From assembly GCF_016862515.1 (NCBI RefSeq), contig NZ_BONC01000044.1, positions 1 through 64,000 of the forward strand: a stretch of DNA of 64,000 nucleotides. The letters are read 5' to 3'. Numbering within the stretch: position 1 is the stretch's first letter; each line of letters begins with the position of its first letter. The position numbers and the translations under genes were made by a program. Shown in pieces: positions 1-64,000 of this stretch. Below the pieces are notes generated by a model, which was not told the DNA's origin, did not search any database, and worked only from the letters and a program-made list of their open reading frames with translations. Source of the stretch: Asanoa iriomotensis. GTDB taxonomy: Bacteria; Actinomycetota; Actinomycetes; Mycobacteriales; Micromonosporaceae.

Positions 1-293
1 GTTGAGGCTCGGGCCTGGCCGTCGCGATTTTCGCCGGTTCGTGACCGAGGGGGCGCGGTTTCCGGCGTGGGCGCGGTCCGCGGTCTTGGCTTCGCTGTTG
101 AGACCGGCCCTTGCTCGATGCGATGTCGCGGCGTTGTGACCAGGTCGGCGCGACTTTCGCGGCGGCGTGAACAAGCGGGCGCGCCTCTCGGCAATCTTCG
201 ACGCCGGAGGTCCCTCGCCACCGGTGCTCGGCGGTGCGGGCCGCCGTCGCGGCCTGCGCCCTTGACCGCGATTCTCAGGAGGTCGTGAACAAG

Positions 294-1412
294 ATGGACG
301 CGCTCTTCGTCACCGTCGACGCCGGCGGGAATCTGCCGCCCGCGCTCGGCATCGCGCGCGAGATCGTTCGGCGGGGTGGGACCGCGCGGTTTCTCGGTCA
401 CGAGCCGCAGCGGCGGGTGGTCGAGGCGGCCGGGTTCGGATTCGAGGCCGTGCGTGACGGGTTGGCCTATGACTCCGCCGCGCCGCGGAGCACCTTGTCC
501 GGGCTGCGGGAGATGACCGCCGTCTTCGCCGACCGGGGGATCGGTGCCGACGCCCTGCGGTTGGCCAAGGCCGCGCCGACCGACGTCGTGGTCGTCGACT
601 GTCTGCTGCTCGGTGCGCTCGAGATCGTTCGCCGTTCCGGCATTCCGACCGTATCGCTCGTGCATACCCTCTGGAGCTTCTTCGCCGCCGAGGCGCGTGG
701 GCCGGTCGGCGCGATAATGCGGATGCGTGGCGTCCGGATGCGGCCCGTGCTGGAGTCGCCGGCGTTGAGTCTCGTCACCGTGCGGGCCGAGTTCGAGCCG
801 CCGGGGGCAAGCTTCCCGGCCGGGGTTCGGCACGTCGGCGTCGTCTGGCAGGACCCGGTCGCGCCCCGGCCGGCCCGGGTCGAGCCGCCGCGTGTGCTGG
901 TCAGTCTCAGCACCACCCGGTTTCCCGGGCAGGAGCGGGCGCTCGAGTCCATCCTCGACGGCCTTGACGGCCTGCCGGCGGACGTGGTCGTCACCACCGG
1001 TCCCGCGATCGACCCCGCCGGGCTGCGGGCGCCCGCCAACGCCACCGTCCACCGCTGGGCCGACCACGGCGCGCTGATGCCCGGGGCCGCCCTGGTGATC
1101 GGCCACGGTGGGCACAGCACGACCGCGCGGGCGCTGTCGCACGGCGTACCCCTGCTGATCCTGCCTATGCATCCCCTGATGGACCAGCCGGCGATCGGCG
1201 CCGCGGTGACCCGGCTCGGTGTCGGCCGGTCGATCAGGAAGAGCGCCCGCCCGGCGGCCATCCGGGACGCGGTCACCGCCCTGCTCGCCGACGGCCCGCA
1301 CCGCGCCGCCGCCACCAGACTGGGCGCAGAGATCCGCGAGCATGACGGTGCCGTCCGCGCCGTCGACCTGATCGAGACCCGCACGGCCGCCCACCTGCCG
1401 ACCGGCGGCTAG
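294..1412 (+). CDS. GT1-family glycosyltransferase (MGT/UGT-like)
   Basis: Predicted nucleotide-sugar-dependent glycosyltransferase of about 372 residues, the usual GT-B length. The N-terminus begins MDALFVTVDAGGNLPP, the typical first Rossmann strand with the conserved acceptor-side glycine loop. The C-terminal half carries the donor-binding signature IGHGGHSTTARALSHGVPLL followed by PMHPLMDQP, diagnostic of the GT1/UGT superfamily. Start ATG 294 is chosen because AGGAGG lies at 278-282 with about 10 nt spacing; an in-frame GTG at 285 is too close to it. The gene converges on the kinase gene with a 10-nt gap. Acceptor and sugar donor cannot be told from sequence. The first 293 bases of the window hold no gene I can support. 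Confidence 0.85.
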   Translation: MDALFVTVDAGGNLPPALGIAREIVRRGGTARFLGHEPQRRVVEAAGFGFEAVRDGLAYDSAAPRSTLSGLREMTAVFADRGIGADALRLAKAAPTDVVVVDCLLLGALEIVRRSGIPTVSLVHTLWSFFAAEARGPVGAIMRMRGVRMRPVLESPALSLVTVRAEFEPPGASFPAGVRHVGVVWQDPVAPRPARVEPPRVLVSLSTTRFPGQERALESILDGLDGLPADVVVTTGPAIDPAGLRAPANATVHRWADHGALMPGAALVIGHGGHSTTARALSHGVPLLILPMHPLMDQPAIGAAVTRLGVGRSIRKSARPAAIRDAVTALLADGPHRAAATRLGAEIREHDGAVRAVDLIETRTAAHLPTGG

Positions 1413-1422
1413 GCCCTAGAGG

Positions 1423-2379
1423 TCACGCGCGGTGGCGGCCCACGATGACGCCGGCGCCGTCCGGGAGGGTGTGGCCGATGTCGGTGGATGCCTCGGCCGC
1501 CGTGTCCGTCCAGGGTGGGACAGGGTCCTCCGGCACCGGGTCGGCGAGGGGCGGCAGGTGCACCCGGGCGTCCACCGCCTCCGCCAGCAGCAGGGCCGCC
1601 GCGAAGCTCGTCGGGCGGGCGTCCGGGTTCGGGTCCAGGCAGGACAGGCAGACCTCGGCGACCTCGTCCGGCAGGTCCTTGATGGGCGGCAGCGGCGGCA
1701 GCCCCGCAACCGAGGGGGGCGCGATCAGGTCGCCCGAGCGTGGTGGTGGCGGGAACGGCAGGCGGCCCGCGAGGCAGAGGAACAGGAGCACGCCGAGGGC
1801 GTACATGTCGGTCGCCGGGGCCGCGGGTGCGCCGTGGAAGCGTTCCGGGGCCATGAACGCGGGCGTGCCCAGGATCGTGCCGTCGGCCAGCCGGTCCGAG
1901 CTGCCCGCCGTCACCGAGATGCCGAAGTCCAGGACCTTCGCGCCATAGGGCGTCAGGATGACGTTCGCCGGTTTCACGTCGCGGTGGACCAGGTCGGCCA
2001 CGTGTGCCGCGGCCAGGCCCGCGCTCACCTCCGCGCAGACCCGCACCCCGATCCGCCAGTCCAGCGGGCCGGTGCGCAGGTGCTGCGCCAGCGTGCGACC
2101 GTCGGCGAACTCCATCACGAGGTACGGCAGCGATGGGCCCTGCGGCGTCTTCCAGACGCCGACGTCGAAGACCTCGGCGATGTTCGGGTGGGCCAGGGCG
2201 GCCACGGCGCGGGCTTCGGCCCGGACGAGCGACGCGCCGCCGTCGGTGAGGATCACCTTCACCGCGACCGTGCGCCCCAGCGTCTCGTCGCGGCCGCGCC
2301 ACACCTCCGCCGCACCGCCGACCGCGATGCGACGCTCCAGCCGGTAGCGGCCGTCCAGCCGCGTGCCCTCGTCGTCCAT
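1423..2379 (-). CDS. Serine/threonine protein kinase (Pkn type, soluble)
   Basis: Eukaryotic-type protein kinase of about 318 residues. The glycine loop is IAVGGAAEVWRG, the VAIK-equivalent lysine is in VAVKVI, the catalytic loop is VHRDVKPANVIL, the DFG is VLDFGIS and the activation segment ends GTPAFMAPERF. All catalytic residues appear present. No transmembrane helix or extracellular sensor follows the domain; the tail is a short Pro/Asp-rich stretch ending GVIVGRHRA, so it should be cytosolic, unlike PknB. Start ATG 2379 gives the family-typical MDDEGTRLDGRYRL; ATGs at 2391 and 2439 are in frame and possible, and none has a clear ribosome site. Substrate unknown. Confidence 0.87.
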   Translation of the reverse strand: MDDEGTRLDGRYRLERRIAVGGAAEVWRGRDETLGRTVAVKVILTDGGASLVRAEARAVAALAHPNIAEVFDVGVWKTPQGPSLPYLVMEFADGRTLAQHLRTGPLDWRIGVRVCAEVSAGLAAAHVADLVHRDVKPANVILTPYGAKVLDFGISVTAGSSDRLADGTILGTPAFMAPERFHGAPAAPATDMYALGVLLFLCLAGRLPFPPPPRSGDLIAPPSVAGLPPLPPIKDLPDEVAEVCLSCLDPNPDARPTSFAAALLLAEAVDARVHLPPLADPVPEDPVPPWTDTAAEASTDIGHTLPDGAGVIVGRHRA

Positions 2380-2627
2380 CGCGGACTGCATTACCCAGCA
2401 GCCCGCCCCGGACACACCCCTTCCCTCGAAGGAGAACACCGATCTAGAGTGAGTTCCGCAGCCGCGGCAGCGGCCGGCAACCGGGCGGGAGGCGCAACCC
2501 GCCCGGTCGAACGGGCTCGTCTAGCAGCCCGGCCGGCCGAACCGCCAAGCACGTGACCGCCGGACGGTCTCCTCGCGCCTGTCCACCACACAGGATCCCG
2601 GGCCACTCACAGGGAGAAGAAGGACAA

Positions 2628-3635
2628 ATGGCGCGACCCATCACGCTCTTCACCGGCCAGTGGGCCGACCTGCCGTTCGAGGAGATGTGCCGGCTGGCCT
2701 CCGAGTGGGGCTATGACGGGCTCGAGATCGCCTGCTGGGGCGACCACTTCGAGGTCGACAAGGCGCTCAACGAGGACGGCTACGTCGACCGCAAGCGCGA
2801 GACCCTGGCCAAGTACAACCTGCAGGTCTTCGCGATCTCCAACCACCTGGTCGGCCAGGCGGTCTGCGACCACCCGATCGACGCGCGCCACCAGGACATC
2901 CTGCCCGCCCGCATCTGGGGCGACGGGGAGCCCGAGGGCGTCCGCCAGCGGGCCGCCGAGGAGATCAAGGACACCGCCCGCGCGGCCGCCAAGCTGGGCG
3001 TCAACACGGTCGTCGGTTTCACCGGCAGCTCGATCTGGCACACCGTGGCGATGTTCCCGCCCGTGCCGGCGAGCATGATCGACAAGGGGTACGAGGACTT
3101 CGCCAACCGGTTCAACCCGATCCTCGACGTGTTCGACGAGGTGGGCGTCCGGTTCGCGCACGAGGTGCACCCCAGCGAGATCGCGTACGACTACTGGACC
3201 ACCAAGCGCACCCTCGAGGCGATCGACCACCGGCCGGCCTTCGGCCTCAACTGGGACCCGTCGCACTTCGTGTGGCAGGAGCTCGACCCGGTGAACTTCA
3301 TCTTCGACTTCCAGGACCGGATCTACCACGTCGACTGCAAGGACGCGAAGGTACGCACGGGCGACGGCCGCCGCGGCCGGCTCAGCTCGCACCTGCCCTG
3401 GGCCGACCTGCGGCGCGGCTGGGACTTCGTCTCGACCGGCCACGGCGACGTCCCGTGGGAGGACAGCTTCCGGGCGCTCAACGCGATCGGGTACGACGGC
3501 CCGATCTCGATCGAGTGGGAGGACGCCGGCATGGACCGTCTCGTCGGCGCTCCCGAGGCGCTCGAGTTCGTCCGCCGCCTCGCCTTCGACGCACCGAGCG
3601 CGGCCTTCGACGCGGCCTTCTCCAGCAAGGACTGA
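2628..3635 (+). CDS. Sugar phosphate isomerase/epimerase family protein (AP-endonuclease 2-like TIM barrel)
   Basis: A 335-residue xylose-isomerase-like TIM barrel protein. Recognisable barrel segments are [13 protein letters not shown] near the N-terminus, [17 protein letters not shown] (metal-ligand Glu and His), [13 protein letters not shown] (Asp, His), [10 protein letters not shown] and GPISIEWED (final Glu ligand). This ligand set is what the family uses to hold a divalent metal. Start ATG 2628 sits behind GGGAGAAGAAGGA. Such proteins usually isomerise or epimerise free or phosphorylated sugars, including inositol catabolites; the substrate is not identifiable here. The gene stands alone and converges on the retron reverse transcriptase across a terminator. 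Confidence 0.87.
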
Positions 3636-3643
3636 CCGTGTGA

Positions 3644-3679
3644 GGAAGGTCCCGCACCGCGCGCGGTGCGGGACCTTCC
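3644..3679. terminator. Bidirectional terminator between convergent genes
   Basis: A perfect 17-bp inverted repeat with a 2-nt loop: GGAAGGTCCCGCACCGC at 3644-3660 and its complement at 3663-3679. It lies exactly between two convergent stop codons (3635 plus strand, 3683 minus strand), so it can end both transcripts. Confidence 0.8.
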
Positions 3680-3682
3680 GCG

Positions 3683-4990
3683 TCAGCGCGGATCGGTTGA
3701 CAGGGCCGCGTCCAACAGGGCGGCGAGCTTCGCGGCGCGATGCGGGCTGCCCTGACCGACCCAGGCGATGCGACCCGCGAGGTGCTCGGCGAAAGCGGGG
3801 TGTCCCGTCCGGTTCTGTGCCGCCAGACCGGTCAGCGCGGCATTGTGCAGGATCGCCCGCAGCCGGTCGTACTCCTCCCGGGGGACCAGGGGCCGCTCGT
3901 TGACCACGAGGCCGGCGAGCACCTGCCGGTCCCCGCGCCGGCGCACCCGGGTCTTCGCCGGATGCACCCGGAACCCCTCGGCCCGGACCACCTCCGCCAC
4001 CGCGACCAGCAGGTCGTCGAGGCGCCGCCCCGGCAGCTCCCCGGAGAACGCGAGGTCGTCCGCGTACCGGCCGTAGGTCAGGCCGAACGCGCCGGCCAAC
4101 CCGGACAACCGCCGGTCGAGCCGGAACGCGCACAGGTTGGCCAGGGCCGGCGACGTCGGCGCACCCTGCGGCAGATGGCCGGCCCGCAGCGCCGCCAGCC
4201 GCACCGGCCGGTCCACGAGGTCGTGCGGAGCCAGCCGCAACACACTCGCGGGGGTGCGGATCGTGCAGAGCCCGGTCAACGCGTGGGCGACGGGCTCCGG
4301 ATAGCCGGCCGTGCGCAACAGCCCGTAGACCCGTCCGGCGCCGATCGTGGCGAAGAACGCGAGCAGATCGACGCGAACCACGACGGGCCGCCCCGCGTGC
4401 GCCGCCGCGAACGTCGCCGCGGAACGTGCCGGCACGAAGCCGTGCGCCGCGCCGTGCACCGGGACGGGACCGAGGACCTCGGTCAGCAGCCGCCGCTGCA
4501 ACGCGCGCAGCCGAGGCTTGGGCGCCTCGATCAGCCGCCCGCCGACCCAGCGGGACCGGTAATGCCGCAGGCGATCGTCGGCCGCGCGCCGATTCAGCAA
4601 CCGGCGGTCGGCGTACCAGTCGAGCTGTTCGATGGTCAGTCCGAGCACCGCGGCGAGCCCGCCGAGGTCGTCCACGACGGGGGTCGACCAGCGATGTGAC
4701 ACGGTGCGGGTCGCGACGACCGGACGGGACCGGACGACGATCGGCGTCGCCGCGCGCCGGACCGCCTCGCGCAATGGCCCAAGTCCGGAGACGAAGGCCG
4801 CCAGCTCCCGGGGCCGGTCGCTCGGGCGGCGGGGGTACGCCGTGACGACGGCGTCGGCGACAGGCACGAGCCAGCGCCTGCGCACACCGAGGACCTGACC
4901 GCCGCGATCGGCCAGCGCCGGGCGCCGCCATTCACCGTCCGCCAGGAAGGCGTCGGCGAGCGCCACTGCCAGCCCGCGGGCGTCGGTCAC
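3683..4990 (-). CDS. Retron-type reverse transcriptase
   Basis: Reverse transcriptase of 435 residues that would copy the adjacent msr-msd RNA into msDNA. From about residue 115 the order is that of bacterial retron RTs: a LGLTIEQLDWYA segment, the GGRLIEAPKPRLRALQRRLL motif, AAHGFVPARSAAT, the first catalytic Asp in VRVDLLAFF, LPQGAPTSPALANL (about 272), and YGRYADDLAFSG with the YADD box near 310. The thumb segment VLAGLVVNERPLV corresponds to the retron VTG-type region. Residues 1-114 are an extra N-terminal region, longer than in enterobacterial retrons and reminiscent of myxobacterial ones. The start is GTG 4990, 1 nt after the a2 repeat of the RNA gene. No separate effector gene is cotranscribed: downstream is a terminator and a convergent gene. 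Confidence 0.9.
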   Translation of the reverse strand: MTDARGLAVALADAFLADGEWRRPALADRGGQVLGVRRRWLVPVADAVVTAYPRRPSDRPRELAAFVSGLGPLREAVRRAATPIVVRSRPVVATRTVSHRWSTPVVDDLGGLAAVLGLTIEQLDWYADRRLLNRRAADDRLRHYRSRWVGGRLIEAPKPRLRALQRRLLTEVLGPVPVHGAAHGFVPARSAATFAAAHAGRPVVVRVDLLAFFATIGAGRVYGLLRTAGYPEPVAHALTGLCTIRTPASVLRLAPHDLVDRPVRLAALRAGHLPQGAPTSPALANLCAFRLDRRLSGLAGAFGLTYGRYADDLAFSGELPGRRLDDLLVAVAEVVRAEGFRVHPAKTRVRRRGDRQVLAGLVVNERPLVPREEYDRLRAILHNAALTGLAAQNRTGHPAFAEHLAGRIAWVGQGSPHRAAKLAALLDAALSTDPR

Positions 4991-4991
4991 A

Positions 4992-5148
4992 GCGGCGTGT
5001 CCCGACGATGCCCGGTCGTGCGGGTGCAGAGGCTCGCGAAGCGTGCTGGCGCACCTGCGGTGTGGTGCTCAGGTAGGTGACACGCCCCCGGGGTTGCCCC
5101 GGAGAGACCGTGGCCGACGCGCGGCACGGTCGGCTCGGGACACGCCGC
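4992..5148 (-). ncRNA. Retron msr-msd RNA (predicted)
   Basis: In minus-strand (RNA) sense the segment opens with a1, GCGGCGTGTCCCGA (5148-5135), and closes with its perfect 14-nt complement a2, TCGGGACACGCCGC (5005-4992), immediately before the reverse transcriptase start. This is the layout of retrons: a1-msr-msd-a2-ret. After a1 comes AGC, matching the place of the branch-point guanosine (candidate at 5134). Inside are a hairpin at 5106-5131 (GACCGTG arm pairing with CACGGTC), a second perfect hairpin at 5088-5102 (CCGGGG, loop CAA, CCCCGG), and weaker pairings in 5006-5087 that would form the msd. The exact msd boundary is inferred. Confidence 0.8.
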
Positions 5149-5157
5149 CATCCGCGC

Positions 5158-5163
5158 ATCGTA
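5158..5163 (-). promoter_or_regulatory. -10 box of the retron transcript
   Basis: Minus-strand TACGAT fits the actinobacterial -10 consensus TAnnnT. It would start transcription near 5151, within a few bases of the a1 repeat at 5148. No convincing -35 hexamer is seen. Inference from position and sequence only. Confidence 0.5.
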
Positions 5164-5174
5164 GCGGGCGCGCG

Positions 5175-5207
5175 ACAGGCCCCCCGCCGCGTCGGCGAGG
5201 GGCCTGT
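5175..5207 (-). terminator. Terminator of the YtxH-like gene
   Basis: Inverted repeat with arms ACAGGCCCC/GGGGCCTGT and an inner GC-rich pairing, starting 17 nt after the YtxH-like stop codon (5224). It also separates that gene from the retron promoter. No long T-run, as is common in GC-rich actinomycetes. Confidence 0.6.
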
Positions 5208-5223
5208 GTGCCCAATCCCATGA

Positions 5224-5541
5224 TCAGGGCATGGGCTTGGTCGGTGCCGCCGAGGACGACGACGTCGTCGACGAGGTGAGCCCGTTCGTGCCGGCGTGGT
5301 TGTGATCATGGGTGCCGGAGCTCATCTTCTCGCCGAGCTTCGAGTGGCTCAGCCGGTCCTTGCCCTCGGACATCAGGCGGTTCGCCTGGGCCTGGGCAGT
5401 GCCCTTGGCCTCCTGGACCGTGGGATTGTCCATCACCTTGCGGGCCTGCTGGACGATCTCCTCGTACTTCTCCCGGCCCGCGCGAGCGCCCAGGACGAAG
5501 CCGGCGGCGAGTCCGCCGATGAACCAAAGCTTTCCGCGCAT
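5224..5541 (-). CDS. YtxH-like small membrane protein
   Basis: A 105-residue protein with one N-terminal membrane segment, LWFIGGLAAGFVLGARAGR, running straight into the charged amphipathic helix EKYEEIVQQARKVMDN, the arrangement of the YtxH/DUF-type general stress family. The C-terminal 30 residues are Ser/Thr-rich and likely disordered. Role unknown; family members are usually single-pass membrane proteins linked to stress. It has its own terminator downstream, so it is probably monocistronic. Confidence 0.75.
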   Translation of the reverse strand: MRGKLWFIGGLAAGFVLGARAGREKYEEIVQQARKVMDNPTVQEAKGTAQAQANRLMSEGKDRLSHSKLGEKMSSGTHDHNHAGTNGLTSSTTSSSSAAPTKPMP

Positions 5542-5804
5542 TGCGGCTCCTTCCGTGTCGCCGGACGCGCTGTTCCGCGTGCTCGGCTGCGTTACTGTCC
5601 CCGGTTACCTACCCATCGTGCAGCCGACGCATGCGCCGGAAGCACTATCTGACTAATTTGCCCTGATTTCACGCCCGCCGGGGCGGAACGACCGCGAACC
5701 GGGTGGCAGAGCGTGTCGTACCCCCACCCGATGCCCCCGAAACTGCGTGCATCCTGTACTCTCGTACCGGTCGCGCAGAGCCGGGAAACCGGCGAAGCAA
5801 ACGA

Positions 5805-5877
5805 TCCCCCGTAGCTCAATTGGCAGAGCAGCCGGCTGTTAACCGGCAGGTTTTTGGTTCGAGTCCAAACGGGGGAG
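5805..5877 (+). tRNA. tRNA-Asn (anticodon GTT)
   Basis: Complete cloverleaf: acceptor TCCCCCG pairs with CGGGGGA, D arm GCTC...GAGC, anticodon stem GCCGG/CCGGC around CTGTTAA with GTT at 5838-5840, T loop GGTTCGAGTCC. Discriminator G5877 is followed by an encoded CCA at 5878-5880. The stop codon of dxs on the other strand lies only 7 nt beyond. Confidence 0.95.
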
Positions 5878-5886
5878 CCATCCTCC

Positions 5887-7716
5887 TCACGCCAGCGGCA
5901 GCTCCCGCCGCACCGCGGCCGCGATGCTCTCCGAGTCCAGCCCACGTGCCTTCAAGATCGCGCTGCGCGAGCCGTGCGCCAGGAACCGCTGCGGCAGCGC
6001 CAGCGAGCGCACCGGCACCCCGGATCCGGCCTTGCGCAGCGCCCGCGACACCGCGTCGCCGTAGCCGCCGTGCGCGCCGTTGTCCTCGACCGTGACCACC
6101 AGCCGGTACGCCGCCGCGGCCGCGACCAGCTCCGGGTCCACGGGCAGCAGCCAGCGCGGGTCCGCCACGGTCACCGGGACCGCCAGTCGCTCGGCCGCCG
6201 CCAGCGCCGCGGCACCGAGCGGACCGATCGCCAGCACGAGTACGCCCTCCGGCGCCGACCCGGCCGCCGGAGCGACCCCCGACGCGGGCACCTCGCCGGC
6301 GCTCTGCCCCCGCCAGACGCCACCCGGCGCCGTCGCTCCCCGCTGCCCGCCGAGGCCCGGACCCCACCGGAGCACGTCGGCGGTACCTAGCTGCCCGACC
6401 GCGGCGAGCGCCGGCCCGACGTCCGCCTTGGGGAACCGCAGCGCCGCCGGCCCGTGGTGGTCGACCGCCTCCCGCAGCAGCAGCTTGAGCTGGTCGCCGT
6501 CGCGCGGCGCGGCCACCCGCATCCCGGGCACCATCCCGAGCAGCGACAGGTCCCACATGCCGTGGTGGGACGGCCCGTCGCTGCCGGTGACCCCGGCCCG
6601 GTCGAGCACGAACGTGACCGGCAGCCGGTGCAGCGCGACGTCCATCAGCACCTGGTCGAGCGCCCGGTTGAGGAACGTCGAGTAGACGCAGACCACCGGA
6701 TGCAGGCCGCCGGTGGCCAGCCCGGCCGCCGAGGTGACCGCGTGCTGCTCGGCGATGCCGACGTCGAACGCCCGCGACGGGTACGCGTCCGCGAACGCCT
6801 GCAGCCCCGTCGGCCCGAGCATGGCCGCGCTGATCGCCACCACGTCGGGCCGCGCGGCGCCCAGTGCCACCATCTCCGCACCGAACACCGAGGTCCAGCT
6901 CCGCTTGCCCGACGACGGCCCGGCCGGCCCCACCGTGTGCATCCGGTCGGCCTCGTCCTGCTCGGCCGGCGCGTGGCCGAGGCCCTTGCGGGTCAGGCAG
7001 TGCACCACGACCGGCGTGCCCAGCGAGCGCGCCTTGCGCAGCGCGACCTCGACCGCCGCCGCGTCGTGCCCGTCGACCGGGCCCAGGTAGGCCAGCCCGA
7101 GCTGCTCGAAGACCGACGCCGCCGGCCCGTCCCGCAGCGCCGCCAGGTGCCGTCCGACCGCGCCCGCGGTGGGCGCGTACGACCGGCCGTTGTCGTTGAG
7201 CACCACCACGATCGGCCGTTCCGGCGCGGCGGCGATGTTGTTGAGCGCCTCCCACGCCATGCCGCCGGTCAGCGACCCGTCACCGACCACCGCGACGACC
7301 GCGCGGTCGGGCCGGCCACCGATGGCGAACGCCTTCGCCAGCCCGTCGGCATAGGACAGCGCCGTGGAGGCGTGCGAGTTCTCGACGATGTCGTGCGCGC
7401 TCTCGGACCGCGACGGGTAGCCGGACAGCCCGCCCTCCTGGCGCAGGCTGTCGAGTGCGGCCCAGCGGCCGGTGAGCATCTTGTGCACGTACGCCTGGTG
7501 CCCGGTGTCCCACACGAGCGCGTCGTGCGGCGAGTCGAACACCCGGTGCAGCGCGATGGTCAGCTCGACCACGCCGAGGTTGGGCCCGAGATGGCCACCC
7601 GTCTGCGTGACCGAGTCGATCAGCCGCGCGCGGATCTCCGAGGCCAGGTCGGGCAGCGCCGACTCCGGCAGCGCCCGCAGGTCGCCGGGACAGTGGATGC
7701 GCTCCAGCAAGGCCAT
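5887..7716 (-). CDS. dxs: 1-deoxy-D-xylulose-5-phosphate synthase (hopanoid-operon copy)
   Basis: Thiamine-diphosphate enzyme that condenses pyruvate and glyceraldehyde 3-phosphate, the first step of the MEP pathway; 609 residues, slightly shorter than most DXS. Seen motifs: [35 protein letters not shown], the TPP-binding [17 protein letters not shown], and [17 protein letters not shown] of the pyrimidine-binding half. A Gly/Ala/Pro-rich insertion before the C-terminal transketolase domain (around [14 protein letters not shown]) is unusual and probably a linker. Start ATG 7716 is 5 nt after the hpnH stop, implying coupling. Last gene of the hopanoid operon; probably a second dxs that raises C5 supply for hopanoids. 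Confidence 0.93.
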
Positions 7717-7721
7717 CGAAA

Positions 7722-8726
7722 TCACCGCCCGACGGCCGCCCGCATCGTCTCCTTGAGCGATCCCAGGGTGGCGATCACCGCCGTCGGCTCGTAGCCACAG
7801 TGCGCCATGCAGTTGGCGCAGCGCGGGTCCTTGCCCCGGCCGAAGGCGTTCCAGTCGGTCTCCTCGATGAGCTCCTTGTAGGTGGCCGCGTAGCTGTCGT
7901 CCAGCAGGTAGCACGGGCGCTGCCAGCCGAGCAGCGAGTAGGACGGGATGCCCCACGCCGTGCACTCCAGGTCCCGCTTGCCCTCGAGGAAGTCCAGGAA
8001 GACCGGCGAGTGGTTGAGCCGCCACTTCTTGCGGCGGCCGTTGGCGAACGCCTTGGCGAACAGCTCCCGCGTCTCGCTGACGCCGAGCCAGTGCTCCTGG
8101 TCGGGCGCCTTCTGGTACGCGTACGCCGGCGAGATCTGCATGTTGTCGACCTCGACCACGTTGTTGAGGTAGTCGAGGACGCCGATGACGGTCTGCGGCG
8201 TGTCGGTGTTGAAGAACGTCGTGTTGGTCATCACCCGGAAGCCCGCGGCCTTGGCCATCTTGATGGCCTCGATCGCGCCCTCGAAGCCGCCCTCGTGGCT
8301 GACCGACAGGTCGTGGCGCTCCTTGAGCCCGTCGACGTGCACCATCCAGGCGAAGTTGCGGTGCGGCTTGAACTTGTGGAGGTGCTTGGGCATCAGCAGC
8401 GCGTTGGTGCACAAGAAGACGATCTTGTTGCGGGCCAGCAGCTGGCGGACGATCTCGTCGATCTGCTTGTGCATCAGCGGTTCGCCGCCGGCGATCGAGA
8501 CCATCGGCGCGCCGCTCTCCTCGATCGCGGCGACCGCCTGCTCGACCGGCATCCGCTTCTTGAGCAGCGCCGCGGGTTGTTCGATCTTGCCGCAGCCGGC
8601 GCACTTCAGGTTGCACGCGAACAGCGGTTCGAGCTCGACGAGCAGTGGGAACTTCTCCCTGCGGAGCAGCTTCTGCTTCAACAGGTACCGGCCCAGCCGA
8701 ACGGACTGCCTGAAGGGCATGGCCAT
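7722..8726 (-). CDS. hpnH: Adenosyl-hopene transferase HpnH (radical SAM)
   Basis: B12-independent radical SAM enzyme that joins a 5'-deoxyadenosyl group to diploptene to make adenosylhopane, the first C35 hopanoid intermediate. 334 residues. The cluster motif is CNLKCAGC (CxxxCxxC) near residue 38, followed by VSIAGGEPL, the SAM-binding GGE motif. The start [20 protein letters not shown] is typical of HpnH. It is 3 nt downstream of the hpnG-ispH fusion and 5 nt upstream of dxs, so one transcript. Confidence in the specific function is high because the whole hopanoid operon surrounds it. Confidence 0.94.
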
Positions 8727-8729
8727 CGT

Positions 8730-10229
8730 TCAGCTCACCTCCTTGGGCAATGTGAAACGCAGGACTTCCGGATCCGTGGCCGGCTCCACCACGGAGAGGG
8801 GTCCGAGTCCGCCGAGGCAGTCGACCAGTTCGTCGACCAGGGTGGGCGGCGCGGACGCGCCGGCGGTGACGCCGATGCGGCGCACCCCGGCGAGCATGGA
8901 CAGGTGTACGTCGGCAGCGTGGTCGACGAGCCGGGCGGGCACGCCTTCCCGCTGGGCGACCTCGACCAGGCGCAGCGAGTTCGAGGAGTTCGTCGAGCCG
9001 ACGACCAGCATCAGGTCGCAGCCCTCGGCGATGTCGCGGACCGCGCGCTGGCGGTTGGTGGTGGCGTAGCAGATGTCGTCGCTCTTCGGGGCCTGGATGG
9101 TCGGGAAGCGCTCACGCAGGACGTCGGCGATCGCGGTCGCCTCGTCGACGGCGAGCGTCGTCTGCATCGCGTACGCGACGTTGCCGGCGTCCCGGGCCAC
9201 CACCCGGGCGGCCGCGGCGGCGTCCTCGACGACCACCACGTCGGCCGGGGCCTCGCCGAGCGTGCCCTCGACCTCCTCGTGGTCGGCGTGCCCGATCAGG
9301 AAGACGGTGGCCTCGCGGGCGCTGTGCCGGCGCACCTCGGTGTGCACCTTGGTGACCAGCGGGCAGGTGGCGTCGACGACTCGCAGGCCGCGCGCCTCCG
9401 CCTCGGCCCGCACGGCGGGGGAGACGCCGTGTGCGGCGAACACCAGCACGCTGCCCGGCGGCACCTCGTCGACCTCCTCGACGAAGACCGCTCCCCGGCC
9501 CTCGAGGTCGCGGACCACGTGGGTGTTGTGCACGATCTGCCGGCGCACGTAGACCGGGGCACCGAACCGGTCCAGCGCCCGGTCGACCACGTCGATCGCC
9601 CGCTCGACGCCGGCGCAGAACGAGCGCGGGTTGGCCAACCGCACCTCGCGGGGGCCGGTGGCGACCGCCCAGGCGTCCAAGGCGGGTGCGGCCCGGCGCA
9701 GCGTGCGCAGGGCCCGCAGCCCGCGGGCGGCGGTGCCCGGCCGCAGCAGCGGTGCGTCGGCGGTGTCGACGACGACCCGGACCACGGCGTACGGCGCCTC
9801 GGTGGGCGCCAGCCAGATCGACTCGGTGTCGACGGCCAGCGCGCCCGTGGCGGCCAGCCGCGCGCGGGCCGCCCGGCCGGCCACCCGGCGCTCCGAGGCG
9901 ATCGGGCCGAGATGGGTCACGAGGCCGAACCGGCGCAGTTCGGCGGCGAGCAGCGGGGCCGACGGGCACTGCCGGACGCTGCCGTCCGGGCCGCGTACCT
10001 CGGTGGCCACCACCACGTCGCCCGGGCGCACGTCGGCGCCGAGACCACCGCCGACGCCGGCCACCAGCACCGGCCGCCCGCCGAGCCCGCCGGACGCGCG
10101 GAACGTCGTGGCCGCCCGGCGCGGACCCATGCCGACCCGCAGGACGGCCGTGCGCGCGGCGCGCAGCGTCCGGCGCTCCACGCCCAGCGCGACACAGATG
10201 ACCGGCGCGTGCCGGCGGGGTCCGGTCAC
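8730..10229 (-). CDS. ispH: HpnG-IspH fusion: hopanoid nucleosidase domain joined to HMBPP reductase
   Basis: A 499-residue protein. Residues 1 to about 195 look like the hopanoid-associated phosphorylase HpnG ([55 protein letters not shown]), which removes adenine from adenosylhopane. Residues about 198-499 are IspH, the 4Fe-4S reductase making IPP and DMAPP from HMBPP: cluster cysteines C205 ([10 protein letters not shown]), C289 ([11 protein letters not shown]) and C404 ([11 protein letters not shown]), plus [17 protein letters not shown] and [11 protein letters not shown] 10229 overlaps the shc stop by 4 nt (GTGA). In most hopanoid clusters these are separate genes, so the fusion deserves note; both active centres look intact. 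Confidence 0.88.
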
Positions 10230-12163
10230 GGTGTGACTTTCAGGTAGCGGCCCAGCGCCGTGATCGGGAAGACCAGCCGGTAGAGGTGGTAGTTGATGTA
10301 GAAGTCGCCCGGGAAGCCGGTGCCGGTGAAGTGGTCCTCGTCCCAGCAGCCGTCGGCGCGCTGGGTGCTGATCAGGTGGTCGATGCCGGCCCGGGTCGCC
10401 GGGTGGTCGGTCTCGCCGGCGGCCAGCAGCGCGAGCAGCGCCCAGGCGGTCTGCGACGGGGTCGACGCGCCCTTGCCGGCCCAGTTCTGCGGGTCGTCGT
10501 AGGAGCGCAGGTCCTCGCCCCAGCCCCCGTCCGGGTTCTGGTGCGCGACCAGCCAGTGCACGGCCGCCCGGATGGCCGGCGCGCCGGCGTCGACACCCGC
10601 CTCCACGAGCGCCGGCACGGCCGCGCCGGTGCCGTAGACGTAGTTGGCGCCCCAGCGGCCGAACCACGAGCCGTCGGACTCCTGGTTGCGCAGCAGCCAG
10701 GTGATGCCGCGCTGGGTGGCCGGGTCGCCGGTGCGCCCCTCGTAGGCGAGCATCTCCACGACGTGCGCGGTGACGTCGGCCGACGGCGGGTCGATCACCT
10801 CGCCGAAGTCGCAGAACGGCAGCTTGTTGGCGAGCGTGCTGGTGTTGTCGGCGTCGAAGGCGCCCCAGCCGCCGTCGCCCGACTGCATGCCCACCGTCCA
10901 CCCGACACCCCGGGTGACCGCGCCCTCGATCTCGGCCCGCAGCGGGTCGTCGGCCGGCAGCCCGGCAGCGACCCGGCGCAGCGCGAGCACGATCTCGGCG
11001 GTGTCGTCGATGTCGGGGTAGAGGTCGTTGGCGAACTCGAAGGCCCACCCGCCGGGCGCCAGACCGGGCCGGCGCACCGCCCAGTCGCCGCGCACCGCGA
11101 CCTCCTCGGCGAGCAGCCAGCGGGTGGCCCGCCGGACCGCCTCGTCCGTGACCGGCACGCCCGCGTCGAGCATGGCGACCAGCGCCAGCGCCGTGTCCCA
11201 GACCGGCGACTGGCAGGCCTCGAGCCGGCGCACCCAGCCCGCCTCGGTCTCCTCGCGGATCGTGAACGCGTCCAGGCCGGCGAAGGCGGCGCGCAGCGCC
11301 GGGTGGTCCAGCGGGTAGCCGAGCAGGTGCAGGGCGAGCAGCGAGTAGACCCACGGCGGCTGGATGCCGCCCCACGAGCCGTCGGACTCCTGGCGGGCGA
11401 GGATCCACTCGGCGCCCCGCCGCTGGGCCAACTCGCGGATGGGCCGCACCGCGTGCCGGCCGTAGAGCTTGAGCAGGCGGTCGGTGCGCTGGAAGAACCC
11501 GGTCCAGGTCCACAGTGGCGCTGACGCGGCCGGCTTCGCGCCGGTGCGCAACTCGTCGATCCCGATCGGCATCGGGCGTACGGGTCGCAGGCTGCCGACG
11601 ATGGTCAGCGGCACCACGGTCTGCCGGGCCCAGCACGCCCAGTCGTACACGTTGAGCGGGAACCAGCGCGGCAGGAAGATCATCTCTGGTGGCAGCTCGG
11701 GCAGGTCGTCCCACGACCAGAGGCCGAACAGGGCCATCCAGATCCGGGTGAACACGCGGGTGCGCTCCAGGCCGCCCATCTCCAGGATGAACGTGCGGGC
11801 GCGCACCATGTGCGGCTCGTCGGGCCGGTCGCCGGCCAGCTTGAGCACGACGTACGCCTCGACGGTCGTCGACAGGTCGCCCGGGCCGCCGTAGAAGTTG
11901 GCCCAGGTGCCGTCGTCGCGCTGCTGTGACCGGATCCACCGGGCGGCTTCCTCGGTCTCCTGGTCGCCACGGATGCCCAGGAACTGCCGCAACAGCAGGT
12001 CCTCGGCGTCCATCGTGACGTTGGTGGCGAGCTCGCCCTTCCACCAGCCGGCCGGGTCCTGCCGGACCCGCAGGTGGCCGACGGCGGCGGTCAACGCCTC
12101 GGCGACGGACCGCGGCGGCTGGTCGAGCTGCCGCTGGCCAGTAGCAATCGTTGTCATGTCCAT
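10226..12163 (-). CDS. shc: Squalene-hopene cyclase
   Basis: Membrane-associated cyclase that turns squalene into hopene/hopanol; 645 residues, the normal length. The protonating motif is PDIDDTAE (DXDD, near residue 383). Several QW repeats are visible: SDGSWGGIQPPWVYSLL, GDGGWGAFDADNTS, SDGSWFGRWGANYVYG, PDGGWGEDLRSYDD and GCWDEDHFTGTGFPGDFY, which includes the GTGFP signature. ATG 12163 is given; ATG 12157 (MTTIATGQ) is also possible. The start region can fold into a hairpin that buries ATG 12163 (see 12158-12186). The 3' end overlaps the hpnG-ispH gene by 4 nt. Confidence 0.95.
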   Translation of the reverse strand: MDMTTIATGQRQLDQPPRSVAEALTAAVGHLRVRQDPAGWWKGELATNVTMDAEDLLLRQFLGIRGDQETEEAARWIRSQQRDDGTWANFYGGPGDLSTTVEAYVVLKLAGDRPDEPHMVRARTFILEMGGLERTRVFTRIWMALFGLWSWDDLPELPPEMIFLPRWFPLNVYDWACWARQTVVPLTIVGSLRPVRPMPIGIDELRTGAKPAASAPLWTWTGFFQRTDRLLKLYGRHAVRPIRELAQRRGAEWILARQESDGSWGGIQPPWVYSLLALHLLGYPLDHPALRAAFAGLDAFTIREETEAGWVRRLEACQSPVWDTALALVAMLDAGVPVTDEAVRRATRWLLAEEVAVRGDWAVRRPGLAPGGWAFEFANDLYPDIDDTAEIVLALRRVAAGLPADDPLRAEIEGAVTRGVGWTVGMQSGDGGWGAFDADNTSTLANKLPFCDFGEVIDPPSADVTAHVVEMLAYEGRTGDPATQRGITWLLRNQESDGSWFGRWGANYVYGTGAAVPALVEAGVDAGAPAIRAAVHWLVAHQNPDGGWGEDLRSYDDPQNWAGKGASTPSQTAWALLALLAAGETDHPATRAGIDHLISTQRADGCWDEDHFTGTGFPGDFYINYHLYRLVFPITALGRYLKVTP

Positions 12164-12186
12164 GCCTCGCTTCGCTCCGCATGGAC
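12158..12186 (-). promoter_or_regulatory. Hairpin over the shc translation start
   Basis: Perfect 8-bp inverted repeat GTCCATGC/GCATGGAC with a 13-nt loop. On the shc mRNA the stem contains start codon ATG 12163 and the loop holds the only purine-rich GGAG/GAGG tracts. It could restrain shc translation or favour the second ATG at 12157. This is the only sizeable gap (64 nt) in the operon. Confidence 0.4.
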
Positions 12187-12227
12187 TGACAACAGGTTGC
12201 TGAGCCGACTGCGCTCGCTTCGCTCGC

Positions 12228-13238
12228 TCATGAGTCCCGGTCCACGATGAACCTCCCCAGGGCCATCAGTTCCGTCCGTGCTTCCTCGTCGATGTCGACG
12301 GTGGACACCGCCTTCTCGGCGAGCGCCATGCGTTCCCGCGCCTCGGAGAGCGCCCACTCCTTGCCCCCGGCGAGCTCGACCAGGTCGGCGGCCCGGCGCA
12401 GGGCCGCGTCGTCGGGGTCGCCGGGCGCGGCCAGCCAGGCGGACAGCTCCGGGCCGTGCCGCGGGTCGCCCAGCGTGTAGCTGACCGGCAGGGTCTTCTT
12501 GCGCGAGCGGAGATCGGAGAAGACCGGCTTGCCGGTCACCGCCGGGTCGCCCCAGATGCCCAGCACGTCGTCGACGAGCTGGAATGCCAGCCCGACCTGC
12601 GCGCCGAACGTCTTGAGCGCGGTCTGCACGGGTTCGGGCGCCCCGGCCAGCACGGCGCCGATCGACGCGCTGGCCGCGAGCAGCGACCCGGTCTTGCCGC
12701 TGGCCATGTCGATGCACTCGTCGAGCGTCACGTCGTCGCGGTTCTCGAACGCCACGTCCTGCACCTGGCCGCGGGTCAGCTCGCGGGTCGTCGCGGCGAG
12801 CAGCAGGCCCGCGCGGGCCGCGGCCGGCGTGCCGGCCTCCAGCACCACCTCGTGCGCGAGCGCGAGCAGCGCGTCGCCGGTCAGGATCGCGGTGTCGCCG
12901 CCCCAGATCGCCCACACCGTGCGCCGGTGCCGGCGCTCCACGTCGCCGTCCATCAGGTCGTCGTGCAGCAGCGAGAAGTTGTGCACGAGCTCGACCGCGA
13001 CCGCGCCGGGCAGCCCCACCCGGGCCGGCGCGCCCACGGCTTCGGCGGAGAGCAGCGCCAGGGCCGGCCGGATCGCCTTGCCGCCGTTGCCCTCGGCGGG
13101 CGTGCCGTCGGGCGCGCACCAGCCGAGATGGTAGGAAGCGGCCAACCGGCTGGCCGGGTCGAGGCGGGCGATCGCCGCCCGCAACGCGGGGAGCAGATGC
13201 TCGCGACTGCGCTCCAGCGCGGGCAGCGTCTGTGTCAT
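12228..13238 (-). CDS. Polyprenyl diphosphate synthase (farnesyl-PP type, trans)
   Basis: Trans-isoprenyl diphosphate synthase of 336 residues. First aspartate-rich motif LLHDDLMDGD, second FQLVDDVLGIWGD, and the substrate-binding GNGGKAIRPALALLSAEA. It should condense DMAPP with IPP; in this setting, between hpnE and shc, farnesyl diphosphate for HpnC/HpnD is the likely product, though chain length (FPP versus GGPP) cannot be fixed from sequence alone. ATG 13238 overlaps the hpnE stop by 4 nt (ATGA), so translation is coupled. Confidence 0.9.
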   Translation of the reverse strand: MTQTLPALERSREHLLPALRAAIARLDPASRLAASYHLGWCAPDGTPAEGNGGKAIRPALALLSAEAVGAPARVGLPGAVAVELVHNFSLLHDDLMDGDVERRHRRTVWAIWGGDTAILTGDALLALAHEVVLEAGTPAAARAGLLLAATTRELTRGQVQDVAFENRDDVTLDECIDMASGKTGSLLAASASIGAVLAGAPEPVQTALKTFGAQVGLAFQLVDDVLGIWGDPAVTGKPVFSDLRSRKKTLPVSYTLGDPRHGPELSAWLAAPGDPDDAALRRAADLVELAGGKEWALSEARERMALAEKAVSTVDIDEEARTELMALGRFIVDRDS

Positions 13239-14623
13239 GCCGGCACCCCCTGACGCCTCTGCGGGCCGGCGGCGGCGGGGCGCCCGGCCCTTTTGTCCAC
13301 GGTGGATGCGCGCAGGGCAGCGTCGGCGGCGGTGTCGCCGCTACGCACGGCACCCTCCATAGTGGCCGGCCAACCCGTGTCAGTCCATGCCCCGGCCAGG
13401 AAAAGATCCTGGACGGCGGTGGTCGCGGCCGGCCGCAGCCGCTGCGAACCGGGCGCGGCACGGAACGTCGCGGTGCGCTCGCGGGTGACGAAGAAGTCGA
13501 CCACCTCGGCCTCACCGAAGCCGGGGAACAGCCCGACCAGGTCGGGGAAGAGCAGCTCACGCAGCTGGGCCACGGTCAGGTCGACCAGCTCGCCGGCCGC
13601 CGACAAGGAGACCGCCAGATATTGCTGCCCGGGCCGGCGCGCCGCCAGGCCCGACGACTCGGTGCGGTCGAACACCCATTGGATCGGGGTGCCGACGCCG
13701 GCCACGAACGGCTCGGTCAGCACCGGCCGGTCGAGCACGACGTGCACGTTGACGATCGGCGAGCTGCCGAGGCCCGCCGGGTCGGTGCCGAGGTCGGGCA
13801 CGAGCCGCGCGACTGCCGGCGGCGGCACCGCCAGCACGACCTGGCCGGCGGCCAGTTCGTCGGTGTCGCGCAGGCGCAGCGCGAAGCCCTTCTTGCCGCG
13901 GCGCAGCGCGTCGACCCGGGTGCCGGTGTGCACGGTCACGCCGGCGTCGGCCAGCGCCCGCGTCGCCGCGTCGCCGTGCAGCTCCCGCAGCGGGACCAGC
14001 GACCAGCCGATGTCGGCCGCGCCGTTGTCGGTCAGCAGCCCGACCTGGAACACCATCGCGGCCAGGGCCAGCGAGGCATCGTCGGCGGGCACGTTGAGCG
14101 TGGCCAGCCCGACCAGGTCCCACATCGCCCGCACGGTCTGCGCGTCCTGCCCCTGCTCGCGCAGCCAGTCGCCGAAGCCACGCTCGTCGAGCGCCGGGTC
14201 GGTGCGGTCCAGCGCCTTCATCGCCAGCGCCGCCTTGGTGAACCTGACCCGCTGCAGCGGGTTGAGCAGCCGGTAGCCGAGCAGCGCGCCACCCAGGTGC
14301 AGCGGCGCCGGCAGGCCGTTGCGGCGCAGCCGCGCGGAGCCCACGCCGGGCTGCCGGACCGCGATGTCGAGGCGGTCCTGCAGGTGCGTCTTGTCGGTGA
14401 CACCGAGCCGGTCGAGCAGCCCCCGGTAGGCGGTGCAGCAGCGCAGGAACACGTGCTGGCCGTTGTCGACGTCGAGCTCGTCCCGCCGGAACGAGTGCGT
14501 CAACCCGCCGAGCCAGGGCTTGCTCTCGACGAGCGTCACCCGCCGGCCCGCGTCGGCCAACCGCAGCGCGGCGGTGATGCCGGCGAGCCCGCCACCGACC
14601 ACCGCAACGTCGGCGCGGGTCAT
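13235..14623 (-). CDS. hpnE: Hydroxysqualene dehydroxylase HpnE (FAD amine-oxidase family)
   Basis: FAD-dependent enzyme that reduces hydroxysqualene to squalene, the last of the three HpnCDE steps. 462 residues. N-terminal dinucleotide fold [21 protein letters not shown], then ESKPWLGGLTHSF; the C-terminal FAD segment is FLAGAWTDTGWPATMEGAVRSG. Start ATG 14623 overlaps the hpnD stop by 4 nt. Order and spacing within hpnC-D-E make this assignment secure over a generic phytoene-desaturase-like enzyme. Confidence 0.93.
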   Translation of the reverse strand: MTRADVAVVGGGLAGITAALRLADAGRRVTLVESKPWLGGLTHSFRRDELDVDNGQHVFLRCCTAYRGLLDRLGVTDKTHLQDRLDIAVRQPGVGSARLRRNGLPAPLHLGGALLGYRLLNPLQRVRFTKAALAMKALDRTDPALDERGFGDWLREQGQDAQTVRAMWDLVGLATLNVPADDASLALAAMVFQVGLLTDNGAADIGWSLVPLRELHGDAATRALADAGVTVHTGTRVDALRRGKKGFALRLRDTDELAAGQVVLAVPPPAVARLVPDLGTDPAGLGSSPIVNVHVVLDRPVLTEPFVAGVGTPIQWVFDRTESSGLAARRPGQQYLAVSLSAAGELVDLTVAQLRELLFPDLVGLFPGFGEAEVVDFFVTRERTATFRAAPGSQRLRPAATTAVQDLFLAGAWTDTGWPATMEGAVRSGDTAADAALRASTVDKRAGRPAAAGPQRRQGVPA

Positions 14624-15480
14624 GAGACACCCGCCATCGCCCGCACGGCCACCGTCGCCTTCTGCCAGCCGGTCAGCGACAGCCTGCGGTCGTAGACGAG
14701 CCGCGGGTTGGCGGCGATCTGTTCGAGCAGCCGCCGGTAGATGCCCGACATGGCCGCCGCGCACGCGGCGCTGCGGCGGTCGAGCAGGGGCAGCAGGCGC
14801 AGGCCGCGCTCGTACCAGAGGCGGGCGCGCTCGGCCGCGAACGCGATGTAGCGGGCCAGGCCGCCGTCGCGGTCGACCAGGTTGCCCTGCGCGTCCAGCG
14901 CCAGCCGCACGCCGAACCGGTGCAGGTCCTCGGCGGGCAGGTAGACCCGGTTGTTGGTGAGGTCCTCGCGGATGTCGCGCAGGATGTTGACCTGCTGCAG
15001 GGCGATGCCGAGCGCGTCCGCGTACTCGCTCGCGCGCGGGTCCGCCCGCGAGCCGAACACGCCGAGGCACAGCCGACCGACCGAGCCGGCCACGCACCGG
15101 CAGTAGCCGACGAGCTGGTCGAACGTGTCGTAGCGGGTGCCGTCGAGGTCCATCTGCACGCCGTCGACCAGCTCGCCGAACGCGTCGACCGGCAGTGGGT
15201 AGCGCCGGGCCGTGTCCGCGACGGCGAGCAGCACGGGGTCGCTGCTGCGGTCGATGTCGGACAGTTCCGTCTTGAGCCCGGCCAGCGCGGTCGTCTTGTC
15301 GGCCGGGGCGAGGTCGCCGTCGCCGATGTCGTCGATCCGGCGGGCCAGCGCGTAGACGGCGCAGAGGCTGGTGCGTTTGGCCGGGGGCAGCAGCCGGATG
15401 CCGTAGTAGAAGTTGCGCGCCTCGCTGCGGGTGATCGCCTCGCAGGTCTCGTACGCGCTGGTCAGCGTGTCCACGGTCAC
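14620..15480 (-). CDS. hpnD: Presqualene diphosphate synthase HpnD
   Basis: Head-to-head prenyl transferase of the squalene/phytoene synthase family; couples two farnesyl diphosphates to presqualene diphosphate. 286 residues from GTG 15480. Motifs: ITRSEARNFYYGIRLLP, the first DxxxD-type motif ARRIDDIGD, and QQVNILRDIREDLTNNRVYLP (second Asp-rich motif). GTG 15480 overlaps the hpnC stop (GTGA), matching the gene junction style of the operon; upstream in-frame codons run into hpnC and look noncoding. Confidence 0.93.
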   Translation of the reverse strand: MTVDTLTSAYETCEAITRSEARNFYYGIRLLPPAKRTSLCAVYALARRIDDIGDGDLAPADKTTALAGLKTELSDIDRSSDPVLLAVADTARRYPLPVDAFGELVDGVQMDLDGTRYDTFDQLVGYCRCVAGSVGRLCLGVFGSRADPRASEYADALGIALQQVNILRDIREDLTNNRVYLPAEDLHRFGVRLALDAQGNLVDRDGGLARYIAFAAERARLWYERGLRLLPLLDRRSAACAAAMSGIYRRLLEQIAANPRLVYDRRLSLTGWQKATVAVRAMAGVS

Positions 15481-16436
15481 CGGGACATCACCCCCTGGCC
15501 GAGCGTCGCGGCGAGCGCCTGCGCGACGACGTCGCGCTTCTTCGGGCGTGGCGTCCGGGTTAGCACGTCCCACTCGGCGTTGCGCAGCGCGTAGAGGGTG
15601 GCCCGGCCGCCGGCGACGTAGCCGGTGACCGCGAGCCGGGCCCAGCCGCGCAGCAGCCGCAGCAGCGGCAGGCCGTCGTCGAGCAGGGTGCCGGCCCGCT
15701 CGGCCTCGAACTCGACCAGCCGCCGCACGGCGGGGCTGGCCCGCGGTGCGTCCAGGTCGGTGGGTCGCACGCCGAACCGGTCGAGGTCCTCCAGCGGCAG
15801 GTAGATCCGGCCGTTGCGGCGGTCCTCGGCGACGTCCTGGCAGTGCTCGACGATCTGCAGCGCGGTGCAGATCCGGTCCGACAGGTCTTCGAGGTGTGGC
15901 TCGGTCGCACCGAACACGCGCAGGACGATCCGGCCGACCGGGTCCGCCGACAGCCGGCAGTAGCCGACCAGTTCGTCGTAGGTGCCGTAGGCGGCCTTGT
16001 CCTGGTCGAGCAGGTTGGCGGCGACCAGGTCGTGGAACGGGTCGGCGGACAGGTCGCAGGCGAGCACGGTGGGGCGCAGCCGCTGGAGCACGGGATGGCG
16101 CGGGGTGCCACCGCCGAAGAGGGCGTCGATGTCCTCGTCGAACGCCCGCAGTGCGGGCCGGCGGTCACCGTGGCCGCGGTCGCCCAGGTCGTCGATCACC
16201 CGGGCCACGTCGTACACGGCGAGCAGGTGCGCCCGGTGACGGCGCGGCAGGATCCGCAGTGCCACCGGGAAGTTCTCGGCTTGCTCCTTGGCGCGCAGGT
16301 ACGCGTCGTCGGTGCCCGCCGGGTCAGGGAGGGAGGTCATGTCCGCAATGCTGCCCGGTCGCGGCGCGTCCGGGTTGGACTCGACGACCATGACGGCCGT
16401 CACCTCGCTCGATTGCTCCCCCTGTATCGAGCCCAT
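15477..16436 (-). CDS. hpnC: Hydroxysqualene synthase HpnC
   Basis: Squalene/phytoene synthase family member, first gene of the hopanoid operon; with HpnD converts farnesyl diphosphate through presqualene diphosphate to hydroxysqualene. Core motifs: EQAENFPVALRILPRRHRAH, YDVARVIDDLGD (Asp-rich motif 1), EHCQDVAEDRRNGRIYLP (motif 2), GYVAGGRATLYALRN. The start is uncertain: ATG 16436, 16391 (preceded by GAGG) and 16340 (MTSLPDPAGTDDAYL) are in frame; the family core begins just after 16340, so the shortest form is sufficient. The operon promoter must lie in or upstream of 16437-16534. Confidence 0.92.
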   Translation of the reverse strand: MGSIQGEQSSEVTAVMVVESNPDAPRPGSIADMTSLPDPAGTDDAYLRAKEQAENFPVALRILPRRHRAHLLAVYDVARVIDDLGDRGHGDRRPALRAFDEDIDALFGGGTPRHPVLQRLRPTVLACDLSADPFHDLVAANLLDQDKAAYGTYDELVGYCRLSADPVGRIVLRVFGATEPHLEDLSDRICTALQIVEHCQDVAEDRRNGRIYLPLEDLDRFGVRPTDLDAPRASPAVRRLVEFEAERAGTLLDDGLPLLRLLRGWARLAVTGYVAGGRATLYALRNAEWDVLTRTPRPKKRDVVAQALAATLGQGVMSR

Positions 16437-16534
16437 CTTTTGGTGCTGCCCCCTTCGTCCGCGGTGCCCAGGCCACTCGCGGCGATCGCCATAGATCGGA
16501 CTCGCATCGCCGGCCCGTGGGTCTGGTGCGCCGG

Positions 16535-18643
16535 TTACCTCACATCTTTACGGACAGGTATGCCTTCTTCGCGGAAAACAGGCCAGAACTGTCCAAATTC
16601 CTCGCTTGATCTGCTCCGTGGGCGCGCGTCCGGCGCGCCCGACCGGCGTGACAACTCGTCGATGACCGCCATCATCGCGACGGCGAGGCGGTGGGCGTCC
16701 GTGCCCAGCGCCGGGTCGGCGCTGACCCCGATGTCGAGGCACCGGTCCCAGCCGATGACGCCGACCGCCAGCGGCGCACCCGGTGCGAGTGGCACGACGG
16801 GGTGCGCCCAGTGCACGGCCCCGCCGGCCAGCCGGTAGGCGCCGGTGGGCCCGGCCATCGTGGCGACGATGCCCTCGAAGAAGCGCTTCCCGTAAACGAC
16901 CTTGGCAAACCACCGCTGTGCCGGCGGCGGCAGCGCTCCGCTCGCGGTGCCCACCAGGAACCGGCCGGCCCGTGCGCGGGTGCCGGTCCGCAGGCGCTCG
17001 CCGCGGCGCACGACCTCCCGCAGCCGCTCGACCTCGTCGTCCGGGCCGAGCGGGAGGTCGACCAGGGTGGCTGCGGTCACCGCGCGGGCCGCGGTGGGGG
17101 AGGGCATGGTCAATGGCACGTTGACGCGTACGTCCGCCGCCGCCGGCACCTCCCGCTTGAGCGCTCCGGCCACCGCCGCCCGCAGCAGGTCGTCGACTCC
17201 CACGCCGTACGCCTTGGCCGCCTCCCGCACGATCGACGTGGGCACCCGGGCCAGGGCGTAGTCGCGGTCGCGCGGTGTGCCGGTGGGCAGCCGGTGCGGT
17301 GCCCGGCCGTCCCGGGCGAGCTGCGCGAGGCCGGTCAGCACGGCGCGGGCGCGCCGGAACATGCCGAGCCGGGGCAGGTCCGTCGCCCTGGGTTCGGGCG
17401 GCGGGTCAAGCAGCGGGACCAGCGGCGACAGCCCGTCGGCGACCGCGCGGTGCACGGTCAGCACGACGACGATCTCACCGGCCGTGACGCCGGTGAGCGT
17501 GTGGCACCGCCACAATGGACGGTCCCGGGGCAGGCGTGCGCGCTGCAGGCCGGCGACGAACTCCGCCAGCGCGGCCGGACCGCCCGGAGTCCCGTCGGGC
17601 CGGCTCAGGTCCGTGACCGGCAGGTGCCAGTCCCAGTCGACGTCCGCCCGCTCCCAGCGCGGCCGGCGCCAGAACGAACCCTCCGCCACCCGGTGTCGGA
17701 ACCGTGGCATCCGGTCGAGCTGGGCCTCGAACCGGGCCCTCAGGTCCGCCCGGAACTCCGGGCCGGTGCGCTGGTCGCGCAGGACGACCACGCCGCCCGC
17801 GTGCTGTGCGTCGCCGCTGGCGGTCTCCGCGTGCAGGAAGAACGCGTCGGCCGGGGCGAGCCGCGGCCGTTTCGCGTTCGGCTTGTCCATGACCAGCGTG
17901 ACCAGGCCGACCGAGACCAGCGTGACCAGGGCGCCGGCGACCGCGTCGAGCACGTAGTGGTTGGCGGTCGCCATGATGACGGTCGTCGTGAGGCCCACGT
18001 ACAGCAGGCAGATCGCCTTGACCCACCAGCGCCCGGCGAAGATCGAGCTGACCACGATGGTCACCCAGACCGCCCATGCCACGTGCAGAGACGGCATGGC
18101 CGCCAGGTGGTTGGCGTCGGCGGTCAGCGGCGAGCCCCACGACCCGAACGTCTGGCCCGCGGTGACCGTGTCGACGAAACCCTCGCCCGGCAGCAGCCGC
18201 GGCGGCGCCGTCGGGTAGATCGCGAAGATCGAGATGCCGATCAGGTTGATCATCACGAACGCGCTGCGCGCCCAGCGGTACCACGGGGAACGGATGAGAT
18301 ACAGGATGATCAGCAGGCCGAACGAGGAGGCGACGTACGCGAACGCGTACTCGTAGTTGGCCAGCACCGAGAGCACGCTCTGCGGAGAGAGCCAGGCGTT
18401 CAGCGACCGTTCCACGTCGATGCGCAGGACACGCTCGAGGTCGAGCAGGTCGCGGCCGTGCGCCAGGGCGATGCCCTCGCGGTTCAGGCCACCGCCGCGG
18501 GAGATGGCCGTGTAGAGCACCACCACCGCGAGCAGCAGGACAGCTTCGCGCATCAGGCCGGGCCTGGGCCGTTCGGCGCGCACGCCCGCCGTGCCGTCCG
18601 GGCTGCCCCACGCGGCCGGCTCGGGCCCCTTTCTCAGGTGCAC
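16535..18643 (-). CDS. PAP2-family membrane domain fused to WS/DGAT-like acyltransferase
   Basis: A 702-residue two-domain protein. Residues about 30-255 contain six or so hydrophobic helices with PAP2/inositolphosphotransferase-like motifs AAMPSLHVAWAVWV (near 181) and NHYVLDAVAGALV (near 228). Residues about 258-680 resemble wax ester synthase/diacylglycerol acyltransferase: LAPADAFFLHAE at its start, DRPLWRCHTLTG, then HRAVADG at 398-404 in place of the canonical HHxxxDG, and VNVPLTMPSP, AGPTGAYRLAGG. The second His of HHxxxDG is Arg, but the first His and the Asp-Gly remain. A membrane phosphatase/transferase coupled to acyl transfer suggests lipid remodelling; the substrate is unknown. 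It lies upstream of and co-oriented with the hopanoid operon. Confidence 0.75.
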   Translation of the reverse strand: MHLRKGPEPAAWGSPDGTAGVRAERPRPGLMREAVLLLAVVVLYTAISRGGGLNREGIALAHGRDLLDLERVLRIDVERSLNAWLSPQSVLSVLANYEYAFAYVASSFGLLIILYLIRSPWYRWARSAFVMINLIGISIFAIYPTAPPRLLPGEGFVDTVTAGQTFGSWGSPLTADANHLAAMPSLHVAWAVWVTIVVSSIFAGRWWVKAICLLYVGLTTTVIMATANHYVLDAVAGALVTLVSVGLVTLVMDKPNAKRPRLAPADAFFLHAETASGDAQHAGGVVVLRDQRTGPEFRADLRARFEAQLDRMPRFRHRVAEGSFWRRPRWERADVDWDWHLPVTDLSRPDGTPGGPAALAEFVAGLQRARLPRDRPLWRCHTLTGVTAGEIVVVLTVHRAVADGLSPLVPLLDPPPEPRATDLPRLGMFRRARAVLTGLAQLARDGRAPHRLPTGTPRDRDYALARVPTSIVREAAKAYGVGVDDLLRAAVAGALKREVPAAADVRVNVPLTMPSPTAARAVTAATLVDLPLGPDDEVERLREVVRRGERLRTGTRARAGRFLVGTASGALPPPAQRWFAKVVYGKRFFEGIVATMAGPTGAYRLAGGAVHWAHPVVPLAPGAPLAVGVIGWDRCLDIGVSADPALGTDAHRLAVAMMAVIDELSRRSGAPDARPRSRSSEEFGQFWPVFREEGIPVRKDVR

Positions 18644-18700
18644 ACTTCCAGGTTGCGTCGCCGCCCCCGTTTCCGGGCCGAAACGCGCGCTTCAGCCGGT

Positions 18701-19663
18701 TCAGTGGCTCGTCTGGGGTCGCGGGGGGCCGGGTGGCCGGCCAGCCTGCACCCCGTATTCCTCGTCCCGGTCGGCCCGGACGCTCGGTGAGTGCGCCAGA
18801 CCGATCGCTCCTGCCGATATCAACACGGCAGCGATGGCCAAGGCTGTGAGCTGCGTCGCACTGTCGGGAAGTGTGACGTTGAACGCAAAGATGCCGATCA
18901 GGTAGCTGGCGATCGGATTGGTGATGTTCATCGCGGCGACGGCCGGAGGCAGTGAACCCGCCGCGAAGGCACCTTGTTCGAGCAGGAGGCCCGTCAGGGT
19001 CGAAACCGCCAACGCGTAGCCGGGCCAGTCGACGGCGGTCGCCGCGATGCCCCGGTGCAGCAGGTCCTCGACGGTCAGGCTCAGCGCCACGGCGCTGTAG
19101 GCGAAGCAGAGACCGGCCGCGATCGCGATCATCGTCGAGTGGATCTCGGGCCGCCGCCCGGTGGCCAGGCCGATGATCACCACGACGGCGACGGCGGTGA
19201 CCAGGCCGGCGAGGATCGCCCAGCCGCGGTTGGCCACGTCGGCCCGCGGCGCGACACCGCGCACGCTCAGGAACACCGCCAGCCCGCCGCAGATCAGCGA
19301 GGCGGAGACCAGGTCACGCCAGTCGGGCCGCCGGTGGCGCAGCGACAGCGACAGCGGGAGGGCGAACAGCAGCTGGGTCACCAGCAGGGGCTGGACCAGG
19401 GCGACCGAGCCGAAGTGCAGTGCCGCCGCCTGGGCGCCGAAGCCGAGGAGGTTGGCGCACCAGCCGATCAGCCAGAGCGGGCGGCGGAACAGGCGCCGGA
19501 TCAGCCGGACCAGGGACACCACCACGACGACGTGCTGCGGGGTGCCGGGTTCGCCCGGGTGCGCTGGTGCGTAGTCGGTCTGGCGGGCCGCATGTTGTTG
19601 CAAAGCGGCCGAGGTGCCGAAGAGCAGTGCGCCCAGCAGCGCGAAACCTACCGCCCAGACCAC
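18701..19663 (-). CDS. DMT-superfamily membrane transporter
   Basis: A 320-residue polytopic protein with about nine to ten hydrophobic segments, starting MVWAVGFALLGALLFGTSAA and including two EamA-like halves (ALVQPLLVTQLLFALPLSL; NITNPIASYLIGIFAFN). This is the layout of DMT-type permeases common in actinomycetes. The C-terminus is hydrophilic and Pro-rich. Substrate unknown. A 57-bp gap separates it from the PAP2 fusion gene on the same strand. Confidence 0.75.
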   Translation of the reverse strand: MVWAVGFALLGALLFGTSAALQQHAARQTDYAPAHPGEPGTPQHVVVVVSLVRLIRRLFRRPLWLIGWCANLLGFGAQAAALHFGSVALVQPLLVTQLLFALPLSLSLRHRRPDWRDLVSASLICGGLAVFLSVRGVAPRADVANRGWAILAGLVTAVAVVVIIGLATGRRPEIHSTMIAIAAGLCFAYSAVALSLTVEDLLHRGIAATAVDWPGYALAVSTLTGLLLEQGAFAAGSLPPAVAAMNITNPIASYLIGIFAFNVTLPDSATQLTALAIAAVLISAGAIGLAHSPSVRADRDEEYGVQAGRPPGPPRPQTSH

Positions 19664-19745
19664 TCTTGTTCCCTACGTCTCGGCCACCCGACTCTCTGCG
19701 TACCCAGCCAAGTCGAGCTTCGCACAGCATCGACCGCGACCGCCC

Positions 19746-20504
19746 TTAACTGCCGCCGAAACGGCTGGCCAGGGCCCGGTAGGCGCCCGGAACAGTACCC
19801 CGGATCGCGACCGGGAGCCGCAGCCACCCGGGCCGGTAGAGCTCCGCGCCACCGCTGGCGATCAGGCCCACCAGGTCCCGCCCGACCGGGCCGGGGTCGA
19901 GCGGAGCCGGTCGCTGCCGCCCGTACGGGCGCCCGCGGCGCTCGAAGAATCGGGTCTGCACGACACCCGGCACCAGAACGCCCACGTCGACACCGCTGCC
20001 GCGCAACTCCAGCCGCAGGCTCTCGGCGAAACTGTCCACCCCGGCCTTGGTCGCCGCGTAGACGGCCTCGCCCGCGACCCCGGTGCGGCCGGCGATCGAG
20101 GTCACATAGGCGAGGTAGCCGGCGCCCCGCTCCCGCATGCCGGGCAGCAGCACCTTGGTCAGCGCGATCGGGGCGGCCAGGTTGACCGTCAGCAGCCGGT
20201 CCCGGTCGGCGTCGGCCATCTCCTCGAACGGGCCCGCCCAGCCGGCGCCGGCGTTCGCGACGAGGATGTCGACGCGGCCGGCCCGCTCCAGCGCCGCCTC
20301 GCCCAGCCGCTCCGCCTCGCCCGCGACGGCCAGGTCGGCGACCAGCGCGTGCCCGTCGAGCCGGGCGGCGAGCGCGTCCAGCGCCGGCCGGTCGCGCCCG
20401 TGCACGATGACGTTGGCGCCCTCGGCGGCCAGGGCCAGCGCGGTGGCCCGGCCGATGCCCGACGACGCGCCGGTGACCAGGGCGACAGCACCGGAAATCC
20501 GCAT
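19746..20504 (-). CDS. Short-chain dehydrogenase/reductase
   Basis: Classical SDR of 252 residues. Nucleotide-binding TGASSGIG near residue 12, NAGAGW, and the catalytic YAATK (Y-x-x-x-K) preceded by Ser in TSIAGRTG. ATG 20504 is preceded by GAGGAT and begins MRISGAVALVTG, the typical family start; the longer reading from 20579 adds 25 residues with no family features. Substrate unknown. It is divergent from the FAD enzyme gene 81 nt away, so the two share a promoter region. Confidence 0.87.
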   Translation of the reverse strand: MRISGAVALVTGASSGIGRATALALAAEGANVIVHGRDRPALDALAARLDGHALVADLAVAGEAERLGEAALERAGRVDILVANAGAGWAGPFEEMADADRDRLLTVNLAAPIALTKVLLPGMRERGAGYLAYVTSIAGRTGVAGEAVYAATKAGVDSFAESLRLELRGSGVDVGVLVPGVVQTRFFERRGRPYGRQRPAPLDPGPVGRDLVGLIASGGAELYRPGWLRLPVAIRGTVPGAYRALASRFGGS

Positions 20505-20584
20505 CACCCCATCCTCGGGTACGAGGGTCCACGGCGGACGGAAACCGTGCGCCGGCCGGTCGCGCGCCGTTACGCTCACGACCG

Positions 20585-21850
20585 ATGCCTGACAGCACGC
20601 CCGCCTCGGTCGACGTGGTCGTCGTCGGCGGTGGCCTGGCCGGGTTGGCCGCCGCCCGCCGGTTGCACCGCGCCGGGCTCGACTGGGTGCTGCTGGAGTC
20701 GGCCGACCGCCTCGGCGGCCGGGTCGCCACGGACCTCGTCGACGGTTACCGGCTCGACCGGGGCTTCCAGGTGCTGAACACCGCGTACCCGAGGCTGGCC
20801 GCCCTGGTCGACCTGGCCGCCCTCGACCTCCGCTTCTTCACGCCCGGCGTGCTGGTCCGGCGCGGGCCCGACCTGATCCGGCTCGCCGCGTCGCTGCGCC
20901 CAGGCGTCCTCGGCGCCTCGCTGGGCGCGGCCAGCCGGCTCGGCACCCGCCTCGACCTGGTGCGCTTCGCGGCGCTCGTGGCCCGCTACGCGTCGCTGCC
21001 GCCGGCCCGGCTGCTGGACGCGCCGGAGACCACCGCGGAGGTCGCCCTGCACCAGGCCGGGCTCTCGCACGCGTTCGTCGAGGAGCTGGCCCGGCCGTTC
21101 CTGTCCGGCGTGCTGGCCGACCGCTCGCTGGAGACCTCCAGCCACGTGCTGGCGATGATCGTGCGGTCGTTCGCTCGCGGCCGGATCGCCGTGCCGGCGG
21201 CCGGGATGGCGGCGCTGCCCGAGGCGGTGGCCGCGCCGCTGCCGGCCGAGCGGCTGCACACCTCGGCGCGGGTCGGCGCCGTCGCGCCCGGCTCGGTGTC
21301 GCTCGTGGACGGCGGGGTCGTGCGCTGCCGGGCGGTGCTGGTCGCCGCCGTGACGCCGCTGTTGCCGGGCGTGCCGGAGCCGCGGATGCACGGGTTGACC
21401 ACCTACTACCACACCAGCCCGGTGCCGCCGCTGGCCGAGCCGACGCTGCTGCTGGACGGCGACCGCCGCGAGCTCGTCGCGAACACGGTCGTGGTCTCGG
21501 CGGCGGCACCGAGCTACGCGCCGCCCGGGCAGGCGTTGATCGCCACCTCCGTGGTCGGTCCGTCCGCACCGCCGGAGCCGGTGGTCCGCACCGAGCTGGG
21601 GCGGCTCTACGGCGTGCCGGTCACGCAGTGGTCGCACCTGGAGACGGTCGCGATCCCGGCGGCCCTGCCGGCGGCGCCGCCACCGCAGGGCCGGCTGCGC
21701 CGGCCGGTCTCCCTCGGCGACGGGCTGTTCACGGCCGGGGACCACCGCGACAGCCCGTCCATCCAGGGCGCCCTGGCCAGCGGCTGGCGCGCGGCCGGGG
21801 CGATCGTCCGCTCGCTGCGAGCGGAGGGAGCGCGGTCGGCTGAGCGCTAG
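20585..21850 (+). CDS. FAD-dependent oxidoreductase (amine oxidase/protoporphyrinogen oxidase fold)
   Basis: A 421-residue NAD(P)/FAD-binding protein: [21 protein letters not shown], followed by [13 protein letters not shown], the typical GG-doublet segment of amine-oxidase-fold enzymes, then [12 protein letters not shown]. The C-terminal FAD contact is [20 protein letters not shown]. Substrate cannot be assigned; relatives include phytoene desaturases and plant-type carotenoid or flavin amine oxidases. The stop overlaps the convergent STAND gene by 4 nt. Confidence 0.82.
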
Positions 21851-24393
21851 GTGGTCGCCTCGGCGATGGCCCGGTCCACGCCGATCGCCTCGCCCGCTCG
21901 CCAGGCGGCCTCGTACGCCTCGTCGCCCAGCCGGGCCCGAGCCCTCGCCTGGTCCAGCTCGATCGCCGGAAACGGCGCCACGCACGCGCGGATCCACAGC
22001 TCGCTGGAGGGTGTGCGCAACGCGGCCGCGGCGGCGGCCAGCCGGACACCCTGCGCTAGGTCCCCGTGGCGGCACTCGAGCTCGGCGATCGCCGCCAGGA
22101 ACGTGCCGACGGTGGCCTCGTCCCGTTCCGTCGCCGCCACCGCCAGCCCGTCGAGCAGGTGCCGATGCGCGGCGACCGGTTCCTCGAAGGCCAGGTCGCA
22201 GACCGCCGCGGTGTAGTGGGCGACCAGCGAGGCGACGTGTTCCTGCGCCGCGCCCGAGGTCTCGAGCGCGACCCGCAGGTGGCCCTGCGCGTCGCGCCGG
22301 CGGCCCTCACCGGCGGCGAGCAGCGCGAGCCGGCTGTGCACGTAGCTGAGCTGCCATCGGTGCTCCAGCCTGCCGGCGGTCTCCAAGGCCTCGGCCAGGT
22401 AGCGGGCGGCCTGCTCCCGCTCGCCACGGGCCTGCGCGAACGGGCCGAGGGTGGCGGCCGAGAGCGCCACATCGCCGTCGTCACCGGCCGCCCGCAGCAG
22501 CGGCAGCGCGCGCTCCAGCAGCGCGCGGGCCTGGTCGACCTGACCGGAGGCGAACGCACCGCCGCCGGCCAGGAAGAACGCCAGCCCGGTCCGCCGCGGA
22601 TCCAACCGCGCGCCCGTGCCCAGGATCTCGCCCAGGTGCCGGTTGACCTCGTCGATGTGGCCGCCCCGCCACCAGAAGACCCAGCTGACCCAGAGCAGGT
22701 CGAGCGCGGCCGCCGGGTCCGCCGACAGGAGCCAGTCCAGGGCGGTGTTGGCGTTGTCGTGCTCGAGCTCCAGCCGGCTCATCCACATCGGTCCGGCGGC
22801 CTCGTCCAGGTGGGGTTGCGCGGCCCGGGCCAGCCCGAGGTAGTGCGCGGCGTGGGCCCGGCGCGTGGCCACCCAGACTTCGCTCTCGCGGAGCCGCTGC
22901 AGGGCGTAGCCGCGGATGCTTTCGAGCATCCCGAAGCGGGCGGTGCCGTCCGCCATCGACTGCTGGTTGACCAGGGCGGACTCGACCAGCGTCGCCAGCT
23001 CCTCCAACGGGTCGCCGTCCGTGACCGCGCCGGCCGCGTCTAGGTCGAAGCCGCCGGCGAAGACGCCGAGCCGGTCGAACAACGCCTGCTCCGCGGGCCC
23101 GAGCAGGCGGTAGCTCCAGGCGATGGTGTCGCGCAGCGTGCGCTGCCGGTCGGGCAGGTCGCGCGCACCGCCGGTGAGCAGGGCGAACCGGTCGGTCAGG
23201 CGCTCGACGATCGCGGCGGGCGAGAGCAGCCGGACCTTGGCGGCGGCCAGCATGATGGCCAGCGGCAGCCCGTCGAGCCGGCGGACGATCTCGGCGACGG
23301 CGGCGACGTTCGCGTCCGTCAACGCGAAACCGGGCACCGCCGCGCCGGCCACGTCGACGAACAGCCGCACCGCGGCCGAGCCGGCGGCCACGGTCGCGGG
23401 GTCGGTGGAGTCCGGCGGCCCGGACAGCGGCGGCACCTCGTAGAGCCGCTCGGCGGCCAGCCGCAGCGGCGCCCGGCTGGTGACCAGGGCGGTCACGCCG
23501 GGCGCGGCCCGCAGGATCTCGCCGATCACCGGCGCTTCGTCGCCGAGCTGCTCGAAGTTGTCGACGACGAGCAGCAGCCGCTTGGCGCGCAACCAGGTCG
23601 CCACCTCTGTGCGGGCGAGCCCGCCGCCGGGGCGCACGCCGAGCCCGCGGGCCAACGCCTCGCCCAGCAGGTCGGCGGAGGTGACCGCGGAGAGGTCGAC
23701 GAACGGCGTGCCGTCCGGAAAGGCGTCCGTCACCCGCTCGGCGGCGGCCACCGCCAGCCGGGTCTTGCCGATGCCACCGGGGCCCGCCAGCGTGACCAGC
23801 CGGACGTCCGGGTCCGTGAGCAGCCCGGCCACCGCTGCCAGGTCGTCGTCGCGGCCGATCAGCGCGGTCCGGTAGGCGGGCAGCCGGCCGGCCTCCGGTG
23901 CCGGCCCCGACGGCGGCGCGGCCGGCGGTCGGGCGAACCGCTCCGAGAGCAGCACGGCGAGGTCGTGCTCGACGTGGTCGCGCAGCTCCGCAGGCGTCTC
24001 GAACCGGCGGTAGGTCACGGCGGCCTCGTGGCGGATCCCGTCGAGCATGGCCGTCAGCCGGGGGTCCCGGGCCGGCGCGGGCTCTTGCACGTAGATCAGC
24101 CTGGGCAGGGCCCGGGCCAGCTCGAACTCGTCCTCGAGGCCGGAGACCCGGTCGTGCGGCGCGATCCAGCCGTAGCTTTCGCCGTACACGCCGATGAAGA
24201 TCTGGCTCTGTTCGAGGTAGGCGCGGTAGACCTCGCGTGGCGGGTGCGGGCGGGCGCCGAGCTCGAACATCACGGGTACGAGTCGCAGGTTGGCGACGGC
24301 GTCCCGCACGGCCCGCCGCTCCGCCGCCAGCTCGTCCAGGGTGGAGCTGACGAACACGCGGGCGCGCTGGTCCGGCGTCAGGATCACCGCCAT
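21847..24393 (-). CDS. DUF4062 and STAND ATPase protein with TPR-like C-terminus
   Basis: An 848-residue signalling ATPase. Residues about 11-110 match DUF4062 ([44 protein letters not shown]). A NB-ARC/AfsR-like NTPase follows: Walker [12 protein letters not shown] at about 204-214, Walker [15 protein letters not shown], sensor VTSRAPLRL and [13 protein letters not shown]. The last 350 residues are Ala/Leu-rich helical repeats of TPR type. There is no DNA-binding domain, so it is not a standard SARP/LuxR regulator. STAND proteins switch on ligand sensing; DUF4062 is often the effector or adaptor end of such proteins. Role here unknown; a defence role is possible but unproven. Confidence 0.8.
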
Positions 24394-24397
24394 TTTG

Positions 24398-24868
24398 TCA
24401 GGATATCTGCGCTTCCACCGGACCGACCCGCAGCGTGCCGTCGTCGAGCGGAGTGCAGCGCACCCCGCCCCGGCCGCGCAGCTCCCGCCAGGCGCCCGGG
24501 CCGATCGTCGTGTCGAGCCACGCGCACGGGTTGGCGCGGCGGCGGACCGCGAGCCGGACCGGGCCGGTGCCCGAGTCGAGGCTCAGCACCCGCCCGACCA
24601 GGTCGTCCACGGCGATCCCGGCGACCAGGATGTTGCGGCGGACCTGCGCGAGCCCGGTGCCCGGCGGCAGCCCTTCGCGGGCGATCACGGTCACCGCGGC
24701 CTCGCGGTGCGCCGGGTGGTTGAAGTAGCGGTCGCCGACGATGCCGAGCCCGGCCCGGATCGTGACCTCCGTGACCAGCTCACCGGGCGGCGCGGGCGCG
24801 GGACCGTCGGCGGGCCGGCCTTCGAACCGGTGCGCGGGCGAGGCCAGCAGCTCGACGATCTCCGGCAT
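24398..24868 (-). CDS. MOSC domain protein
   Basis: A 156-residue MOSC (molybdenum cofactor sulfurase C-terminal) domain protein: [56 protein letters not shown] and the conserved Cys region [17 protein letters not shown]. The family binds molybdenum cofactor or moves sulfur; small stand-alone MOSC proteins are mostly uncharacterised. Start ATG 24868 abuts GGAGG with no spacer, so it may be poorly translated or leaderless. Its stop is 5 nt from the STAND gene start region downstream, suggesting cotranscription. Confidence 0.8.
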
Positions 24869-24917
24869 CCTCCAGAGTCTGGCATGGCCGGCTCGCCACC
24901 TGGGTACAAAGAGCCCC

Positions 24918-25283
24918 GTGGACGCCTTGCGCTTGCCCTTCGGCCGCGCCGCCAACGCGGCGGCGGTCCGCCGGGCCGTGCGCGCGGCGCTCGAACGCTG
25001 GAAGCTCGTGCACCTGACCGACGACGCGTTGCTGGTGACGACGGAGTTGGTCCAGAACGCGGTCGCGCACACCGGGGCTGGTGGGGAACTCGTGGTCCGG
25101 CGGTGCGCCGACGGGCTGCGGATCGAGGTCATCGACGGCAGCGGCGAACAGCCGACGGTGCGGGCGCCGGACCCGTCCCAGGTGGGCGGCCGGGGCCTGT
25201 CCATCGTCGCCGCGGTCGCCCGCGGCTGGGGCACACTGACCCGCACCGGCCAGACCGGCAAAGTCGTCTGGGCCGAGCTCTAG
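24918..25283 (+). CDS. RsbW/SpoIIAB-like histidine-kinase-type ATPase
   Basis: A 121-residue single-domain GHKL ATPase. N box ELVQNAVAHTG, G1 box IDGSGEQP and G2 box GGRGLSIVAAVA are present. GTG 24918 gives VDALRLPFGRAANAAAVR, the usual start of actinobacterial anti-sigma-like ATPases. Such proteins either inhibit a sigma factor or are orphan regulators; no partner sigma or anti-anti-sigma gene is adjacent. It is divergent from the MOSC gene (49 nt) and its stop overlaps the VOC gene by 4 nt. Confidence 0.82.
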   Translation: MDALRLPFGRAANAAAVRRAVRAALERWKLVHLTDDALLVTTELVQNAVAHTGAGGELVVRRCADGLRIEVIDGSGEQPTVRAPDPSQVGGRGLSIVAAVARGWGTLTRTGQTGKVVWAEL

Positions 25284-25657
25284 CCGGCCACCCAGAGGCA
25301 GAACGGGTGTCCGACCGGGTCGATCATGACTCGGACGTCGTCCTGCGGCTGGAACGCGGCGAGCGCGGCGCCCTGCTGCTCGGCCCAGGCGACCCCCGTC
25401 GCCAGGTCGCGCACCTCGACGTCGAGGTGCACCTGGATCTGCTGCTCGCCGGCACGGGAAGGCCAGACGGGCGGCACGTGGTCGGTCTCGAGATGGAAGG
25501 ACAGCCCGATGCCGCCGCCGGGCGGCTTGAGCGTGACCCACTCGGGCTCGTCCGCGCCGCGGGGCCAGCCGAGCAGGCGTTCGTAGAAGTCGGCGAGCCG
25601 CCGGGGGTCGGGAGCGCCGAGCACCATCCCGTTGGGGCGCAGGAACGGTCGGTCCAT
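25280..25657 (-). CDS. VOC-superfamily (glyoxalase-like) protein
   Basis: A 125-residue protein with the paired beta-alpha-beta-beta-beta modules of the vicinal oxygen chelate fold: MVLGAPDPRRLADFYERLLGW, then IQVHLDVEVRDLATGVAWAEQQGA and the closing VRVMIDPVGHPFCLW. Metal-ligand candidates are His in QVHLDVEV and Glu-like positions at the ends. Reaction unknown. ATG 25657 begins MDRPFLRPNGMVL; upstream in-frame codons are rich in Arg and look noncoding. Ten nt downstream of the GNAT gene on the same strand. Confidence 0.82.
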   Translation of the reverse strand: MDRPFLRPNGMVLGAPDPRRLADFYERLLGWPRGADEPEWVTLKPPGGGIGLSFHLETDHVPPVWPSRAGEQQIQVHLDVEVRDLATGVAWAEQQGAALAAFQPQDDVRVMIDPVGHPFCLWVAG

Positions 25658-25667
25658 GGCCGAGACC

Positions 25668-26231
25668 CTAGCCCCGCGCCGCGGCCCAGGCATCCCGGGT
25701 GAGCGCGTACTCGACGTCGCCGTGCTCCGAGCCCTCGATCACGTCGGGCCACTCGCCGGTGAACGTGCGCACGAAGGTCAGCCCGACCTTCTCGAGCACC
25801 CGCCGCGACCCGGTGTTGACGGTCATCGTGTCGGCGATGATCCGGCCGATGCCGAGGTCGCGGAATCCCTTGTCGACCAGCGCCCGGGCGCCTTCGGTGG
25901 CATAGCCCAGGCCCCACGCGTCGCGGCGCAGCCGGTAGCCGAGATCGGCGACGTCGGGCCGGTCGGGATCGAGCGGCGGCAGCGCGAACCAGCCCACGAA
26001 CCGCCCGGAGGCGCGCTCCTCGGCGGCCCAGCAGGCGCGCCCACCGCCGTACGCCGGAAAGCCCCTGGTCATCTTCGGCAGCGTCCGGCGCACGATGGCG
26101 TCGCGGCTGGCCGGTTTGCCCCCGTTGATGAACCGCATGACCTCGGGGTCGTCGTGGAGCGCGAACAGGTCGTGGGCGTCGCCGTCGCCGAGGTCGCGCA
26201 GCCGCAGCCGGGCGGTTTCCAGGAAGACCAC
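25668..26231 (-). CDS. GNAT family N-acetyltransferase (RimJ/RimL type)
   Basis: A 187-residue GCN5-related acetyltransferase: ETARLRLRDLGDGDAHDLFALHDDPEVM is the RimJ-type N-terminus, LGYRLRRDAWGLGYATEGARALVD carries the acetyl-CoA pyrophosphate loop, and TMTVNTGSRRVLEKVGLTF is the conserved C-terminal motif. Substrate unknown, commonly a protein N-terminus or small amine. Followed 10 nt later by the VOC gene. Confidence 0.87.
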   Translation of the reverse strand: MVFLETARLRLRDLGDGDAHDLFALHDDPEVMRFINGGKPASRDAIVRRTLPKMTRGFPAYGGGRACWAAEERASGRFVGWFALPPLDPDRPDVADLGYRLRRDAWGLGYATEGARALVDKGFRDLGIGRIIADTMTVNTGSRRVLEKVGLTFVRTFTGEWPDVIEGSEHGDVEYALTRDAWAAARG

Positions 26232-26285
26232 GCGGTGATCCTGCGCCCGGCCGCGGGCCTCGCGCGACGGGTTTTCGTGCCCGCC

Positions 26286-27089
26286 TCAGCGGCTGGCGGC
26301 GCGGCGGTAGCGGGCGATCGACATCGGCACGAAGATCGCCAGGATCAGCAGGCACCAGCCGATCGCCAGCCCGATCGGGTGCTCGGCCGGGAAGCCGGTG
26401 CCGCGTGCCACGCCGGCCGGTGCGTTGCCCCACAGGTCGCGCAGGGCGAGCACCACCGAGGAGATCGGGTTCCACTCGGCCACGGGTCTCAGCACCGGCG
26501 GCAGCGACGAGGTCGGCACGAACGCGTTCGACAGGAAGGTCAGCGGGAACATCCAGATGAAGCCCGCGCTCTGTGCCACTTCGACGGACTTCACCGACAG
26601 CCCGATCACGGCCGAGATCCAGCTCATCGCGTACGCGAACAGGAACAGGATGGCGTAGCCGGCGACGCCGCGGAGGAAGCCGTCGTTGATCCGCCAACCG
26701 ACGATCACGCCCGTGACCGACATGACGATCACGGTGAACACGTTGTTGATCAGGTCGGACGAGGTGCGCCCGAACAGCACCGCGCCGCGCGACATCGGCA
26801 GCGAGCGGAACCGGTCGACGATGCCCTTCTGCAGGTCGTCGGCGAGCCCGATGGCGGTGACGCCGGCGCCGAACGCGACCGTCTGCACGAAGATGCCGGG
26901 GATCAGGAACTCGCGGTAGTTCACGCCCGGCGTGGCGATCGCGCCACCGAACACGTACGCGAACAGCAGCACGAACATGATCGGCTGGATGGTCGAGAAG
27001 ATCACCAGGTCCGGCACCCGCTTGATCTTGAGCAGGTTGCGTTTGGTGACGACCCAGCCGTCGTTGGCGGCCTCGAGCACCATGGTCAC
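26286..27089 (-). CDS. ABC-2 type exporter permease (DrrB-like)
   Basis: A 267-residue integral membrane protein with about six hydrophobic helices and the ABC-2 signature region (GIVDRFRSLPMSRGAVLFGR; FLSNAFVPTSSLPPVLRPVAEWNP). This matches DrrB-type permeases of daunorubicin/multidrug exporters. Its ATG overlaps the stop of the ATPase gene by 4 nt, so the two form one exporter. Substrate unknown. Confidence 0.88.
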   Translation of the reverse strand: MTMVLEAANDGWVVTKRNLLKIKRVPDLVIFSTIQPIMFVLLFAYVFGGAIATPGVNYREFLIPGIFVQTVAFGAGVTAIGLADDLQKGIVDRFRSLPMSRGAVLFGRTSSDLINNVFTVIVMSVTGVIVGWRINDGFLRGVAGYAILFLFAYAMSWISAVIGLSVKSVEVAQSAGFIWMFPLTFLSNAFVPTSSLPPVLRPVAEWNPISSVVLALRDLWGNAPAGVARGTGFPAEHPIGLAIGWCLLILAIFVPMSIARYRRAASR

Positions 27090-28051
27090 GGCGTACCCCC
27101 GATCTCCTGCTCCTCCGCCGGCTGGCCGGTCAGCGTGAGGAACACGTCGTCCAGCGTCGGCTTGCGGATCTCCAGGTTGGTCGGGGTGACGTCGGCGGCG
27201 TCCAGCTTGCGCACGGCCTCGACCAGCGCCGCCGTGCCGCGGTCGATGGGCACGCTGACCTCGCGCGCCTGGTCGTCGACCTCGGGCTCGCCGATGCCGA
27301 CCGACCGCAGCACGTCGGCCGCGGGACCCAACTCGTCGCGCTCACTGACCGCGACCGCCAGCCGCTCGCCGCCCATCTGCGCCTTGAGCTGTGCCGCCGT
27401 GCCCTGCGCGATGGCCCGGCCGTGGTCCATCACCACGATGTCGTCGCAGAGCCGGTCGGCCTCCTCGAGGTACTGCGTCGTCAGCAGCAGCGTCGAACCG
27501 GCCTTGACCAGGTCGCTGATCACGCCCCACATGCCGAGCCGGCTGCGCGGGTCGAGCCCCGTGGTCGGCTCGTCCAGGAAGATCACCGGAGGTTGTACGA
27601 CCAGCGCACCGGCGAGGTCGAGCCGCCGCCGCATGCCACCGGAGTAGGTCTTCGCGGGCCGGTTCGCGGCGTCCGTGAGCTCGAACTGCTCCAGCAGTTC
27701 CTTGGCCCGCTTCCGGGCCTTCCGCTTGCCCAGGTGGTAGAGCCGGCCGACCATCTCGAGGTTCTCGTAGCCGGTCAGGTAGTCGTCGACGGCCGCGTAC
27801 TGCCCGGAGACGCCGATGATCCGGCGCACCTGGTTGGGGTGCGCGATCACGTCGATGCCGCCGACCTCGCACTGCCCGGAGGTCGGAATGATCAACGTGG
27901 TCAGCATGCGCACGGTCGTGGTCTTGCCGGCGCCGTTCGGGCCGAGCAGCCCGAGGACGGTGCCCTCGGGCACGGCGAGGTCCAGGTCGACCACGGCGGC
28001 CACGGAGCCGTAGGTCTTGCCCAGCCGCTCGGCGATGATCGCATTCGCCAT
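27086..28051 (-). CDS. ABC exporter ATP-binding protein (DrrA-like)
   Basis: A 321-residue ATPase: Walker A GPNGAGKTTT, Q loop SGQYAAVDDYLTG, signature YSGGMRRRLDLAGAL, Walker B VIFLDEPTTGLD, H loop LLTTQYLEEAD. The C-terminal extension of about 90 residues (DUF4162-like) is typical of DrrA. Divergent from a frameshifted VOC gene; the shared upstream region contains a 70-nt palindrome (28092-28161) that may be an operator. Confidence 0.9.
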   Translation of the reverse strand: MANAIIAERLGKTYGSVAAVVDLDLAVPEGTVLGLLGPNGAGKTTTVRMLTTLIIPTSGQCEVGGIDVIAHPNQVRRIIGVSGQYAAVDDYLTGYENLEMVGRLYHLGKRKARKRAKELLEQFELTDAANRPAKTYSGGMRRRLDLAGALVVQPPVIFLDEPTTGLDPRSRLGMWGVISDLVKAGSTLLLTTQYLEEADRLCDDIVVMDHGRAIAQGTAAQLKAQMGGERLAVAVSERDELGPAADVLRSVGIGEPEVDDQAREVSVPIDRGTAALVEAVRKLDAADVTPTNLEIRKPTLDDVFLTLTGQPAEEQEIGGTP

Positions 28052-28091
28052 CTGACCACCGTATCCGGACGATTACCGCAAGTCTGGCGTT

Positions 28092-28161
28092 GCTTTGCTC
28101 TGCATCCACATACGCACCGCCCGGCGCCGGGGGTGGTGCGTATATGGATGCAGAGCAAAGC
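28092..28161. repeat. 70-nt near-perfect palindrome between divergent genes
   Basis: Left arm 28092-28118 and right arm 28135-28161 are reverse complements at 26 of 27 positions (the arm core reads TGGATGCAGAGCAAAGC outward). The 16-nt centre itself contains the perfect palindrome CCCGGCGCCGGG (28120-28131). Each arm points into one of the two divergent genes, so the same 27-nt sequence precedes both. It may be a two-headed operator, a cruciform, or a REP/MITE-like insertion. Confidence 0.8.
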
Positions 28162-28183
28162 GGGCCGGGGGACACTGGCCGCC

Positions 28184-28857
28184 GTGACGATCGCTGCGCT
28201 GCGCGACATCTGCCTGGACTCCGTCGACGCGCCGCGGCTGGCCCGGTTCTGGGCCGCCGCGCTCGGCGGCACGCTCGCCGAGGATCCCGGCAAGCCGCCG
28301 CGGGTCGACCACCTGATGCCCGGTGACTGGAGTCTCTGGGTCAACCCGGTGCCCGAGCCGCGCACCGGGAAGACCCGCGTCCACCTCGACCTGCGGCTGC
28401 CCACCCCCGACCCGGCGTCGCTGGTCGCCGCCGGCGCGACCCTGCTGCGCCGCCCCGACGCGGAGATCGGCTGGTGGGTGCTGGCCGACCCGGACGGCAA
28501 CCTGTTCTGCGCGTTCCCGCCCCGTCCCGGGGCTACGGCCTCCGTCGAGATCTACGAGCTCGTGGTCGACTCCGCCGACCCGGTCGCGGTGGCGGCCTGG
28601 TGGAGACCGGCGGCGGCGCGGCCGCGTCGGTGGTCGGCGCGGCCGGCTTCCCATGGGAGTACTGGGTCTTCGACTCCGTGCCCGAGCGCAAGACCGTCAA
28701 GAACCGGATGCACTGGGACGTCACCCTCACCGCGCCCGACCCCAGTGACCTGGTCGCGGCCGGCGCCCAGGTGCTCCGCGAGCCCGACGCCGACATCTCC
28801 TGGTGGATCATGACCGACCCCGGCGGCAACGAGTTCTGCGCGTTCGCCCCGCGGTGA
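28184..28857 (+). pseudogene. Two-domain VOC protein, frameshifted
   Basis: The first frame encodes VTIAALRDICLDSVDAPRLA through VHLDLRLPTPDP and FCAFPP to VVDSADPVAVAAWW, a VOC module plus the start of a second. At about 28600 the homology moves to another frame, which continues ASVVGAAGFPWEYWVFDSV, NRMHWDVTLTAPDPSDL and FCAFAPR to the stop at 28857. Read straight, the first frame degenerates into Arg/Pro/Ser-rich sequence. A one- or two-base indel (perhaps with a small deletion) explains this; a sequencing error is the alternative. The start could also be ATG 28148 inside the palindrome. Confidence 0.7.
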
Positions 28858-28877
28858 CGATCAGGCACCATGGACGG

Positions 28878-29714
28878 GTGCCTGACCCGTTGTCCGCGCT
28901 GGCCGAGTTGGTGGCCGGCGGTGGCGTCGCCGTGTTGAGCGGTGCCGGCCTGTCCACCGAATCCGGCATTCCCGACTATCGCGGCCCCACCGGGGCGGCG
29001 CGGAAGTTCGCGCCGATGACCTACCAGACGTTCACCCGTGACGCCGCCGCCCGCCAGCGCTACTGGGCGCGCAGCCACGTGGGCTGGCGGGTTATCGGCC
29101 GGGCCGAGCCCAACGCCGGCCACCGCGCGGTCGCCGACCTGCAGCGGGCCGGGCTGGTCTCGGCGGTGCTCACCCAGAACGTCGACGGCCTGCACCAGGC
29201 TGCCGGCGCCCGCGACGTGGTCGAGCTGCACGGCAACATCGACCGGGTCGTCTGCCTCGACTGCGGCCAGACCACGCGCCGCGCCGAGCTGGACAGCCGG
29301 CTGCGGGTAGCCAACCCGACGTTCGCCGCGCTGGCCGCGGCCGTCAACCCCGACGGCGACGTCGACCTCGCCGACGCGGACGTCGCCGTCTTCCGGCCGG
29401 TCGACTGCGCCCGCTGCCGGGCCGGCGTCCTCAAGCCCGACGTGGTCTTCTTCGGCGAGAGCGTGCCGGCGGAGCGGGTCGACCGGTGCTTCGCCGCGGT
29501 CGGCGCCGCCCGGGCGCTGCTCGTGCTGGGCTCGTCGTTGACGGTGATGTCGGGGCGCCGGTTCGTGCTGCGGGCGGCGAAGCTCGGGATACCGGTGGCG
29601 ATCGTCAACCAGGGGCCGACCAGGGGCGACGCGTACGCGACCGTCAGGATCGACGCACCGCTCGGCACCGCCCTGCCGGCCCTGACTCAGTCCCTGAGGT
29701 CGAGCGTGCCGTAG
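28878..29714 (+). CDS. Sir2-family NAD-dependent protein deacylase
   Basis: Sirtuin of 278 residues. NAD-binding VLSGAGLSTESGIPDYRG, TQNVDGLHQAAGA, catalytic His in VELHGNIDRVVCLDC, zinc cysteines CLDC and CARC, then LKPDVVFFGESVP and LLVLGSSLTVMSGRR. GTG 28878 is the start (VPDPLSALAEL). It removes acyl groups from lysines in the cytosol, coupled to NAD cleavage. All catalytic positions look intact. The 3' end overlaps the convergent reductase gene by 28 nt. Confidence 0.92.
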   Translation: MPDPLSALAELVAGGGVAVLSGAGLSTESGIPDYRGPTGAARKFAPMTYQTFTRDAAARQRYWARSHVGWRVIGRAEPNAGHRAVADLQRAGLVSAVLTQNVDGLHQAAGARDVVELHGNIDRVVCLDCGQTTRRAELDSRLRVANPTFAALAAAVNPDGDVDLADADVAVFRPVDCARCRAGVLKPDVVFFGESVPAERVDRCFAAVGAARALLVLGSSLTVMSGRRFVLRAAKLGIPVAIVNQGPTRGDAYATVRIDAPLGTALPALTQSLRSSVP

Positions 29715-30295
29715 CTGGCGCGGCCCGTCGGCCGGTAGACGTTGATCACCATGCCGGCGTCGGTGCCGCTGGTGTGCACCAGGTCCAGCCCGGTCGGCAG
29801 CCCCATGACGTCGAAGAGCCGGGCGCCGTCGCCGACCACGACGGGCAGGGTCAGCAGCCGGTACGCGTCGAACAGGTCGTGCGACATCAGGTGGCGGGCC
29901 AGCTCGCCGCTGCCGTGCACCTGCAGCTCGCCGCCCGGCTGCTCCTTGAGCGCCACCACCGCCTCGGCGATGTCGTCGAGGAGCAGCGTGGCCGGCTCCC
30001 AGTCGGTCACCGTCAGCGTGCGGGTGGCCACGTACTTGTGCAGCCCGTTGAACCGGCCGGCGACCGGATGGGCCATCCGCGGCCAGTACGCGGCCCAGAT
30101 CTCGTAGGTCCGGCGGCCGAGCAGCAGCGCCTCCGCCCGGTTCAGCACGTCGTGCATGAAGACGTTGGTGTCCTCGTCGAGGTACGGGACCATCCAGCCG
30201 CCGCGCGCGAAGCCACCGGTGGTGTCCTCGGTCGGGCTGCCCGGCCCCTGCATGACCCCGTCGACCGAAAGGAACGTGGTCAACGTCAGCTCCAT
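29687..30295 (-). CDS. Dihydrofolate-reductase-like / RibD C-terminal domain protein
   Basis: A 202-residue protein of the RibD_C (bacterial bifunctional deaminase-reductase C-terminal) family: LTTFLSVDGVMQGPG, AEALLLGRRTYEIWAAYWP, the GGELQVHGSGELARHLM segment and LLTLPVVVGDGARLF. Such stand-alone proteins are NADPH-dependent reductases of unknown substrate. ATG 30295 has AAGGAG at proper spacing; ATG 30301 is too close to it. The 3' end overlaps the sirtuin gene. Confidence 0.83.
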   Translation of the reverse strand: MELTLTTFLSVDGVMQGPGSPTEDTTGGFARGGWMVPYLDEDTNVFMHDVLNRAEALLLGRRTYEIWAAYWPRMAHPVAGRFNGLHKYVATRTLTVTDWEPATLLLDDIAEAVVALKEQPGGELQVHGSGELARHLMSHDLFDAYRLLTLPVVVGDGARLFDVMGLPTGLDLVHTSGTDAGMVINVYRPTGRASYGTLDLRD

Positions 30296-30333
30296 GGCCA
30301 TGCTCCTTCCGGTCGGTTTCGCTCCCTTCGACC

Positions 30334-30975
30334 CTATTCGCAGACCTTCCCGTCGTTGTCCGCATCGCGATACCAGTCGTACTCGGGCTCGCCGCGCGTG
30401 TACGGGCCGTAGCCGTTCGCCTTGGCCTCCTTGCACGTGCCGAACCTCGGATCGGTGGCCCTGCTGACCTTGGGTTTCGGCGGCGGGTTGGGTGCGTCGC
30501 CGCCGTTGGCCCGGGTCGCGCTCTCGCAGGCGACGCCGTCGCGGTCGGCGTCCAGGGCGGTGCGGTAGCCCGGCTGGCCGCGGCGCAGGGGTGCCTTGCC
30601 GGCGGCCCTTACCGCGGCGCAGTTGGCGTAGCTGACCGGCTTCGGCGCGGCCTGGGTAGCGGCCTTGCTCGGGGCAGTGGTCGCGGCGACGGCCGAGGTC
30701 GGGGTCGGAGTCGGGTTCGGCCGCACGGTCGTCGGGACGGCTGTCGCCGGTGCGGGCGCGGCGTGCGGGCCGTCGGCGGCGGACGCCGGGCCGGCCGGCT
30801 CGACCAGGGCCGTCCTGCGCCCGGCCGACTGCTCGGGGCCGGGCAGCAGTGCCACGAACCCGGCCGCGCCACCGCAGCAGAGCAGCAGCGCCGCACCCAG
30901 CAGCACGCCGACCCGGCGCCGCGGGGAGAGCCGCGCGAACCAGTTCGGTGCCGCGGGCTGGGGAGGGTAGGACAT
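30334..30975 (-). CDS. Membrane-anchored protein with two excalibur calcium-binding domains
   Basis: A 213-residue protein: short cytosolic N-terminus, one membrane segment VGVLLGAALLLCCGGAAGFVALL, a Pro/Thr/Ala-rich linker of about 70 residues, then two excalibur modules, each with a DxDxDGxxCE core: ALDADRDGVACE and YRDADNDGKVCE. The Cys pairs (NCAAVRAAG...C; TCKEAKANG...C) fit. Excalibur domains bind calcium and sit outside the cell. ATG 30975 starts MSYPPQPAAPN. Function unknown. Confidence 0.85.
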   Translation of the reverse strand: MSYPPQPAAPNWFARLSPRRRVGVLLGAALLLCCGGAAGFVALLPGPEQSAGRRTALVEPAGPASAADGPHAAPAPATAVPTTVRPNPTPTPTSAVAATTAPSKAATQAAPKPVSYANCAAVRAAGKAPLRRGQPGYRTALDADRDGVACESATRANGGDAPNPPPKPKVSRATDPRFGTCKEAKANGYGPYTRGEPEYDWYRDADNDGKVCE

Positions 30976-31163
30976 CGCGCCAGTCTTCCGGCGCGCCGTC
31001 GAGATCGGCATTGGTCAACCCGATCGACCACTCTGGCGACCGGGCGTTTGACACCGCCGACCATCCCGTGGACGGGACCGCTCGGCGGACTCACCGGCTG
31101 ACAGCCGGTGGCGCACCTCACGGTGCGGGGTCGGTTCGCCGATTTCTGGTAGACAATTCGCTT

Positions 31164-31898
31164 ATGGGGGATGTTCTGGTCACCGGGGGAACCGGAAATC
31201 TCGGGCGGGTGGTGTGCGAGAAGCTGCGGGAGGCGGGGCACGAGGTGCGGGTGCTCAGCCGGCGCCCGCAGCCGGGTCATTCGGTCCGCGGCGACCTGCG
31301 CACCGGCGAGGGCGTGCCGGCCGCGGTGGAAGGGGTCGACACGATCCTCCACCTGGCCACCGCGCCGCGCGGCGACGCCGAGGCGTGCTCGCGGCTGATC
31401 GCCGCCACACAGCCGCGAGGTCCGCACATGATCTTCACCTCGATCGTCGGCGTGGACCGGATCCCGCTCGCGTACTACGCCGCCAAGGCCGAGTGCGAGC
31501 GGTTGATCGAGACGTCCGGGCTGCCGTACACGATCCAGCGGGCGACCCAGTTCCACAGCCTGATCATGCGGGTGTTCCACGCGCAGCGACGGCTGCCGCT
31601 GATGTTCGCGCCGACCTGCGACTTCCAGCCGGTCGACGTGCACGACGTCGCGGACCGCCTGGTCCAGCACGTCGACGCCGGGCCGCGGGAACGGGTGCCG
31701 GACATCGGCGGCCCGGAGATCCGTTCGGGACACTCGCTGGCGAAGGCCTACCTCGGCGCGGCCCGCCGGCGCCGCCGCGTGGTCAACCTCGCCCTGCCGG
31801 GCCGGGTCTTCTCCAGCTTCCGCGCGGGCGCCAACCTGGCCCCGGACCAGGCCAACGGCGGCGTCACCTTCGAGGAGTTCCTGGCCGAGCGCTTTTAG
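31164..31898 (+). CDS. NmrA-like NAD(P)-binding SDR (atypical)
   Basis: A 244-residue extended-SDR-like protein: MGDVLVTGGTGNLGRVVCEKL carries the GxxGxxG nucleotide loop; YYAAKAECERLIETSGLPYTI resembles the YxxxK region of atypical SDRs; FQPVDVHDVADRLV is the NmrA-type motif. Start ATG 31164 with TAGACA about 12 nt upstream as a possible -10, which would give an almost leaderless mRNA. Substrate unknown. It converges on the large WD40 gene, 16 nt apart. Confidence 0.85.
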   Translation: MGDVLVTGGTGNLGRVVCEKLREAGHEVRVLSRRPQPGHSVRGDLRTGEGVPAAVEGVDTILHLATAPRGDAEACSRLIAATQPRGPHMIFTSIVGVDRIPLAYYAAKAECERLIETSGLPYTIQRATQFHSLIMRVFHAQRRLPLMFAPTCDFQPVDVHDVADRLVQHVDAGPRERVPDIGGPEIRSGHSLAKAYLGAARRRRRVVNLALPGRVFSSFRAGANLAPDQANGGVTFEEFLAERF

Positions 31899-31914
31899 GG
31901 TCTGTGTCGAAACC

Positions 31915-34900
31915 CTAAACCGCCAGACCCAGCAAACCGCGGTCAAGACCGACGACCAGGATCCCCGCCGTGTACGCACAGGACAGTGCGCGGTGGTGCA
32001 CGGGGATCGCGCGTACGCGCCGGCCCGTCACCGGGTCCCAGATCCGCACCGTCCGGTCCAGGCTCGCCGAGGCGACCAGCTCGCGGCCGCCGCCAACGGG
32101 CACCGCGCACACGCCCGTCACCGCGGCCGTGTGCCCGCCGAGCACGTGGTGCGGCCGGCCGTCCGCCGGGTGCCAGAGCCGGACCGTGCCGTCCGCGCCG
32201 CCCGAGACCAGCAGCTGCCGGTCGTCGATGCGGACCGTGCCGAGCGCGTCGACCGCGTCCGTGTGCGCGAGCTGCTGCCAGCGCGTACCCCCGTCGAGGT
32301 CCCAGAGTCGGACCGTGCCGTCCTTGTCGCCCGAGGCGAGCAGCTCCCGGCCGCCGAGCCGCACCGTGGTCAGCGCGGTCACCCAGCTGCGATGGCCGAG
32401 CAGCACGCCGTAGGCCGAACCGTCGTGCGGGTTCCAGAGCCGCACCGTGGCGTCGTCGGCTCCGGTGGCGAGCAGCAGCAGACCGCCGGCCGCGACCGGA
32501 CAGACCGCGTTGACCCGCTCGTGGTGGTCTGCCAGCTCGAAACCGGCCGAGCCGTCCCGCAGGTCGTAGAGCCGCACCACGTGGTCGTCGCCGGCGACGG
32601 CCAGCAGCGGCCGGTCGGCGTCCGGCACCGCGCAGACCGCGGCGACGGCGCCGTCCCGCACGGGCAGCTCGGCCAGCCGCGCCCCGCCGGCCGCGTCCCA
32701 GATCCGCACGACGCCGTCGGTGCCGGTCGACGCCACCGCGGTGCCGCCGCGCCAGGGCACGGCCCGCACGTCAACCACCGGGCCCGGCCGGCCGCCGTCG
32801 AGCACCGACTCGGGCTGCCGGGTGACCGGGTCCCAGAGTCGCACCGTGCCGTCGTCGCCGGCGGTGGCGAGCAGGTCGCGGTCGCGCACCCGCAGCGCGC
32901 AGACGGCCCGGATCCAGCTCACGTCGCCACGCAGGCTCGGCCGCGCCGTGCCGCCGCGGGCCTCCCACAGATGCAGCACACCGCTCTCGTCGGTGGCGGT
33001 GAGCAGCACCGTGCCGTCGACCTCGACCGTGCACAGGTCGGTCAGCGGCCCGGCCCCCGGGTCGATCGCGCCGAGCGGGGCGCCGCTGAGCGGGTTCCAG
33101 AGCCGGACGACACCGTCGTAGCCGGCCGACGCGAGCGCCACGCCGCCGCCGGCGCGCACCGCGCAGAGCGTGGTCGCCCAGCCGTCGTGCGCGACGACCG
33201 CGCCGGTGCACGCGCCGGTCACCGGGTCGAACAGCGCGATCACGCCGTCGAAGCCGGTCGCCGCGACCAGGCCGTGCTCGCCGACCGGCAGGTGGGTGAC
33301 CGCGGTGACCCAGCCGCCGAAGCCCGTCAGGGTGTGCGCGAGCGTCCCGTCCGCAGGGTTCCAGATCCGGACGGTGCGGTCGTCGCCGGCCGAGGCCAGC
33401 AGCGTCGGGCCGCCGGGAACCGGCACCGCGCAGAGGTTGCGGACCCAGTCGGAATGACCGGCCAGGGTACGCAGGCGCGCGCCCGTGCCGGCGTCCCAGA
33501 CGCCGATCGTGCCGTCGTCGCCGGCGGTGGCGAGCAGCGTGCCACCCTCGGCCGGCACCGCCCAGAGCCCCCGGATGCCGCCCGGGTCGCCGGCCAGCAC
33601 CCGCTCGACCCGGCCGGTCAGCGGGTCCCAGAGCCGGACGGTGCCGTCCGCGCCCGCGGAGGCGAGGAAGTCGCGGCCGGCCATCGGCACCGCGCACACG
33701 TCGTACACCGCGTCGGAATGTCCTTCGAGGACGGTCCGCTCCAGCCGGGGCGGGGTGTGCGCCCAGCGGGCCCGGTAGGCGGCCTCCTCGGCCTGCGGAG
33801 CGGCGCCCAGCCGGTCGATCCGGTCGACGACCGAGAACAGCGCCGCCCGCTCGGCCGGCAGCGCGTGGGTCGCCCGCGGCGTCCGGCGCAGCAGCGCGAC
33901 CCGGGCCTGGCCCTCCCTGGTCTCGGGCTCCCCGGCGGCGGCCAGCAGGGCGGTGAGGTCGGTGTTGAGCACGTACGCGTCGTCGTTGAGCAGCGTGTCG
34001 ACCAGCCCGGCGCGGATGCCGTGCCGGGGCAGGGCGCGCAACAGGTAGTCCGGTGCGGTGGCCCAGCCGGTGGCGTGCCCGTAGCGGATCCAGGAATAGA
34101 GCAGGTCGCGCTCGTCGTCGGCCCGGCTTGGCCGCACCGCCAGCAGGGCGTCGGCGAGCGCGCGGTGGCGCAGCCGGTGCACGCCCGGCGGCCCGGAGTC
34201 GACCAGGAAGCCGGTGCCTTCGGCGAAGGCGGCCAGGTCGTCGTCGGTCACCCGGCCACCGAGCGCCTCGATCGCCACCCGCCACAGCGGCAGCGGCAGA
34301 CCCGGCGGCTCGGCGAACGCGAGCGCGGTCAGCGCCAGCCGCGCCGAGGTGGCGCCGGCGGGGGAGACGCCGAGGAGGTACGCCTCGAGCGCCTCGGCCA
34401 CGGTCGCCGTGGAGGCCACCCGATGCGGGTCGACGGCCTCGGCGTCGTTGCGCCCGTGCGCGCCGGCGACCAGGCCCGCGACGAGGAAGTTGCCGCCGGC
34501 CAGGGTGGCGATCCGGCGGGCGACCGGTTCGGCGCGGGCGGGGTCGGCGTACGGGTTGTCGCCGCGCCCGGCAGCCTCCCGGCTCAGCGTCGCCAGCGCG
34601 TGCCCGGCCAGGTCGGAGATGTTGACGTGCTCCGCCGCGTCGAGGTCGACGACGTGCGCCTGGTCGCCGAACGCGGAGAGCAGGTCCGACCCGGTGCCGG
34701 CGACGACCCGCACACCGAGCAGCTCGCCCTGCCGGGCCAGCGGCACAAGCACGGTCTCGATCACCTCGCGGGGCCGTACCGCCTCGTCGAGCGCGTCGAC
34801 CACGAGGTTGAACCGGGCCGGCCGGGTCGCGAGCCGCTCGCGCAGGTGGGGCAGCAGGTCGCCGGGCGCGGTCGGCAGCGCGGCCGAGGCGGCGACGGCG

Positions 34901-35790
34901 ATCTCGGTGGCCACCGCCAGGGCGTCCTTCCCGCCCGCGTGCACCGCGCAGGCGACGCTGCCGGGCGCGGCGGGGTCGCCGGAGTCGAGCGTTTGCGCCG
35001 CGCTGGTCACGACCCGGCCCAGCACGCCTGACTTGCCGACGCCGGGGGAGCCGGTGACGACGAGCAGGCGGCCGTCGGGGCCGGCCCGGTCGAGCCAGTC
35101 ACCGATGACGCGCAGCACCGCCGCCCGGCCGCGGAAGGCCTGGTCGTCGCGGGTCCAGCCCCACGCGGTCTGGGCCGGCCCGCCCGCCGCGTCGAGCCGC
35201 CAGTCGGCCAGCGCGCCGAGCTTCAGCTCCGGCAGGGCGTCGGTGAGCCCCGCGGCGCGGCCGTCGCCGCCGGAGTGCCCGGTGGCGGCCGCCTGTGCGA
35301 CCAGCCCGATCACGGCCTCGTAGTCGGGGGACCACAGGGGCGCGCCCGCGTAGCCGGGTGCCAGCCCGTCGCCGACCAGCCTGACCTGGCCGGTGTCGAG
35401 CGGGTCGCCAAGGGTGCCGTGCGCCGGCCGGCCGGCCGGGTCGTGGTCCGGGAAGCCGAACGACCACCACGGTCGACCCGCCAGCTTGGCCAGCGGCGCG
35501 AGCCGCACCCGGGCGGGCCGCACGGGGTCGGGTGCCGGCTCGTCGAGCGCGAGCAGGGCGACGTCGGGGTCGCTGCCCTGGACCACCTGGCGGACCCGCC
35601 CACGCCGGGAACCCGCCGCCGGGAAGGCGACCCAGATCTCGTCGAGCGCCCGGGAGGCCGGGCGGACCACCGGCGCGCAGGTCAGCACGCGGTGTCGGGC
35701 GACGACCACGCCGGCGCCGACCGGCGTCGGGCTGTCCGCCGACGAGTGGATCGCCACGACCCACGGGAAGCTCGGCGGCGCGAACCTCAT
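31915..35790 (-). CDS. Pseudo-trypsin / STAND NTPase / WD40 protein
   Basis: A 1291-residue protein in three parts. Residues 1-190 have a trypsin-like protease fold (GAGVVVARHRVLTCAPVV, DPDVALLALDEP, GYAGAPLWSPDYEAVIGLV), but the catalytic His position (TAAHC in active enzymes) reads TCAPVV and the Ser position reads GAPL, so it is probably inactive. Residues about 235-560 are a STAND/NACHT-like NTPase with Walker A VTGSPGVGKSGV (247-254) and RFNLVVDALDEAVRP as Walker B. From about 675 come 13 clear WD40 repeats and a degenerate 14th, each with a TVRLWDP-type end, enough for two seven-bladed propellers. Such combinations are typical of actinobacterial conflict or sensing systems. It is divergent from the wHTH/HerA pair. 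Confidence 0.83.
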   Translation of the reverse strand: MRFAPPSFPWVVAIHSSADSPTPVGAGVVVARHRVLTCAPVVRPASRALDEIWVAFPAAGSRRGRVRQVVQGSDPDVALLALDEPAPDPVRPARVRLAPLAKLAGRPWWSFGFPDHDPAGRPAHGTLGDPLDTGQVRLVGDGLAPGYAGAPLWSPDYEAVIGLVAQAAATGHSGGDGRAAGLTDALPELKLGALADWRLDAAGGPAQTAWGWTRDDQAFRGRAAVLRVIGDWLDRAGPDGRLLVVTGSPGVGKSGVLGRVVTSAAQTLDSGDPAAPGSVACAVHAGGKDALAVATEIAVAASAALPTAPGDLLPHLRERLATRPARFNLVVDALDEAVRPREVIETVLVPLARQGELLGVRVVAGTGSDLLSAFGDQAHVVDLDAAEHVNISDLAGHALATLSREAAGRGDNPYADPARAEPVARRIATLAGGNFLVAGLVAGAHGRNDAEAVDPHRVASTATVAEALEAYLLGVSPAGATSARLALTALAFAEPPGLPLPLWRVAIEALGGRVTDDDLAAFAEGTGFLVDSGPPGVHRLRHRALADALLAVRPSRADDERDLLYSWIRYGHATGWATAPDYLLRALPRHGIRAGLVDTLLNDDAYVLNTDLTALLAAAGEPETREGQARVALLRRTPRATHALPAERAALFSVVDRIDRLGAAPQAEEAAYRARWAHTPPRLERTVLEGHSDAVYDVCAVPMAGRDFLASAGADGTVRLWDPLTGRVERVLAGDPGGIRGLWAVPAEGGTLLATAGDDGTIGVWDAGTGARLRTLAGHSDWVRNLCAVPVPGGPTLLASAGDDRTVRIWNPADGTLAHTLTGFGGWVTAVTHLPVGEHGLVAATGFDGVIALFDPVTGACTGAVVAHDGWATTLCAVRAGGGVALASAGYDGVVRLWNPLSGAPLGAIDPGAGPLTDLCTVEVDGTVLLTATDESGVLHLWEARGGTARPSLRGDVSWIRAVCALRVRDRDLLATAGDDGTVRLWDPVTRQPESVLDGGRPGPVVDVRAVPWRGGTAVASTGTDGVVRIWDAAGGARLAELPVRDGAVAAVCAVPDADRPLLAVAGDDHVVRLYDLRDGSAGFELADHHERVNAVCPVAAGGLLLLATGADDATVRLWNPHDGSAYGVLLGHRSWVTALTTVRLGGRELLASGDKDGTVRLWDLDGGTRWQQLAHTDAVDALGTVRIDDRQLLVSGGADGTVRLWHPADGRPHHVLGGHTAAVTGVCAVPVGGGRELVASASLDRTVRIWDPVTGRRVRAIPVHHRALSCAYTAGILVVGLDRGLLGLAV

Positions 35791-36018
35791 GGGCCCTCTC
35801 CTCGGGGGTTTTCGCTATGGTGCCCGCCCGCGCCGCCCGCGGGCAACATCGGCTCGTCCGAACGGCCGCCGCGGCGGGGCTTTCGGGCAGGCCGAATGGA
35901 GATCCACACACGACAGTGGTGTCGGATATCGGAAATCCGGTGGACGACCTTGCTTGTACGTCGGACGGCTCGGCAGAATCGGCCATCGCCCGCCCTTTCC
36001 CGCCAGAGGAGCATCGGC

Positions 36019-36627
36019 ATGCCCGACGACGTCACCTTCGCCATGCGCTGCATGCTGATCGTGCTGATGGCCGAGGCCCGGGAGGTGCCCAACGCCCGGC
36101 TCGCCGAGCGCGGGCTGGCGCTGAAGAAGGACTACCGGGAACGCCTGGTCCGCCGGGGTTGGATCACGACCCGGCAGGTCGGCCGAGGGGTCAGCCTCGA
36201 GCTGACGGAGGCGGGGTGGGCCGAGGCGATCGCGCAGTTGGGCGCGTCACCGCCGAAGGGTGCCGGCGCGGGCGGTGCGGCACTTTACACAGTGCTGAAT
36301 CGGCTGCAGGGCTTCCTGGACCGGGCCGACCTGGCCGCGTCCGACTTCTTCGCGCCGGCCGAACAGCCGGACCTCGACGCCTGGGTTCGCAAGGCGTACG
36401 CGGAGATCGCGATGCGGCCCGGTGAGCTGGTGTCGCTCGCGGCGCTGCGCCCGCGACTGGCCGGCGCGGACCGGTCCGATGTCGACGTCGCCCTCGTCGT
36501 GCTGAGCAGCGCCCCCGACGTGCGGATCGTCCCGGAGTCCAACCAGAAGACGTTGACGGCGGCGCAGCGCGACGCGGCCGTCCGCATCGGCAACCAGGAC
36601 AGGCATCTGATCGCCATCGGCGTCTGA
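36019..36627 (+). CDS. Small winged-helix-like protein
   Basis: A 202-residue protein. The first 75 residues look like a winged helix: MRCMLIVLMAEAREVPNARL, LKKDYRERLVRRGWI, then TTRQVGRGVSLELTEAGWAEA as the wing, similar to MarR/PadR-like folds. The rest (GFLDRADLAASDFFAP, RPGELVSLAALRPRL, VDVALVVLSSAPDVRIVPESNQ) may be a second winged-helix module with a partner-binding role. GAGG precedes ATG 36019. The next gene starts at most 9 nt downstream, so the two are one unit. Function unknown; a regulator or adaptor for the ATPase is inferred. Confidence 0.6.
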   Translation: MPDDVTFAMRCMLIVLMAEAREVPNARLAERGLALKKDYRERLVRRGWITTRQVGRGVSLELTEAGWAEAIAQLGASPPKGAGAGGAALYTVLNRLQGFLDRADLAASDFFAPAEQPDLDAWVRKAYAEIAMRPGELVSLAALRPRLAGADRSDVDVALVVLSSAPDVRIVPESNQKTLTAAQRDAAVRIGNQDRHLIAIGV

Positions 36628-36636
36628 GTGGGTGAC

Positions 36637-39600
36637 ATGGACGAGGTCGAGCGGCGGGCGCTGAAGGCACTCCGGTTCAACTGGGCACCGACGCCCGACG
36701 ACGTCTGGCGGCAGCCGACCTTCCACGTCGAGGGGCTGCACCAGGACGCGCTGCGGGTGATCCTCGACAGCTTCGAGGAGGCGCAGCACACCAGCGACTC
36801 GAGCCCGGTCGGCGTCGCGCTGCTCGGCCAGCGGGGGAGTGGCAAGACCCACCTGCTCGGCTCGGTACGCGCGCACACCCAGGCCGCCGGCGGCTACTTC
36901 TTCCTGGTCAGCCTGCTGGACGCCAGCGCGTTCTGGCGCAGCGTCGCGCAGAGTGTGCTCGATGGCCTCAACCGGGAGACGGCCGAGCAGGACAGTCAGC
37001 TACGCACGTTCCTGCGCCGCCTGGCCGACCTGGTCGGCGCGCCACGCGCGGTCCGCCGGGCGGTCACCGGCGAGTCCGAGCTGACCAGGCCGATCCTGGA
37101 CGCGTTCGTCGACCTGCTGCGCAAGCACAACCGGCAGGTCGGCGTCGACTGCCAGGACACCGCCCGGGCACTCGTGCTGGAAGCCGCGGAGAAGACCAGC
37201 GACCAGGACGTGGGCCACGAGTTCCTGTGTGCCAACGACGAGCTCGAGCCGGGCGAGCGGGCGGCGTGGGGGATGCGCCGGGCGCGGCGGTCCGCACAGG
37301 AGATCGTCCGGGACGTCTCGCGCCTGCTGGCGCTGACCGGGCCGACCGTGATCGCGGTGGACCAGATCGACCTGCTGATCAACCAGGCGGCCAAGTCGCT
37401 CGACGGCGAGACCCGGCTCGAGTGGCGGGCGGCGCTGCTGCTGGAGCAGATCGCGGGCGGCCTGATGTCGCTGCGCGAGACCACCCGGCGCACGCTGTCG
37501 GTGGTCGCCTGCCTCGACGAGTCGTGGCACCTGGTCAAGACCCAGGCCACCGACACGGTCCAGGACCGCTTCCGGGAAGCGGTGCAGCTGCGCCAGATCG
37601 GCAGCGCCGAGCTGGGCCGGGAGCTGATCGCCCGCCGCTTCGCGGCACCGTTCGCCGACCAGGGCTTCACCCCGCCGCACCCGACGTGGCCGGTGCGGCC
37701 GTCCGCGTTCGCGGAGGCGGTCCAGTTCACGCCGCGCGAACTGCTGCGGACGATCGACACCCACGTCCGTGCGTGCCTGCGCGCCGACACCGTCTCGGAG
37801 ATGCACCGGTTGGTGCACACCAACTCGGCCGGGCCGGCCCCGGAGGCGGCGGAGCGGCCGGCCGACGGTGAGCTGGCGGCTCTCGACGCGCGGTACGCGG
37901 CGTTGCGCGCCGAGGCGGACCCGGCGCCGGCCCTGGACGCGGCGACCGAGGACACGGTCGTGCCCGCCCTGCTGGAGGCGGGCCTCACGGCCTGGATCGC
38001 CTCGCGAGACGGCTCGCTCTACGGTCTGGACCCTCATCCGGGGACCAAACCCGCGCTGCACGGGCGGCTGCGGCGCAGCCTCGACGAGCGCACGGAGGAC
38101 GAGGAACACTGGGCGTTCCGGGCGATCGGGTCCCGGCATCCCGTCGCGGCCCTCAACAGGATCCGCAACGCCAGCACGGCCGCCGGCCTCACGGAGGGCG
38201 TCGCCAAACGCAAGCTGTTCTTCCTGCGCAACGAGCCCTGGTCCGGCGGCGCCCGCACCACCGAGGTGGTCGAGACGTTCGCGCGGGCCGGCGGGCAGAC
38301 GCTGCCGTTCCCGGAGAGCGACGTGGCCGCGCTGGTCGCGTTGCGAGAGCTGATCCGGGAGCGGGGGTACGAGACCCTGCGACCGTGGTTCGTCGCCCGC
38401 CGTCCGACGGACGAGATCACGTTCCTGGTGGCGGCGCTGTCCGGGGCCGACGCACCGGTCGGTGAGGCGAGTGTGCCGGCGCCGGACGGCCCGCCTGATC
38501 CGGTGCCGCCGCACGTCCCCGCTGAGGTGGCCGCGGCTGACGCAGGTGGCGCGGTTGTCCGCGTGCTCCGGCCCGCTCCGGCGGCCGAGGGGGAGCGTGC
38601 TGAGGGCGTACCACGGCCGGGGTTCGATCCTGGGTCCGTGACCCTTGGCGTTTCGGTCCATGATGGACAGCCGGTCGACGTCGGGTTGGCCGCGTTGCGG
38701 CGGCATGCGGCGATCTTCGCGGGTTCCGGGTCCGGGAAGACCGTGCTGATCCGGCGGCTGGTGGAGGAATGCGCGCTGCGCGGCGTGTCCTCGATCGTGC
38801 TGGACCCCAACAACGACCTGGCGCGGCTCGGTGACCCGTGGCCCGAGCCGCCGGCACACTGGGACCAGGCCGAGTCGGCGCGGGCGGCCGCGTACCACCG
38901 TGGCACCGATGTCGTCGTCTGGACGCCGCGGCGATCGGCCGGGCGGCCGTTGAGCTTCCGGCCGCTGCCCGATCTCGCGTCGGTGGCCGACGACGAGGAC
39001 GCGTTCGCCGCCGGTGTCGACGCCGCGGTGGCCTCGCTCGCGCCGCGGGCCAACGTCGACGGCGGCACCGCCAAGGCCCGCATCGGCAACGCGGTGCTGC
39101 GGGAGGCGCTCACCGCGTACGCCCGGGAAGGCGGCGGCGACCTGCGCGAGTTCGTGGCCTATCTGACCCGGCTGCCCCGCCGGGCCAGCCAGCTCGACAA
39201 CGCCCCCAAGATCGCCAACGACATCGCCCAACTGCTGCGGGCGACGATGGTCAGCGACCCGCTGTTCGGCGGCGAGGGCGAGCCGCTCGACCCGGGCGAG
39301 CTGTTCCGGCCGGCACCGGGCCACCGGGCGCGGGTCTCGGTGATCAGCTTCGTCGGCCTGCCCGACGACGGGCAGCGGCAGAGCTTCGTCAACCAGTTGC
39401 AGCTCGCGCTGTTCGCCTGGATCAAGCAGAACCCCGCCGGCGACCGACCGCTCGGCGGCCTGTTCGTGATGGACGAGGCCCAGACCTTGGCACCGTCGGG
39501 CGCGATGACCGCGTGCACGCAGAGCACGCTGGCGCTGGCGTCGCAGGCGCGCAAGTACGGGCTGGGCCTGGTGTTCGCGACGCAGGCGCCGAAGGGCCTG

Positions 39601-39858
39601 CACAACCGGATACCCGGCAACGCCGCGACGCAGCTGTTCGGCCTGCTCAACAGCCCGACCCAGATCGCCGCGGCGAAGGAGATGGCGCGGGCGAAGGGCA
39701 GCGACATCCCGGACGTGGCGCGGCTGCGGCCGGGCCATTTCTACGCGGCCGTGGACGGCGCGGAGTTCGGCAAGCTGCGGGCGCCGCTGTGCCTGAGCCA
39801 CCACCCGTCGAGCCCACTCACCGCCGAAGAGGTCCTGGACCGCGCCCGGCGCGATTAA
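36637..39858 (+). CDS. Double P-loop ATPase: AAA/Orc-like N-terminus, HerA/FtsK-like C-terminus
   Basis: A 1073-residue ATPase. Residues about 25-400 resemble an Orc1/Cdc6-type AAA: Walker A LLGQRGSGKTHLLGSV (64-71), TVIAVDQIDLLINQ as Walker B. A middle region (about 430-620) holds winged-helix-like and nuclease-free helical sequence. The C-terminal 380 residues are HerA/DUF87-like: HAAIFAGSGSGKTVLIRRLV (about 694), SSIVLDPNNDLARLG, LFVMDEAQTLAPSG (Walker B), LALASQARKYGLGLVFATQA (motif with arginine finger region). HerA-type pumps move DNA or work with nucleases or protease partners. GTG 36628 is an alternative start. Cotranscribed with the wHTH gene; a defence or DNA-translocation role is inferred from domains only. 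Confidence 0.8.
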   Translation: MDEVERRALKALRFNWAPTPDDVWRQPTFHVEGLHQDALRVILDSFEEAQHTSDSSPVGVALLGQRGSGKTHLLGSVRAHTQAAGGYFFLVSLLDASAFWRSVAQSVLDGLNRETAEQDSQLRTFLRRLADLVGAPRAVRRAVTGESELTRPILDAFVDLLRKHNRQVGVDCQDTARALVLEAAEKTSDQDVGHEFLCANDELEPGERAAWGMRRARRSAQEIVRDVSRLLALTGPTVIAVDQIDLLINQAAKSLDGETRLEWRAALLLEQIAGGLMSLRETTRRTLSVVACLDESWHLVKTQATDTVQDRFREAVQLRQIGSAELGRELIARRFAAPFADQGFTPPHPTWPVRPSAFAEAVQFTPRELLRTIDTHVRACLRADTVSEMHRLVHTNSAGPAPEAAERPADGELAALDARYAALRAEADPAPALDAATEDTVVPALLEAGLTAWIASRDGSLYGLDPHPGTKPALHGRLRRSLDERTEDEEHWAFRAIGSRHPVAALNRIRNASTAAGLTEGVAKRKLFFLRNEPWSGGARTTEVVETFARAGGQTLPFPESDVAALVALRELIRERGYETLRPWFVARRPTDEITFLVAALSGADAPVGEASVPAPDGPPDPVPPHVPAEVAAADAGGAVVRVLRPAPAAEGERAEGVPRPGFDPGSVTLGVSVHDGQPVDVGLAALRRHAAIFAGSGSGKTVLIRRLVEECALRGVSSIVLDPNNDLARLGDPWPEPPAHWDQAESARAAAYHRGTDVVVWTPRRSAGRPLSFRPLPDLASVADDEDAFAAGVDAAVASLAPRANVDGGTAKARIGNAVLREALTAYAREGGGDLREFVAYLTRLPRRASQLDNAPKIANDIAQLLRATMVSDPLFGGEGEPLDPGELFRPAPGHRARVSVISFVGLPDDGQRQSFVNQLQLALFAWIKQNPAGDRPLGGLFVMDEAQTLAPSGAMTACTQSTLALASQARKYGLGLVFATQAPKGLHNRIPGNAATQLFGLLNSPTQIAAAKEMARAKGSDIPDVARLRPGHFYAAVDGAEFGKLRAPLCLSHHPSSPLTAEEVLDRARRD

Positions 39859-39941
39859 ATTCATTGCCGGGCGCCATTTCTGGATCTACATTTATTCAGG
39901 TAACCGGAAACCATCGACCAACCAACGGACAGGACGACACC

Positions 39942-40022
39942 ATGCTGCGGCCCGCCGACAAACGTGGCGCTGACGCGAGTGGACGACTGCTGTGCCGGGT
40001 GTTGCTTCGGATAGGCTGCTGA
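39942..40022 (+). CDS. 26-aa leader-type peptide ending in Cys
   Basis: ATG 39942 to TGA 40022 encodes MLRPADKRGADASGR followed by LLCRVLLRIGC. The pattern Arg-rich start and a C-terminal Cys is like the Cys-ending leader peptides found ahead of sulfur or cysteine genes in actinomycetes. An AT-rich stretch (39856-39900) could be its promoter, and a terminator hairpin begins 11 nt after its stop. No sulfur gene follows before the tRNA, so it looks orphaned. Small size limits certainty. Confidence 0.45.
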   Translation: MLRPADKRGADASGRLLCRVLLRIGC

Positions 40023-40033
40023 ACAGCTAAAAC

Positions 40034-40064
40034 GCCGCCTGTCCCGACGCCCGGGGCAGGCGGC
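40034..40064 (+). terminator. Terminator/attenuator after the leader peptide
   Basis: Arms GCCGCCTG (40034-40041) and CAGGCGGC (40057-40064) with inner CCC/GGG pairing, followed by TTTCGCGTTT. It sits 11 nt after the small peptide's stop, the spacing of a ribosome-coupled attenuator; it may also simply end the ATPase operon transcript. Confidence 0.65.
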
Positions 40065-40338
40065 TTTCGCGTTTCCGCTCACGTTTCCCGACCCCGCGCA
40101 CGCCTTTCATCAGGCGAGGCGCTATTCGCCATGCTCATTTTCTTTTCTTCCGCGAGGGGAGGCGTCTTTCCCATGCCCATGTTCTTCCGGACGACGCGTC
40201 CCGGCTGGCCCGACGGCCCGCAGTCTTTCGGGGCCGCGCAACCATTCCCTGCCTAGGCGCGGGTGTCACGCACCCGCGCCTTGGCACGGCCGACCCGGCT
40301 GCCGCGTTTGTCAGGGGGCGGAGGTCGGTCGGCGCCAT
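40065..40338. other. Intergenic stretch without a supported gene
   Basis: No convincing coding sequence. It contains a perfect 10-bp hairpin at 40256-40280 (GGCGCGGGTG, loop TCACG, CACCCGCGCC) that can terminate the minus-strand DUF2568 transcript, and pyrimidine-rich low-complexity sequence near 40140-40170. A possible 67-codon minus-strand reading frame here has strongly basic, low-complexity content and no ribosome site. Confidence 0.6.
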
Positions 40339-40434
40339 CTAGGCGGCGCTTCTGTGCCGCTGGCGGTCCCCCTCGAAGAGCACGGCGAGGCCGGAGGCGA
40401 GCCGGCCCTGCCGGCGTATGAGTTCGTCTGTCAT
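40339..40434 (-). CDS. 31-aa small protein coupled to the DUF2568-like gene
   Basis: ATG 40434 overlaps the stop of the upstream membrane gene by 4 nt (ATGA), the coupling seen for true genes in this genome. It encodes MTDELIRRQGRLASGLAVLF and 11 more residues rich in charged amino acids, ending RHRSAA. No recognised family. A hairpin terminator lies about 60 nt beyond its stop. It could be real or a chance reading frame. Confidence 0.4.
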   Translation of the reverse strand: MTDELIRRQGRLASGLAVLFEGDRQRHRSAA

Positions 40435-40802
40435 CGGACCAGCCTGGCGTGCCACAGCCACCGCCACCGCGGCCCTTGAGCGACGATCGCGGCGACGACG
40501 AGCACGGCGACAGCGACCGCGACCCACCGGTTCCAGGCGAACGCGGCGGCGACGACCGCGGTCACGAACTGCAGCAAGGTGAGCAGGATGGTCCCGAGCC
40601 CGGACACAGGCACGATCACATTGGCCTTGTCACCCGGCGTGGCGAACACGGTGGGCAACCCGACCAACACCACCACGGCAGCGACGGCCACCCATGGCGA
40701 CCAGCCCCACAAGGCCCACGGCGCGGCCACCCACGCGACGATCTCGACCGCGAACCGCAGCACCGCACCCACCGCGGGATCAGGCGCTTTTCGATCAACC
40801 AT
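40431..40802 (-). CDS. DUF2568-like four-helix membrane protein (YrdB type)
   Basis: A 123-residue protein with four hydrophobic helices: AVEIVAWVAAPWALWGWSP, WVAVAAVVVLVGLPTVFA, ILLTLLQFVTAVVAAAFAWN and WVAVAVAVLVVAAIVAQGP, and the motif FATPGDKAN between helices 2 and 3, which is characteristic of the YrdB/DUF2568 family. Function unknown. ATG 40802 is preceded by a G-rich stretch. It is the last chromosomal gene before the tRNA and is transcribed away from it. Confidence 0.75.
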   Translation of the reverse strand: MVDRKAPDPAVGAVLRFAVEIVAWVAAPWALWGWSPWVAVAAVVVLVGLPTVFATPGDKANVIVPVSGLGTILLTLLQFVTAVVAAAFAWNRWVAVAVAVLVVAAIVAQGPRWRWLWHARLVR

Positions 40803-40899
40803 GCCCCCAACCCTCGCACGCGCCCGGCGGGTCGCACGCGCCTGCGGTGGTCGCAACAGCCACCGCCGGGATACGATCCCGGCGCCGGTCCGCCGGCAC

Positions 40900-40973
40900 G
40901 GGGCCGTAGCTCAGCCGGTTAGAGCAGGGGACTCATAATCCCTCGGTCGCGGGTTCGAGCCCCGCCGGCCCCA
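40900..40973 (+). tRNA. tRNA with anticodon CAT (elongator Met or Ile2)
   Basis: Acceptor GGGGCCG pairs with CGGCCCC (40966-40972), D arm GCTC/GAGC, anticodon stem GGGGA/TCCCT around CTCATAA, T arm GCGGG TTCGAGC CCCGC, discriminator A40973. CCA is not fully encoded. CAT could decode AUG (elongator Met) or, after lysidine modification, AUA (Ile2); the sequence GGGGACTCATAATCCCTCGGTCG has the look of Ile2 but I cannot decide. Its 3' half is the integration site of the conjugative element. Confidence 0.92.
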
Positions 40974-42588
40974 CCGTGGGTCTACGCTCGCGAACCGCCT
41001 GCGAGCTGGGCGAGTGCGCCCCGGCCGGAGATCCGGCCGGGGCGCTTTCTTTGTTTGGGGCGCCGATGGTGTCGAGAGAATGGGCGATGTCGACCCGGAA
41101 GGTGGGTGTGGCGGTCGACGTCGCAGTGTTGATCTCGATCTTGTCGAGGGCGAGTTCGCAGAGGGCCTTGCGCTGGGCGACGTGTCCCATGGTGATGATC
41201 TTGGTGATGTTCGTGTTGATGCTCGCCAGCTCAGCCTTGGTGATCTTATCGGGAGTGTTGTCGAGCTCAAACTGGAGTTGGTCGCGGTTGTGACGTAGGT
41301 CCGTTAGTTCGTCGGACAGCTTCTTGATTCGCCGCTCGATCACGTCCCGGCTGATGGCCCCCTCCTCGTAGTCCGTCATGTATCGGTCGATGGCCTTTTC
41401 TTTCTGAGTCATCTTCGAACGGATGGCCGCAAGCTCGGCTTCGAGCTTGGAGCGGACCGCCTCGTGGTGGTCTTGGGCGCCACGGACGGCCTCCATCATC
41501 ATGTCGGTGTTGTTGATGTAGAAGTCGCTGAGAGCGTCCAGGACGATGGCGTCGAACCTGTCGGCGTCGATGCGAGGCGCGGGGCAGCGGTCGGTGCCGT
41601 AGCGGTTACGGGTCCAGCAGGTGTAGTAGCGGTAGGCGCGGCTACGGCCATGGGCGACGGTGCCGAGGTATGTGCGCCCGCACAGCGGGCAGCGGATCTT
41701 GCCGGTGAGGTGGTACTCCGAGGCGGCGCCGGCTGCGGTGGCGGGGTTTTCGCCGCGCTCGATGAGCAAGCGCTGGGCCAGGTCGAACGTCTCGCGGTCG
41801 ACGATGCCGGGGTGGGCGTTCTCGACTTCGACGTCGCGGAACAGAACGGTACCTATATATACGGGGTTGCTGAGGATGTCGGCGATCGTCTTGAAGCTGT
41901 AGAGGGCTCCGCTGCGTCGCCGCATGCCGCGTTCGTTGATCTTTTTGGCCACCATGCGGCAGCCGACGCGGTCCTGGGTGTAGATGCGGAAGATCTCTTG
42001 GATGGTCGGCATCTCCGCTTCGACCGGCACGAGGTGCTGCGTGTCGGGGTCGGTGAGGTAGCCCTCCGGTGCGACGCCGAGTGTCCACTGGCCTTTGCCG
42101 GCTTTGCGTTCCATGCCGTTGACGACCCGGTCGATGATCATCTCGCGTTCGAACTCGGCGAAGACACCGAGCATCTGCACGAGCATCCGCCCGGCGGGAG
42201 TGGAGGTGTCGAACGGCTCGGTCGCGGAGCGGAAGACCACTGCGGCGTCGTCGAGCTCTTCGAGCAGGGCGCTGAGATCACGGATGCGGCGGGTGAACCG
42301 GTCAACTCGGTACACGAGCAGCACGTCATACAGCCCAGCGCGGGCGGCCATGAGCGCTCGATTGAGGTTCGGGCGGTCGATCTTGGCGCCGGAGGCGTCG
42401 TCGGAGTATTCCTGCACGAGCGTCCAGCCGTCTTGGGACTTGATATAGGACTTCAGCTTCGAGGTCTGAGCTTCGATGGTGAAGGGCTGATTTTCCTCGT
42501 CGGTGGAGCGCCGGGTGTAGATAGCGACCCTGACGGCGCTGGTGGGCAGCGCTGGGGTGGCCCGAGTCGGACGTCGGCGTCGTGGCAT
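40933..42588 (-). CDS. Large serine recombinase (integrase)
   Basis: A 551-residue serine integrase. Resolvase domain residues about 20-165: catalytic S28 in IYTRRSTDEENQ, SDDASGAKIDRPNL, YDVLLVYRVDRFTRR, FAEFEREMIIDRV. The recombinase domain follows (GYLTDPDTQHLVP, SNPVYIGTVLF), then a zinc ribbon (CPLCGRTYLGT ... CWTRNRYGTDRC) and a long coiled coil (about 375-455). The last 14 or so codons (VGPAGLEPATEGL) are the antisense of the tRNA 3' half, and the codons before them lie over the tRNA terminator, so the natural tail probably changes when the element excises. Start ATG 42588 has GAAGGAGCC upstream. It should integrate and excise the element. Confidence 0.93.
   Translation of the reverse strand: MPRRRRPTRATPALPTSAVRVAIYTRRSTDEENQPFTIEAQTSKLKSYIKSQDGWTLVQEYSDDASGAKIDRPNLNRALMAARAGLYDVLLVYRVDRFTRRIRDLSALLEELDDAAVVFRSATEPFDTSTPAGRMLVQMLGVFAEFEREMIIDRVVNGMERKAGKGQWTLGVAPEGYLTDPDTQHLVPVEAEMPTIQEIFRIYTQDRVGCRMVAKKINERGMRRRSGALYSFKTIADILSNPVYIGTVLFRDVEVENAHPGIVDRETFDLAQRLLIERGENPATAAGAASEYHLTGKIRCPLCGRTYLGTVAHGRSRAYRYYTCWTRNRYGTDRCPAPRIDADRFDAIVLDALSDFYINNTDMMMEAVRGAQDHHEAVRSKLEAELAAIRSKMTQKEKAIDRYMTDYEEGAISRDVIERRIKKLSDELTDLRHNRDQLQFELDNTPDKITKAELASINTNITKIITMGHVAQRKALCELALDKIEINTATSTATPTFRVDIAHSLDTIGAPNKESAPAGSPAGAHSPSSQAVRERRPTVGPAGLEPATEGL
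41016..41056 (+). terminator. Terminator of the tRNA gene, inside the integrase coding end
   Basis: A perfect 13-bp stem GCGCCCCGGCCGG / CCGGCCGGGGCGC with a 4-nt loop (41029-41032) and then TTTCTTTGTTT: a textbook rho-independent terminator on the plus strand, 43 nt after the tRNA. The same DNA encodes the Ala/Gly/Pro/Ser-rich tail of the integrase on the minus strand. Confidence 0.85.
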
Positions 42589-42614
42589 GACGGCTCCTTC
42601 GCTTCGGGTGGGGT

Positions 42615-42818
42615 TTACCTGCGGCGCAGGCGACGGTGCGGGGTTGTGGTGCGGGCTGGGGCGAAGACGGCGATGGGTTGCCAGCCGAGGGATTCGGCGA
42701 CGGCGCGGACGCGTTCGGCCTGCTCCTGTATCGACTCGTCGCTGGTGAGCCCGGCGTCGGCGACGCGCATGTAGGTGGCGACGCGGAGGCGTCCGCGGGT
42801 GGGGCGGCGGTGTTGCAT
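42615..42818 (-). CDS. Truncated resolvase-type domain lacking the catalytic serine
   Basis: A 67-residue protein from ATG 42818, with AAGGAG at ideal spacing. RLRVATYMRVADAGLTSDES aligns with the first strand and active-site loop of serine recombinases (consensus YxRVSTxxQ), but the serine position is Ala; IQEQAERVRAVAESLGW matches the first helix. It then ends in an Arg-rich tail. It lies 26 nt upstream of the integrase on the same strand. Could be an excision-control protein derived from a resolvase, or a remnant. Confidence 0.6.
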   Translation of the reverse strand: MQHRRPTRGRLRVATYMRVADAGLTSDESIQEQAERVRAVAESLGWQPIAVFAPARTTTPHRRLRRR

Positions 42819-42879
42819 GACGTTTCTCCTTGGGTCGGGGGCCGCCGGGCGGAGAGCCCGGCGGCCCGTGAAAATCGAG

Positions 42880-43257
42880 TCAGTCAGCTGACGGCTCGGT
42901 CGGCGGAAGCGCGGCACCGCGGACCTGGCGGAGATGGTCCAAGATCATCGCCGTGAGGAGAGCGACGGCATCTCTGCGCTGTTCGGGGGTCATCGGTGTG
43001 GTGTCGGGCCGGGTCAGCGTGAGGTGCACCAGCTGGTTGTTGCCGGGCGTCCAGTCGGTTCGCTGCAGCGGCGCGGGATCTGGCGGCGCGGCAGCGTAAC
43101 TTGACTCATTTGGCGACGAGTTCGGCCTGTCGGCTGTGTCGTCACGCGACAGGTCTCTGTCGCGATGGCCTGACGTTGTGTCGTTGGCGACACGGCGCGA
43201 CGGCTTGTCCTGACGCCCGGCGGCGAGATCACTGTCGCGGCGGGCGGGAGGCGTCAT
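42880..43257 (-). CDS. Hypothetical protein of the element
   Basis: A 125-residue protein. The first 60 residues are hydrophilic, Asp/Arg/Ser/Pro-rich and probably disordered. The rest, QLVHLTLTRPDTTPMTPEQRRDAVALLTAMILDHLRQV, predicts a beta strand and two helices. No family recognised. The start overlaps the upstream gene stop by 4 nt, and 61 nt separate it from the small resolvase-like gene, so the three genes and the integrase may form one operon. Confidence 0.55.
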   Translation of the reverse strand: MTPPARRDSDLAAGRQDKPSRRVANDTTSGHRDRDLSRDDTADRPNSSPNESSYAAAPPDPAPLQRTDWTPGNNQLVHLTLTRPDTTPMTPEQRRDAVALLTAMILDHLRQVRGAALPPTEPSAD

Positions 43258-43967
43258 GGCCGCCGGCCGGGGTGGCCGAAGATCACTAAGGTCGTGCTGG
43301 TAGTCGGTCGCATGGCGTCGGCGTGGCTGTGGTGGTCTGGCGCGGTGCCGGAGGTGGTCGTGTAGGTGAAGGTGTCGCGGCCGTCGATGGCGGGCAGCGG
43401 CACGATGTCGTGCAGATGGTGGAGCCCGGCGGCTTGCGCGGCGGTCAACAGGAACTGTTCGTGCTCGGCGTACGGGGTGCCGGGCTGTCCAGTGGCCGCG
43501 GCGGTGACGGCGACGATGGCGCTACCGTCCGTCGCGAGGTGCTGCTGGCAGGCGCTGAGCAGGTTGTTCGCGTCCTGGCTGGGATCGGCGGCCGGCCGGG
43601 GCCAGCGCAGCACGATGAGTGTGGTGGCCTGGGGTGACTCAGGCGAAGTGGGCAGCTCAGCGAGGTCGGTGACGGCAAGGTAGCGGCGGCCGGCGGTCTC
43701 GGCGGCGTCGCGCAGGGCGTCATCGGCGTCGAGGTCGACGATGGTGCCGTGGACGTCGCTGTAGATCGCGACGAGGAGGTGCGCCAGCCGCGGCGTCAGC
43801 GGGCTGTCGCTGATGCCGCAGTCTCCTGTCGCGTCCGTGTCGTCGGAGGTGGTACGCCAGACGATGACCGGCGCCGGCTTGTGTTTGTCGTCAGGAGCGG
43901 CGACGCGCTTCGGCGCCGCGGCCGGATCGGTGGACGTGGTAGGCAGGGTGCGGTCGTGGGCAGCCAT
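43254..43967 (-). CDS. Methyltransferase-like (Rossmann) protein of the element
   Basis: A 237-residue protein. After a disordered N-terminus the region LLVAIYSDVHGTIVDLDADDALRDAAETAGRRYLAVTDL resembles motif I and the following helix of DNA methyltransferases (DPFxGSGTT..AA..GRR.IGV), but the glycine-rich loop is degenerate. LIVLRWPRPAAD could stand for the motif IV region (xPPY/DPPY) without its typical residues. I infer a SAM-methyltransferase-derived fold, perhaps inactive. It heads the minus-strand operon, and a repeat-rich control region lies upstream (44070-44246). Confidence 0.45.
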   Translation of the reverse strand: MAAHDRTLPTTSTDPAAAPKRVAAPDDKHKPAPVIVWRTTSDDTDATGDCGISDSPLTPRLAHLLVAIYSDVHGTIVDLDADDALRDAAETAGRRYLAVTDLAELPTSPESPQATTLIVLRWPRPAADPSQDANNLLSACQQHLATDGSAIVAVTAAATGQPGTPYAEHEQFLLTAAQAAGLHHLHDIVPLPAIDGRDTFTYTTTSGTAPDHHSHADAMRPTTSTTLVIFGHPGRRP

Positions 43968-44069
43968 AGGCGGGTTGCCCCCATGCCGACGAGCCGTGTT
44001 CGCACTTCACTAAGGCGTCGCGGGAGTCGTCTACGCGGCGTTGAGGCCGCCACCCGCAGTCAACAGCTA

Positions 44070-44246
44070 CCCAACAGATCAGCCTGGCGTAGTGGTTCGC
44101 CCAACAGCTGGACCGCTGTTGGGCGGGCAACCACCCAACAGCAAAATGCCGCGGCAGGCGGCAACCCAACAGACCGGTCGCGTCGGCGTCGGTCTACCCA
44201 ACAGCTCCGGGGCACCGCCCAACAGCCACCGTGTCGGTCTGTTGGG
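44070..44246. repeat. Cluster of eight CCCAACAG repeats (410-bp gene-free region)
   Basis: The gene-free stretch 43968-44377 holds CCCAACAG at 44070, 44100, 44134, 44165, 44197 and 44218 and its complement at 44116 and 44239. The direct copies are spaced 30, 34, 31, 32 and 21 nt, close to whole helical turns. The copies at 44100 and 44116 form a perfect inverted repeat with 11-nt arms (44098-44108, 44115-44125). Lies between two divergent units, so it may be an operator array or an iteron-type origin. Confidence 0.8.
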
Positions 44247-44377
44247 TAGAGGCGACACGGTGGGCTCCGACCGCGGTGGTCCGCGGGCGCCCGGGCGGCG
44301 GGATTTGTGAGAGCCCGGGCCACTGTTGGTGCGAGAGGTCGGCCCGCGTCCAACGGGAACATAACCTTGGCCGTCTG

Positions 44378-45259
44378 ATGGCCCGGGACCGTAACGTGTG
44401 GCCGGTGACTGTGACCTACCGTCCCCACCGGCGGCGCGATGAGCTGCTGATGCATCAGGTTCACGCTGCCCACCACGTTCTCGCACGTCGTGGCGGCCCG
44501 GCCTGTCCAGGAGCGTTTCCGCAGCTCAAAGCCATCACGAGGTTCATCTGCCCGTGTTGCGGCCAGGTGGTCGACGCTGACCAAGCCAGTGAGGATCACG
44601 CACCGATCCAGGCGGGCACGTTCACGATGGGCCCGGCTACGACCACGGTGTTGACCTGCGCGCCGTGCAATAACCTGCCTGGCCGTAGCTATGAGGCCGC
44701 GGCCGGCCACAACGACAAGGCTCCGGAACTCGACCTCGACCTGCCCGGAATGAACAGCGCGGTGTATGGCCGGCGCCGGGTCCAGACGCACCGCACGCTG
44801 CGACTTTTCCTCGTACGCGAAGAGACGCCGTTCGTGCGTACCGATTTCAAAGCCGGGTTCCTGCTGGCCTTCGCGGCGCTCGGCTACGAGTGGGCGTTGT
44901 CGCCTGGCGCCCGCCTGATCGCGCCCTCGCTGCATCCGGACGCGCCAGAGCCGGCACCAGCGCACGCGTATCTGATGCGCAGCACGATCGATTCGCCGCT
45001 ACAAGGTGAGAATGTGGTGATGGAGGTGGCCGACCCGCAGGCCTGCGTCATTGTGCGGGCCGCGACCGGCCTGTCCGTCGTCCTGCCCGCCGCCGGGCGA
45101 ACCAGCGTGCCCACTGTGCAGGGGGATCTCCGCGCGAGGTTCTACCCCTGGCCGTCGACCGGCTCGCCGGGCAGTACCGGCGGCCACGTCGACCGCGAGC
45201 ATCGCGCCGGGCACCTGTTCCACTTGGATTTCTGCGACGCGCCCGATCACGTTGGTTGA
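44378..45259 (+). CDS. HNH-like endonuclease-fold protein of the element
   Basis: A 293-residue protein. CPCCG (C58, C61), EDH (H74) and CAPCNN (C94, C97, N98) have the spacing of a zinc-bearing HNH nuclease core. The C-terminal 190 residues are unrecognised, with hydrophobic strands (FLLAFAALGYEWALSPGARL; ENVVMEVADPQACVIVRAAT). ATG 44378 begins MARDRNVWPVTVTYRP; a downstream GTG 44396 is possible. It stands between two repeat clusters. A nicking or cleavage role in transfer or replication is plausible, not shown. Confidence 0.6.
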   Translation: MARDRNVWPVTVTYRPHRRRDELLMHQVHAAHHVLARRGGPACPGAFPQLKAITRFICPCCGQVVDADQASEDHAPIQAGTFTMGPATTTVLTCAPCNNLPGRSYEAAAGHNDKAPELDLDLPGMNSAVYGRRRVQTHRTLRLFLVREETPFVRTDFKAGFLLAFAALGYEWALSPGARLIAPSLHPDAPEPAPAHAYLMRSTIDSPLQGENVVMEVADPQACVIVRAATGLSVVLPAAGRTSVPTVQGDLRARFYPWPSTGSPGSTGGHVDREHRAGHLFHLDFCDAPDHVG

Positions 45260-45319
45260 GCGGACGCCGCACACTCGCAGGTCACGAGCCTGGGCGGACG
45301 ACGAGGCACCCGGGCCGCC

Positions 45320-45670
45320 TCACTGCGAACCGTTGCGGCGGCGGTTCGCCATCCGCGCATAGAGCTCGCCGATAACCTCTGCTCCGGCGGCGTCTAGTTG
45401 AGCCCGGCGCCGCCGATACACGAGCCAGCCGACCAGCGCGACGCCGAGCGTCAGCAGCGCAAGGACAGCGATGGCACCGACTGCGTACCAGGTCAACCCG
45501 ATCAGCCAGCCGGGACCGTCGTCGGCCTGGATGTTCAGGAAGGCGAGCACTCCCGCCGCACAGAACGCGACGAACAGGCCAACCGCGCCGTGAATGGCCA
45601 GCTGAGCCAGCCGGTGCCGAATGTGGGCGGTGTGGTCGTGTCGATACACCCGGGCGGACATGCCGTTCAT
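45320..45670 (-). CDS. Two-helix membrane protein of the element
   Basis: A 116-residue protein with two membrane helices, AVGLFVAFCAAGVLAFL and YAVGAIAVLALLTLGVALVGWLVY, and a basic, coiled C-terminal tail (RRRRAQLDAAGAEVIGELYARMANRRR). ATG 45670 or ATG 45661 (MSARVYRH) may start it. Converges on the HNH-like gene (60 nt apart). Function unknown; could be an entry-exclusion or mating-channel accessory protein. Confidence 0.6.
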   Translation of the reverse strand: MNGMSARVYRHDHTAHIRHRLAQLAIHGAVGLFVAFCAAGVLAFLNIQADDGPGWLIGLTWYAVGAIAVLALLTLGVALVGWLVYRRRRAQLDAAGAEVIGELYARMANRRRNGSQ

Positions 45671-45786
45671 TGTGCAGTGACTCAGTCCGGGCTGTCAGCC
45701 TTCCTGTTCGCGTCGCCCGGTCGCCGTGCACGGATCGACCGGCGACGGGCTGCCCCGCACCTCCCTGCGTCGGCCGCGGCTCGTCG

Positions 45787-45978
45787 TGTTGGGTACGGCC
45801 GCCTGCGCCTGGCCCGGCGCTACCCAACAGCGGCTCCGCTGTTGGGTAGCTAACACAACACGGCGATGGGCTACCGACCGTAGTCCACCCAACAACCCAA
45901 AGCTGTTGGGTGCGCTCACCCAACACCAACAGCATCGAGTGCTGGCCCTCGTCCAACGCCGGGGTCTCCGCCCAACAG
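45787..45978. repeat. Second octamer cluster, with a 32-nt perfect palindrome
   Basis: Gene-free region 45671-46410 (740 bp). CCCAACAG at 45823 and 45971, complement at 45839 and 45903, variants CCCAACAA at 45888 and CCCAACAC at 45919, and TGTTGGG at 45787. The copies at 45823 and 45839 sit in a perfect palindrome, arms GCTACCCAACAGCGG and complement (45819-45833, 45836-45850) with a 2-nt centre. A further copy is at 46201, with imperfect ones to 46330. No coding sequence is supported in this region. Confidence 0.8.
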
Positions 45979-46410
45979 TCACAGACGCACGCTCCGGGAT
46001 GTTGCCACACGCCGCGCATCGCCGGTCGCCGCCGGCTTCCACGCATACGCCCCCAGGGCCGTCCTAGCTCGTCAAGATCCGTCGTGGTCGAGTTCTATCC
46101 GTATGCCCGCATCCCGAACGGATCACCGAGCCGAGCGTCCGCATCGCCGCTGCGGGTCGCCGGATCCACGGGCATTCCGTGAGGTCATCGGCCAACACGG
46201 CCCAACAGCATGCTGACCTCGGCTGTTGGACGGCAGTTGCCGGCGGCACCTCGCGCGGCCGGTCATGCCGTGCTGGCGTTGGGTGGCCGTGACCACGGCC
46301 AACACCACCGCGGCGGGGTCGACGTATCCGGCCAGTGTTGGGCTGACCTGCCTGAATAGCGGTCCGCGCGCCGAATTCCGTCGGCGCACCGCCCACTCGG
46401 GAGCTCCGCA

Positions 46411-47223
46411 GTGACTACCTCTTCCTGGCCATCGACACCGCTGGACGCGGCGGAGAAGGCATTCACCATGCTGTCCGAGGCGCCGACCCACGTGCCGTTC
46501 GACGCACGCGGCTTCGAGGGACTGCCCGACCGCATCATTCCCCTCGACGAGCTGCGCACAGCGCTGCTCGTGGCCGGCACCGGCCATCAGGTGCGCGATG
46601 CGGTCTGGCGGGAACTCGTCGTCCGCGCCCGCCGCGACGGCCCGGCCTGGCGCGTCGCCGCGGTCGGGATGGCCATGCCGGGGCTGCGCCGGCAAGCCGG
46701 ACTGCTGGCCGCGGGCTGGCACGGCGACACACACGACCTCGACGCCGAACTGCTGGTCGGGTTCATGGAGCGCTTGGCGACCGTCGACCTCGGCGAGCCG
46801 CGGGTCTGCGGCCGGCTCATCGATGCCGGCGTCCGCGCCGCCCGGAAAATCCGCGACGCCGAGTCCGACACCATGCTGATCCGCAGCGGCGAGCCCGGCT
46901 CGGTACTTCCGATCCGGCCGTGGGATCACCCCGATCTCGTGTTGGCCCGAGCCGTGGCAACCGCGGTCATCGACCGCGAAGAGGCCCGGCTCATCGCCGC
47001 TACCCGGCTGGACGACTACACCCTCGTCCGAGTCGCTGCCGAGCTCGGCATCTCACCGCAGACCGCATCGGATTGGCGGGCTCGGGCAGAAAAGCGTCTG
47101 CAGCGTGCGATTGGCGACGGCGAACTGTCTTTCGTGCCGCTGCGCCCGCGGCGTCAGCGACCCAACAGCAGCCTTCACTCTTCCCGTGTTGGGTCGCTGT
47201 TGGCTACGCGAACCGCGGCGTAG
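46411..47223 (+). CDS. Sigma-70-like/HTH regulatory protein of the element
   Basis: A 270-residue protein. The C-terminal part, LVLARAVATAVIDREEARLIAATRLDDYTLVRVAAELGISPQTASDWRARAEKRLQRAI, reads as a region-4-like helix-turn-helix (AAELGISPQTASDWRARAEKRL). The N-terminal 180 residues are helical and unrecognised. Starts at GTG 46411 after GGGAG. The last 22 codons contain copies of the element's octamer repeat in an inverted pair (47156-47198), so the C-terminus is partly shaped by that DNA signal. A regulator of the transfer genes that follow is likely. Confidence 0.6.
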   Translation: MTTSSWPSTPLDAAEKAFTMLSEAPTHVPFDARGFEGLPDRIIPLDELRTALLVAGTGHQVRDAVWRELVVRARRDGPAWRVAAVGMAMPGLRRQAGLLAAGWHGDTHDLDAELLVGFMERLATVDLGEPRVCGRLIDAGVRAARKIRDAESDTMLIRSGEPGSVLPIRPWDHPDLVLARAVATAVIDREEARLIAATRLDDYTLVRVAAELGISPQTASDWRARAEKRLQRAIGDGELSFVPLRPRRQRPNSSLHSSRVGSLLATRTAA

Positions 47224-47244
47224 GCCGCGTTGGCCACCCAACAA
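47156..47244. repeat. Third octamer cluster at the transfer-operon boundary
   Basis: AGCGACCCAACA (47156-47167) and its perfect complement TGTTGGGTCGCT (47187-47198) form 12-bp arms with a 19-nt loop; another CCCAACAA lies at 47237. It spans the end of the sigma-like gene and the 225-bp leader before the VirB2-like gene. The leader also has a CCCC-GAGAA-GGGG hairpin right before the ribosome site at 47430. Confidence 0.7.
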
Positions 47245-47448
47245 AAGGCCTTGGTGGGCAAGACATCGAACCGCAGGGCGGTCGGTGTCCGCGCCCCGGG
47301 GATCGTCGCGGCGCCGGCCTGACCGGGCCGTGTTCGCACCCGATCCCGTAACGGCCGGAAGGAGCCAAGCTCCCACGGCCCCGCCCGATCCCCGGTGGCG
47401 CACCTCAATCCCAGCGATCGCCCCGAGAAGGGGCGGGAGGTGCCCACC

Positions 47449-47787
47449 ATGTTGCGACGCAACATTTCCCGTCTGCTCGTCATCACCACGGCCACCGCCT
47501 CGGCGGTGGCCGTGGCTGTTCCGGCCTACGCGGCCGAGCCGCAGATCCTGGCGGCCAACGACCTGCCCACGATCATCACCAACATCACCACCTGGATCGT
47601 CGGCCTGCTCATCGGTGTCGCGACCCTGTTCCTCACCATCGGCGGTCTGCGCTACCTCGCGGCGGGCGGGGACCCGACCGAGGTAGAGAAGGCCAAGTCC
47701 GCGTTCAAGTCGGCCCTGATCGGCTACGCCCTCGCAGTCCTCGCGCCCGTCCTGCTCGCCATCGTGAAGGGCTGGATCGGGGGCTAA
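47449..47787 (+). CDS. VirB2/TrbC-like pilin subunit
   Basis: A 112-residue protein with a signal peptide (RRNISRLLVITTATASAVAVAVPAYAA) and two membrane helices, TWIVGLLIGVATLFLTIGGLRYLAAG and SALIGYALAVLAPVLLAIVKGWIGG. The GGLRYLAAGGDPTEVEKAK turn is the family hallmark of gram-positive pilin-like T4SS proteins. ATG 47449 is preceded by GGGAGGTG. First gene of the transfer operon, 2 nt ahead of the VirB6-like gene. Confidence 0.83.
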   Translation: MLRRNISRLLVITTATASAVAVAVPAYAAEPQILAANDLPTIITNITTWIVGLLIGVATLFLTIGGLRYLAAGGDPTEVEKAKSAFKSALIGYALAVLAPVLLAIVKGWIGG

Positions 47788-47789
47788 CC

Positions 47790-49052
47790 ATGGGGTGGGT
47801 CACCGGCGAGCTGATCGAAACCATCGTCAAGTGGTGCGCCGAGATGATCGTCGGCGGCCTCAACATCCTCTGGAACCTGCTGGCAGCAACGGTGTTCGTC
47901 TCCCCGGACGTGACCGTTCTGCCACAGGTCCAGGCCGTTTCCAACACATCACTGGCCATCGTCAACACCGTCTACGTCCTGGCGATCCTGTGGATGGCCA
48001 TCCTCGTTATGGGCCGCGACACCATCCAAAGCCGCTACGGCCCGGGCGAGCTGATCCCGCGGCTGGTCATCGGTCTAATCGGCGCCAACCTTGCCATGCC
48101 GCTGTGCGCTCAACTCATCGGTCTGGCCAACGCTCTGACCAGCGCATTGACCTCCCAGGACATCACCTCGCCCAACTCGATGCAGCAGATGCGCACCGTC
48201 GTCACCGGTTCACTGGCCAACCAGACCGGCAGCGACCCGGGCGGTTTCCTACTGGTCCTGCTCGGCCTGGTCATCGCCATCTTGGTCGGCATGCTCGTCG
48301 TGCAGTGGATCATCCGATTGGGACTGCTCATCGTGGCCGTCGGTGTCGCGCCGATCGCGCTGGCGCTGCACGGAACCCCGCAGACCGAGCCCGCCGCGAA
48401 GCTGTGGTGGCGCACGATACTCGGCACGCTGGGCACCGTCGTCATCCAGGCGGTCGCCCTGCACACCACCCTGACCGTGTTCCTCAGCCCACAAGCCAAT
48501 CTGCCCGCGCTGGGCATGCCCGGCGACCCCGGCGTGGTCATGAATCTGTTGATCGTGCTGTGCCTGCTGTGGGCCATCCTCCGAGTGCCGAGCATGATGC
48601 GCCGCTACGTCACCAAGTCCTCGCCCAGCCAGGCCGGAACGATCCTGCGCGTCGTACTCATCCAGCAGTTGACCCGCGGACTGAGCCGCGTCGCCAGCGG
48701 CGGTCGTGCGGCTGCCGGCGCCGGTGCGGCCCGCCGCGGCTCCGGCGGGTCGGGCGGCGTACGCGGCGGCGGTGACCCGCCGTGGCCGACAACCACACCC
48801 CGCGGCGGCGGTTCCCGCCCGATTTCCCGCTCCATGTCGGCCACGCCCGCGAGCAAGTCGACGCCCACGCCACCCCGGGTGCCGTCGCGTCCACCGACCG
48901 GCGCCGGCCCCGGCGTGGTCGGCACCGCCTACCCGACCGGCCGGCCGGTCAAGCCCTACACCGCCGACGAACTCGCCGAAGGCGTCGACGTCTATACCCG
49001 CCGACTCAAGAGCCGCGGCGCAACCCCAGCAACCGGAAGGAACCGTCCATGA
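47790..49052 (+). CDS. VirB6/TrbL-like channel protein
   Basis: A 420-residue polytopic protein with about seven helices (e.g. LAIVNTVYVLAILWMAILVMG, FLLVLLGLVIAILVGMLVVQW, VVMNLLIVLCLLWAILRVPSMM), matching the VirB6/TrbL inner-membrane component of type IV secretion. The C-terminal 120 residues are cytosolic, Gly/Ser/Pro-rich and end with AYPTGRPVKPYTADELAEGV and VYTRRLKSRG, a motif repeated in the next small gene. The stop overlaps that gene by 4 nt. Confidence 0.83.
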   Translation: MGWVTGELIETIVKWCAEMIVGGLNILWNLLAATVFVSPDVTVLPQVQAVSNTSLAIVNTVYVLAILWMAILVMGRDTIQSRYGPGELIPRLVIGLIGANLAMPLCAQLIGLANALTSALTSQDITSPNSMQQMRTVVTGSLANQTGSDPGGFLLVLLGLVIAILVGMLVVQWIIRLGLLIVAVGVAPIALALHGTPQTEPAAKLWWRTILGTLGTVVIQAVALHTTLTVFLSPQANLPALGMPGDPGVVMNLLIVLCLLWAILRVPSMMRRYVTKSSPSQAGTILRVVLIQQLTRGLSRVASGGRAAAGAGAARRGSGGSGGVRGGGDPPWPTTTPRGGGSRPISRSMSATPASKSTPTPPRVPSRPPTGAGPGVVGTAYPTGRPVKPYTADELAEGVDVYTRRLKSRGATPATGRNRP

Positions 49053-49261
49053 ACCGCGACATCGTTGCACCCGCACCCGCACCCGCACCCGCACCCGCGG
49101 ACACCGACATCGATCCCGACCGCGCGATCGTCGCGGTCGCCTGGCCCACCGGCCGCCCGATCTACGCCTACACCGCCGAGGAGATCGCCGACGGCGTCGA
49201 CGTCTACACCCGCCGGCTGAAGGCCGCCGCCGCCGAGGCGGGTGCGGCAGATGCGCGCTGA
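49049..49261 (+). CDS. Small element protein sharing a motif with the VirB6-like tail
   Basis: A 70-residue protein from ATG 49049, overlapping the upstream stop (ATGA), with GGAAGGA before it. It begins with PA repeats from five tandem GCACCC hexamers (49067-49096), then VAVAWPTGRPIYAYTAEEIA, DGVDVYTRRLKAAA. The second half is nearly identical to the VirB6-like C-terminus, so it looks like a tail module duplicated as a separate protein. Role unknown. Confidence 0.7.
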   Translation: MNRDIVAPAPAPAPAPADTDIDPDRAIVAVAWPTGRPIYAYTAEEIADGVDVYTRRLKAAAAEAGAADAR

Positions 49262-50162
49262 CACCGAAGCCGCACCGCGCGCCCGAATTCCCGCCGACGT
49301 CGACCAACCCGACAAGATCATCTATGGGTTGACCGCCCGCCAGCTGGCGATCGTGGCGGTCGCCGTAGCGATCGCCTACGGCCTGTTCAAGATTCTGGGC
49401 CCGCTGCTGCCACAGCCGATCCTGATCGCCATCATGGTGCCGCTGGGCGGCGCGGCGATCGTGCTCGCGCTGGGTCGCCGCGACGGGCTGGCCCTGGACC
49501 TCTGGCTGCTCTCGGCAATCCGCCAGTCACGTGCACCCAAGCATCATGCCGCCGCTGCCGCCGAGCCGGTGCCGGCGTGGGCACCGGGACCGGGCATGGC
49601 GGTGCCCCAGCTACGGCTACCCGCCCGGGCCGTCTCCGAAGCCGGCGTCATCGACACCGGCGAGCAGGCCGTGGCTCTCGTGGCAGCCAGCACCGTCAAC
49701 CTGGCCCTGCGCTCCGGCGATGAGCAGATGGCGCTGATCGGCGCCTACGGGCGGTGGCTCAACGGGCTCTCCGGCCCGGTGCAATTGGTCATCTCCGCGC
49801 AACGGGTGGACCTATCCAGCCACGCGCAGCGGGTCGCCGACCTAGCCGCGACCATCGGCAACGCGGCGCTGGCCGACGCCGCGTACGACTACGCCGAGTT
49901 CCTCGACCAGCTGGCCGAACATCGCGACCCGCTGTGGCGCACCGTCACGATCGCGGTCACGGCCAAGGCCGACAAGGGCCGCGACACCGAAGTCCTGCGC
50001 CGGGCCGATCACGCCGCCACCGCACTGGCCGCTTTGGGCGCGCAGACCGCCGTGCTGGACGGGCCCACTGCCACCGCAGTGCTCACCTGCGCCACCGATC
50101 CGTACGCCCCGGTCGACGTCACCTGGCCCCGGTCGCGCCCAGGCGCGCCGGTGACCGGATAA
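49251..50162 (+). CDS. PrgI-like T4SS inner-membrane protein with cytosolic domain
   Basis: A 303-residue protein. The start RIPADVDQPDKIIYGLTARQL followed by helices AIVAVAVAIAYGLFKI and ILIAIMVPLGGAAIVLALG is the PrgI family (VirB3-equivalent). It then carries about 190 cytosolic residues (GWALVAASTVNLALRSGDEQ-like region; LIGAYGRWLNGLSGPVQLVISAQRVDL) that resemble the N-terminal part of VirB4-type proteins. ATG 49251 overlaps the previous gene by 11 nt. The next gene is the VirB4-like ATPase. Confidence 0.75.
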   Translation: MRADTEAAPRARIPADVDQPDKIIYGLTARQLAIVAVAVAIAYGLFKILGPLLPQPILIAIMVPLGGAAIVLALGRRDGLALDLWLLSAIRQSRAPKHHAAAAAEPVPAWAPGPGMAVPQLRLPARAVSEAGVIDTGEQAVALVAASTVNLALRSGDEQMALIGAYGRWLNGLSGPVQLVISAQRVDLSSHAQRVADLAATIGNAALADAAYDYAEFLDQLAEHRDPLWRTVTIAVTAKADKGRDTEVLRRADHAATALAALGAQTAVLDGPTATAVLTCATDPYAPVDVTWPRSRPGAPVTG

Positions 50163-50173
50163 GGAGAGCTGAC

Positions 50174-51964
50174 GTGAACCTGTTGTCCCGAAAACGAAAA
50201 ATCAAGATCGAGAACACTGAGAGCCCGGCCGAACAGGCCGGGCTCTCGTCCGTTCTGGGCCCGGCCGGCGTGCTGAACATGCCGCGCTACCTACAGGTCG
50301 GCGACGGCTACGCCGCCGTGTTGATCGTGACCGGCTACCCCGCCGAAGTCGGGGCGGCCTGGCTCGACCCGCTGCTGGGCTGGCCCGGCCGCCTCGACGT
50401 CGTGGTCTATGTCGACCCGCTCACCCCGCAGGTGGCCGCAGCCCGGCTGCGCAAGCAGCGCGCCCGGCTGGAGTCCAACCGGCGCAGCGACACCGAGAAA
50501 GGGCGGCTGCTCGATCCCGCGGCCGAAGCCGCCGCCGATGACGCCGCCGAACTGGCCGACCGGATCGCCCGCGGGCACTCCAAGCTGTTCCGCTGCGGGC
50601 TCTACCTGTGCGTGCACGCCACGACGGTCGAGGAGCTGCAGGAGTCCATCGCCCACGTGCGGGCCGTTGCCGCCTCGGTGCTCCTGGACACCCAACCGGC
50701 AACCTGGCGGCAGCTGCAGGGATGGATCTCCACTCTCCCGCTGGCCACCGACAACCTCGGCATGCGGCGGGTCATGGACACCGAAGCCATCGCCACCATG
50801 TTCCCGCTCGCGTCGCCTGACCTGCCCGCCCCGCTGCCCGGCGAGCCGGCCCCGGCCGGCGGCATGCTCTACGGCCTCAACCCCGATTCGGCCGGAATCG
50901 TTTGGTGGGACCGGTGGAACCAGCACAACGCCAACAGCATCGTGCTGGCCCGCAGCGGGGCCGGCAAGTCGTACTTCGTCAAACTGGAGGTGCTCAGGTC
51001 GCTGGCTGACGGCGTGCACGTCTCGGTCATCGACCCGGACAACGAGTACCACCGGCTGGCCGGTGCCGTCGGCGGCACGACAATCCACCTCGGCGCCGGC
51101 GGCGTCCGCCTCAACCCGCTCGACATCCCGCCCGGCGACCGCCGCGACGACGCGCTGACCCGCCGGGCGCTTTTCCTGCACACCCTCATCGCCGTGCTCC
51201 TGGGCGAGCAACCCCCACCGGCCGAACGCGCCGCGCTCGACAAGGCGATCATCGCCGCGTACGCCACCGCCGGGATCTCCAACGATCCCGACACCTGGCA
51301 ACGGCAGGCACCGCTGCTGCGCGACGTATCAACGGCGCTCGCGGCCGACGGCAGCGACGCCGCCCTCAACCTCGCCGCCCGGCTGACGCCCTGGGTCTCG
51401 GGCAGCTTCAAGGAGCTCTTCGACGGTCCAACCACGACCGTCCCCCACGGGCAGCTCGTCGTGTGGTCGACCCGGCAGCTCGCTGACGAGCTGCGGGCAC
51501 CCGGGATGCTACTGGCTCTCGACGCGATCTGGCGCGTGGTCGACGTGCCGCTGGCCACCACCGGGCAACCGCCCCGCCGACTGGTCATCGTCGACGAGGC
51601 ATGGGTGCTGCTCAAAGACGGCGAGGGCGCCAAGTTCCTCTACCGACTGAGCAAGAGCGCCCGCAAACGCCGGGCCGGCGTCGCCGTCATCACCCAGGAC
51701 GTCGGCGACCTGCTCGGCTCTGACCTCGGGCAGGCGGTCATCGCCAACGCCGCCACCCAGATCCTGCTGCGCCAGGCGGCCCAGTCGGTCGACGCCGTCG
51801 CCGACAGCTTCGGCCTGACCGCCGGCGAGGCCCGGCTGCTGCTGGCAGCCCGACGCGGCGAAGGCCTGCTGATCTCAGGCACCCACCGGGTCAGCTTCCA
51901 AGCGGTCGCCTCCAAGAAAGAACACAGGCTGTGCATCGGAGACCTCGAAGTCGACGACGAGTAG
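50174..51964 (+). CDS. VirB4-like conjugation ATPase
   Basis: A 596-residue ATPase driving T4SS assembly. Walker A LARSGAGKSYFVKLEVLRSL (about 259), Walker B RRLVIVDEAWVLLKDG (about 472), then SARKRRAGVAVITQDVGDLL and ATQILLRQAAQSVDAV typical of VirB4/TraC. GTG 50174 has AAGGAGAG upstream. Within the first 25 codons lies a strong 12-bp hairpin (50219-50247). A terminator follows the stop. Confidence 0.9.
   Translation: MNLLSRKRKIKIENTESPAEQAGLSSVLGPAGVLNMPRYLQVGDGYAAVLIVTGYPAEVGAAWLDPLLGWPGRLDVVVYVDPLTPQVAAARLRKQRARLESNRRSDTEKGRLLDPAAEAAADDAAELADRIARGHSKLFRCGLYLCVHATTVEELQESIAHVRAVAASVLLDTQPATWRQLQGWISTLPLATDNLGMRRVMDTEAIATMFPLASPDLPAPLPGEPAPAGGMLYGLNPDSAGIVWWDRWNQHNANSIVLARSGAGKSYFVKLEVLRSLADGVHVSVIDPDNEYHRLAGAVGGTTIHLGAGGVRLNPLDIPPGDRRDDALTRRALFLHTLIAVLLGEQPPPAERAALDKAIIAAYATAGISNDPDTWQRQAPLLRDVSTALAADGSDAALNLAARLTPWVSGSFKELFDGPTTTVPHGQLVVWSTRQLADELRAPGMLLALDAIWRVVDVPLATTGQPPRRLVIVDEAWVLLKDGEGAKFLYRLSKSARKRRAGVAVITQDVGDLLGSDLGQAVIANAATQILLRQAAQSVDAVADSFGLTAGEARLLLAARRGEGLLISGTHRVSFQAVASKKEHRLCIGDLEVDDE
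50219..50247 (+). promoter_or_regulatory. Strong hairpin inside the 5' end of the VirB4-like gene
   Basis: GAGAGCCCGGCC (50219-50230), loop GAACA, and a perfect complement (50236-50247): a 12-bp GC-rich stem 45 nt after the start codon. There is no T-tract. It could slow ribosomes or polymerase early in the gene. Confidence 0.5.
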
Positions 51965-51991
51965 AGCCACCCACCTGATCTCACCACCCCA

Positions 51992-52039
51992 GGGCTGGTC
52001 CCGGCACCTCCACGCGAGGTGCCCGGGGCCAGCCCTTTT
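51992..52039 (+). terminator. Terminator between the VirB4-like and coupling-protein genes
   Basis: GGGCTGG (51992-51998) pairs with CCAGCCC (52029-52035), with an inner stem GGCACCTC/GAGGTGCC, followed by TTTT. It lies 28 nt after the VirB4-like stop and 27 nt before the next start, so it may act as an attenuator for the coupling-protein gene. Confidence 0.75.
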
Positions 52040-52065
52040 CGCGTTTCCGAGAAGGTGCCCACCCC

Positions 52066-54621
52066 ATGACCTGGCCTGCTGCACTCCTCGTCCCGTCACC
52101 ATCCACACCCGCCACCCCCGACCCGGCGCCGACACCGGAATTCGCGACGCCCGGCCCATCGCGATGGATCATGCACACCGCGACGAGCGTCGTCGACTGG
52201 TGCACCGACCGGCCCTGGCTGCTCGCCGTCGTCGCGTTGCTGCTCGCGACCGGGTACGCCGCCCGGCTGTTCCTCATCGCCCGACAGCAGAACCGCATGC
52301 GCCAGCACGCGCGGCTAGTCCTGATCAGCCCACCGCCGGAGGTCGAACCCTCCGGCACTGCCGTTCTGTGGGCCACGCTCGCAGAGATTCTGCGGCCCAG
52401 CTGGCGGCGCCGGCTGCGCGACGGCCGCCCGCATGTGGCCGTGGAATACCGGTGGTCGGGGCGGCAGCTGCAGATCGGCGTCTGGCTGCCCGGCACCGTC
52501 GCCTACGGACCGATCCTCGCGGCAATTCGCGGTGCCTGGCCCGGCGTCGCGGTCGAGATCACCGAACCCACCGCCCCGCTGCCGAGCGACGCGATCAGCG
52601 TCGGCGGCGCCCTGGCCCCCGTCCTGCCGGCGTGGTTCCCGCTGGAAACCGACCACGACGCCGACCCGTTGCGCACGCTAATCCAGGCCGCCGCCGGACT
52701 GAGCAACCACGAGACCGCCTGCGTACAAGTCCTGGCCCGGCCCGCCACCAACCGCCAGATCGGCCGGCTTCGCCGCGGCGTGCAGGCGCTGCGCACCGGC
52801 AAACCGCCCCGCACCCTGCTCGACCCGGCCGCCTGGGTCAGCGGCGTGCTCGATCTCGTACTGGAACTGCTCGGGCCGGCCCGCCACCCCTCCCGCACCA
52901 CCACGAACCGCTACCAGGCGAACCTGCCCGGCGCCGACCCCCAACGTGAACGCGATGCCCGCGCGGCCGTCGACAAACTCGCCGGAGCACCACTGTGGGA
53001 AATCGCCGTGCGCTATGCCGTCGCACACACCGGCCGTGGCGGCACCCCGCAAACCCTCGCGCCGCGCCTGTCCAGCCTCGCGCACGGCCTCGCCTCGGCA
53101 TACGGCGTCTACGCCGGCCGTAACCGGCTGCGCCGCCTGCGGCTCAAACACCCCAACCCGGTGCTGGCGTCACGGGTCCTGCGCCGCGGATTCCTGCTCA
53201 ACAGCAGCGAACTGTCCTGCCTCGCCGCCCTGCCCACCGATGTCGCCGTCCCCGGCCTGGATCGCGCAAGGGCCAAGCCCATGCCAGCACCCATCACCGT
53301 GGCCACCGGCGGACGCGCCACCAAGGTCCTCGGCGTCTCCCAAGTCGGCGGCCACAAGGTCGCTCTCAAGGCCGCCGACGCCCGTCAGCACGTCCACGTG
53401 CTCGGATCCACCGGCTCCGGCAAGTCCACCCTCCTCCTCAACATGATCTTGGAGGATGTGCACGCCCGACGCGGGGTCATCGTCATCGACCCCAAAGGCG
53501 ACCTCGTCACCGATGTGCTGGATCGGCTCCCGGCGAAGCTCGCCGACAAGCGGCTGTTCCTCCTCGATCCGGACCAGCCGGCCGGCGCGACGCTCAACCC
53601 CCTCGCCGGCACCGACCACGACCTCGTCGTCGACCACATTGTGTCGATTTTCGGGAAGATCTTCGCGAAGCACTGGGGACCGCGTATCGACGACACGCTG
53701 CGCATGGCGTGCCTGACCCTGCTGCGTAAGGCCAACGCCACGCTCACGCTGGTTCCGTCTCTGTTGCAGGACAAGCAGTTCCGCGCGGCGTTCACCGCCG
53801 ACCTGGACGACCCCGAAGGCCTGCTCGGGTTCTGGCAGTGGTTCGAGAGCACCCCACCGCCGGTGCGTTCACAGGTCATCGGCCCGGTCCTGGCCAGGCT
53901 GCGCAGCTTCCTCACTCGTCCGTTCGTGGGACAGACCATCGGCGCCCCCCGTTCCACCGTCGACATGCGCCGCGTGCTCGACGGCGGCATCCTGCTGGCC
54001 CGGCTGCCCAAGGGGCAGATCGGCGAAGAGACCTCCCGGCTGATGGGGTCGTTCATCCTGGCCTCGGCATGGCAGGCGGCCACCGCTCGTACCCGCATCG
54101 CCGAGCAGGACCGCCGCGACGCGGTGGCCTACATCGACGAGTCGCACAACTTCCTGAACCTGCCCGGCAGCGTCGGCGACATGCTCGCCGAAGCCCGCGG
54201 CTACCGCTTCGGGCTCGTCCTGGCGCACCAGAACCTCACCCAGATGCCGCGGGACACGCAGCTCGCCCTGAGCGCCAACGCCCGCAACAAGGTCTATTTC
54301 AGCTGCGCACCGGAGGACGCGCACCAGCTCGCCCGGCACACCATGCCCGAGCTGTCCGAGCACGACCTCAGCCATCTGGACGCGTTCCAGGCCGCCTGCC
54401 GGCTCGTCGTCGACGGCCGCGAGACACCCGCGTTCACCCTGCTGACCCAGCCGGCCAAGCCCCTCGTCGACGAGACGACTGCGGTCCGGCAGGCCGCCCT
54501 GGCCAACGTCGCCGACCCGGCCAACGGTCCCGCCGCAATCGCCCGCCTCGCCGGTGTCAAGACACCGGACGACACCGCCACCCAACCGGACCCAACACCA
54601 GCAGACGACAGCGCCGCGTAA
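52066..54621 (+). CDS. Type IV coupling protein (VirD4/TraD-like DUF87 ATPase)
   Basis: An 851-residue ATPase that links the DNA substrate to the channel. An N-terminal hydrophobic helix (PWLLAVVALLLATGYAARLFLIAR) anchors it; about 380 residues of linker follow. Walker A is LGSTGSGKSTLLLNMILED (about 447), then GVIVIDPKGDLVTDVLDRL, Walker B DAVAYIDESHNFLNLPG (about 688), and the RYRFGLVLAHQNLTQM-type motif III. The C-terminus is acidic/Pro-rich. Starts at ATG 52066 after GAAGGTG. Its stop sits inside a hairpin terminator. Confidence 0.9.
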   Translation: MTWPAALLVPSPSTPATPDPAPTPEFATPGPSRWIMHTATSVVDWCTDRPWLLAVVALLLATGYAARLFLIARQQNRMRQHARLVLISPPPEVEPSGTAVLWATLAEILRPSWRRRLRDGRPHVAVEYRWSGRQLQIGVWLPGTVAYGPILAAIRGAWPGVAVEITEPTAPLPSDAISVGGALAPVLPAWFPLETDHDADPLRTLIQAAAGLSNHETACVQVLARPATNRQIGRLRRGVQALRTGKPPRTLLDPAAWVSGVLDLVLELLGPARHPSRTTTNRYQANLPGADPQRERDARAAVDKLAGAPLWEIAVRYAVAHTGRGGTPQTLAPRLSSLAHGLASAYGVYAGRNRLRRLRLKHPNPVLASRVLRRGFLLNSSELSCLAALPTDVAVPGLDRARAKPMPAPITVATGGRATKVLGVSQVGGHKVALKAADARQHVHVLGSTGSGKSTLLLNMILEDVHARRGVIVIDPKGDLVTDVLDRLPAKLADKRLFLLDPDQPAGATLNPLAGTDHDLVVDHIVSIFGKIFAKHWGPRIDDTLRMACLTLLRKANATLTLVPSLLQDKQFRAAFTADLDDPEGLLGFWQWFESTPPPVRSQVIGPVLARLRSFLTRPFVGQTIGAPRSTVDMRRVLDGGILLARLPKGQIGEETSRLMGSFILASAWQAATARTRIAEQDRRDAVAYIDESHNFLNLPGSVGDMLAEARGYRFGLVLAHQNLTQMPRDTQLALSANARNKVYFSCAPEDAHQLARHTMPELSEHDLSHLDAFQAACRLVVDGRETPAFTLLTQPAKPLVDETTAVRQAALANVADPANGPAAIARLAGVKTPDDTATQPDPTPADDSAA

Positions 54622-54644
54622 CCCAACAGCCACGCGGCGCTGTC
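54607..54644 (+). terminator. Hairpin with the octamer in its loop
   Basis: Perfect 13-bp arms GACAGCGCCGCGT (54607-54619) and complement (54632-54644); the 12-nt loop is AACCCAACAGCC and contains a CCCAACAG copy. It overlaps the coupling-protein stop codon and is likely its terminator. Confidence 0.7.
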
Positions 54645-54675
54645 CCGTGCTGCCCAACACCCTACGGAGAACTCT

Positions 54676-55152
54676 GTGACCACACCCAACACCACCGATC
54701 AACCCGACCCGCAGCACCGCCGGCGACTCGCCGACCAGATCGCCAACCAGCTCTACACCGCGAGGCTGCTCGGCGGAGCGGTCCGCATCGTCCAACGCCA
54801 TCCCGCCTACCTCAACCTGCGTCCACAGCTGCACGACATCCTCACCGCCGCACCGCAGATCGCCGCCGGCGGCGATCCCGAGCTCGTGCGGGTCGCCCGG
54901 ACCCCCAGCGGCGCCCTCGCGGTCATCCGACTGCATGGGCCGGCGTGGAGCCTGATCCTGTCGTCCGGCCATCCGATGCCCAACTGGCTGCTGGCCGTCC
55001 ACGACGCGTACCCGCTGCACCTGCTACCACCGCGACGAGCCCGGCCAGGCCATCTGCAGGCCCTCGACCTTCGCGCCGACGTCTTCGCCGAGGCCGAGCT
55101 GACCCGCATGTGCCAGCGCATCCACGCCGCTCTGCCGCCCGGCCCGGGCTGA
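54676..55152 (+). CDS. Hypothetical element protein
   Basis: A 158-residue soluble protein from GTG 54676. Helical N-terminus (RRRLADQIANQLYTARLLGGAVR), then mixed alpha/beta sequence (RVARTPSGALAVIRLHGPAWSLILSSG). No recognised family, no membrane segment, no Cys cluster. It sits between the coupling protein and a gp88-like gene, the usual place for small element-specific proteins. Confidence 0.55.
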   Translation: MTTPNTTDQPDPQHRRRLADQIANQLYTARLLGGAVRIVQRHPAYLNLRPQLHDILTAAPQIAAGGDPELVRVARTPSGALAVIRLHGPAWSLILSSGHPMPNWLLAVHDAYPLHLLPPRRARPGHLQALDLRADVFAEAELTRMCQRIHAALPPGPG

Positions 55153-55233
55153 CACCGCCCGGCGCGGCAGCGCCGCTCGAACTGATGCTCCGACCGCGTC
55201 GCCTCCTTGCCCCTTCTCACCCAGGGGACACCC

Positions 55234-56025
55234 ATGCCTGCAACCGTTGACACCCAACCCTTCTCGCGGCCGAAACGGCTGCTCACCCAGAACCGCGAAC
55301 TCAAAGCCATCGGGGTGTGGAACTGGACGTTGCCCGCCTGGGCCGGCCGGTTGCCCGACGGCCGCACCTACAACACCTGCCCCGCCGCCGGGATCTGCCG
55401 GCAGGTCTGCTACGCGCGCAACGGCACCTACCTGTGGCCCGCCGTGCGCCGTCGACACCACGCCAACCTCGCCTTCGTGCTCGACGACCTGGCCGGCTGG
55501 GAGGTCGCCATGACCGCCGAGCTCGGCGCCCGCCGCCACCGCGGCGCGTGGATCCGCATCCACGACTCCGGGGACTTCTTCAGCGACGACTACCTGCTGG
55601 CGTGGCTGCGCATCTGCCGCACCCGGCCCGGCCAGACCTTCTACGCCTACACCAAGGAAGTCTCGCGCTTCCGGCGGCTGGTCGAACCCGAGCCGCCGGC
55701 CAACTTCCTCTGGGTCTACTCCTACGGCGGCACCGAGGACCGCCTACTCGACCCCGCGGTCGACCGGGTGGCCGACGTGTTCCCCACCGAGGAGGCGATC
55801 ACCGCGGCCGGCTTCTCCTCCCAGGATGCCTCCGACCTTCTGGCGGTGATCGGCCCGCGGCTGGTCGGCATACCCGCCAACCGCATCCCACGATTCGTCC
55901 GCATCCTCAACGGGCGCCGCTTCAGCCAATGGCAGGCCGACGAGGACGTCGTCCGGCGACGGCGGGCCGCAGGCACAGCAAGGCGCTCTCGAATCGCCAC
56001 GGGGGAAGCGGTTCGAGAGCGCTGA
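55234..56025 (+). CDS. Phage gp88-like domain protein
   Basis: A 263-residue protein. The region YNTCPAAGICRQVCYARNGTY with cysteines in CxxxxxCxxxCYA arrangement, then WIRIHDSGDFFSDDYLLAWL and FYAYTKEVSRFRRL, matches the actinophage gene-product-88 family (radical-SAM-like Cys pattern). Start ATG 55234 (MPATVDTQPFSRPKRLL) has AGGGGA upstream. An 11-bp inverted repeat near the stop (55983-55993 with 56012-56022) could end transcription. Biochemical role unknown. Confidence 0.7.
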   Translation: MPATVDTQPFSRPKRLLTQNRELKAIGVWNWTLPAWAGRLPDGRTYNTCPAAGICRQVCYARNGTYLWPAVRRRHHANLAFVLDDLAGWEVAMTAELGARRHRGAWIRIHDSGDFFSDDYLLAWLRICRTRPGQTFYAYTKEVSRFRRLVEPEPPANFLWVYSYGGTEDRLLDPAVDRVADVFPTEEAITAAGFSSQDASDLLAVIGPRLVGIPANRIPRFVRILNGRRFSQWQADEDVVRRRRAAGTARRSRIATGEAVRER

Positions 56026-56194
56026 ACCTCAACGTACGCCGACACGCTGCCCGGCTCAAGGCCGGGCCGATCGATCTTGTCCTGCCCGGCCCGGACCCGG
56101 TCACCGGGTCGGCCCACGACCCGGCCGGGACCCCACGTCATCAGGCCGACCCCAGGTCGACCCACGCCACCCAACACCGCAGCTAGGAGCCCAC

Positions 56195-57169
56195 ATGCCC
56201 GGCACCGGACCAACCCGACACTTCCCTACAGGGGAAGTCTCCCGACCGGGGACGCAGCCCTTCCTGCTGCTACCCACCTCCGACTCCGTCACCACCTCAC
56301 CCGTCTCCACGCTCATCGACATCTCCCACCGCCTTCGCCCCCGCGACTACACCATCGCCTCCCTTCTCCATGAACACACCATGCTCACCACCGACCAACT
56401 CGCCATCATCCTGTTCACCAACTCCATCACCTGCCGACACCGCCTCGGTGTTCTTCGCTCGATCGGCTACCTCGACCGGTTCATCCGCCGCAACCAGCCC
56501 GGCACACCCAACGTCGTCTGCTGGATTCCCGGTCCCCTCTCGGCGCGCCTGACCGCCCTGTCGACCGGGGACACACCACCTACCCCGAAAGCACTCCGCG
56601 AACGGCAAGACCGCATCTACGCCAACCCCGCCCTCGACCACCTCATCGACACCAACTGGTTCGGCACCCGCCTGTTGGCCCACAGCCGCGCCGACACCAA
56701 CACCGCACTGCTGCGCTGGTGGTCCGAACGCACCACCGCCAACATGTTCGGCCAGCGCATCCACCCCGACGGGCACGGCGTCTGGACCGACGGCACCCGC
56801 CAGGTGGGCTACTTCCTCGAACTAGATCGGGGCACCGAACCCATCGGCAAACTCGCCGATAAGCTCAACTCCCACCGGCGGCTGCGCGCCGAAGGCGGCC
56901 CGAGCTACCCGATCCTGTTCGCCCTGCCCAACCGCACCCGCGAGCAGAACCTGCACCGGCGGCTGGCCGAGCGCCCCGAACCGAGCCTCGTCGTCGCCAC
57001 CACCTCACCCGAGTCCGGCACCGACCCTGCCGACGCGGTCTGGCGACTGGTCGGCAACGGGCGGCACCGCCTTGCCCTGGCCGACCTGCCGGCCAGCCAC
57101 GGCCAGCCCGGCCCTCTCAACCCCGGACCGCCGGCAGCCGATCAGCATCCCCTGCACCACATGCACTGA
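56195..57169 (+). CDS. Replication-relaxation family protein
   Basis: A 324-residue protein of the replication-relaxation type common on actinobacterial plasmids and conjugative elements. A winged-helix region lies at HTMLTTDQLAIILFTNSITCRHRLGVLRSIGYLDRF; downstream GTRQVGYFLELDRGTEPIGKLADKLNSHRRL is the conserved nuclease-like core with Glu/Asp and Lys. Family members are linked to plasmid replication or relaxase function. An ATG 56195 start adds some 40 leader residues before the conserved part (HRLRPRDYTIASLL). The octamer-rich region 57266-57651 follows it. Confidence 0.75.
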   Translation: MPGTGPTRHFPTGEVSRPGTQPFLLLPTSDSVTTSPVSTLIDISHRLRPRDYTIASLLHEHTMLTTDQLAIILFTNSITCRHRLGVLRSIGYLDRFIRRNQPGTPNVVCWIPGPLSARLTALSTGDTPPTPKALRERQDRIYANPALDHLIDTNWFGTRLLAHSRADTNTALLRWWSERTTANMFGQRIHPDGHGVWTDGTRQVGYFLELDRGTEPIGKLADKLNSHRRLRAEGGPSYPILFALPNRTREQNLHRRLAERPEPSLVVATTSPESGTDPADAVWRLVGNGRHRLALADLPASHGQPGPLNPGPPAADQHPLHHMH

Positions 57170-57265
57170 GCCCGCCCCGCCTCCGACGGGACCGGTCACC
57201 CGGTCCCGTCGGCGTCTCACGCCGCAGCCTCGACCGCCATGCGGTCACCCGGCGCCTGCCACGGG

Positions 57266-57651
57266 CACCCAACACGGCCCCGCTCGACCCAACACGGTTC
57301 GCCAGTCATCGAGCGGTCAGCCCAACAGTGCAGCTCAACCCCCTTCCGGCCGTGATCATCGGCTGGACCGGCTGTTGGGTGCAGCCGGTACGGTGAAGTC
57401 TTCTCATAGAGAACCCCCACCAAGCACCACCCCTCGGGCCCGGCGCCCACGACCGCGGTAGCAACCGCCCACCCGCCTTCCGGCCGGTCGGCCTGCACCG
57501 CCCGTGACCCGCCAAACCCCACCGCACCGCGCACCACCACGCACCACCTCCGCGCCCTCATGGCGCACCTACGCCCGGCGCCTCTCGCGCTCCGGCGTTC
57601 CTGCACCGCCATTCATCGCGGCTGTGCTTCCTCCGCGCGCCTCACCCAACA
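57266..57651. repeat. Fourth octamer cluster (548-bp gene-free region)
   Basis: Between the replication-relaxation gene and the cargo operon (57170-57717) lie CCCAACAC at 57268, 57288 and 57646, CCCAACAG at 57321 and its complement at 57372. No supported gene in the region. The spacing between copies is irregular (20, 33, 51 nt then a gap), looser than in the 44-kb cluster. Confidence 0.7.
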
Positions 57652-57717
57652 CCGGCTTCCGCAGCCGGCGATGCCGCGCATCCACACCCGTTCTCTATCC
57701 ACAATGGAGGCTTTACC

Positions 57718-58380
57718 GTGCCCGACTTCACGGTCATGACCGTCTGCCTGCCCAAGGCAACGCCCAGCGACCAGATCGCCACCGCAGCCTCGGCGCTGCT
57801 CGCCGCTCATGACATCACCGACGCCGGCCCCGCCGGCCACTTCCTCACCGCAACCCGACTGCGTACCGCCCAGCTTCTGCAGCCCTGGAAAGGCACCGCC
57901 GCCGGCGGCCCGATCCGACTGCTGAACCTCGCGCGGATGCGCAACGACCTGTCCCAGTCGTACGGGCGCCGCTGGCAGCTGTGGCACCAGATCGTCGCCG
58001 GATCTCCGGTCGCTCGCCCCTGGTGGCACTTCTACGACCGTCACACGGCCGACCCCAAGGCCTACACCTGGAACCACGCCAGGCACGGCTTCGCCAGCCA
58101 GCCCCGAATCGCACGGATGCTCACCTACAACAGCCACCCTGGTCGGGTCACCGACCTTCCCCTGGAACACCTCGACGCCTTCGAAGCCGGCCCACAGGCC
58201 TACGCCACCTACGGCTGGCTCCAGGCCGTCCCGTGCCACAGCATGCTGACCCTCGACGGGCAGCTCCTGCGTCCCACCAGCGCTCGCTACAGCGACCAGC
58301 TGGACTACCTGCGCCAGGCCAACGAGCACATCGCCCGCCTCGCCACCACAGACCTGCTGGCCGCCATCGCCACCAAGTAA
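57718..58380 (+). CDS. Hypothetical cargo protein
   Basis: A 220-residue protein from GTG 57718 (TATGGAGG-like AATGGAGG upstream). It is aromatic-rich (RRWQLWHQIVAG, ARPWWHFYDRHTA, PKAYTWNHARHGF) with a TYNSHPGRVTDLPLEHLDAF segment. No membrane helix and no family I recognise. First gene of the cargo operon. A terminator-like hairpin follows. Confidence 0.55.
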   Translation: MPDFTVMTVCLPKATPSDQIATAASALLAAHDITDAGPAGHFLTATRLRTAQLLQPWKGTAAGGPIRLLNLARMRNDLSQSYGRRWQLWHQIVAGSPVARPWWHFYDRHTADPKAYTWNHARHGFASQPRIARMLTYNSHPGRVTDLPLEHLDAFEAGPQAYATYGWLQAVPCHSMLTLDGQLLRPTSARYSDQLDYLRQANEHIARLATTDLLAAIATK

Positions 58381-58399
58381 GCCACCGCACCGAAGCAGC

Positions 58400-58426
58400 A
58401 GCCGGTCATCCCACGGATGACCGGCT
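58400..58426 (+). terminator. Intercistronic hairpin before the GGDEF gene
   Basis: Perfect 12-bp stem AGCCGGTCATCC / GGATGACCGGCT with a 3-nt loop, 20 nt after a stop codon and about 45 nt before the next start. No T-tract. Confidence 0.55.
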
Positions 58427-58470
58427 ATCGGTCGTGCCCTGCATACCACTCCCACGAAAGGGGAACCGCC

Positions 58471-59409
58471 ATGCCCGACCAACGGCACCCTCACCCGGGC
58501 CGACGGACCATCGTCGCCAGCATGCTGCTGGCCGTCACCGCCCAGCTGCTGCTGCTCATCGCCGTGGTCGTGATCTCGCGACACTTCACCACGGCAATCG
58601 CCGCCATCGCGCTCGCCGCCGTCGTCATCGGTGCCGCCGTCGGGACCTCCGCGCTCGGCTTGGCTCGCATCAGCCGGCACCTCGACCAAGAGCAGCAACG
58701 CCTGGTGTGCGCCCTCACTGACCCCGTCACCGGTCTACCGGTGCGCCGCATCGCCGAAGAGGCCATCGCCGACACCGACCCAGATATCATCCTCACCGTC
58801 GCCCTCGCCGATGTCGACCTGCTCCATGACATCAACCACGGCCCGGGCGGCCACGCCGCCGGCGACCGCTACCTCGCCGAGACCGGCCGACGGCTGCAAC
58901 AAGCCGCCATCGACGGTGACATCGTCGCACGCCTCGGCGGAGACGAGTTCGTCCTCATCACGCGCCGTACCCCGCAGCAGGTCACCGGCAGCCTCGTAGC
59001 AGCGCTCGCCGCACCGACCGCCGTGGCCGGATTCGTCCGGCCGATCGAGGTCAGCGTCGGCATCAGCCAACTGCCTGGCAGCGACCCGCACCAGCTGCTG
59101 GGCTGCGCGAGCCTGGCCATGTTCACCGCTAAGGACCGAGGCACGCGCATCGAGGTCTACGACCCCGACCGCGACGGCCTGCCGCTCCCGCACGGCGTCC
59201 GCCCAACCGTCCGGCGCCGTGATCGGCGCCCGGCCACGCGCCGCTCCGGAAGCCACCCGAGCTCCGGGCGGCTTCTGTCGTTCGACGAAGCCGAGGCGGC
59301 CGGGTTCGACGGCACCGGCCGCGACGGCGATCCCCGCTTCCCGTACACGGCCGACGATCTGCCCCCACAGACCACATCAACCCTGGACAAGGACGGTGAC
59401 CTGGCATGA
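58471..59409 (+). CDS. Membrane diguanylate cyclase (GGDEF protein) on the element
   Basis: A 312-residue protein with two N-terminal helices (IVASMLLAVTAQLLLLIAVVVISRHF; AAIALAAVVIGAAVGTSALG) and a GGDEF domain: DPVTGLPVRRIAEEA, VALADVDLLHDINHGPG (metal Asp), HAAGDRYLAETGRRLQQA, and intact LGGDEFVL (156-160). It should make cyclic di-GMP, subject to lacking an obvious sensor. An RxxD-type inhibitory site is not evident. The C-terminal 60 residues are Arg/Asp-rich and disordered. ATG 58471 follows AAAGGGGA. The stop overlaps the next gene by 4 nt. Confidence 0.8.
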   Translation: MPDQRHPHPGRRTIVASMLLAVTAQLLLLIAVVVISRHFTTAIAAIALAAVVIGAAVGTSALGLARISRHLDQEQQRLVCALTDPVTGLPVRRIAEEAIADTDPDIILTVALADVDLLHDINHGPGGHAAGDRYLAETGRRLQQAAIDGDIVARLGGDEFVLITRRTPQQVTGSLVAALAAPTAVAGFVRPIEVSVGISQLPGSDPHQLLGCASLAMFTAKDRGTRIEVYDPDRDGLPLPHGVRPTVRRRDRRPATRRSGSHPSSGRLLSFDEAEAAGFDGTGRDGDPRFPYTADDLPPQTTSTLDKDGDLA

Positions 59410-59873
59410 CGCTGCCCGAACGTCTCCTGCGCGTCGCGCTGTACGCCCGGGCCGACACCATGGCCCTCGCCGCCGAGCAGGCCGAACGGCTGCTGCAGAT
59501 CGCCGACAGCGCGCCCAACTGGCGCGTCGTCGCCGCGTTCTACGACATCACCGCGGACGCCGCCCGGCCCGGCCGCACCGGCGTGCTGAGCGCCGCCTCG
59601 GCCAGCGGCTTCGATCTGCTGCTCGTCGGGTCGCTGGACCGGCTCACCCGTAGCACCGACGAACTGCACGACCTGATCAGCCACCTCACTGCCGCCAACG
59701 TACTGCTGTGCACTGTCGGCCAACGGTCGACCGGGCAGACCCGCGGCGACGGCGACCGGCCGGACCTGTTCGTCGTCGCCGGCGGCCGGACCGGACCCGC
59801 TGCGCCGATCCGGCGCCCGCTGGCCGGACGCCCGCTGACCGCGCTGCCCGGGCGACCGAACGGGGAGCGGTGA
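59406..59873 (+). CDS. Resolvase-type domain protein lacking the catalytic serine
   Basis: A 155-residue protein with the N-terminal serine-recombinase fold: LLRVALYARADTMALAAEQA, AAFYDITADAARPGRTGVLS, GFDLLLVGSLDRLTRSTDEL. The active-site motif YxRVST reads YARADT, so the nucleophilic serine is gone, whereas the other fold residues remain (Arg of DRLTR). No DNA-binding domain follows, only a Pro/Arg-rich tail. It overlaps the GGDEF gene and the next gene, so it is a stable part of the operon. Likely a structural or regulatory relic. Confidence 0.7.
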   Translation: MTLPERLLRVALYARADTMALAAEQAERLLQIADSAPNWRVVAAFYDITADAARPGRTGVLSAASASGFDLLLVGSLDRLTRSTDELHDLISHLTAANVLLCTVGQRSTGQTRGDGDRPDLFVVAGGRTGPAAPIRRPLAGRPLTALPGRPNGER

Positions 59874-60673
59874 TGGGATACCGGCTCACGCGACCGCTGT
59901 TCTTCGGCGATGACCGGCTGCCATCGGTGCGCATCGGCACGGGCATCACCGGCGGGATCGTGTCCTGCGACCTGACCTTCTCCGGCCGCGACCACACGCT
60001 GTGGCGGCTGCGGATCACCGTGCCCGGCCGGACGGTCTACGACGAGCGGGAGGCGGTCCGCCAACCGGTCCGCGACTACGGCCGGGGCCGGCAGGCCGCC
60101 GAAGTGCTGTCGAGCAGCATCTCGTTCCTGCTCGCCGACGCCGAGGCGTACCGGGCCACCATGGGTCGCCGGACGCCATGCGACGGCTGGGTGTTCACCG
60201 CGGCCGTGGCCGAGTGGGCCTACCTGAACGACACCGAACTGCAGGCCATGGCCGACCAACTGGCAGACGACACAACAGCCGGCGGCCGAGCCGACGAGAT
60301 CGTCGACTACTTCCGTGTGTACCGGACCGACCCCGAAGCTGTCTTCACGGTCGACCCGCTCGACGCCGATCAGCCGCCGCTGACGATCGGCATCGCCACA
60401 CTCGGCGGCGGCACCGTCGGGCAAGCCTACGCCGACAACGACTGGATCTACGCCGTGCACCTCGACGGCAGGCTCGTCACGTCCGGCACCGACCTGCACA
60501 GCGGTGGCGTCGCGCAGACCCACCGGCAGATGGCCGCCGCTTTGACCGCCGCCCTCGGCGACGGCGACGCCGCGCCGGCCGCCCTGGCCGACCAGGCCGA
60601 GCGGCTGTCGGTGTGGGCCAGCGACATCGAGGAACAGGACGCCGACGAGGAGGACCACATCGATGTGCGATGA
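59873..60673 (+). CDS. Hypothetical cargo protein
   Basis: A 266-residue soluble protein from ATG 59873 (TGATG overlap with the previous stop). Alternating strands and helices: GIVSCDLTFSGRDHTLWRLRI, AAVAEWAYLNDTELQAMADQL, AYADNDWIYAVHLDGRLVTSG. The C-terminus is acidic (DIEEQDADEEDHIDVR). No family recognised. Overlaps the next gene by 11 nt. Confidence 0.55.
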   Translation: MGYRLTRPLFFGDDRLPSVRIGTGITGGIVSCDLTFSGRDHTLWRLRITVPGRTVYDEREAVRQPVRDYGRGRQAAEVLSSSISFLLADAEAYRATMGRRTPCDGWVFTAAVAEWAYLNDTELQAMADQLADDTTAGGRADEIVDYFRVYRTDPEAVFTVDPLDADQPPLTIGIATLGGGTVGQAYADNDWIYAVHLDGRLVTSGTDLHSGGVAQTHRQMAAALTAALGDGDAAPAALADQAERLSVWASDIEEQDADEEDHIDVR

Positions 60674-61211
60674 CCAAACCGTCACCGACGAGCGGTATCC
60701 GAACTGGCGAGCCCGGATCGTCCTCGACGAGGAGGCAGGTCAGCCCTGGGGCGACGCCCTCGCGCCCGCCCTGCTCGTCGAACGGCGCCGCGCCAGCTGG
60801 GCCACCGAGGTCTACCAGCCCGAGCACGCCGAGCGCATCCTGGCCGCCTGGCACCACCTCGACGGTGACGCGTTCGAGCGGTTCCTGCGCCTGGCGCACG
60901 GCACCACCGCCATCCAACACGTCACCGGCCAGGACCTGACCGTGATCATCTTCGACACGGCCGACTACCGCGCATGCACCGGGATCACCGATCGATGTGA
61001 CCTCACCGGCGAGCACGACGAGTGGCGGGCCTGGCTCGACGGGGACGTCTACGGCGTCATCGTCGAACGACACACGGCCACCGACTGCTGGACCGGCGAG
61101 GACGCGCTGTTCGGCCTCTACGGCCGGCAGTACGCCCTTGACCAGGCCACCGCGATGCTCGCCGAGGTGATCGCCACGGCCACCGCGGACACCGAGGCCA
61201 CTGCGGCCTGA
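60663..61211 (+). CDS. Hypothetical cargo protein
   Basis: A 182-residue acidic protein: NWRARIVLDEEAGQPWGDA, VYQPEHAERILAAWHHLDGD, GQDLTVIIFDTADYRACTGI and DVYGVIVERHTATDCWTGED. Alpha/beta, no membrane helix, three Cys without a metal pattern. No family recognised. Start ATG 60663 lies inside the upstream gene. Confidence 0.55.
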   Translation: MCDDQTVTDERYPNWRARIVLDEEAGQPWGDALAPALLVERRRASWATEVYQPEHAERILAAWHHLDGDAFERFLRLAHGTTAIQHVTGQDLTVIIFDTADYRACTGITDRCDLTGEHDEWRAWLDGDVYGVIVERHTATDCWTGEDALFGLYGRQYALDQATAMLAEVIATATADTEATAA

Positions 61212-61289
61212 TCGGACCACCGGGCCGGCGCCCGGTTGCACCACCAGCTCCACCAGTTCCGGCCGATGCCCGGCCAAGCACCACCCACC

Positions 61290-61317
61290 GCGGGCACGGC
61301 CGATGCGCCGTGCCCGC
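61290..61317 (+). terminator. Intercistronic hairpin
   Basis: Perfect 11-bp stem GCGGGCACGGC / GCCGTGCCCGC with a 6-nt loop, 24 nt upstream of the next start codon and its GGAGGAG site. Confidence 0.5.
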
Positions 61318-61340
61318 TCGATTCCTTTGGAGGAGAGCGC

Positions 61341-61733
61341 ATGGCACCCCAGACGTTCGATGAGTACCTGGCCGCCTACGGCCGCGCCGACGGCGACTAC
61401 CCGGTGATCGACCTCGACGCCGCAGACATGCAGCGCCACACCGTGGTCGTCACCTTCGCCGGCGGCGCCAAGAAGGCGATCGTGCAGTTCTTCGGCCTGG
61501 CCGCGCACGCCGACGGCGAGCACCTGTGCATCGACGTGCACGCGTTCGTCGACGAGCAGGCGGCCCGCTCCAGCGTGTTCGGCATGGAGAACGGCCGCCG
61601 CTTCGCCGGCTTCGCCGAGACCGCGCCCGGCCGCTCCCACGGCTGGCCCGCCGTCCGCGGCGTCAGCGTGCTCATCGGCACCCAGGCCGACCCGCAGCCG
61701 CAGCTCGAACAGCGATCCGAGCCGCAGTCCTGA
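61341..61733 (+). CDS. Hypothetical cargo protein
   Basis: A 130-residue protein behind a strong ribosome site (TTTGGAGGAGAG). FDEYLAAYGRADGDYPVIDL, TVVVTFAGGAKKAIVQFFGLAAHADGEHLCIDVHAFV: mixed strands and helices, no catalytic signature seen. Tail is Gln/Pro-rich. No family recognised. Confidence 0.6.
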   Translation: MAPQTFDEYLAAYGRADGDYPVIDLDAADMQRHTVVVTFAGGAKKAIVQFFGLAAHADGEHLCIDVHAFVDEQAARSSVFGMENGRRFAGFAETAPGRSHGWPAVRGVSVLIGTQADPQPQLEQRSEPQS

Positions 61734-61746
61734 CCCTTCCCCATCC

Positions 61747-61792
61747 GGGCGTGGGCAGGCACCGGCTGCGGCCGACCGGCCCACGCCCCCTT
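61747..61792 (+). terminator. Intercistronic hairpin with T-tract
   Basis: GGGCGTGGGC (61747-61756) pairs with GCCCACGCCC (61779-61788), with an inner CGGC/GCCG stem, followed by CCTTTT. Begins 13 nt after a stop codon and ends 28 nt before the next start, which has an AAGGAGG site. Confidence 0.65.
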
Positions 61793-61816
61793 TTCCGCCA
61801 AGGAGGCGCATCCCTC

Positions 61817-62464
61817 ATGACCGAACCGGTCACCCTGCACAACCTCTACTACCTGATCGACACGAGCGCGTGGCTCGACCAGCGCACCGGCGCACACCAG
61901 GTCGAGCACAGCTCACAGCTGCAGGACTTCGTCCGCTGCGACGTGTTCGACGACTACCACCCGGGCCTGGACATGGACGCCCGGATGCGGCTGTGGTGCG
62001 CCGCGCACGGCTACCCGGTCGGCGACGGTGGCGTGATCGAGCACGACGACGCCTGCCTGACCAAGCCGGTCACGATCGTGCTGGCCGCCACGACCGGCAT
62101 GCCCCGGGAAGCGCTGGCGCTGGTCAGCATCGACGGCGCCAGCCCCGACGTGTACGCCGACCGCACTACCGACGACGGCTACTGGCTGGACGCCACCTCC
62201 GTCGCACTGTCCTGCTCCGGCGGGCACGCCTGGAGCTGGGATGGTGACCACTACCTGCGCACCGCCGACGGCGCCGAAGCGCACGTCAGCACCCTGTTCG
62301 GCCGCGACGCCAGCGTGATCAGCCGCTGCCGCGACTGCGAGGCATTCGACGAAAGCACCACCGACCAGATGTGTCCGTGCCCGGGCTTCGCCGTCTACTG
62401 CCCGGCCTGCGGCGAACGCTGCCAGGTCACCCTGCCCGACGTCCCTCTCTTCGAGGAGCGCTGA
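61817..62464 (+). CDS. Hypothetical cargo protein with C-terminal zinc-finger-like cysteines
   Basis: A 215-residue protein from ATG 61817. Body: NLYYLIDTSAWLDQRTGAHQ, DDACLTKPVTIVLAATTGMP, SVALSCSGGHAWSWDGDHYL. The end has clustered Cys, SRCRDCEAF, DQMCPCPGF, YCPACGERCQV, which could bind one or two zinc ions. No family recognised. The stop overlaps the next start (TGATG). Confidence 0.6.
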   Translation: MTEPVTLHNLYYLIDTSAWLDQRTGAHQVEHSSQLQDFVRCDVFDDYHPGLDMDARMRLWCAAHGYPVGDGGVIEHDDACLTKPVTIVLAATTGMPREALALVSIDGASPDVYADRTTDDGYWLDATSVALSCSGGHAWSWDGDHYLRTADGAEAHVSTLFGRDASVISRCRDCEAFDESTTDQMCPCPGFAVYCPACGERCQVTLPDVPLFEER

Positions 62465-62904
62465 TGATCCAGCTGCGATTCGCGCTGCGCGACGTCCTGG
62501 CCGTGGCCGAACACGCCATCGCCGCGGCCGATCACAAGCCGTCGTTCGTCAACACGCTGGACGGCACGACGCCGACCCCGGCGCTGTGGTTCGTCGGCGA
62601 CGACGGTCTCTACCTGATGTCCAACGGCCTGCCGGGCCAGCCCCACCCGGACGGCGGCGACCGGCTGCACGTGGTCTACGCCGACGGCTACCGCACCGCG
62701 ATGTCCAAGCACGCCATCGCCGACGAGATCGGCGGCGACGACTTCTGCGAACCGCTGTCCCTGCTCGACCCCCAGCCCAACGGTGACACCCTGCACGCCC
62801 GGCTCACCGCTGGCGTCGCCGACGGCTTGGACCTGCTCATCATCGACCTCGACACCACCTCGATGCAGCTCTACCTCGCCGACGACCAGGGGGCCACCCG
62901 ATGA
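62464..62904 (+). CDS. DUF3085-like cargo protein
   Basis: A 146-residue protein: IQLRFALRDVLAVAEHAIAAAD, PALWFVGDDGLYLMSNGLPG, LHVVYADGYRTAMSKHAIADEIGGDDFCEPL. The LRFxLxDVLxxAEHA start and the WFVGDDGLYLMSNG core are what I recall of the DUF3085 family on actinobacterial elements; this link is tentative. Both ends overlap neighbours by 1 and 4 nt. Confidence 0.55.
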   Translation: MIQLRFALRDVLAVAEHAIAAADHKPSFVNTLDGTTPTPALWFVGDDGLYLMSNGLPGQPHPDGGDRLHVVYADGYRTAMSKHAIADEIGGDDFCEPLSLLDPQPNGDTLHARLTAGVADGLDLLIIDLDTTSMQLYLADDQGATR

Positions 62905-63689
62905 ACCTGCCCACCATGGACCCAGTCCGCCGTGCGCTCACCGAGGCCGAGCTGACCGCCATCATCGGCCGCATCGACGCCGCCGACTCCACCGGTGATT
63001 TGCTCGCCGCCGTCATCAGCTCCGTGTACGACACGCTGCTGGCCGACATCGGCCTGACCCTCAAGACCCTGCCCGACGGCCACCAGCTCGACCCGCGCCA
63101 GTTCCAGATCCCCACCAGCCAGTGGCAGGCCATCACCGGCGCGGTCACCGACCGGGCCGCCGCCTGGGGCACCGGCCCCGAACTGGCCATGGAACTCATC
63201 AGCGTCCTGCCAAGCAGCTACGACGACCCGGCCGCCCCGGTACCGGACACGCCCCGCACCGACCGGCGCCCCGACCTGCTGCACCTGCATGTCAGCCGGG
63301 ACGCGGTCGACGTCATCGCCGCTGCTGCCCGACACGTGCAGGCGCTCGCTACCCACTACGGCCCGGCATCGCCGGAGCACCTGACGGCCAGCAGCAGCTG
63401 GCTGGGCGGCCTGTCGCGGCTGCTGTCCCTGGGCTTCGGCGCCGACACCCGCGTGCACCACGACGGGCACCTCAGCCTCCTGGTCAACACCGGCAGCGGT
63501 TTCACCTTCGGGCTGATCTTCCACGGCGCCACCCGCCGCTGCACCGCCGGCGACGACTGCACCGCCACGATCGCCGATGACGGCACCGCCCACGCCCTGT
63601 GGTCCACGGCGGTCCTCGCCGATCACGTCCACGAGCCCAGCTTCCCGCTGGATGCACCACGACCCGGGTCCTGGTCCTTTCACTCCTGA
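62901..63689 (+). CDS. Hypothetical cargo protein
   Basis: A 262-residue soluble protein. N-terminal helices (RALTEAELTAIIGRIDAADS, DLLAAVISSVYDTLLADIGL), a central part LHLHVSRDAVDVIAAAARHVQA and a C-terminal beta-rich part LLVNTGSGFTFGLIFHGATRR. No family recognised. The ATG overlaps the DUF3085-like stop by 4 nt (ATGA). Confidence 0.55.
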   Translation: MNLPTMDPVRRALTEAELTAIIGRIDAADSTGDLLAAVISSVYDTLLADIGLTLKTLPDGHQLDPRQFQIPTSQWQAITGAVTDRAAAWGTGPELAMELISVLPSSYDDPAAPVPDTPRTDRRPDLLHLHVSRDAVDVIAAAARHVQALATHYGPASPEHLTASSSWLGGLSRLLSLGFGADTRVHHDGHLSLLVNTGSGFTFGLIFHGATRRCTAGDDCTATIADDGTAHALWSTAVLADHVHEPSFPLDAPRPGSWSFHS

Positions 63690-63779
63690 CTCGCATCGGC
63701 GCGCCGCGACCTGATCGGCCGCCGCCGCCCCAAGAGTTCTGACCCGTTTTCCCGGCCGTCGCCCGGCCACGCACCCAGT

Positions 63780-63813
63780 TTTCCGGGCATGGCCGCTGCG
63801 CCGTGCCCGGAAA
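63780..63813 (+). terminator. Intercistronic hairpin
   Basis: Perfect 10-bp arms TTTCCGGGCA (63780-63789) and TGCCCGGAAA (63804-63813) with a 14-nt loop, in the 149-bp gap between two cargo genes, 25 nt before the next start. Confidence 0.5.
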
Positions 63814-63838
63814 CCCTTATTGCACAGGGAGTTCCGTC

Positions 63839-64000
63839 ATGACCAGCACACTGCAACCGCATCAGATGCTGCGCATCGGCCAGCCGGTCCACGTCAACCT
63901 CAACGCCAGCTGGCTGCCAGCTACCGTCGCGTTCGTGGCCACCCGCCACGTCGGCGTCACCTACCACAACGGCGTCCCGGCCCAGCTCACCGACACCGTC
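63839..64000 (+). CDS. Partial cargo gene cut by the window end
   Basis: ATG 63839 with AGGGAG upstream opens a frame that stays open for 54 codons to the window edge: MTSTLQPHQMLRIGQPVHVN, then ASWLPATVAFVATRHVGVTY. The pattern of an intercistronic hairpin followed by a ribosome site matches the genes before it. Reads like a small beta-barrel (SH3/KOW-like) start. Too little to name. Confidence 0.55.
   Translation, partial: MTSTLQPHQMLRIGQPVHVNLNASWLPATVAFVATRHVGVTYHNGVPAQLTDTV

Follow-up and report, generated by a model that had tools for sequence, protein, structure and literature searches.

Operators of KorB are spread over the whole of plasmid RK2, and the protein, a relative of ParB, recognizes a palindromic operator. 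KorB and KorA of this IncP plasmid exert global repression from operators at promoters that include the regulator's own, KorB acting as a CTPase DNA-sliding clamp (PMC11790492). The locus presented here resembles the RK2 system in that putative operators of an element-encoded regulator lie at promoters of a conjugative replicon. In contrast to KorB, the protein concerned is sigma-like and the word is short, asymmetric and repeated in phased arrays; no ParB match was found among the proteins scanned. ECF sigma factors read an AAC-type −35 word through region 4. The fold and the domain order, as predicted, may be shared with ECF sigma factors, together with a helix-turn-helix of region 4 type and the AAC within the word, whereas the protein described below remains under the Pfam and NCBIfam sigma cut-offs, its word is followed by no common −10 and its arrays run in both orientations. 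Conjugative elements of the pSAM2 type move DNA with an FtsK-like TraB. These actinomycete ICEs are controlled by regulators such as KorSA and Pra (PMC3218068) and share with the present element a chromosomal position in tRNA genes and regulators of their own. AICEs are set apart by an FtsK-type TraB instead of a type IV secretion system (T4SS), but here pilin, TrbL, PrgI, VirB4-like and coupling proteins are present, and none of the scans assigned the sigma-like protein to a GntR or XRE family. The TraB recognition repeats of Streptomyces plasmids (8-bp TRS) serve DNA translocation at clt; they too are clusters of an 8-bp word specific to one element, whereas the octamers studied here mark four gaps at transcription-unit edges.

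The octamer CCCAACA(G/C) (CCCAACAS) resides in an integrative conjugative element with type IV secretion that adjoins a tRNA-Met gene; the 3′ end of this tRNA gene, sought as exact strings of 16 to 30 bases, was not found again before the contig stops. The window, the whole 64-kb stretch of DNA that was analysed, has 28 copies on its two strands, every one at 44070–57652 (Table 1), against a mean of 3.3 and a maximum of 9 per window in 100 dinucleotide shuffles. A preliminary description had noticed more than 20 copies at 44.07–57.65 kb, nearly all in gene-free stretches, and no clusters in the left 40 kb, and the counts bear out all three points. No octamer occurs in the window left of 44 kb or right of 57652, nor in the locus spanning 60000–66322, where the contig stops, and 24 of the 28 copies lie outside called genes compared with 17% non-coding sequence in 43968–57717 (binomial 4.5e-15), the other four (47161, 47186, 54591 and 54685) being placed at gene ends. 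With 374 octamers in 8.57 Mb the host genome would provide 0.59 copies in 13.6 kb, a density about 50 times below that of the 13.6-kb stretch, so that the equal density that would have spoken against a special role was not found. CCCAACA is the commonest of its 35 anagrams in the core (30 copies) and has one copy in the left 40.9 kb. The extended core, (A/G)CCCAACA(G/C)C, is asymmetric. The octamer is AT-richer than its surroundings, as had been remarked, but only mildly so (three of eight bases versus about 30%).

Table 1. Features of the element, in positions of the window.
Feature	Position	Strand	Remarks
Octamer array 1, 8 copies	44070..44246	.	Gap upstream of divergent minus-strand gene 43254-43967
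Octamer array 2, 6 copies	45786..45978	.	Inverted pairs 45823/45839 and 45903/45919
Octamers 46201(+), 46335(-)	46201..46342	.	Directly upstream of sigma-like gene
Sigma-like two-domain protein, 270 aa	46411..47223	+	Probable octamer reader
Octamers 47161(+), 47186(-)	47161..47193	.	Overprint 3′ end of sigma-like gene
Inverted pair GTTGGCCACCCAACA, then conserved block GTGGGCAAGACATCGAACCG	47229..47273	+	Upstream of pilin/T4SS operon; candidate for its regulated promoter
Type IV secretion operon: pilin, TrbL-like, PrgI, VirB4/TraG-like ATPase, coupling protein	47395..54621	+	
Octamer array 3, 4 direct copies 31-32 bp apart	54591..54692	+	Spans coupling-protein gene end and start of 54676-55152
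Single octamer	56170..56177	+	25 nt before relaxase ATG; then conserved CAGCTAGGAG
Replic_Relax (PF13814) relaxase/replication protein	56195..57169	+	
Octamer array 4 (57268+, 57288+, 57321+, 57372-)	57268..57379	.	After relaxase gene
Last octamer	57645..57652	+	Upstream of 57718-58380

The copies recur in related elements at corresponding places, the conservation on which the preliminary description had made its reading depend. Four common gaps were distinguished, extending from the 43254 gene to the sigma-like gene (gap a), from the sigma-like gene to the pilin gene (gap b), before the relaxase (gap c) and after it (gap d). Close relatives were picked by the analyst from 26 elements, 13 for phasing and 12 for the gap comparison, from which element G080 was left out because its contig is without the left part. 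At least one octamer is present in gaps a, b, c and d of 12, 10, 12 and 12 of the 12 close relatives, respectively, and a positionally conserved word at several promoter regions, as is characteristic of an element-wide transcriptional operator set, is therefore found. Word density reaches 5.5, 8.8, 1.7 and 2.2 copies/kb in gaps a to d, of which c and d as measured take in some genes, versus 0.09 in the T4SS operon of the 12 relatives. Copies occur in both orientations in gaps a (39/20), b (23/16) and d (20/12), and gap c has 22 of its 23 copies in the coding-strand orientation. Octamers 46201(+) and 46335(-) are both identical in Paractinoplanes rishiriensis. In gap b the block GTGGGCAAGACATCGAACCG is present in 12 of 12 elements and the place of the word is held by CCCAAC in ten and by the full CCCAACA in seven, while the relaxase leader has the full octamer at its place in 11 of 22 elements and a one-base variant in six, the printed stretches of the other five showing none. 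An unbiased 7-mer count over 26 elements placed CCCAACA in the top seven for 11 and at the head of the list for six; the top 7-mers of G217 were rejected as an operator word, being sequencing-adapter remnants beside runs of N. Same-strand spacings of CCCAACA bunch at 10–11, 20–22, 30–33, 41–44, 51–54 and 62–66 bp, which are helical-turn steps (Rayleigh z 61, 110 pairs, 13 elements).

More distant elements carry another word (CTGACAG, TTGAACA or CTCACAG) in some or most of the corresponding gaps, and all four words end in ACA. Helical phasing recurs for TGAACA (z 81) and CTCACA (z 109) and is not clear for the CTGACA class (z 4.8). The host genome itself holds two related elements with different words, CCCAACA and CTGACAG, the second having CTGACAG in three of the four gaps; no CTGACAG was found before the relaxase of the C16 element. 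Stretches adjoining the relaxase genes, located about 7–20 kb from the sigma-like gene, mostly have the class's own word (60/65, 53/66 and 15/24 copies for three words). The comparison of word and protein covered 187 proteins, 23 of 210 loci having been dropped as identical proteins. Word class goes with the clade to which the sigma-like protein belongs, and among the 113 assigned proteins just one recognition-helix decamer is common to different word classes. None of the four words lies near 74 of the 187 proteins, some of which have helices known from word-bearing classes. Since whole clades have a word class in common, correlation with the word extends to many columns of the protein, and mutual information per column failed to single out the recognition helix, whose columns 217, 220 and 221 rank 9th, 16th and 17th of 240. 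CCAACA makes up 6 of 87 CCAACN copies near one group of six proteins versus 190 of 301 near LAS/TAS proteins; as this link between helix residues 220–221 and the last base of the word lies within one clade and thus represents one event, it was rejected as a specificity code. The CTGACAG copies of G002 fit its helix, but the G002 protein is 82% identical overall to the C16 protein and so provides no independent test of the fit.

In the sigma-like protein, the middle part is similar to sigma region 2 and the helix-turn-helix at the C terminus to sigma region 4. The predicted structure (pLDDT 82) comprises two helical domains, and the Foldseek matches listed (best 50 in the PDB) are all sigma factors or sigma-bearing transcription complexes, at remote homology (best E 2.9e-3, TM below 0.45). 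A PDB profile search returned a terpene synthase on top (E 0.019) and RpoE at E 0.15, hhalign against 14 host sequences taken as sigma factors gave E 2.3e-4 with a probability of 45%, and Sigma70_r4 is matched by 4 of 28 family members (best E 5.7e-6). The window protein scores below the cut-offs of the curated ECF sigma models Sigma70_r4 (15.6/24.1 bits), Sigma70_r4_2 (16.0/25.7) and TIGR02937 (20.9/42.9) and just passes HTH_23 (24.8 versus 24.6). In a sample of 300 genomes of the host's family, 160, 160 and 164 proved to have homologues, and plasmids carry two distant ones, 31–32% identical. The protein is present in 24 of the 26 fetched elements, the stretches of the other two ending short of its place, and of four candidate readers it alone turned up in every element whose stretch covers its place; homologues of the relaxase, 57718 and 43254 are each absent from some word-bearing elements. 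The coupling protein (26/26) illustrates that other conserved element proteins are equally constant, and the sigma-like protein is favoured among them because of its DNA-binding fold and its place. It fits best among the candidates, in line with the earlier pointer to it.

That the octamers are operators is well supported. Judged from sequence, they probably form phased arrays bound by a global autoregulator that the element encodes and that derives from a sigma factor, and the 46411–47223 protein is the most probable one to read them. A regulator, a partition protein and a replication initiator had all been proposed initially; the element-wide regulator is now the best supported of the three through the four common gaps, the helical phasing and the replacement of the word in distant elements, and the other two are less likely. 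A working alternative sigma factor, with octamers as −35 elements and arrays as overlapping start sites or decoys, would agree with the predicted two-domain sigma-like fold, with the shared ACA ending, with the AAC in CCAACA and TGAACA, AAC being part of ECF −35 words, and with the position of the gap b word, 17–18 bp before a conserved GACATC-like sequence where intact. Nevertheless this is unlikely, as 189 sites revealed no −10 at fixed spacing (flank columns −60 to +69 outside the core all ≤0.14 bits), one gap b site having a fixed downstream block, copies point both ways in three of the four gaps, the relaxase-leader octamer is too close to its ATG for a −35, and the protein is not among the host's 100 Sigma70_r2 matches. 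The chance that the reader is instead the 43254–43967, 57718–58380 or Replic_Relax protein, the sigma-like gene merely travelling along, is smaller still. In most elements a 43254 homologue does lie to the left of the arrays, with a weak match also in those with CTGACAG and TTGAACA, and the relaxase leader has a copy at a fixed position, but no Replic_Relax match was found in the word-bearing G002 genome (8 of 27 candidates scored), the stretches of G002, G004, G171 and G185 showed no 57718 and those of G055 and G204, which carry CCAACA-type words, showed no 43254, and Pfam gave nothing up to E 1 for either protein.

Phased direct repeats resemble iteron arrays, and those at 10–11, 21 and 31 bp, together with a relaxase family named for replication and relaxation, could suggest an origin or a partition centromere of the excised element. 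This reading is improbable given that the copies are dispersed along 13.6 kb, in four gaps at the edges of transcription units, and that the element proteins scanned showed no domain of the ParA, ParB or iteron-Rep type; on the ParA/ParB result and the same spread a partition site is considered less likely. A replication-initiator site would have some probability at a single gap, the four-gap distribution and the G002 genome without a Replic_Relax match (8 of 27 candidates scored) counting against it. Action of the octamer as RNA, in leaders or hairpins, is very improbable: the strand bias before the relaxase and the inverted pairs, from which hairpins are possible, would suit it, but the other gaps contain both orientations, helical-turn phasing is a property of duplex DNA, and in Rfam the tRNA alone scored above gathering at 40500–64000.

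According to the operator reading, arrays on one helix face would serve the control regions of the reader's own gene and the divergent gene, and also those of the T4SS operon, the relaxase and the next operon. We infer that the sigma-like protein binds cooperatively, a mode of binding that would turn the entire transfer programme on or off as a unit and add self-control, and that its main effect is repression rather than activation. With its own protein and version of the word, each element clade would be wired apart from co-resident elements. It is possible, although we do not hold it to be probable, that the sigma-derived family is an immunity-type master switch of actinomycete T4SS elements that left promoter recognition, cooperatively silences transfer via phased arrays of a private word, and avoids cross-control by word change. 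No description of the word, the protein family or the arrangement was found in the literature, as far as titles and the starts of abstracts reveal, and among the matches listed for literature containing octamer strings none concerns conjugative elements by its title.

The arrays provide a control code that can be read across a large and little-studied set of conjugative elements, in which related elements use different words at matching places, as if they were private control languages, and in which the word predicts the elements that could cross-regulate. The protein–word pairs constitute a natural series on how a helix of sigma region 4 type changes its DNA word, and pairs that are orthogonal in one cell would be useful for actinomycete synthetic biology.

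The octamer CCCAACA(G/C) occurs 28 times in the window, with every copy lying within 44070-57652, against 3.3 expected from shuffles, and thus the more than 20 clustered copies of the preliminary description are borne out. Its claim of placement in gene-free DNA holds equally well, as 24 of the 28 copies lie outside called genes although the non-coding share of the stretch is only 17%. The density in the host genome (374 copies in 8.57 Mb) predicts 0.59 copies for 13.6 kb. When the flanks of 189 CCCAACA sites (13 elements) are aligned, the consensus is (A/G)CCCAACA(G/C)C, beyond which no further signal was found in these sites. The layout of the element is presented below. The tRNA 3' end was not found to recur exactly anywhere up to the contig end (66322). 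The presence of the T4SS excludes an AICE of the pSAM2 type for this element.

Layout of the integrative conjugative element in window coordinates
Feature	Position	Strand	Remark
tRNA-Met gene	40900-40975		contains 3' end of serine recombinase gene
Serine integrase (recombinase) gene	within 40900-42588	minus	stop inside tRNA-Met gene
Divergent gene	43254-43967	minus	right of tRNA-Met gene
Sigma-like gene	46411-47223	plus	270 aa
T4SS operon	47395-54621		
118-nt direct repeat	48904-49021 and 49116-49233		75% identical; straddles TrbL-like gene 3' end
GP88 protein	55207-56025		
Replic_Relax protein (relaxase)	56195-57169		
57718 protein	57718-58380		
GGDEF (diguanylate cyclase) protein	58417-59409		match in 20 of 26 compared stretches
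Resolvase-like protein			right of tRNA-Met gene

The comparison set comprised 26 elements and the gap analysis 12 close relatives, the window being counted in both. Relatives of the sigma-like gene are found in Paractinoplanes, Jidongwangia, Micromonospora, Amycolatopsis and other actinomycetes. In the nearest relative, Paractinoplanes rishiriensis, five of the six window octamers in alignable DNA are kept, while the copy at 44070 displays a one-base difference. The anticipated conservation in related elements is confirmed by the four gaps of the 12 close relatives: 59 copies lie between the divergent and sigma-like genes (gap a, 12/12 relatives), 39 between the sigma-like gene and the pilin (gap b, 10/12), 23 between the coupling protein and the relaxase (gap c, 12/12) and 32 past the relaxase (gap d, 12/12), with some genes included in gaps c and d. 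The T4SS operons between the gaps hold 9 octamers in 105 kb in these relatives. In an unbiased 7-mer count, CCCAACA is among the top seven words of 11 of the 26 elements and ranks first in 6. A block near GTGGGCAAGACATCGGACCG in gap b is kept in 12/12 elements; the word's place just 5' of it reads CCCAAC in 10/12 and the full CCCAACA in 7/12, usually preceded by an inverted half. In the relaxase leader, the full octamer stands at an equal short distance from the ATG in 11 of 22 printed elements and a one-base variant in 6 (G003, G046, G120b, G193, G204, G221); the octamer was not seen within the printed stretch of the other 5. A second conserved word, GTGTTCGCA, usually inside GCCGTGTTCGCA, flanks the sigma-like gene at 43996-44004 and 47330-47338, with an exact copy at one or both places in 12/12 close relatives; it may mark a transcription start region or be bound by a second regulator. 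In some relatives (L002, L003, L157) the sigma-like reading frame continues through the octamer array at its 3' end, producing repeated ATQQ-type peptides.

Other elements of this kind carry other words. The second, related T4SS element of the host genome (contig C16; L015, L016, L017) displays CTGACAG in gaps a, b and d, three of the four, with none before the relaxase; it holds 12 CTGACAG and 2 CCCAACA copies, versus 1 and 30 in the window element. The sigma-like protein of genome G002 is 82% identical to that of C16 over its whole length and has the same recognition-helix core, and the 21 kb examined contain 9 CTGACAG copies, mostly near the sigma-like gene. The G002 genome also has T4SS genes. 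The word of G004 is TTGAACA: 14 of its 16 copies lie in the 0.7 kb leading up to the sigma-like gene, and one precedes the relaxase. Among 187 distinct proteins (210 loci), the best of four words is CCAACA for 26, CTGACA for 35, TGAACA for 32 and CTCACA for 20; the 74 with none include some with other words, such as CTACTAG. Relaxase-gene stretches (20 further ones of the CTGACA and TGAACA classes and 12 of the window's class) are dominated by the class's own word (chi-square p 6e-31, the sites not being independent), the CCAACA/CTGACA/TGAACA counts being 60/3/2 in the CCAACA class, 5/53/8 in the CTGACA class and 6/3/15 in the TGAACA class, where TGAACA is absent from 3 of 10 stretches. On contig C13 of G217 (L079, L080), CTGTCTCTTATACACATCT remnants, which we take to be sequencing-adapter-like, adjoin runs of N and are probably an assembly artefact.

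Same-strand octamer spacings cluster at 10-11, 20-22, 30-33, 41-44, 51-54 and 62-66 bp, with a Rayleigh z of 61 at 10.5 bp (110 pairs from 13 elements, the pairs not being independent). The phasing of CCAACA persists in DNA upstream of the sigma-like gene (z 24.7; 94 pairs, 26 loci) and extends to the TGAACA (z 81) and CTCACA (z 109) classes, but is not clear in the CTGACA class (z 4.8). Such helical phasing suggests that a protein occupies a single face of the DNA.

Four candidate readers of the word were compared. In the HMM table the sigma-like protein is found in 24 of 26 elements; the remaining two stretches stop short of its place, that of G080 at a contig cut, and the G022 homologue lies further left, in the separately fetched L211. 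The coupling protein is found in 26/26, so constancy alone cannot single out the reader. For the relaxase (Replic_Relax), scoring of 8 of 27 candidates in the G002 genome yielded no homologue. The stretches of G002, G004, G171, G185 and G080 showed no 57718 protein, and the 43254 protein, encoded by the divergent gene, was not seen in those of G136, G055, G171, G185, G217 and G204, or in those of G080 and G022, which lack the left part where it would lie. Only one recognition-helix decamer of the sigma-like proteins, DALRMRLGRI, is common to word classes (CTCACA 9, CTGACA 2), and several recur among the 74 proteins without a word. Columns 217, 220 and 221 of this helix rank 9th, 16th and 17th of 240; word class and protein clade travel together, and thus the helix columns are not set apart from the remaining ones. 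The more detailed link between residues 220-221 and the final base of the word was rejected as reflecting a single clade.

The AlphaFold model of the sigma-like protein (pLDDT 82) consists of two helical domains (about 59-153 and 174-235) with a loose linker between them. The best 50 of 462 PDB fold matches (E up to 10) are all sigma factors or sigma-bearing transcription complexes, led by sigma-E 1or7 (E 2.9e-3), with low TM-scores and none of the 50 below E 0.001. Searching the PDB by sequence profile gave no significant hit (terpene synthase, E 0.019; sigma-4-like UPF0122 protein, 0.028; RpoE, 0.15). Profile comparison with 14 host sigma-factor-locus sequences, one of which (L322) seems to be in a wrong frame, produced an alignment that covers the two domains in the same order (E 2.3e-4, probability 45%), and the protein scores under the cut-offs of the Pfam and NCBIfam sigma models. 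Given these weak matches and sub-cut-off scores, the protein can be called sigma-like and has probably descended from sigma factors, but it is not proven to be one.

In its way of working the octamer system resembles the KorB/KorA network of RK2, as set out in PMC11790492, but it does not belong to that system: its word is asymmetric, and no ParB protein was detected among the element proteins scanned. Titles and abstract openings of the papers found gave no description of the octamer/sigma-like arrangement.

In the most probable mode of action, the region-4-like helix of the sigma-like protein would bind the octamer, and the protein would assemble, presumably cooperatively, on the phased arrays. 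In three of 12 elements (G120a, G120b, G111) an octamer half lies directly before a conserved sequence near the likely divergent-gene start, a placement that suits occlusion of RNA polymerase; the closest window copy is more distant. The sigma-like protein may act mainly as a repressor. The sigma factor WhiG is under c-di-GMP control. The fold matches include a WhiG-RsiG-c-di-GMP structure, and the element's GGDEF protein, together with this control, may speculatively hint at the input signal. The arrays would cover the control regions of the sigma-like gene itself, the divergent gene, the T4SS operon, the relaxase and the next operon, and thus one protein could restrain or free the whole transfer programme at once and gauge its own level.
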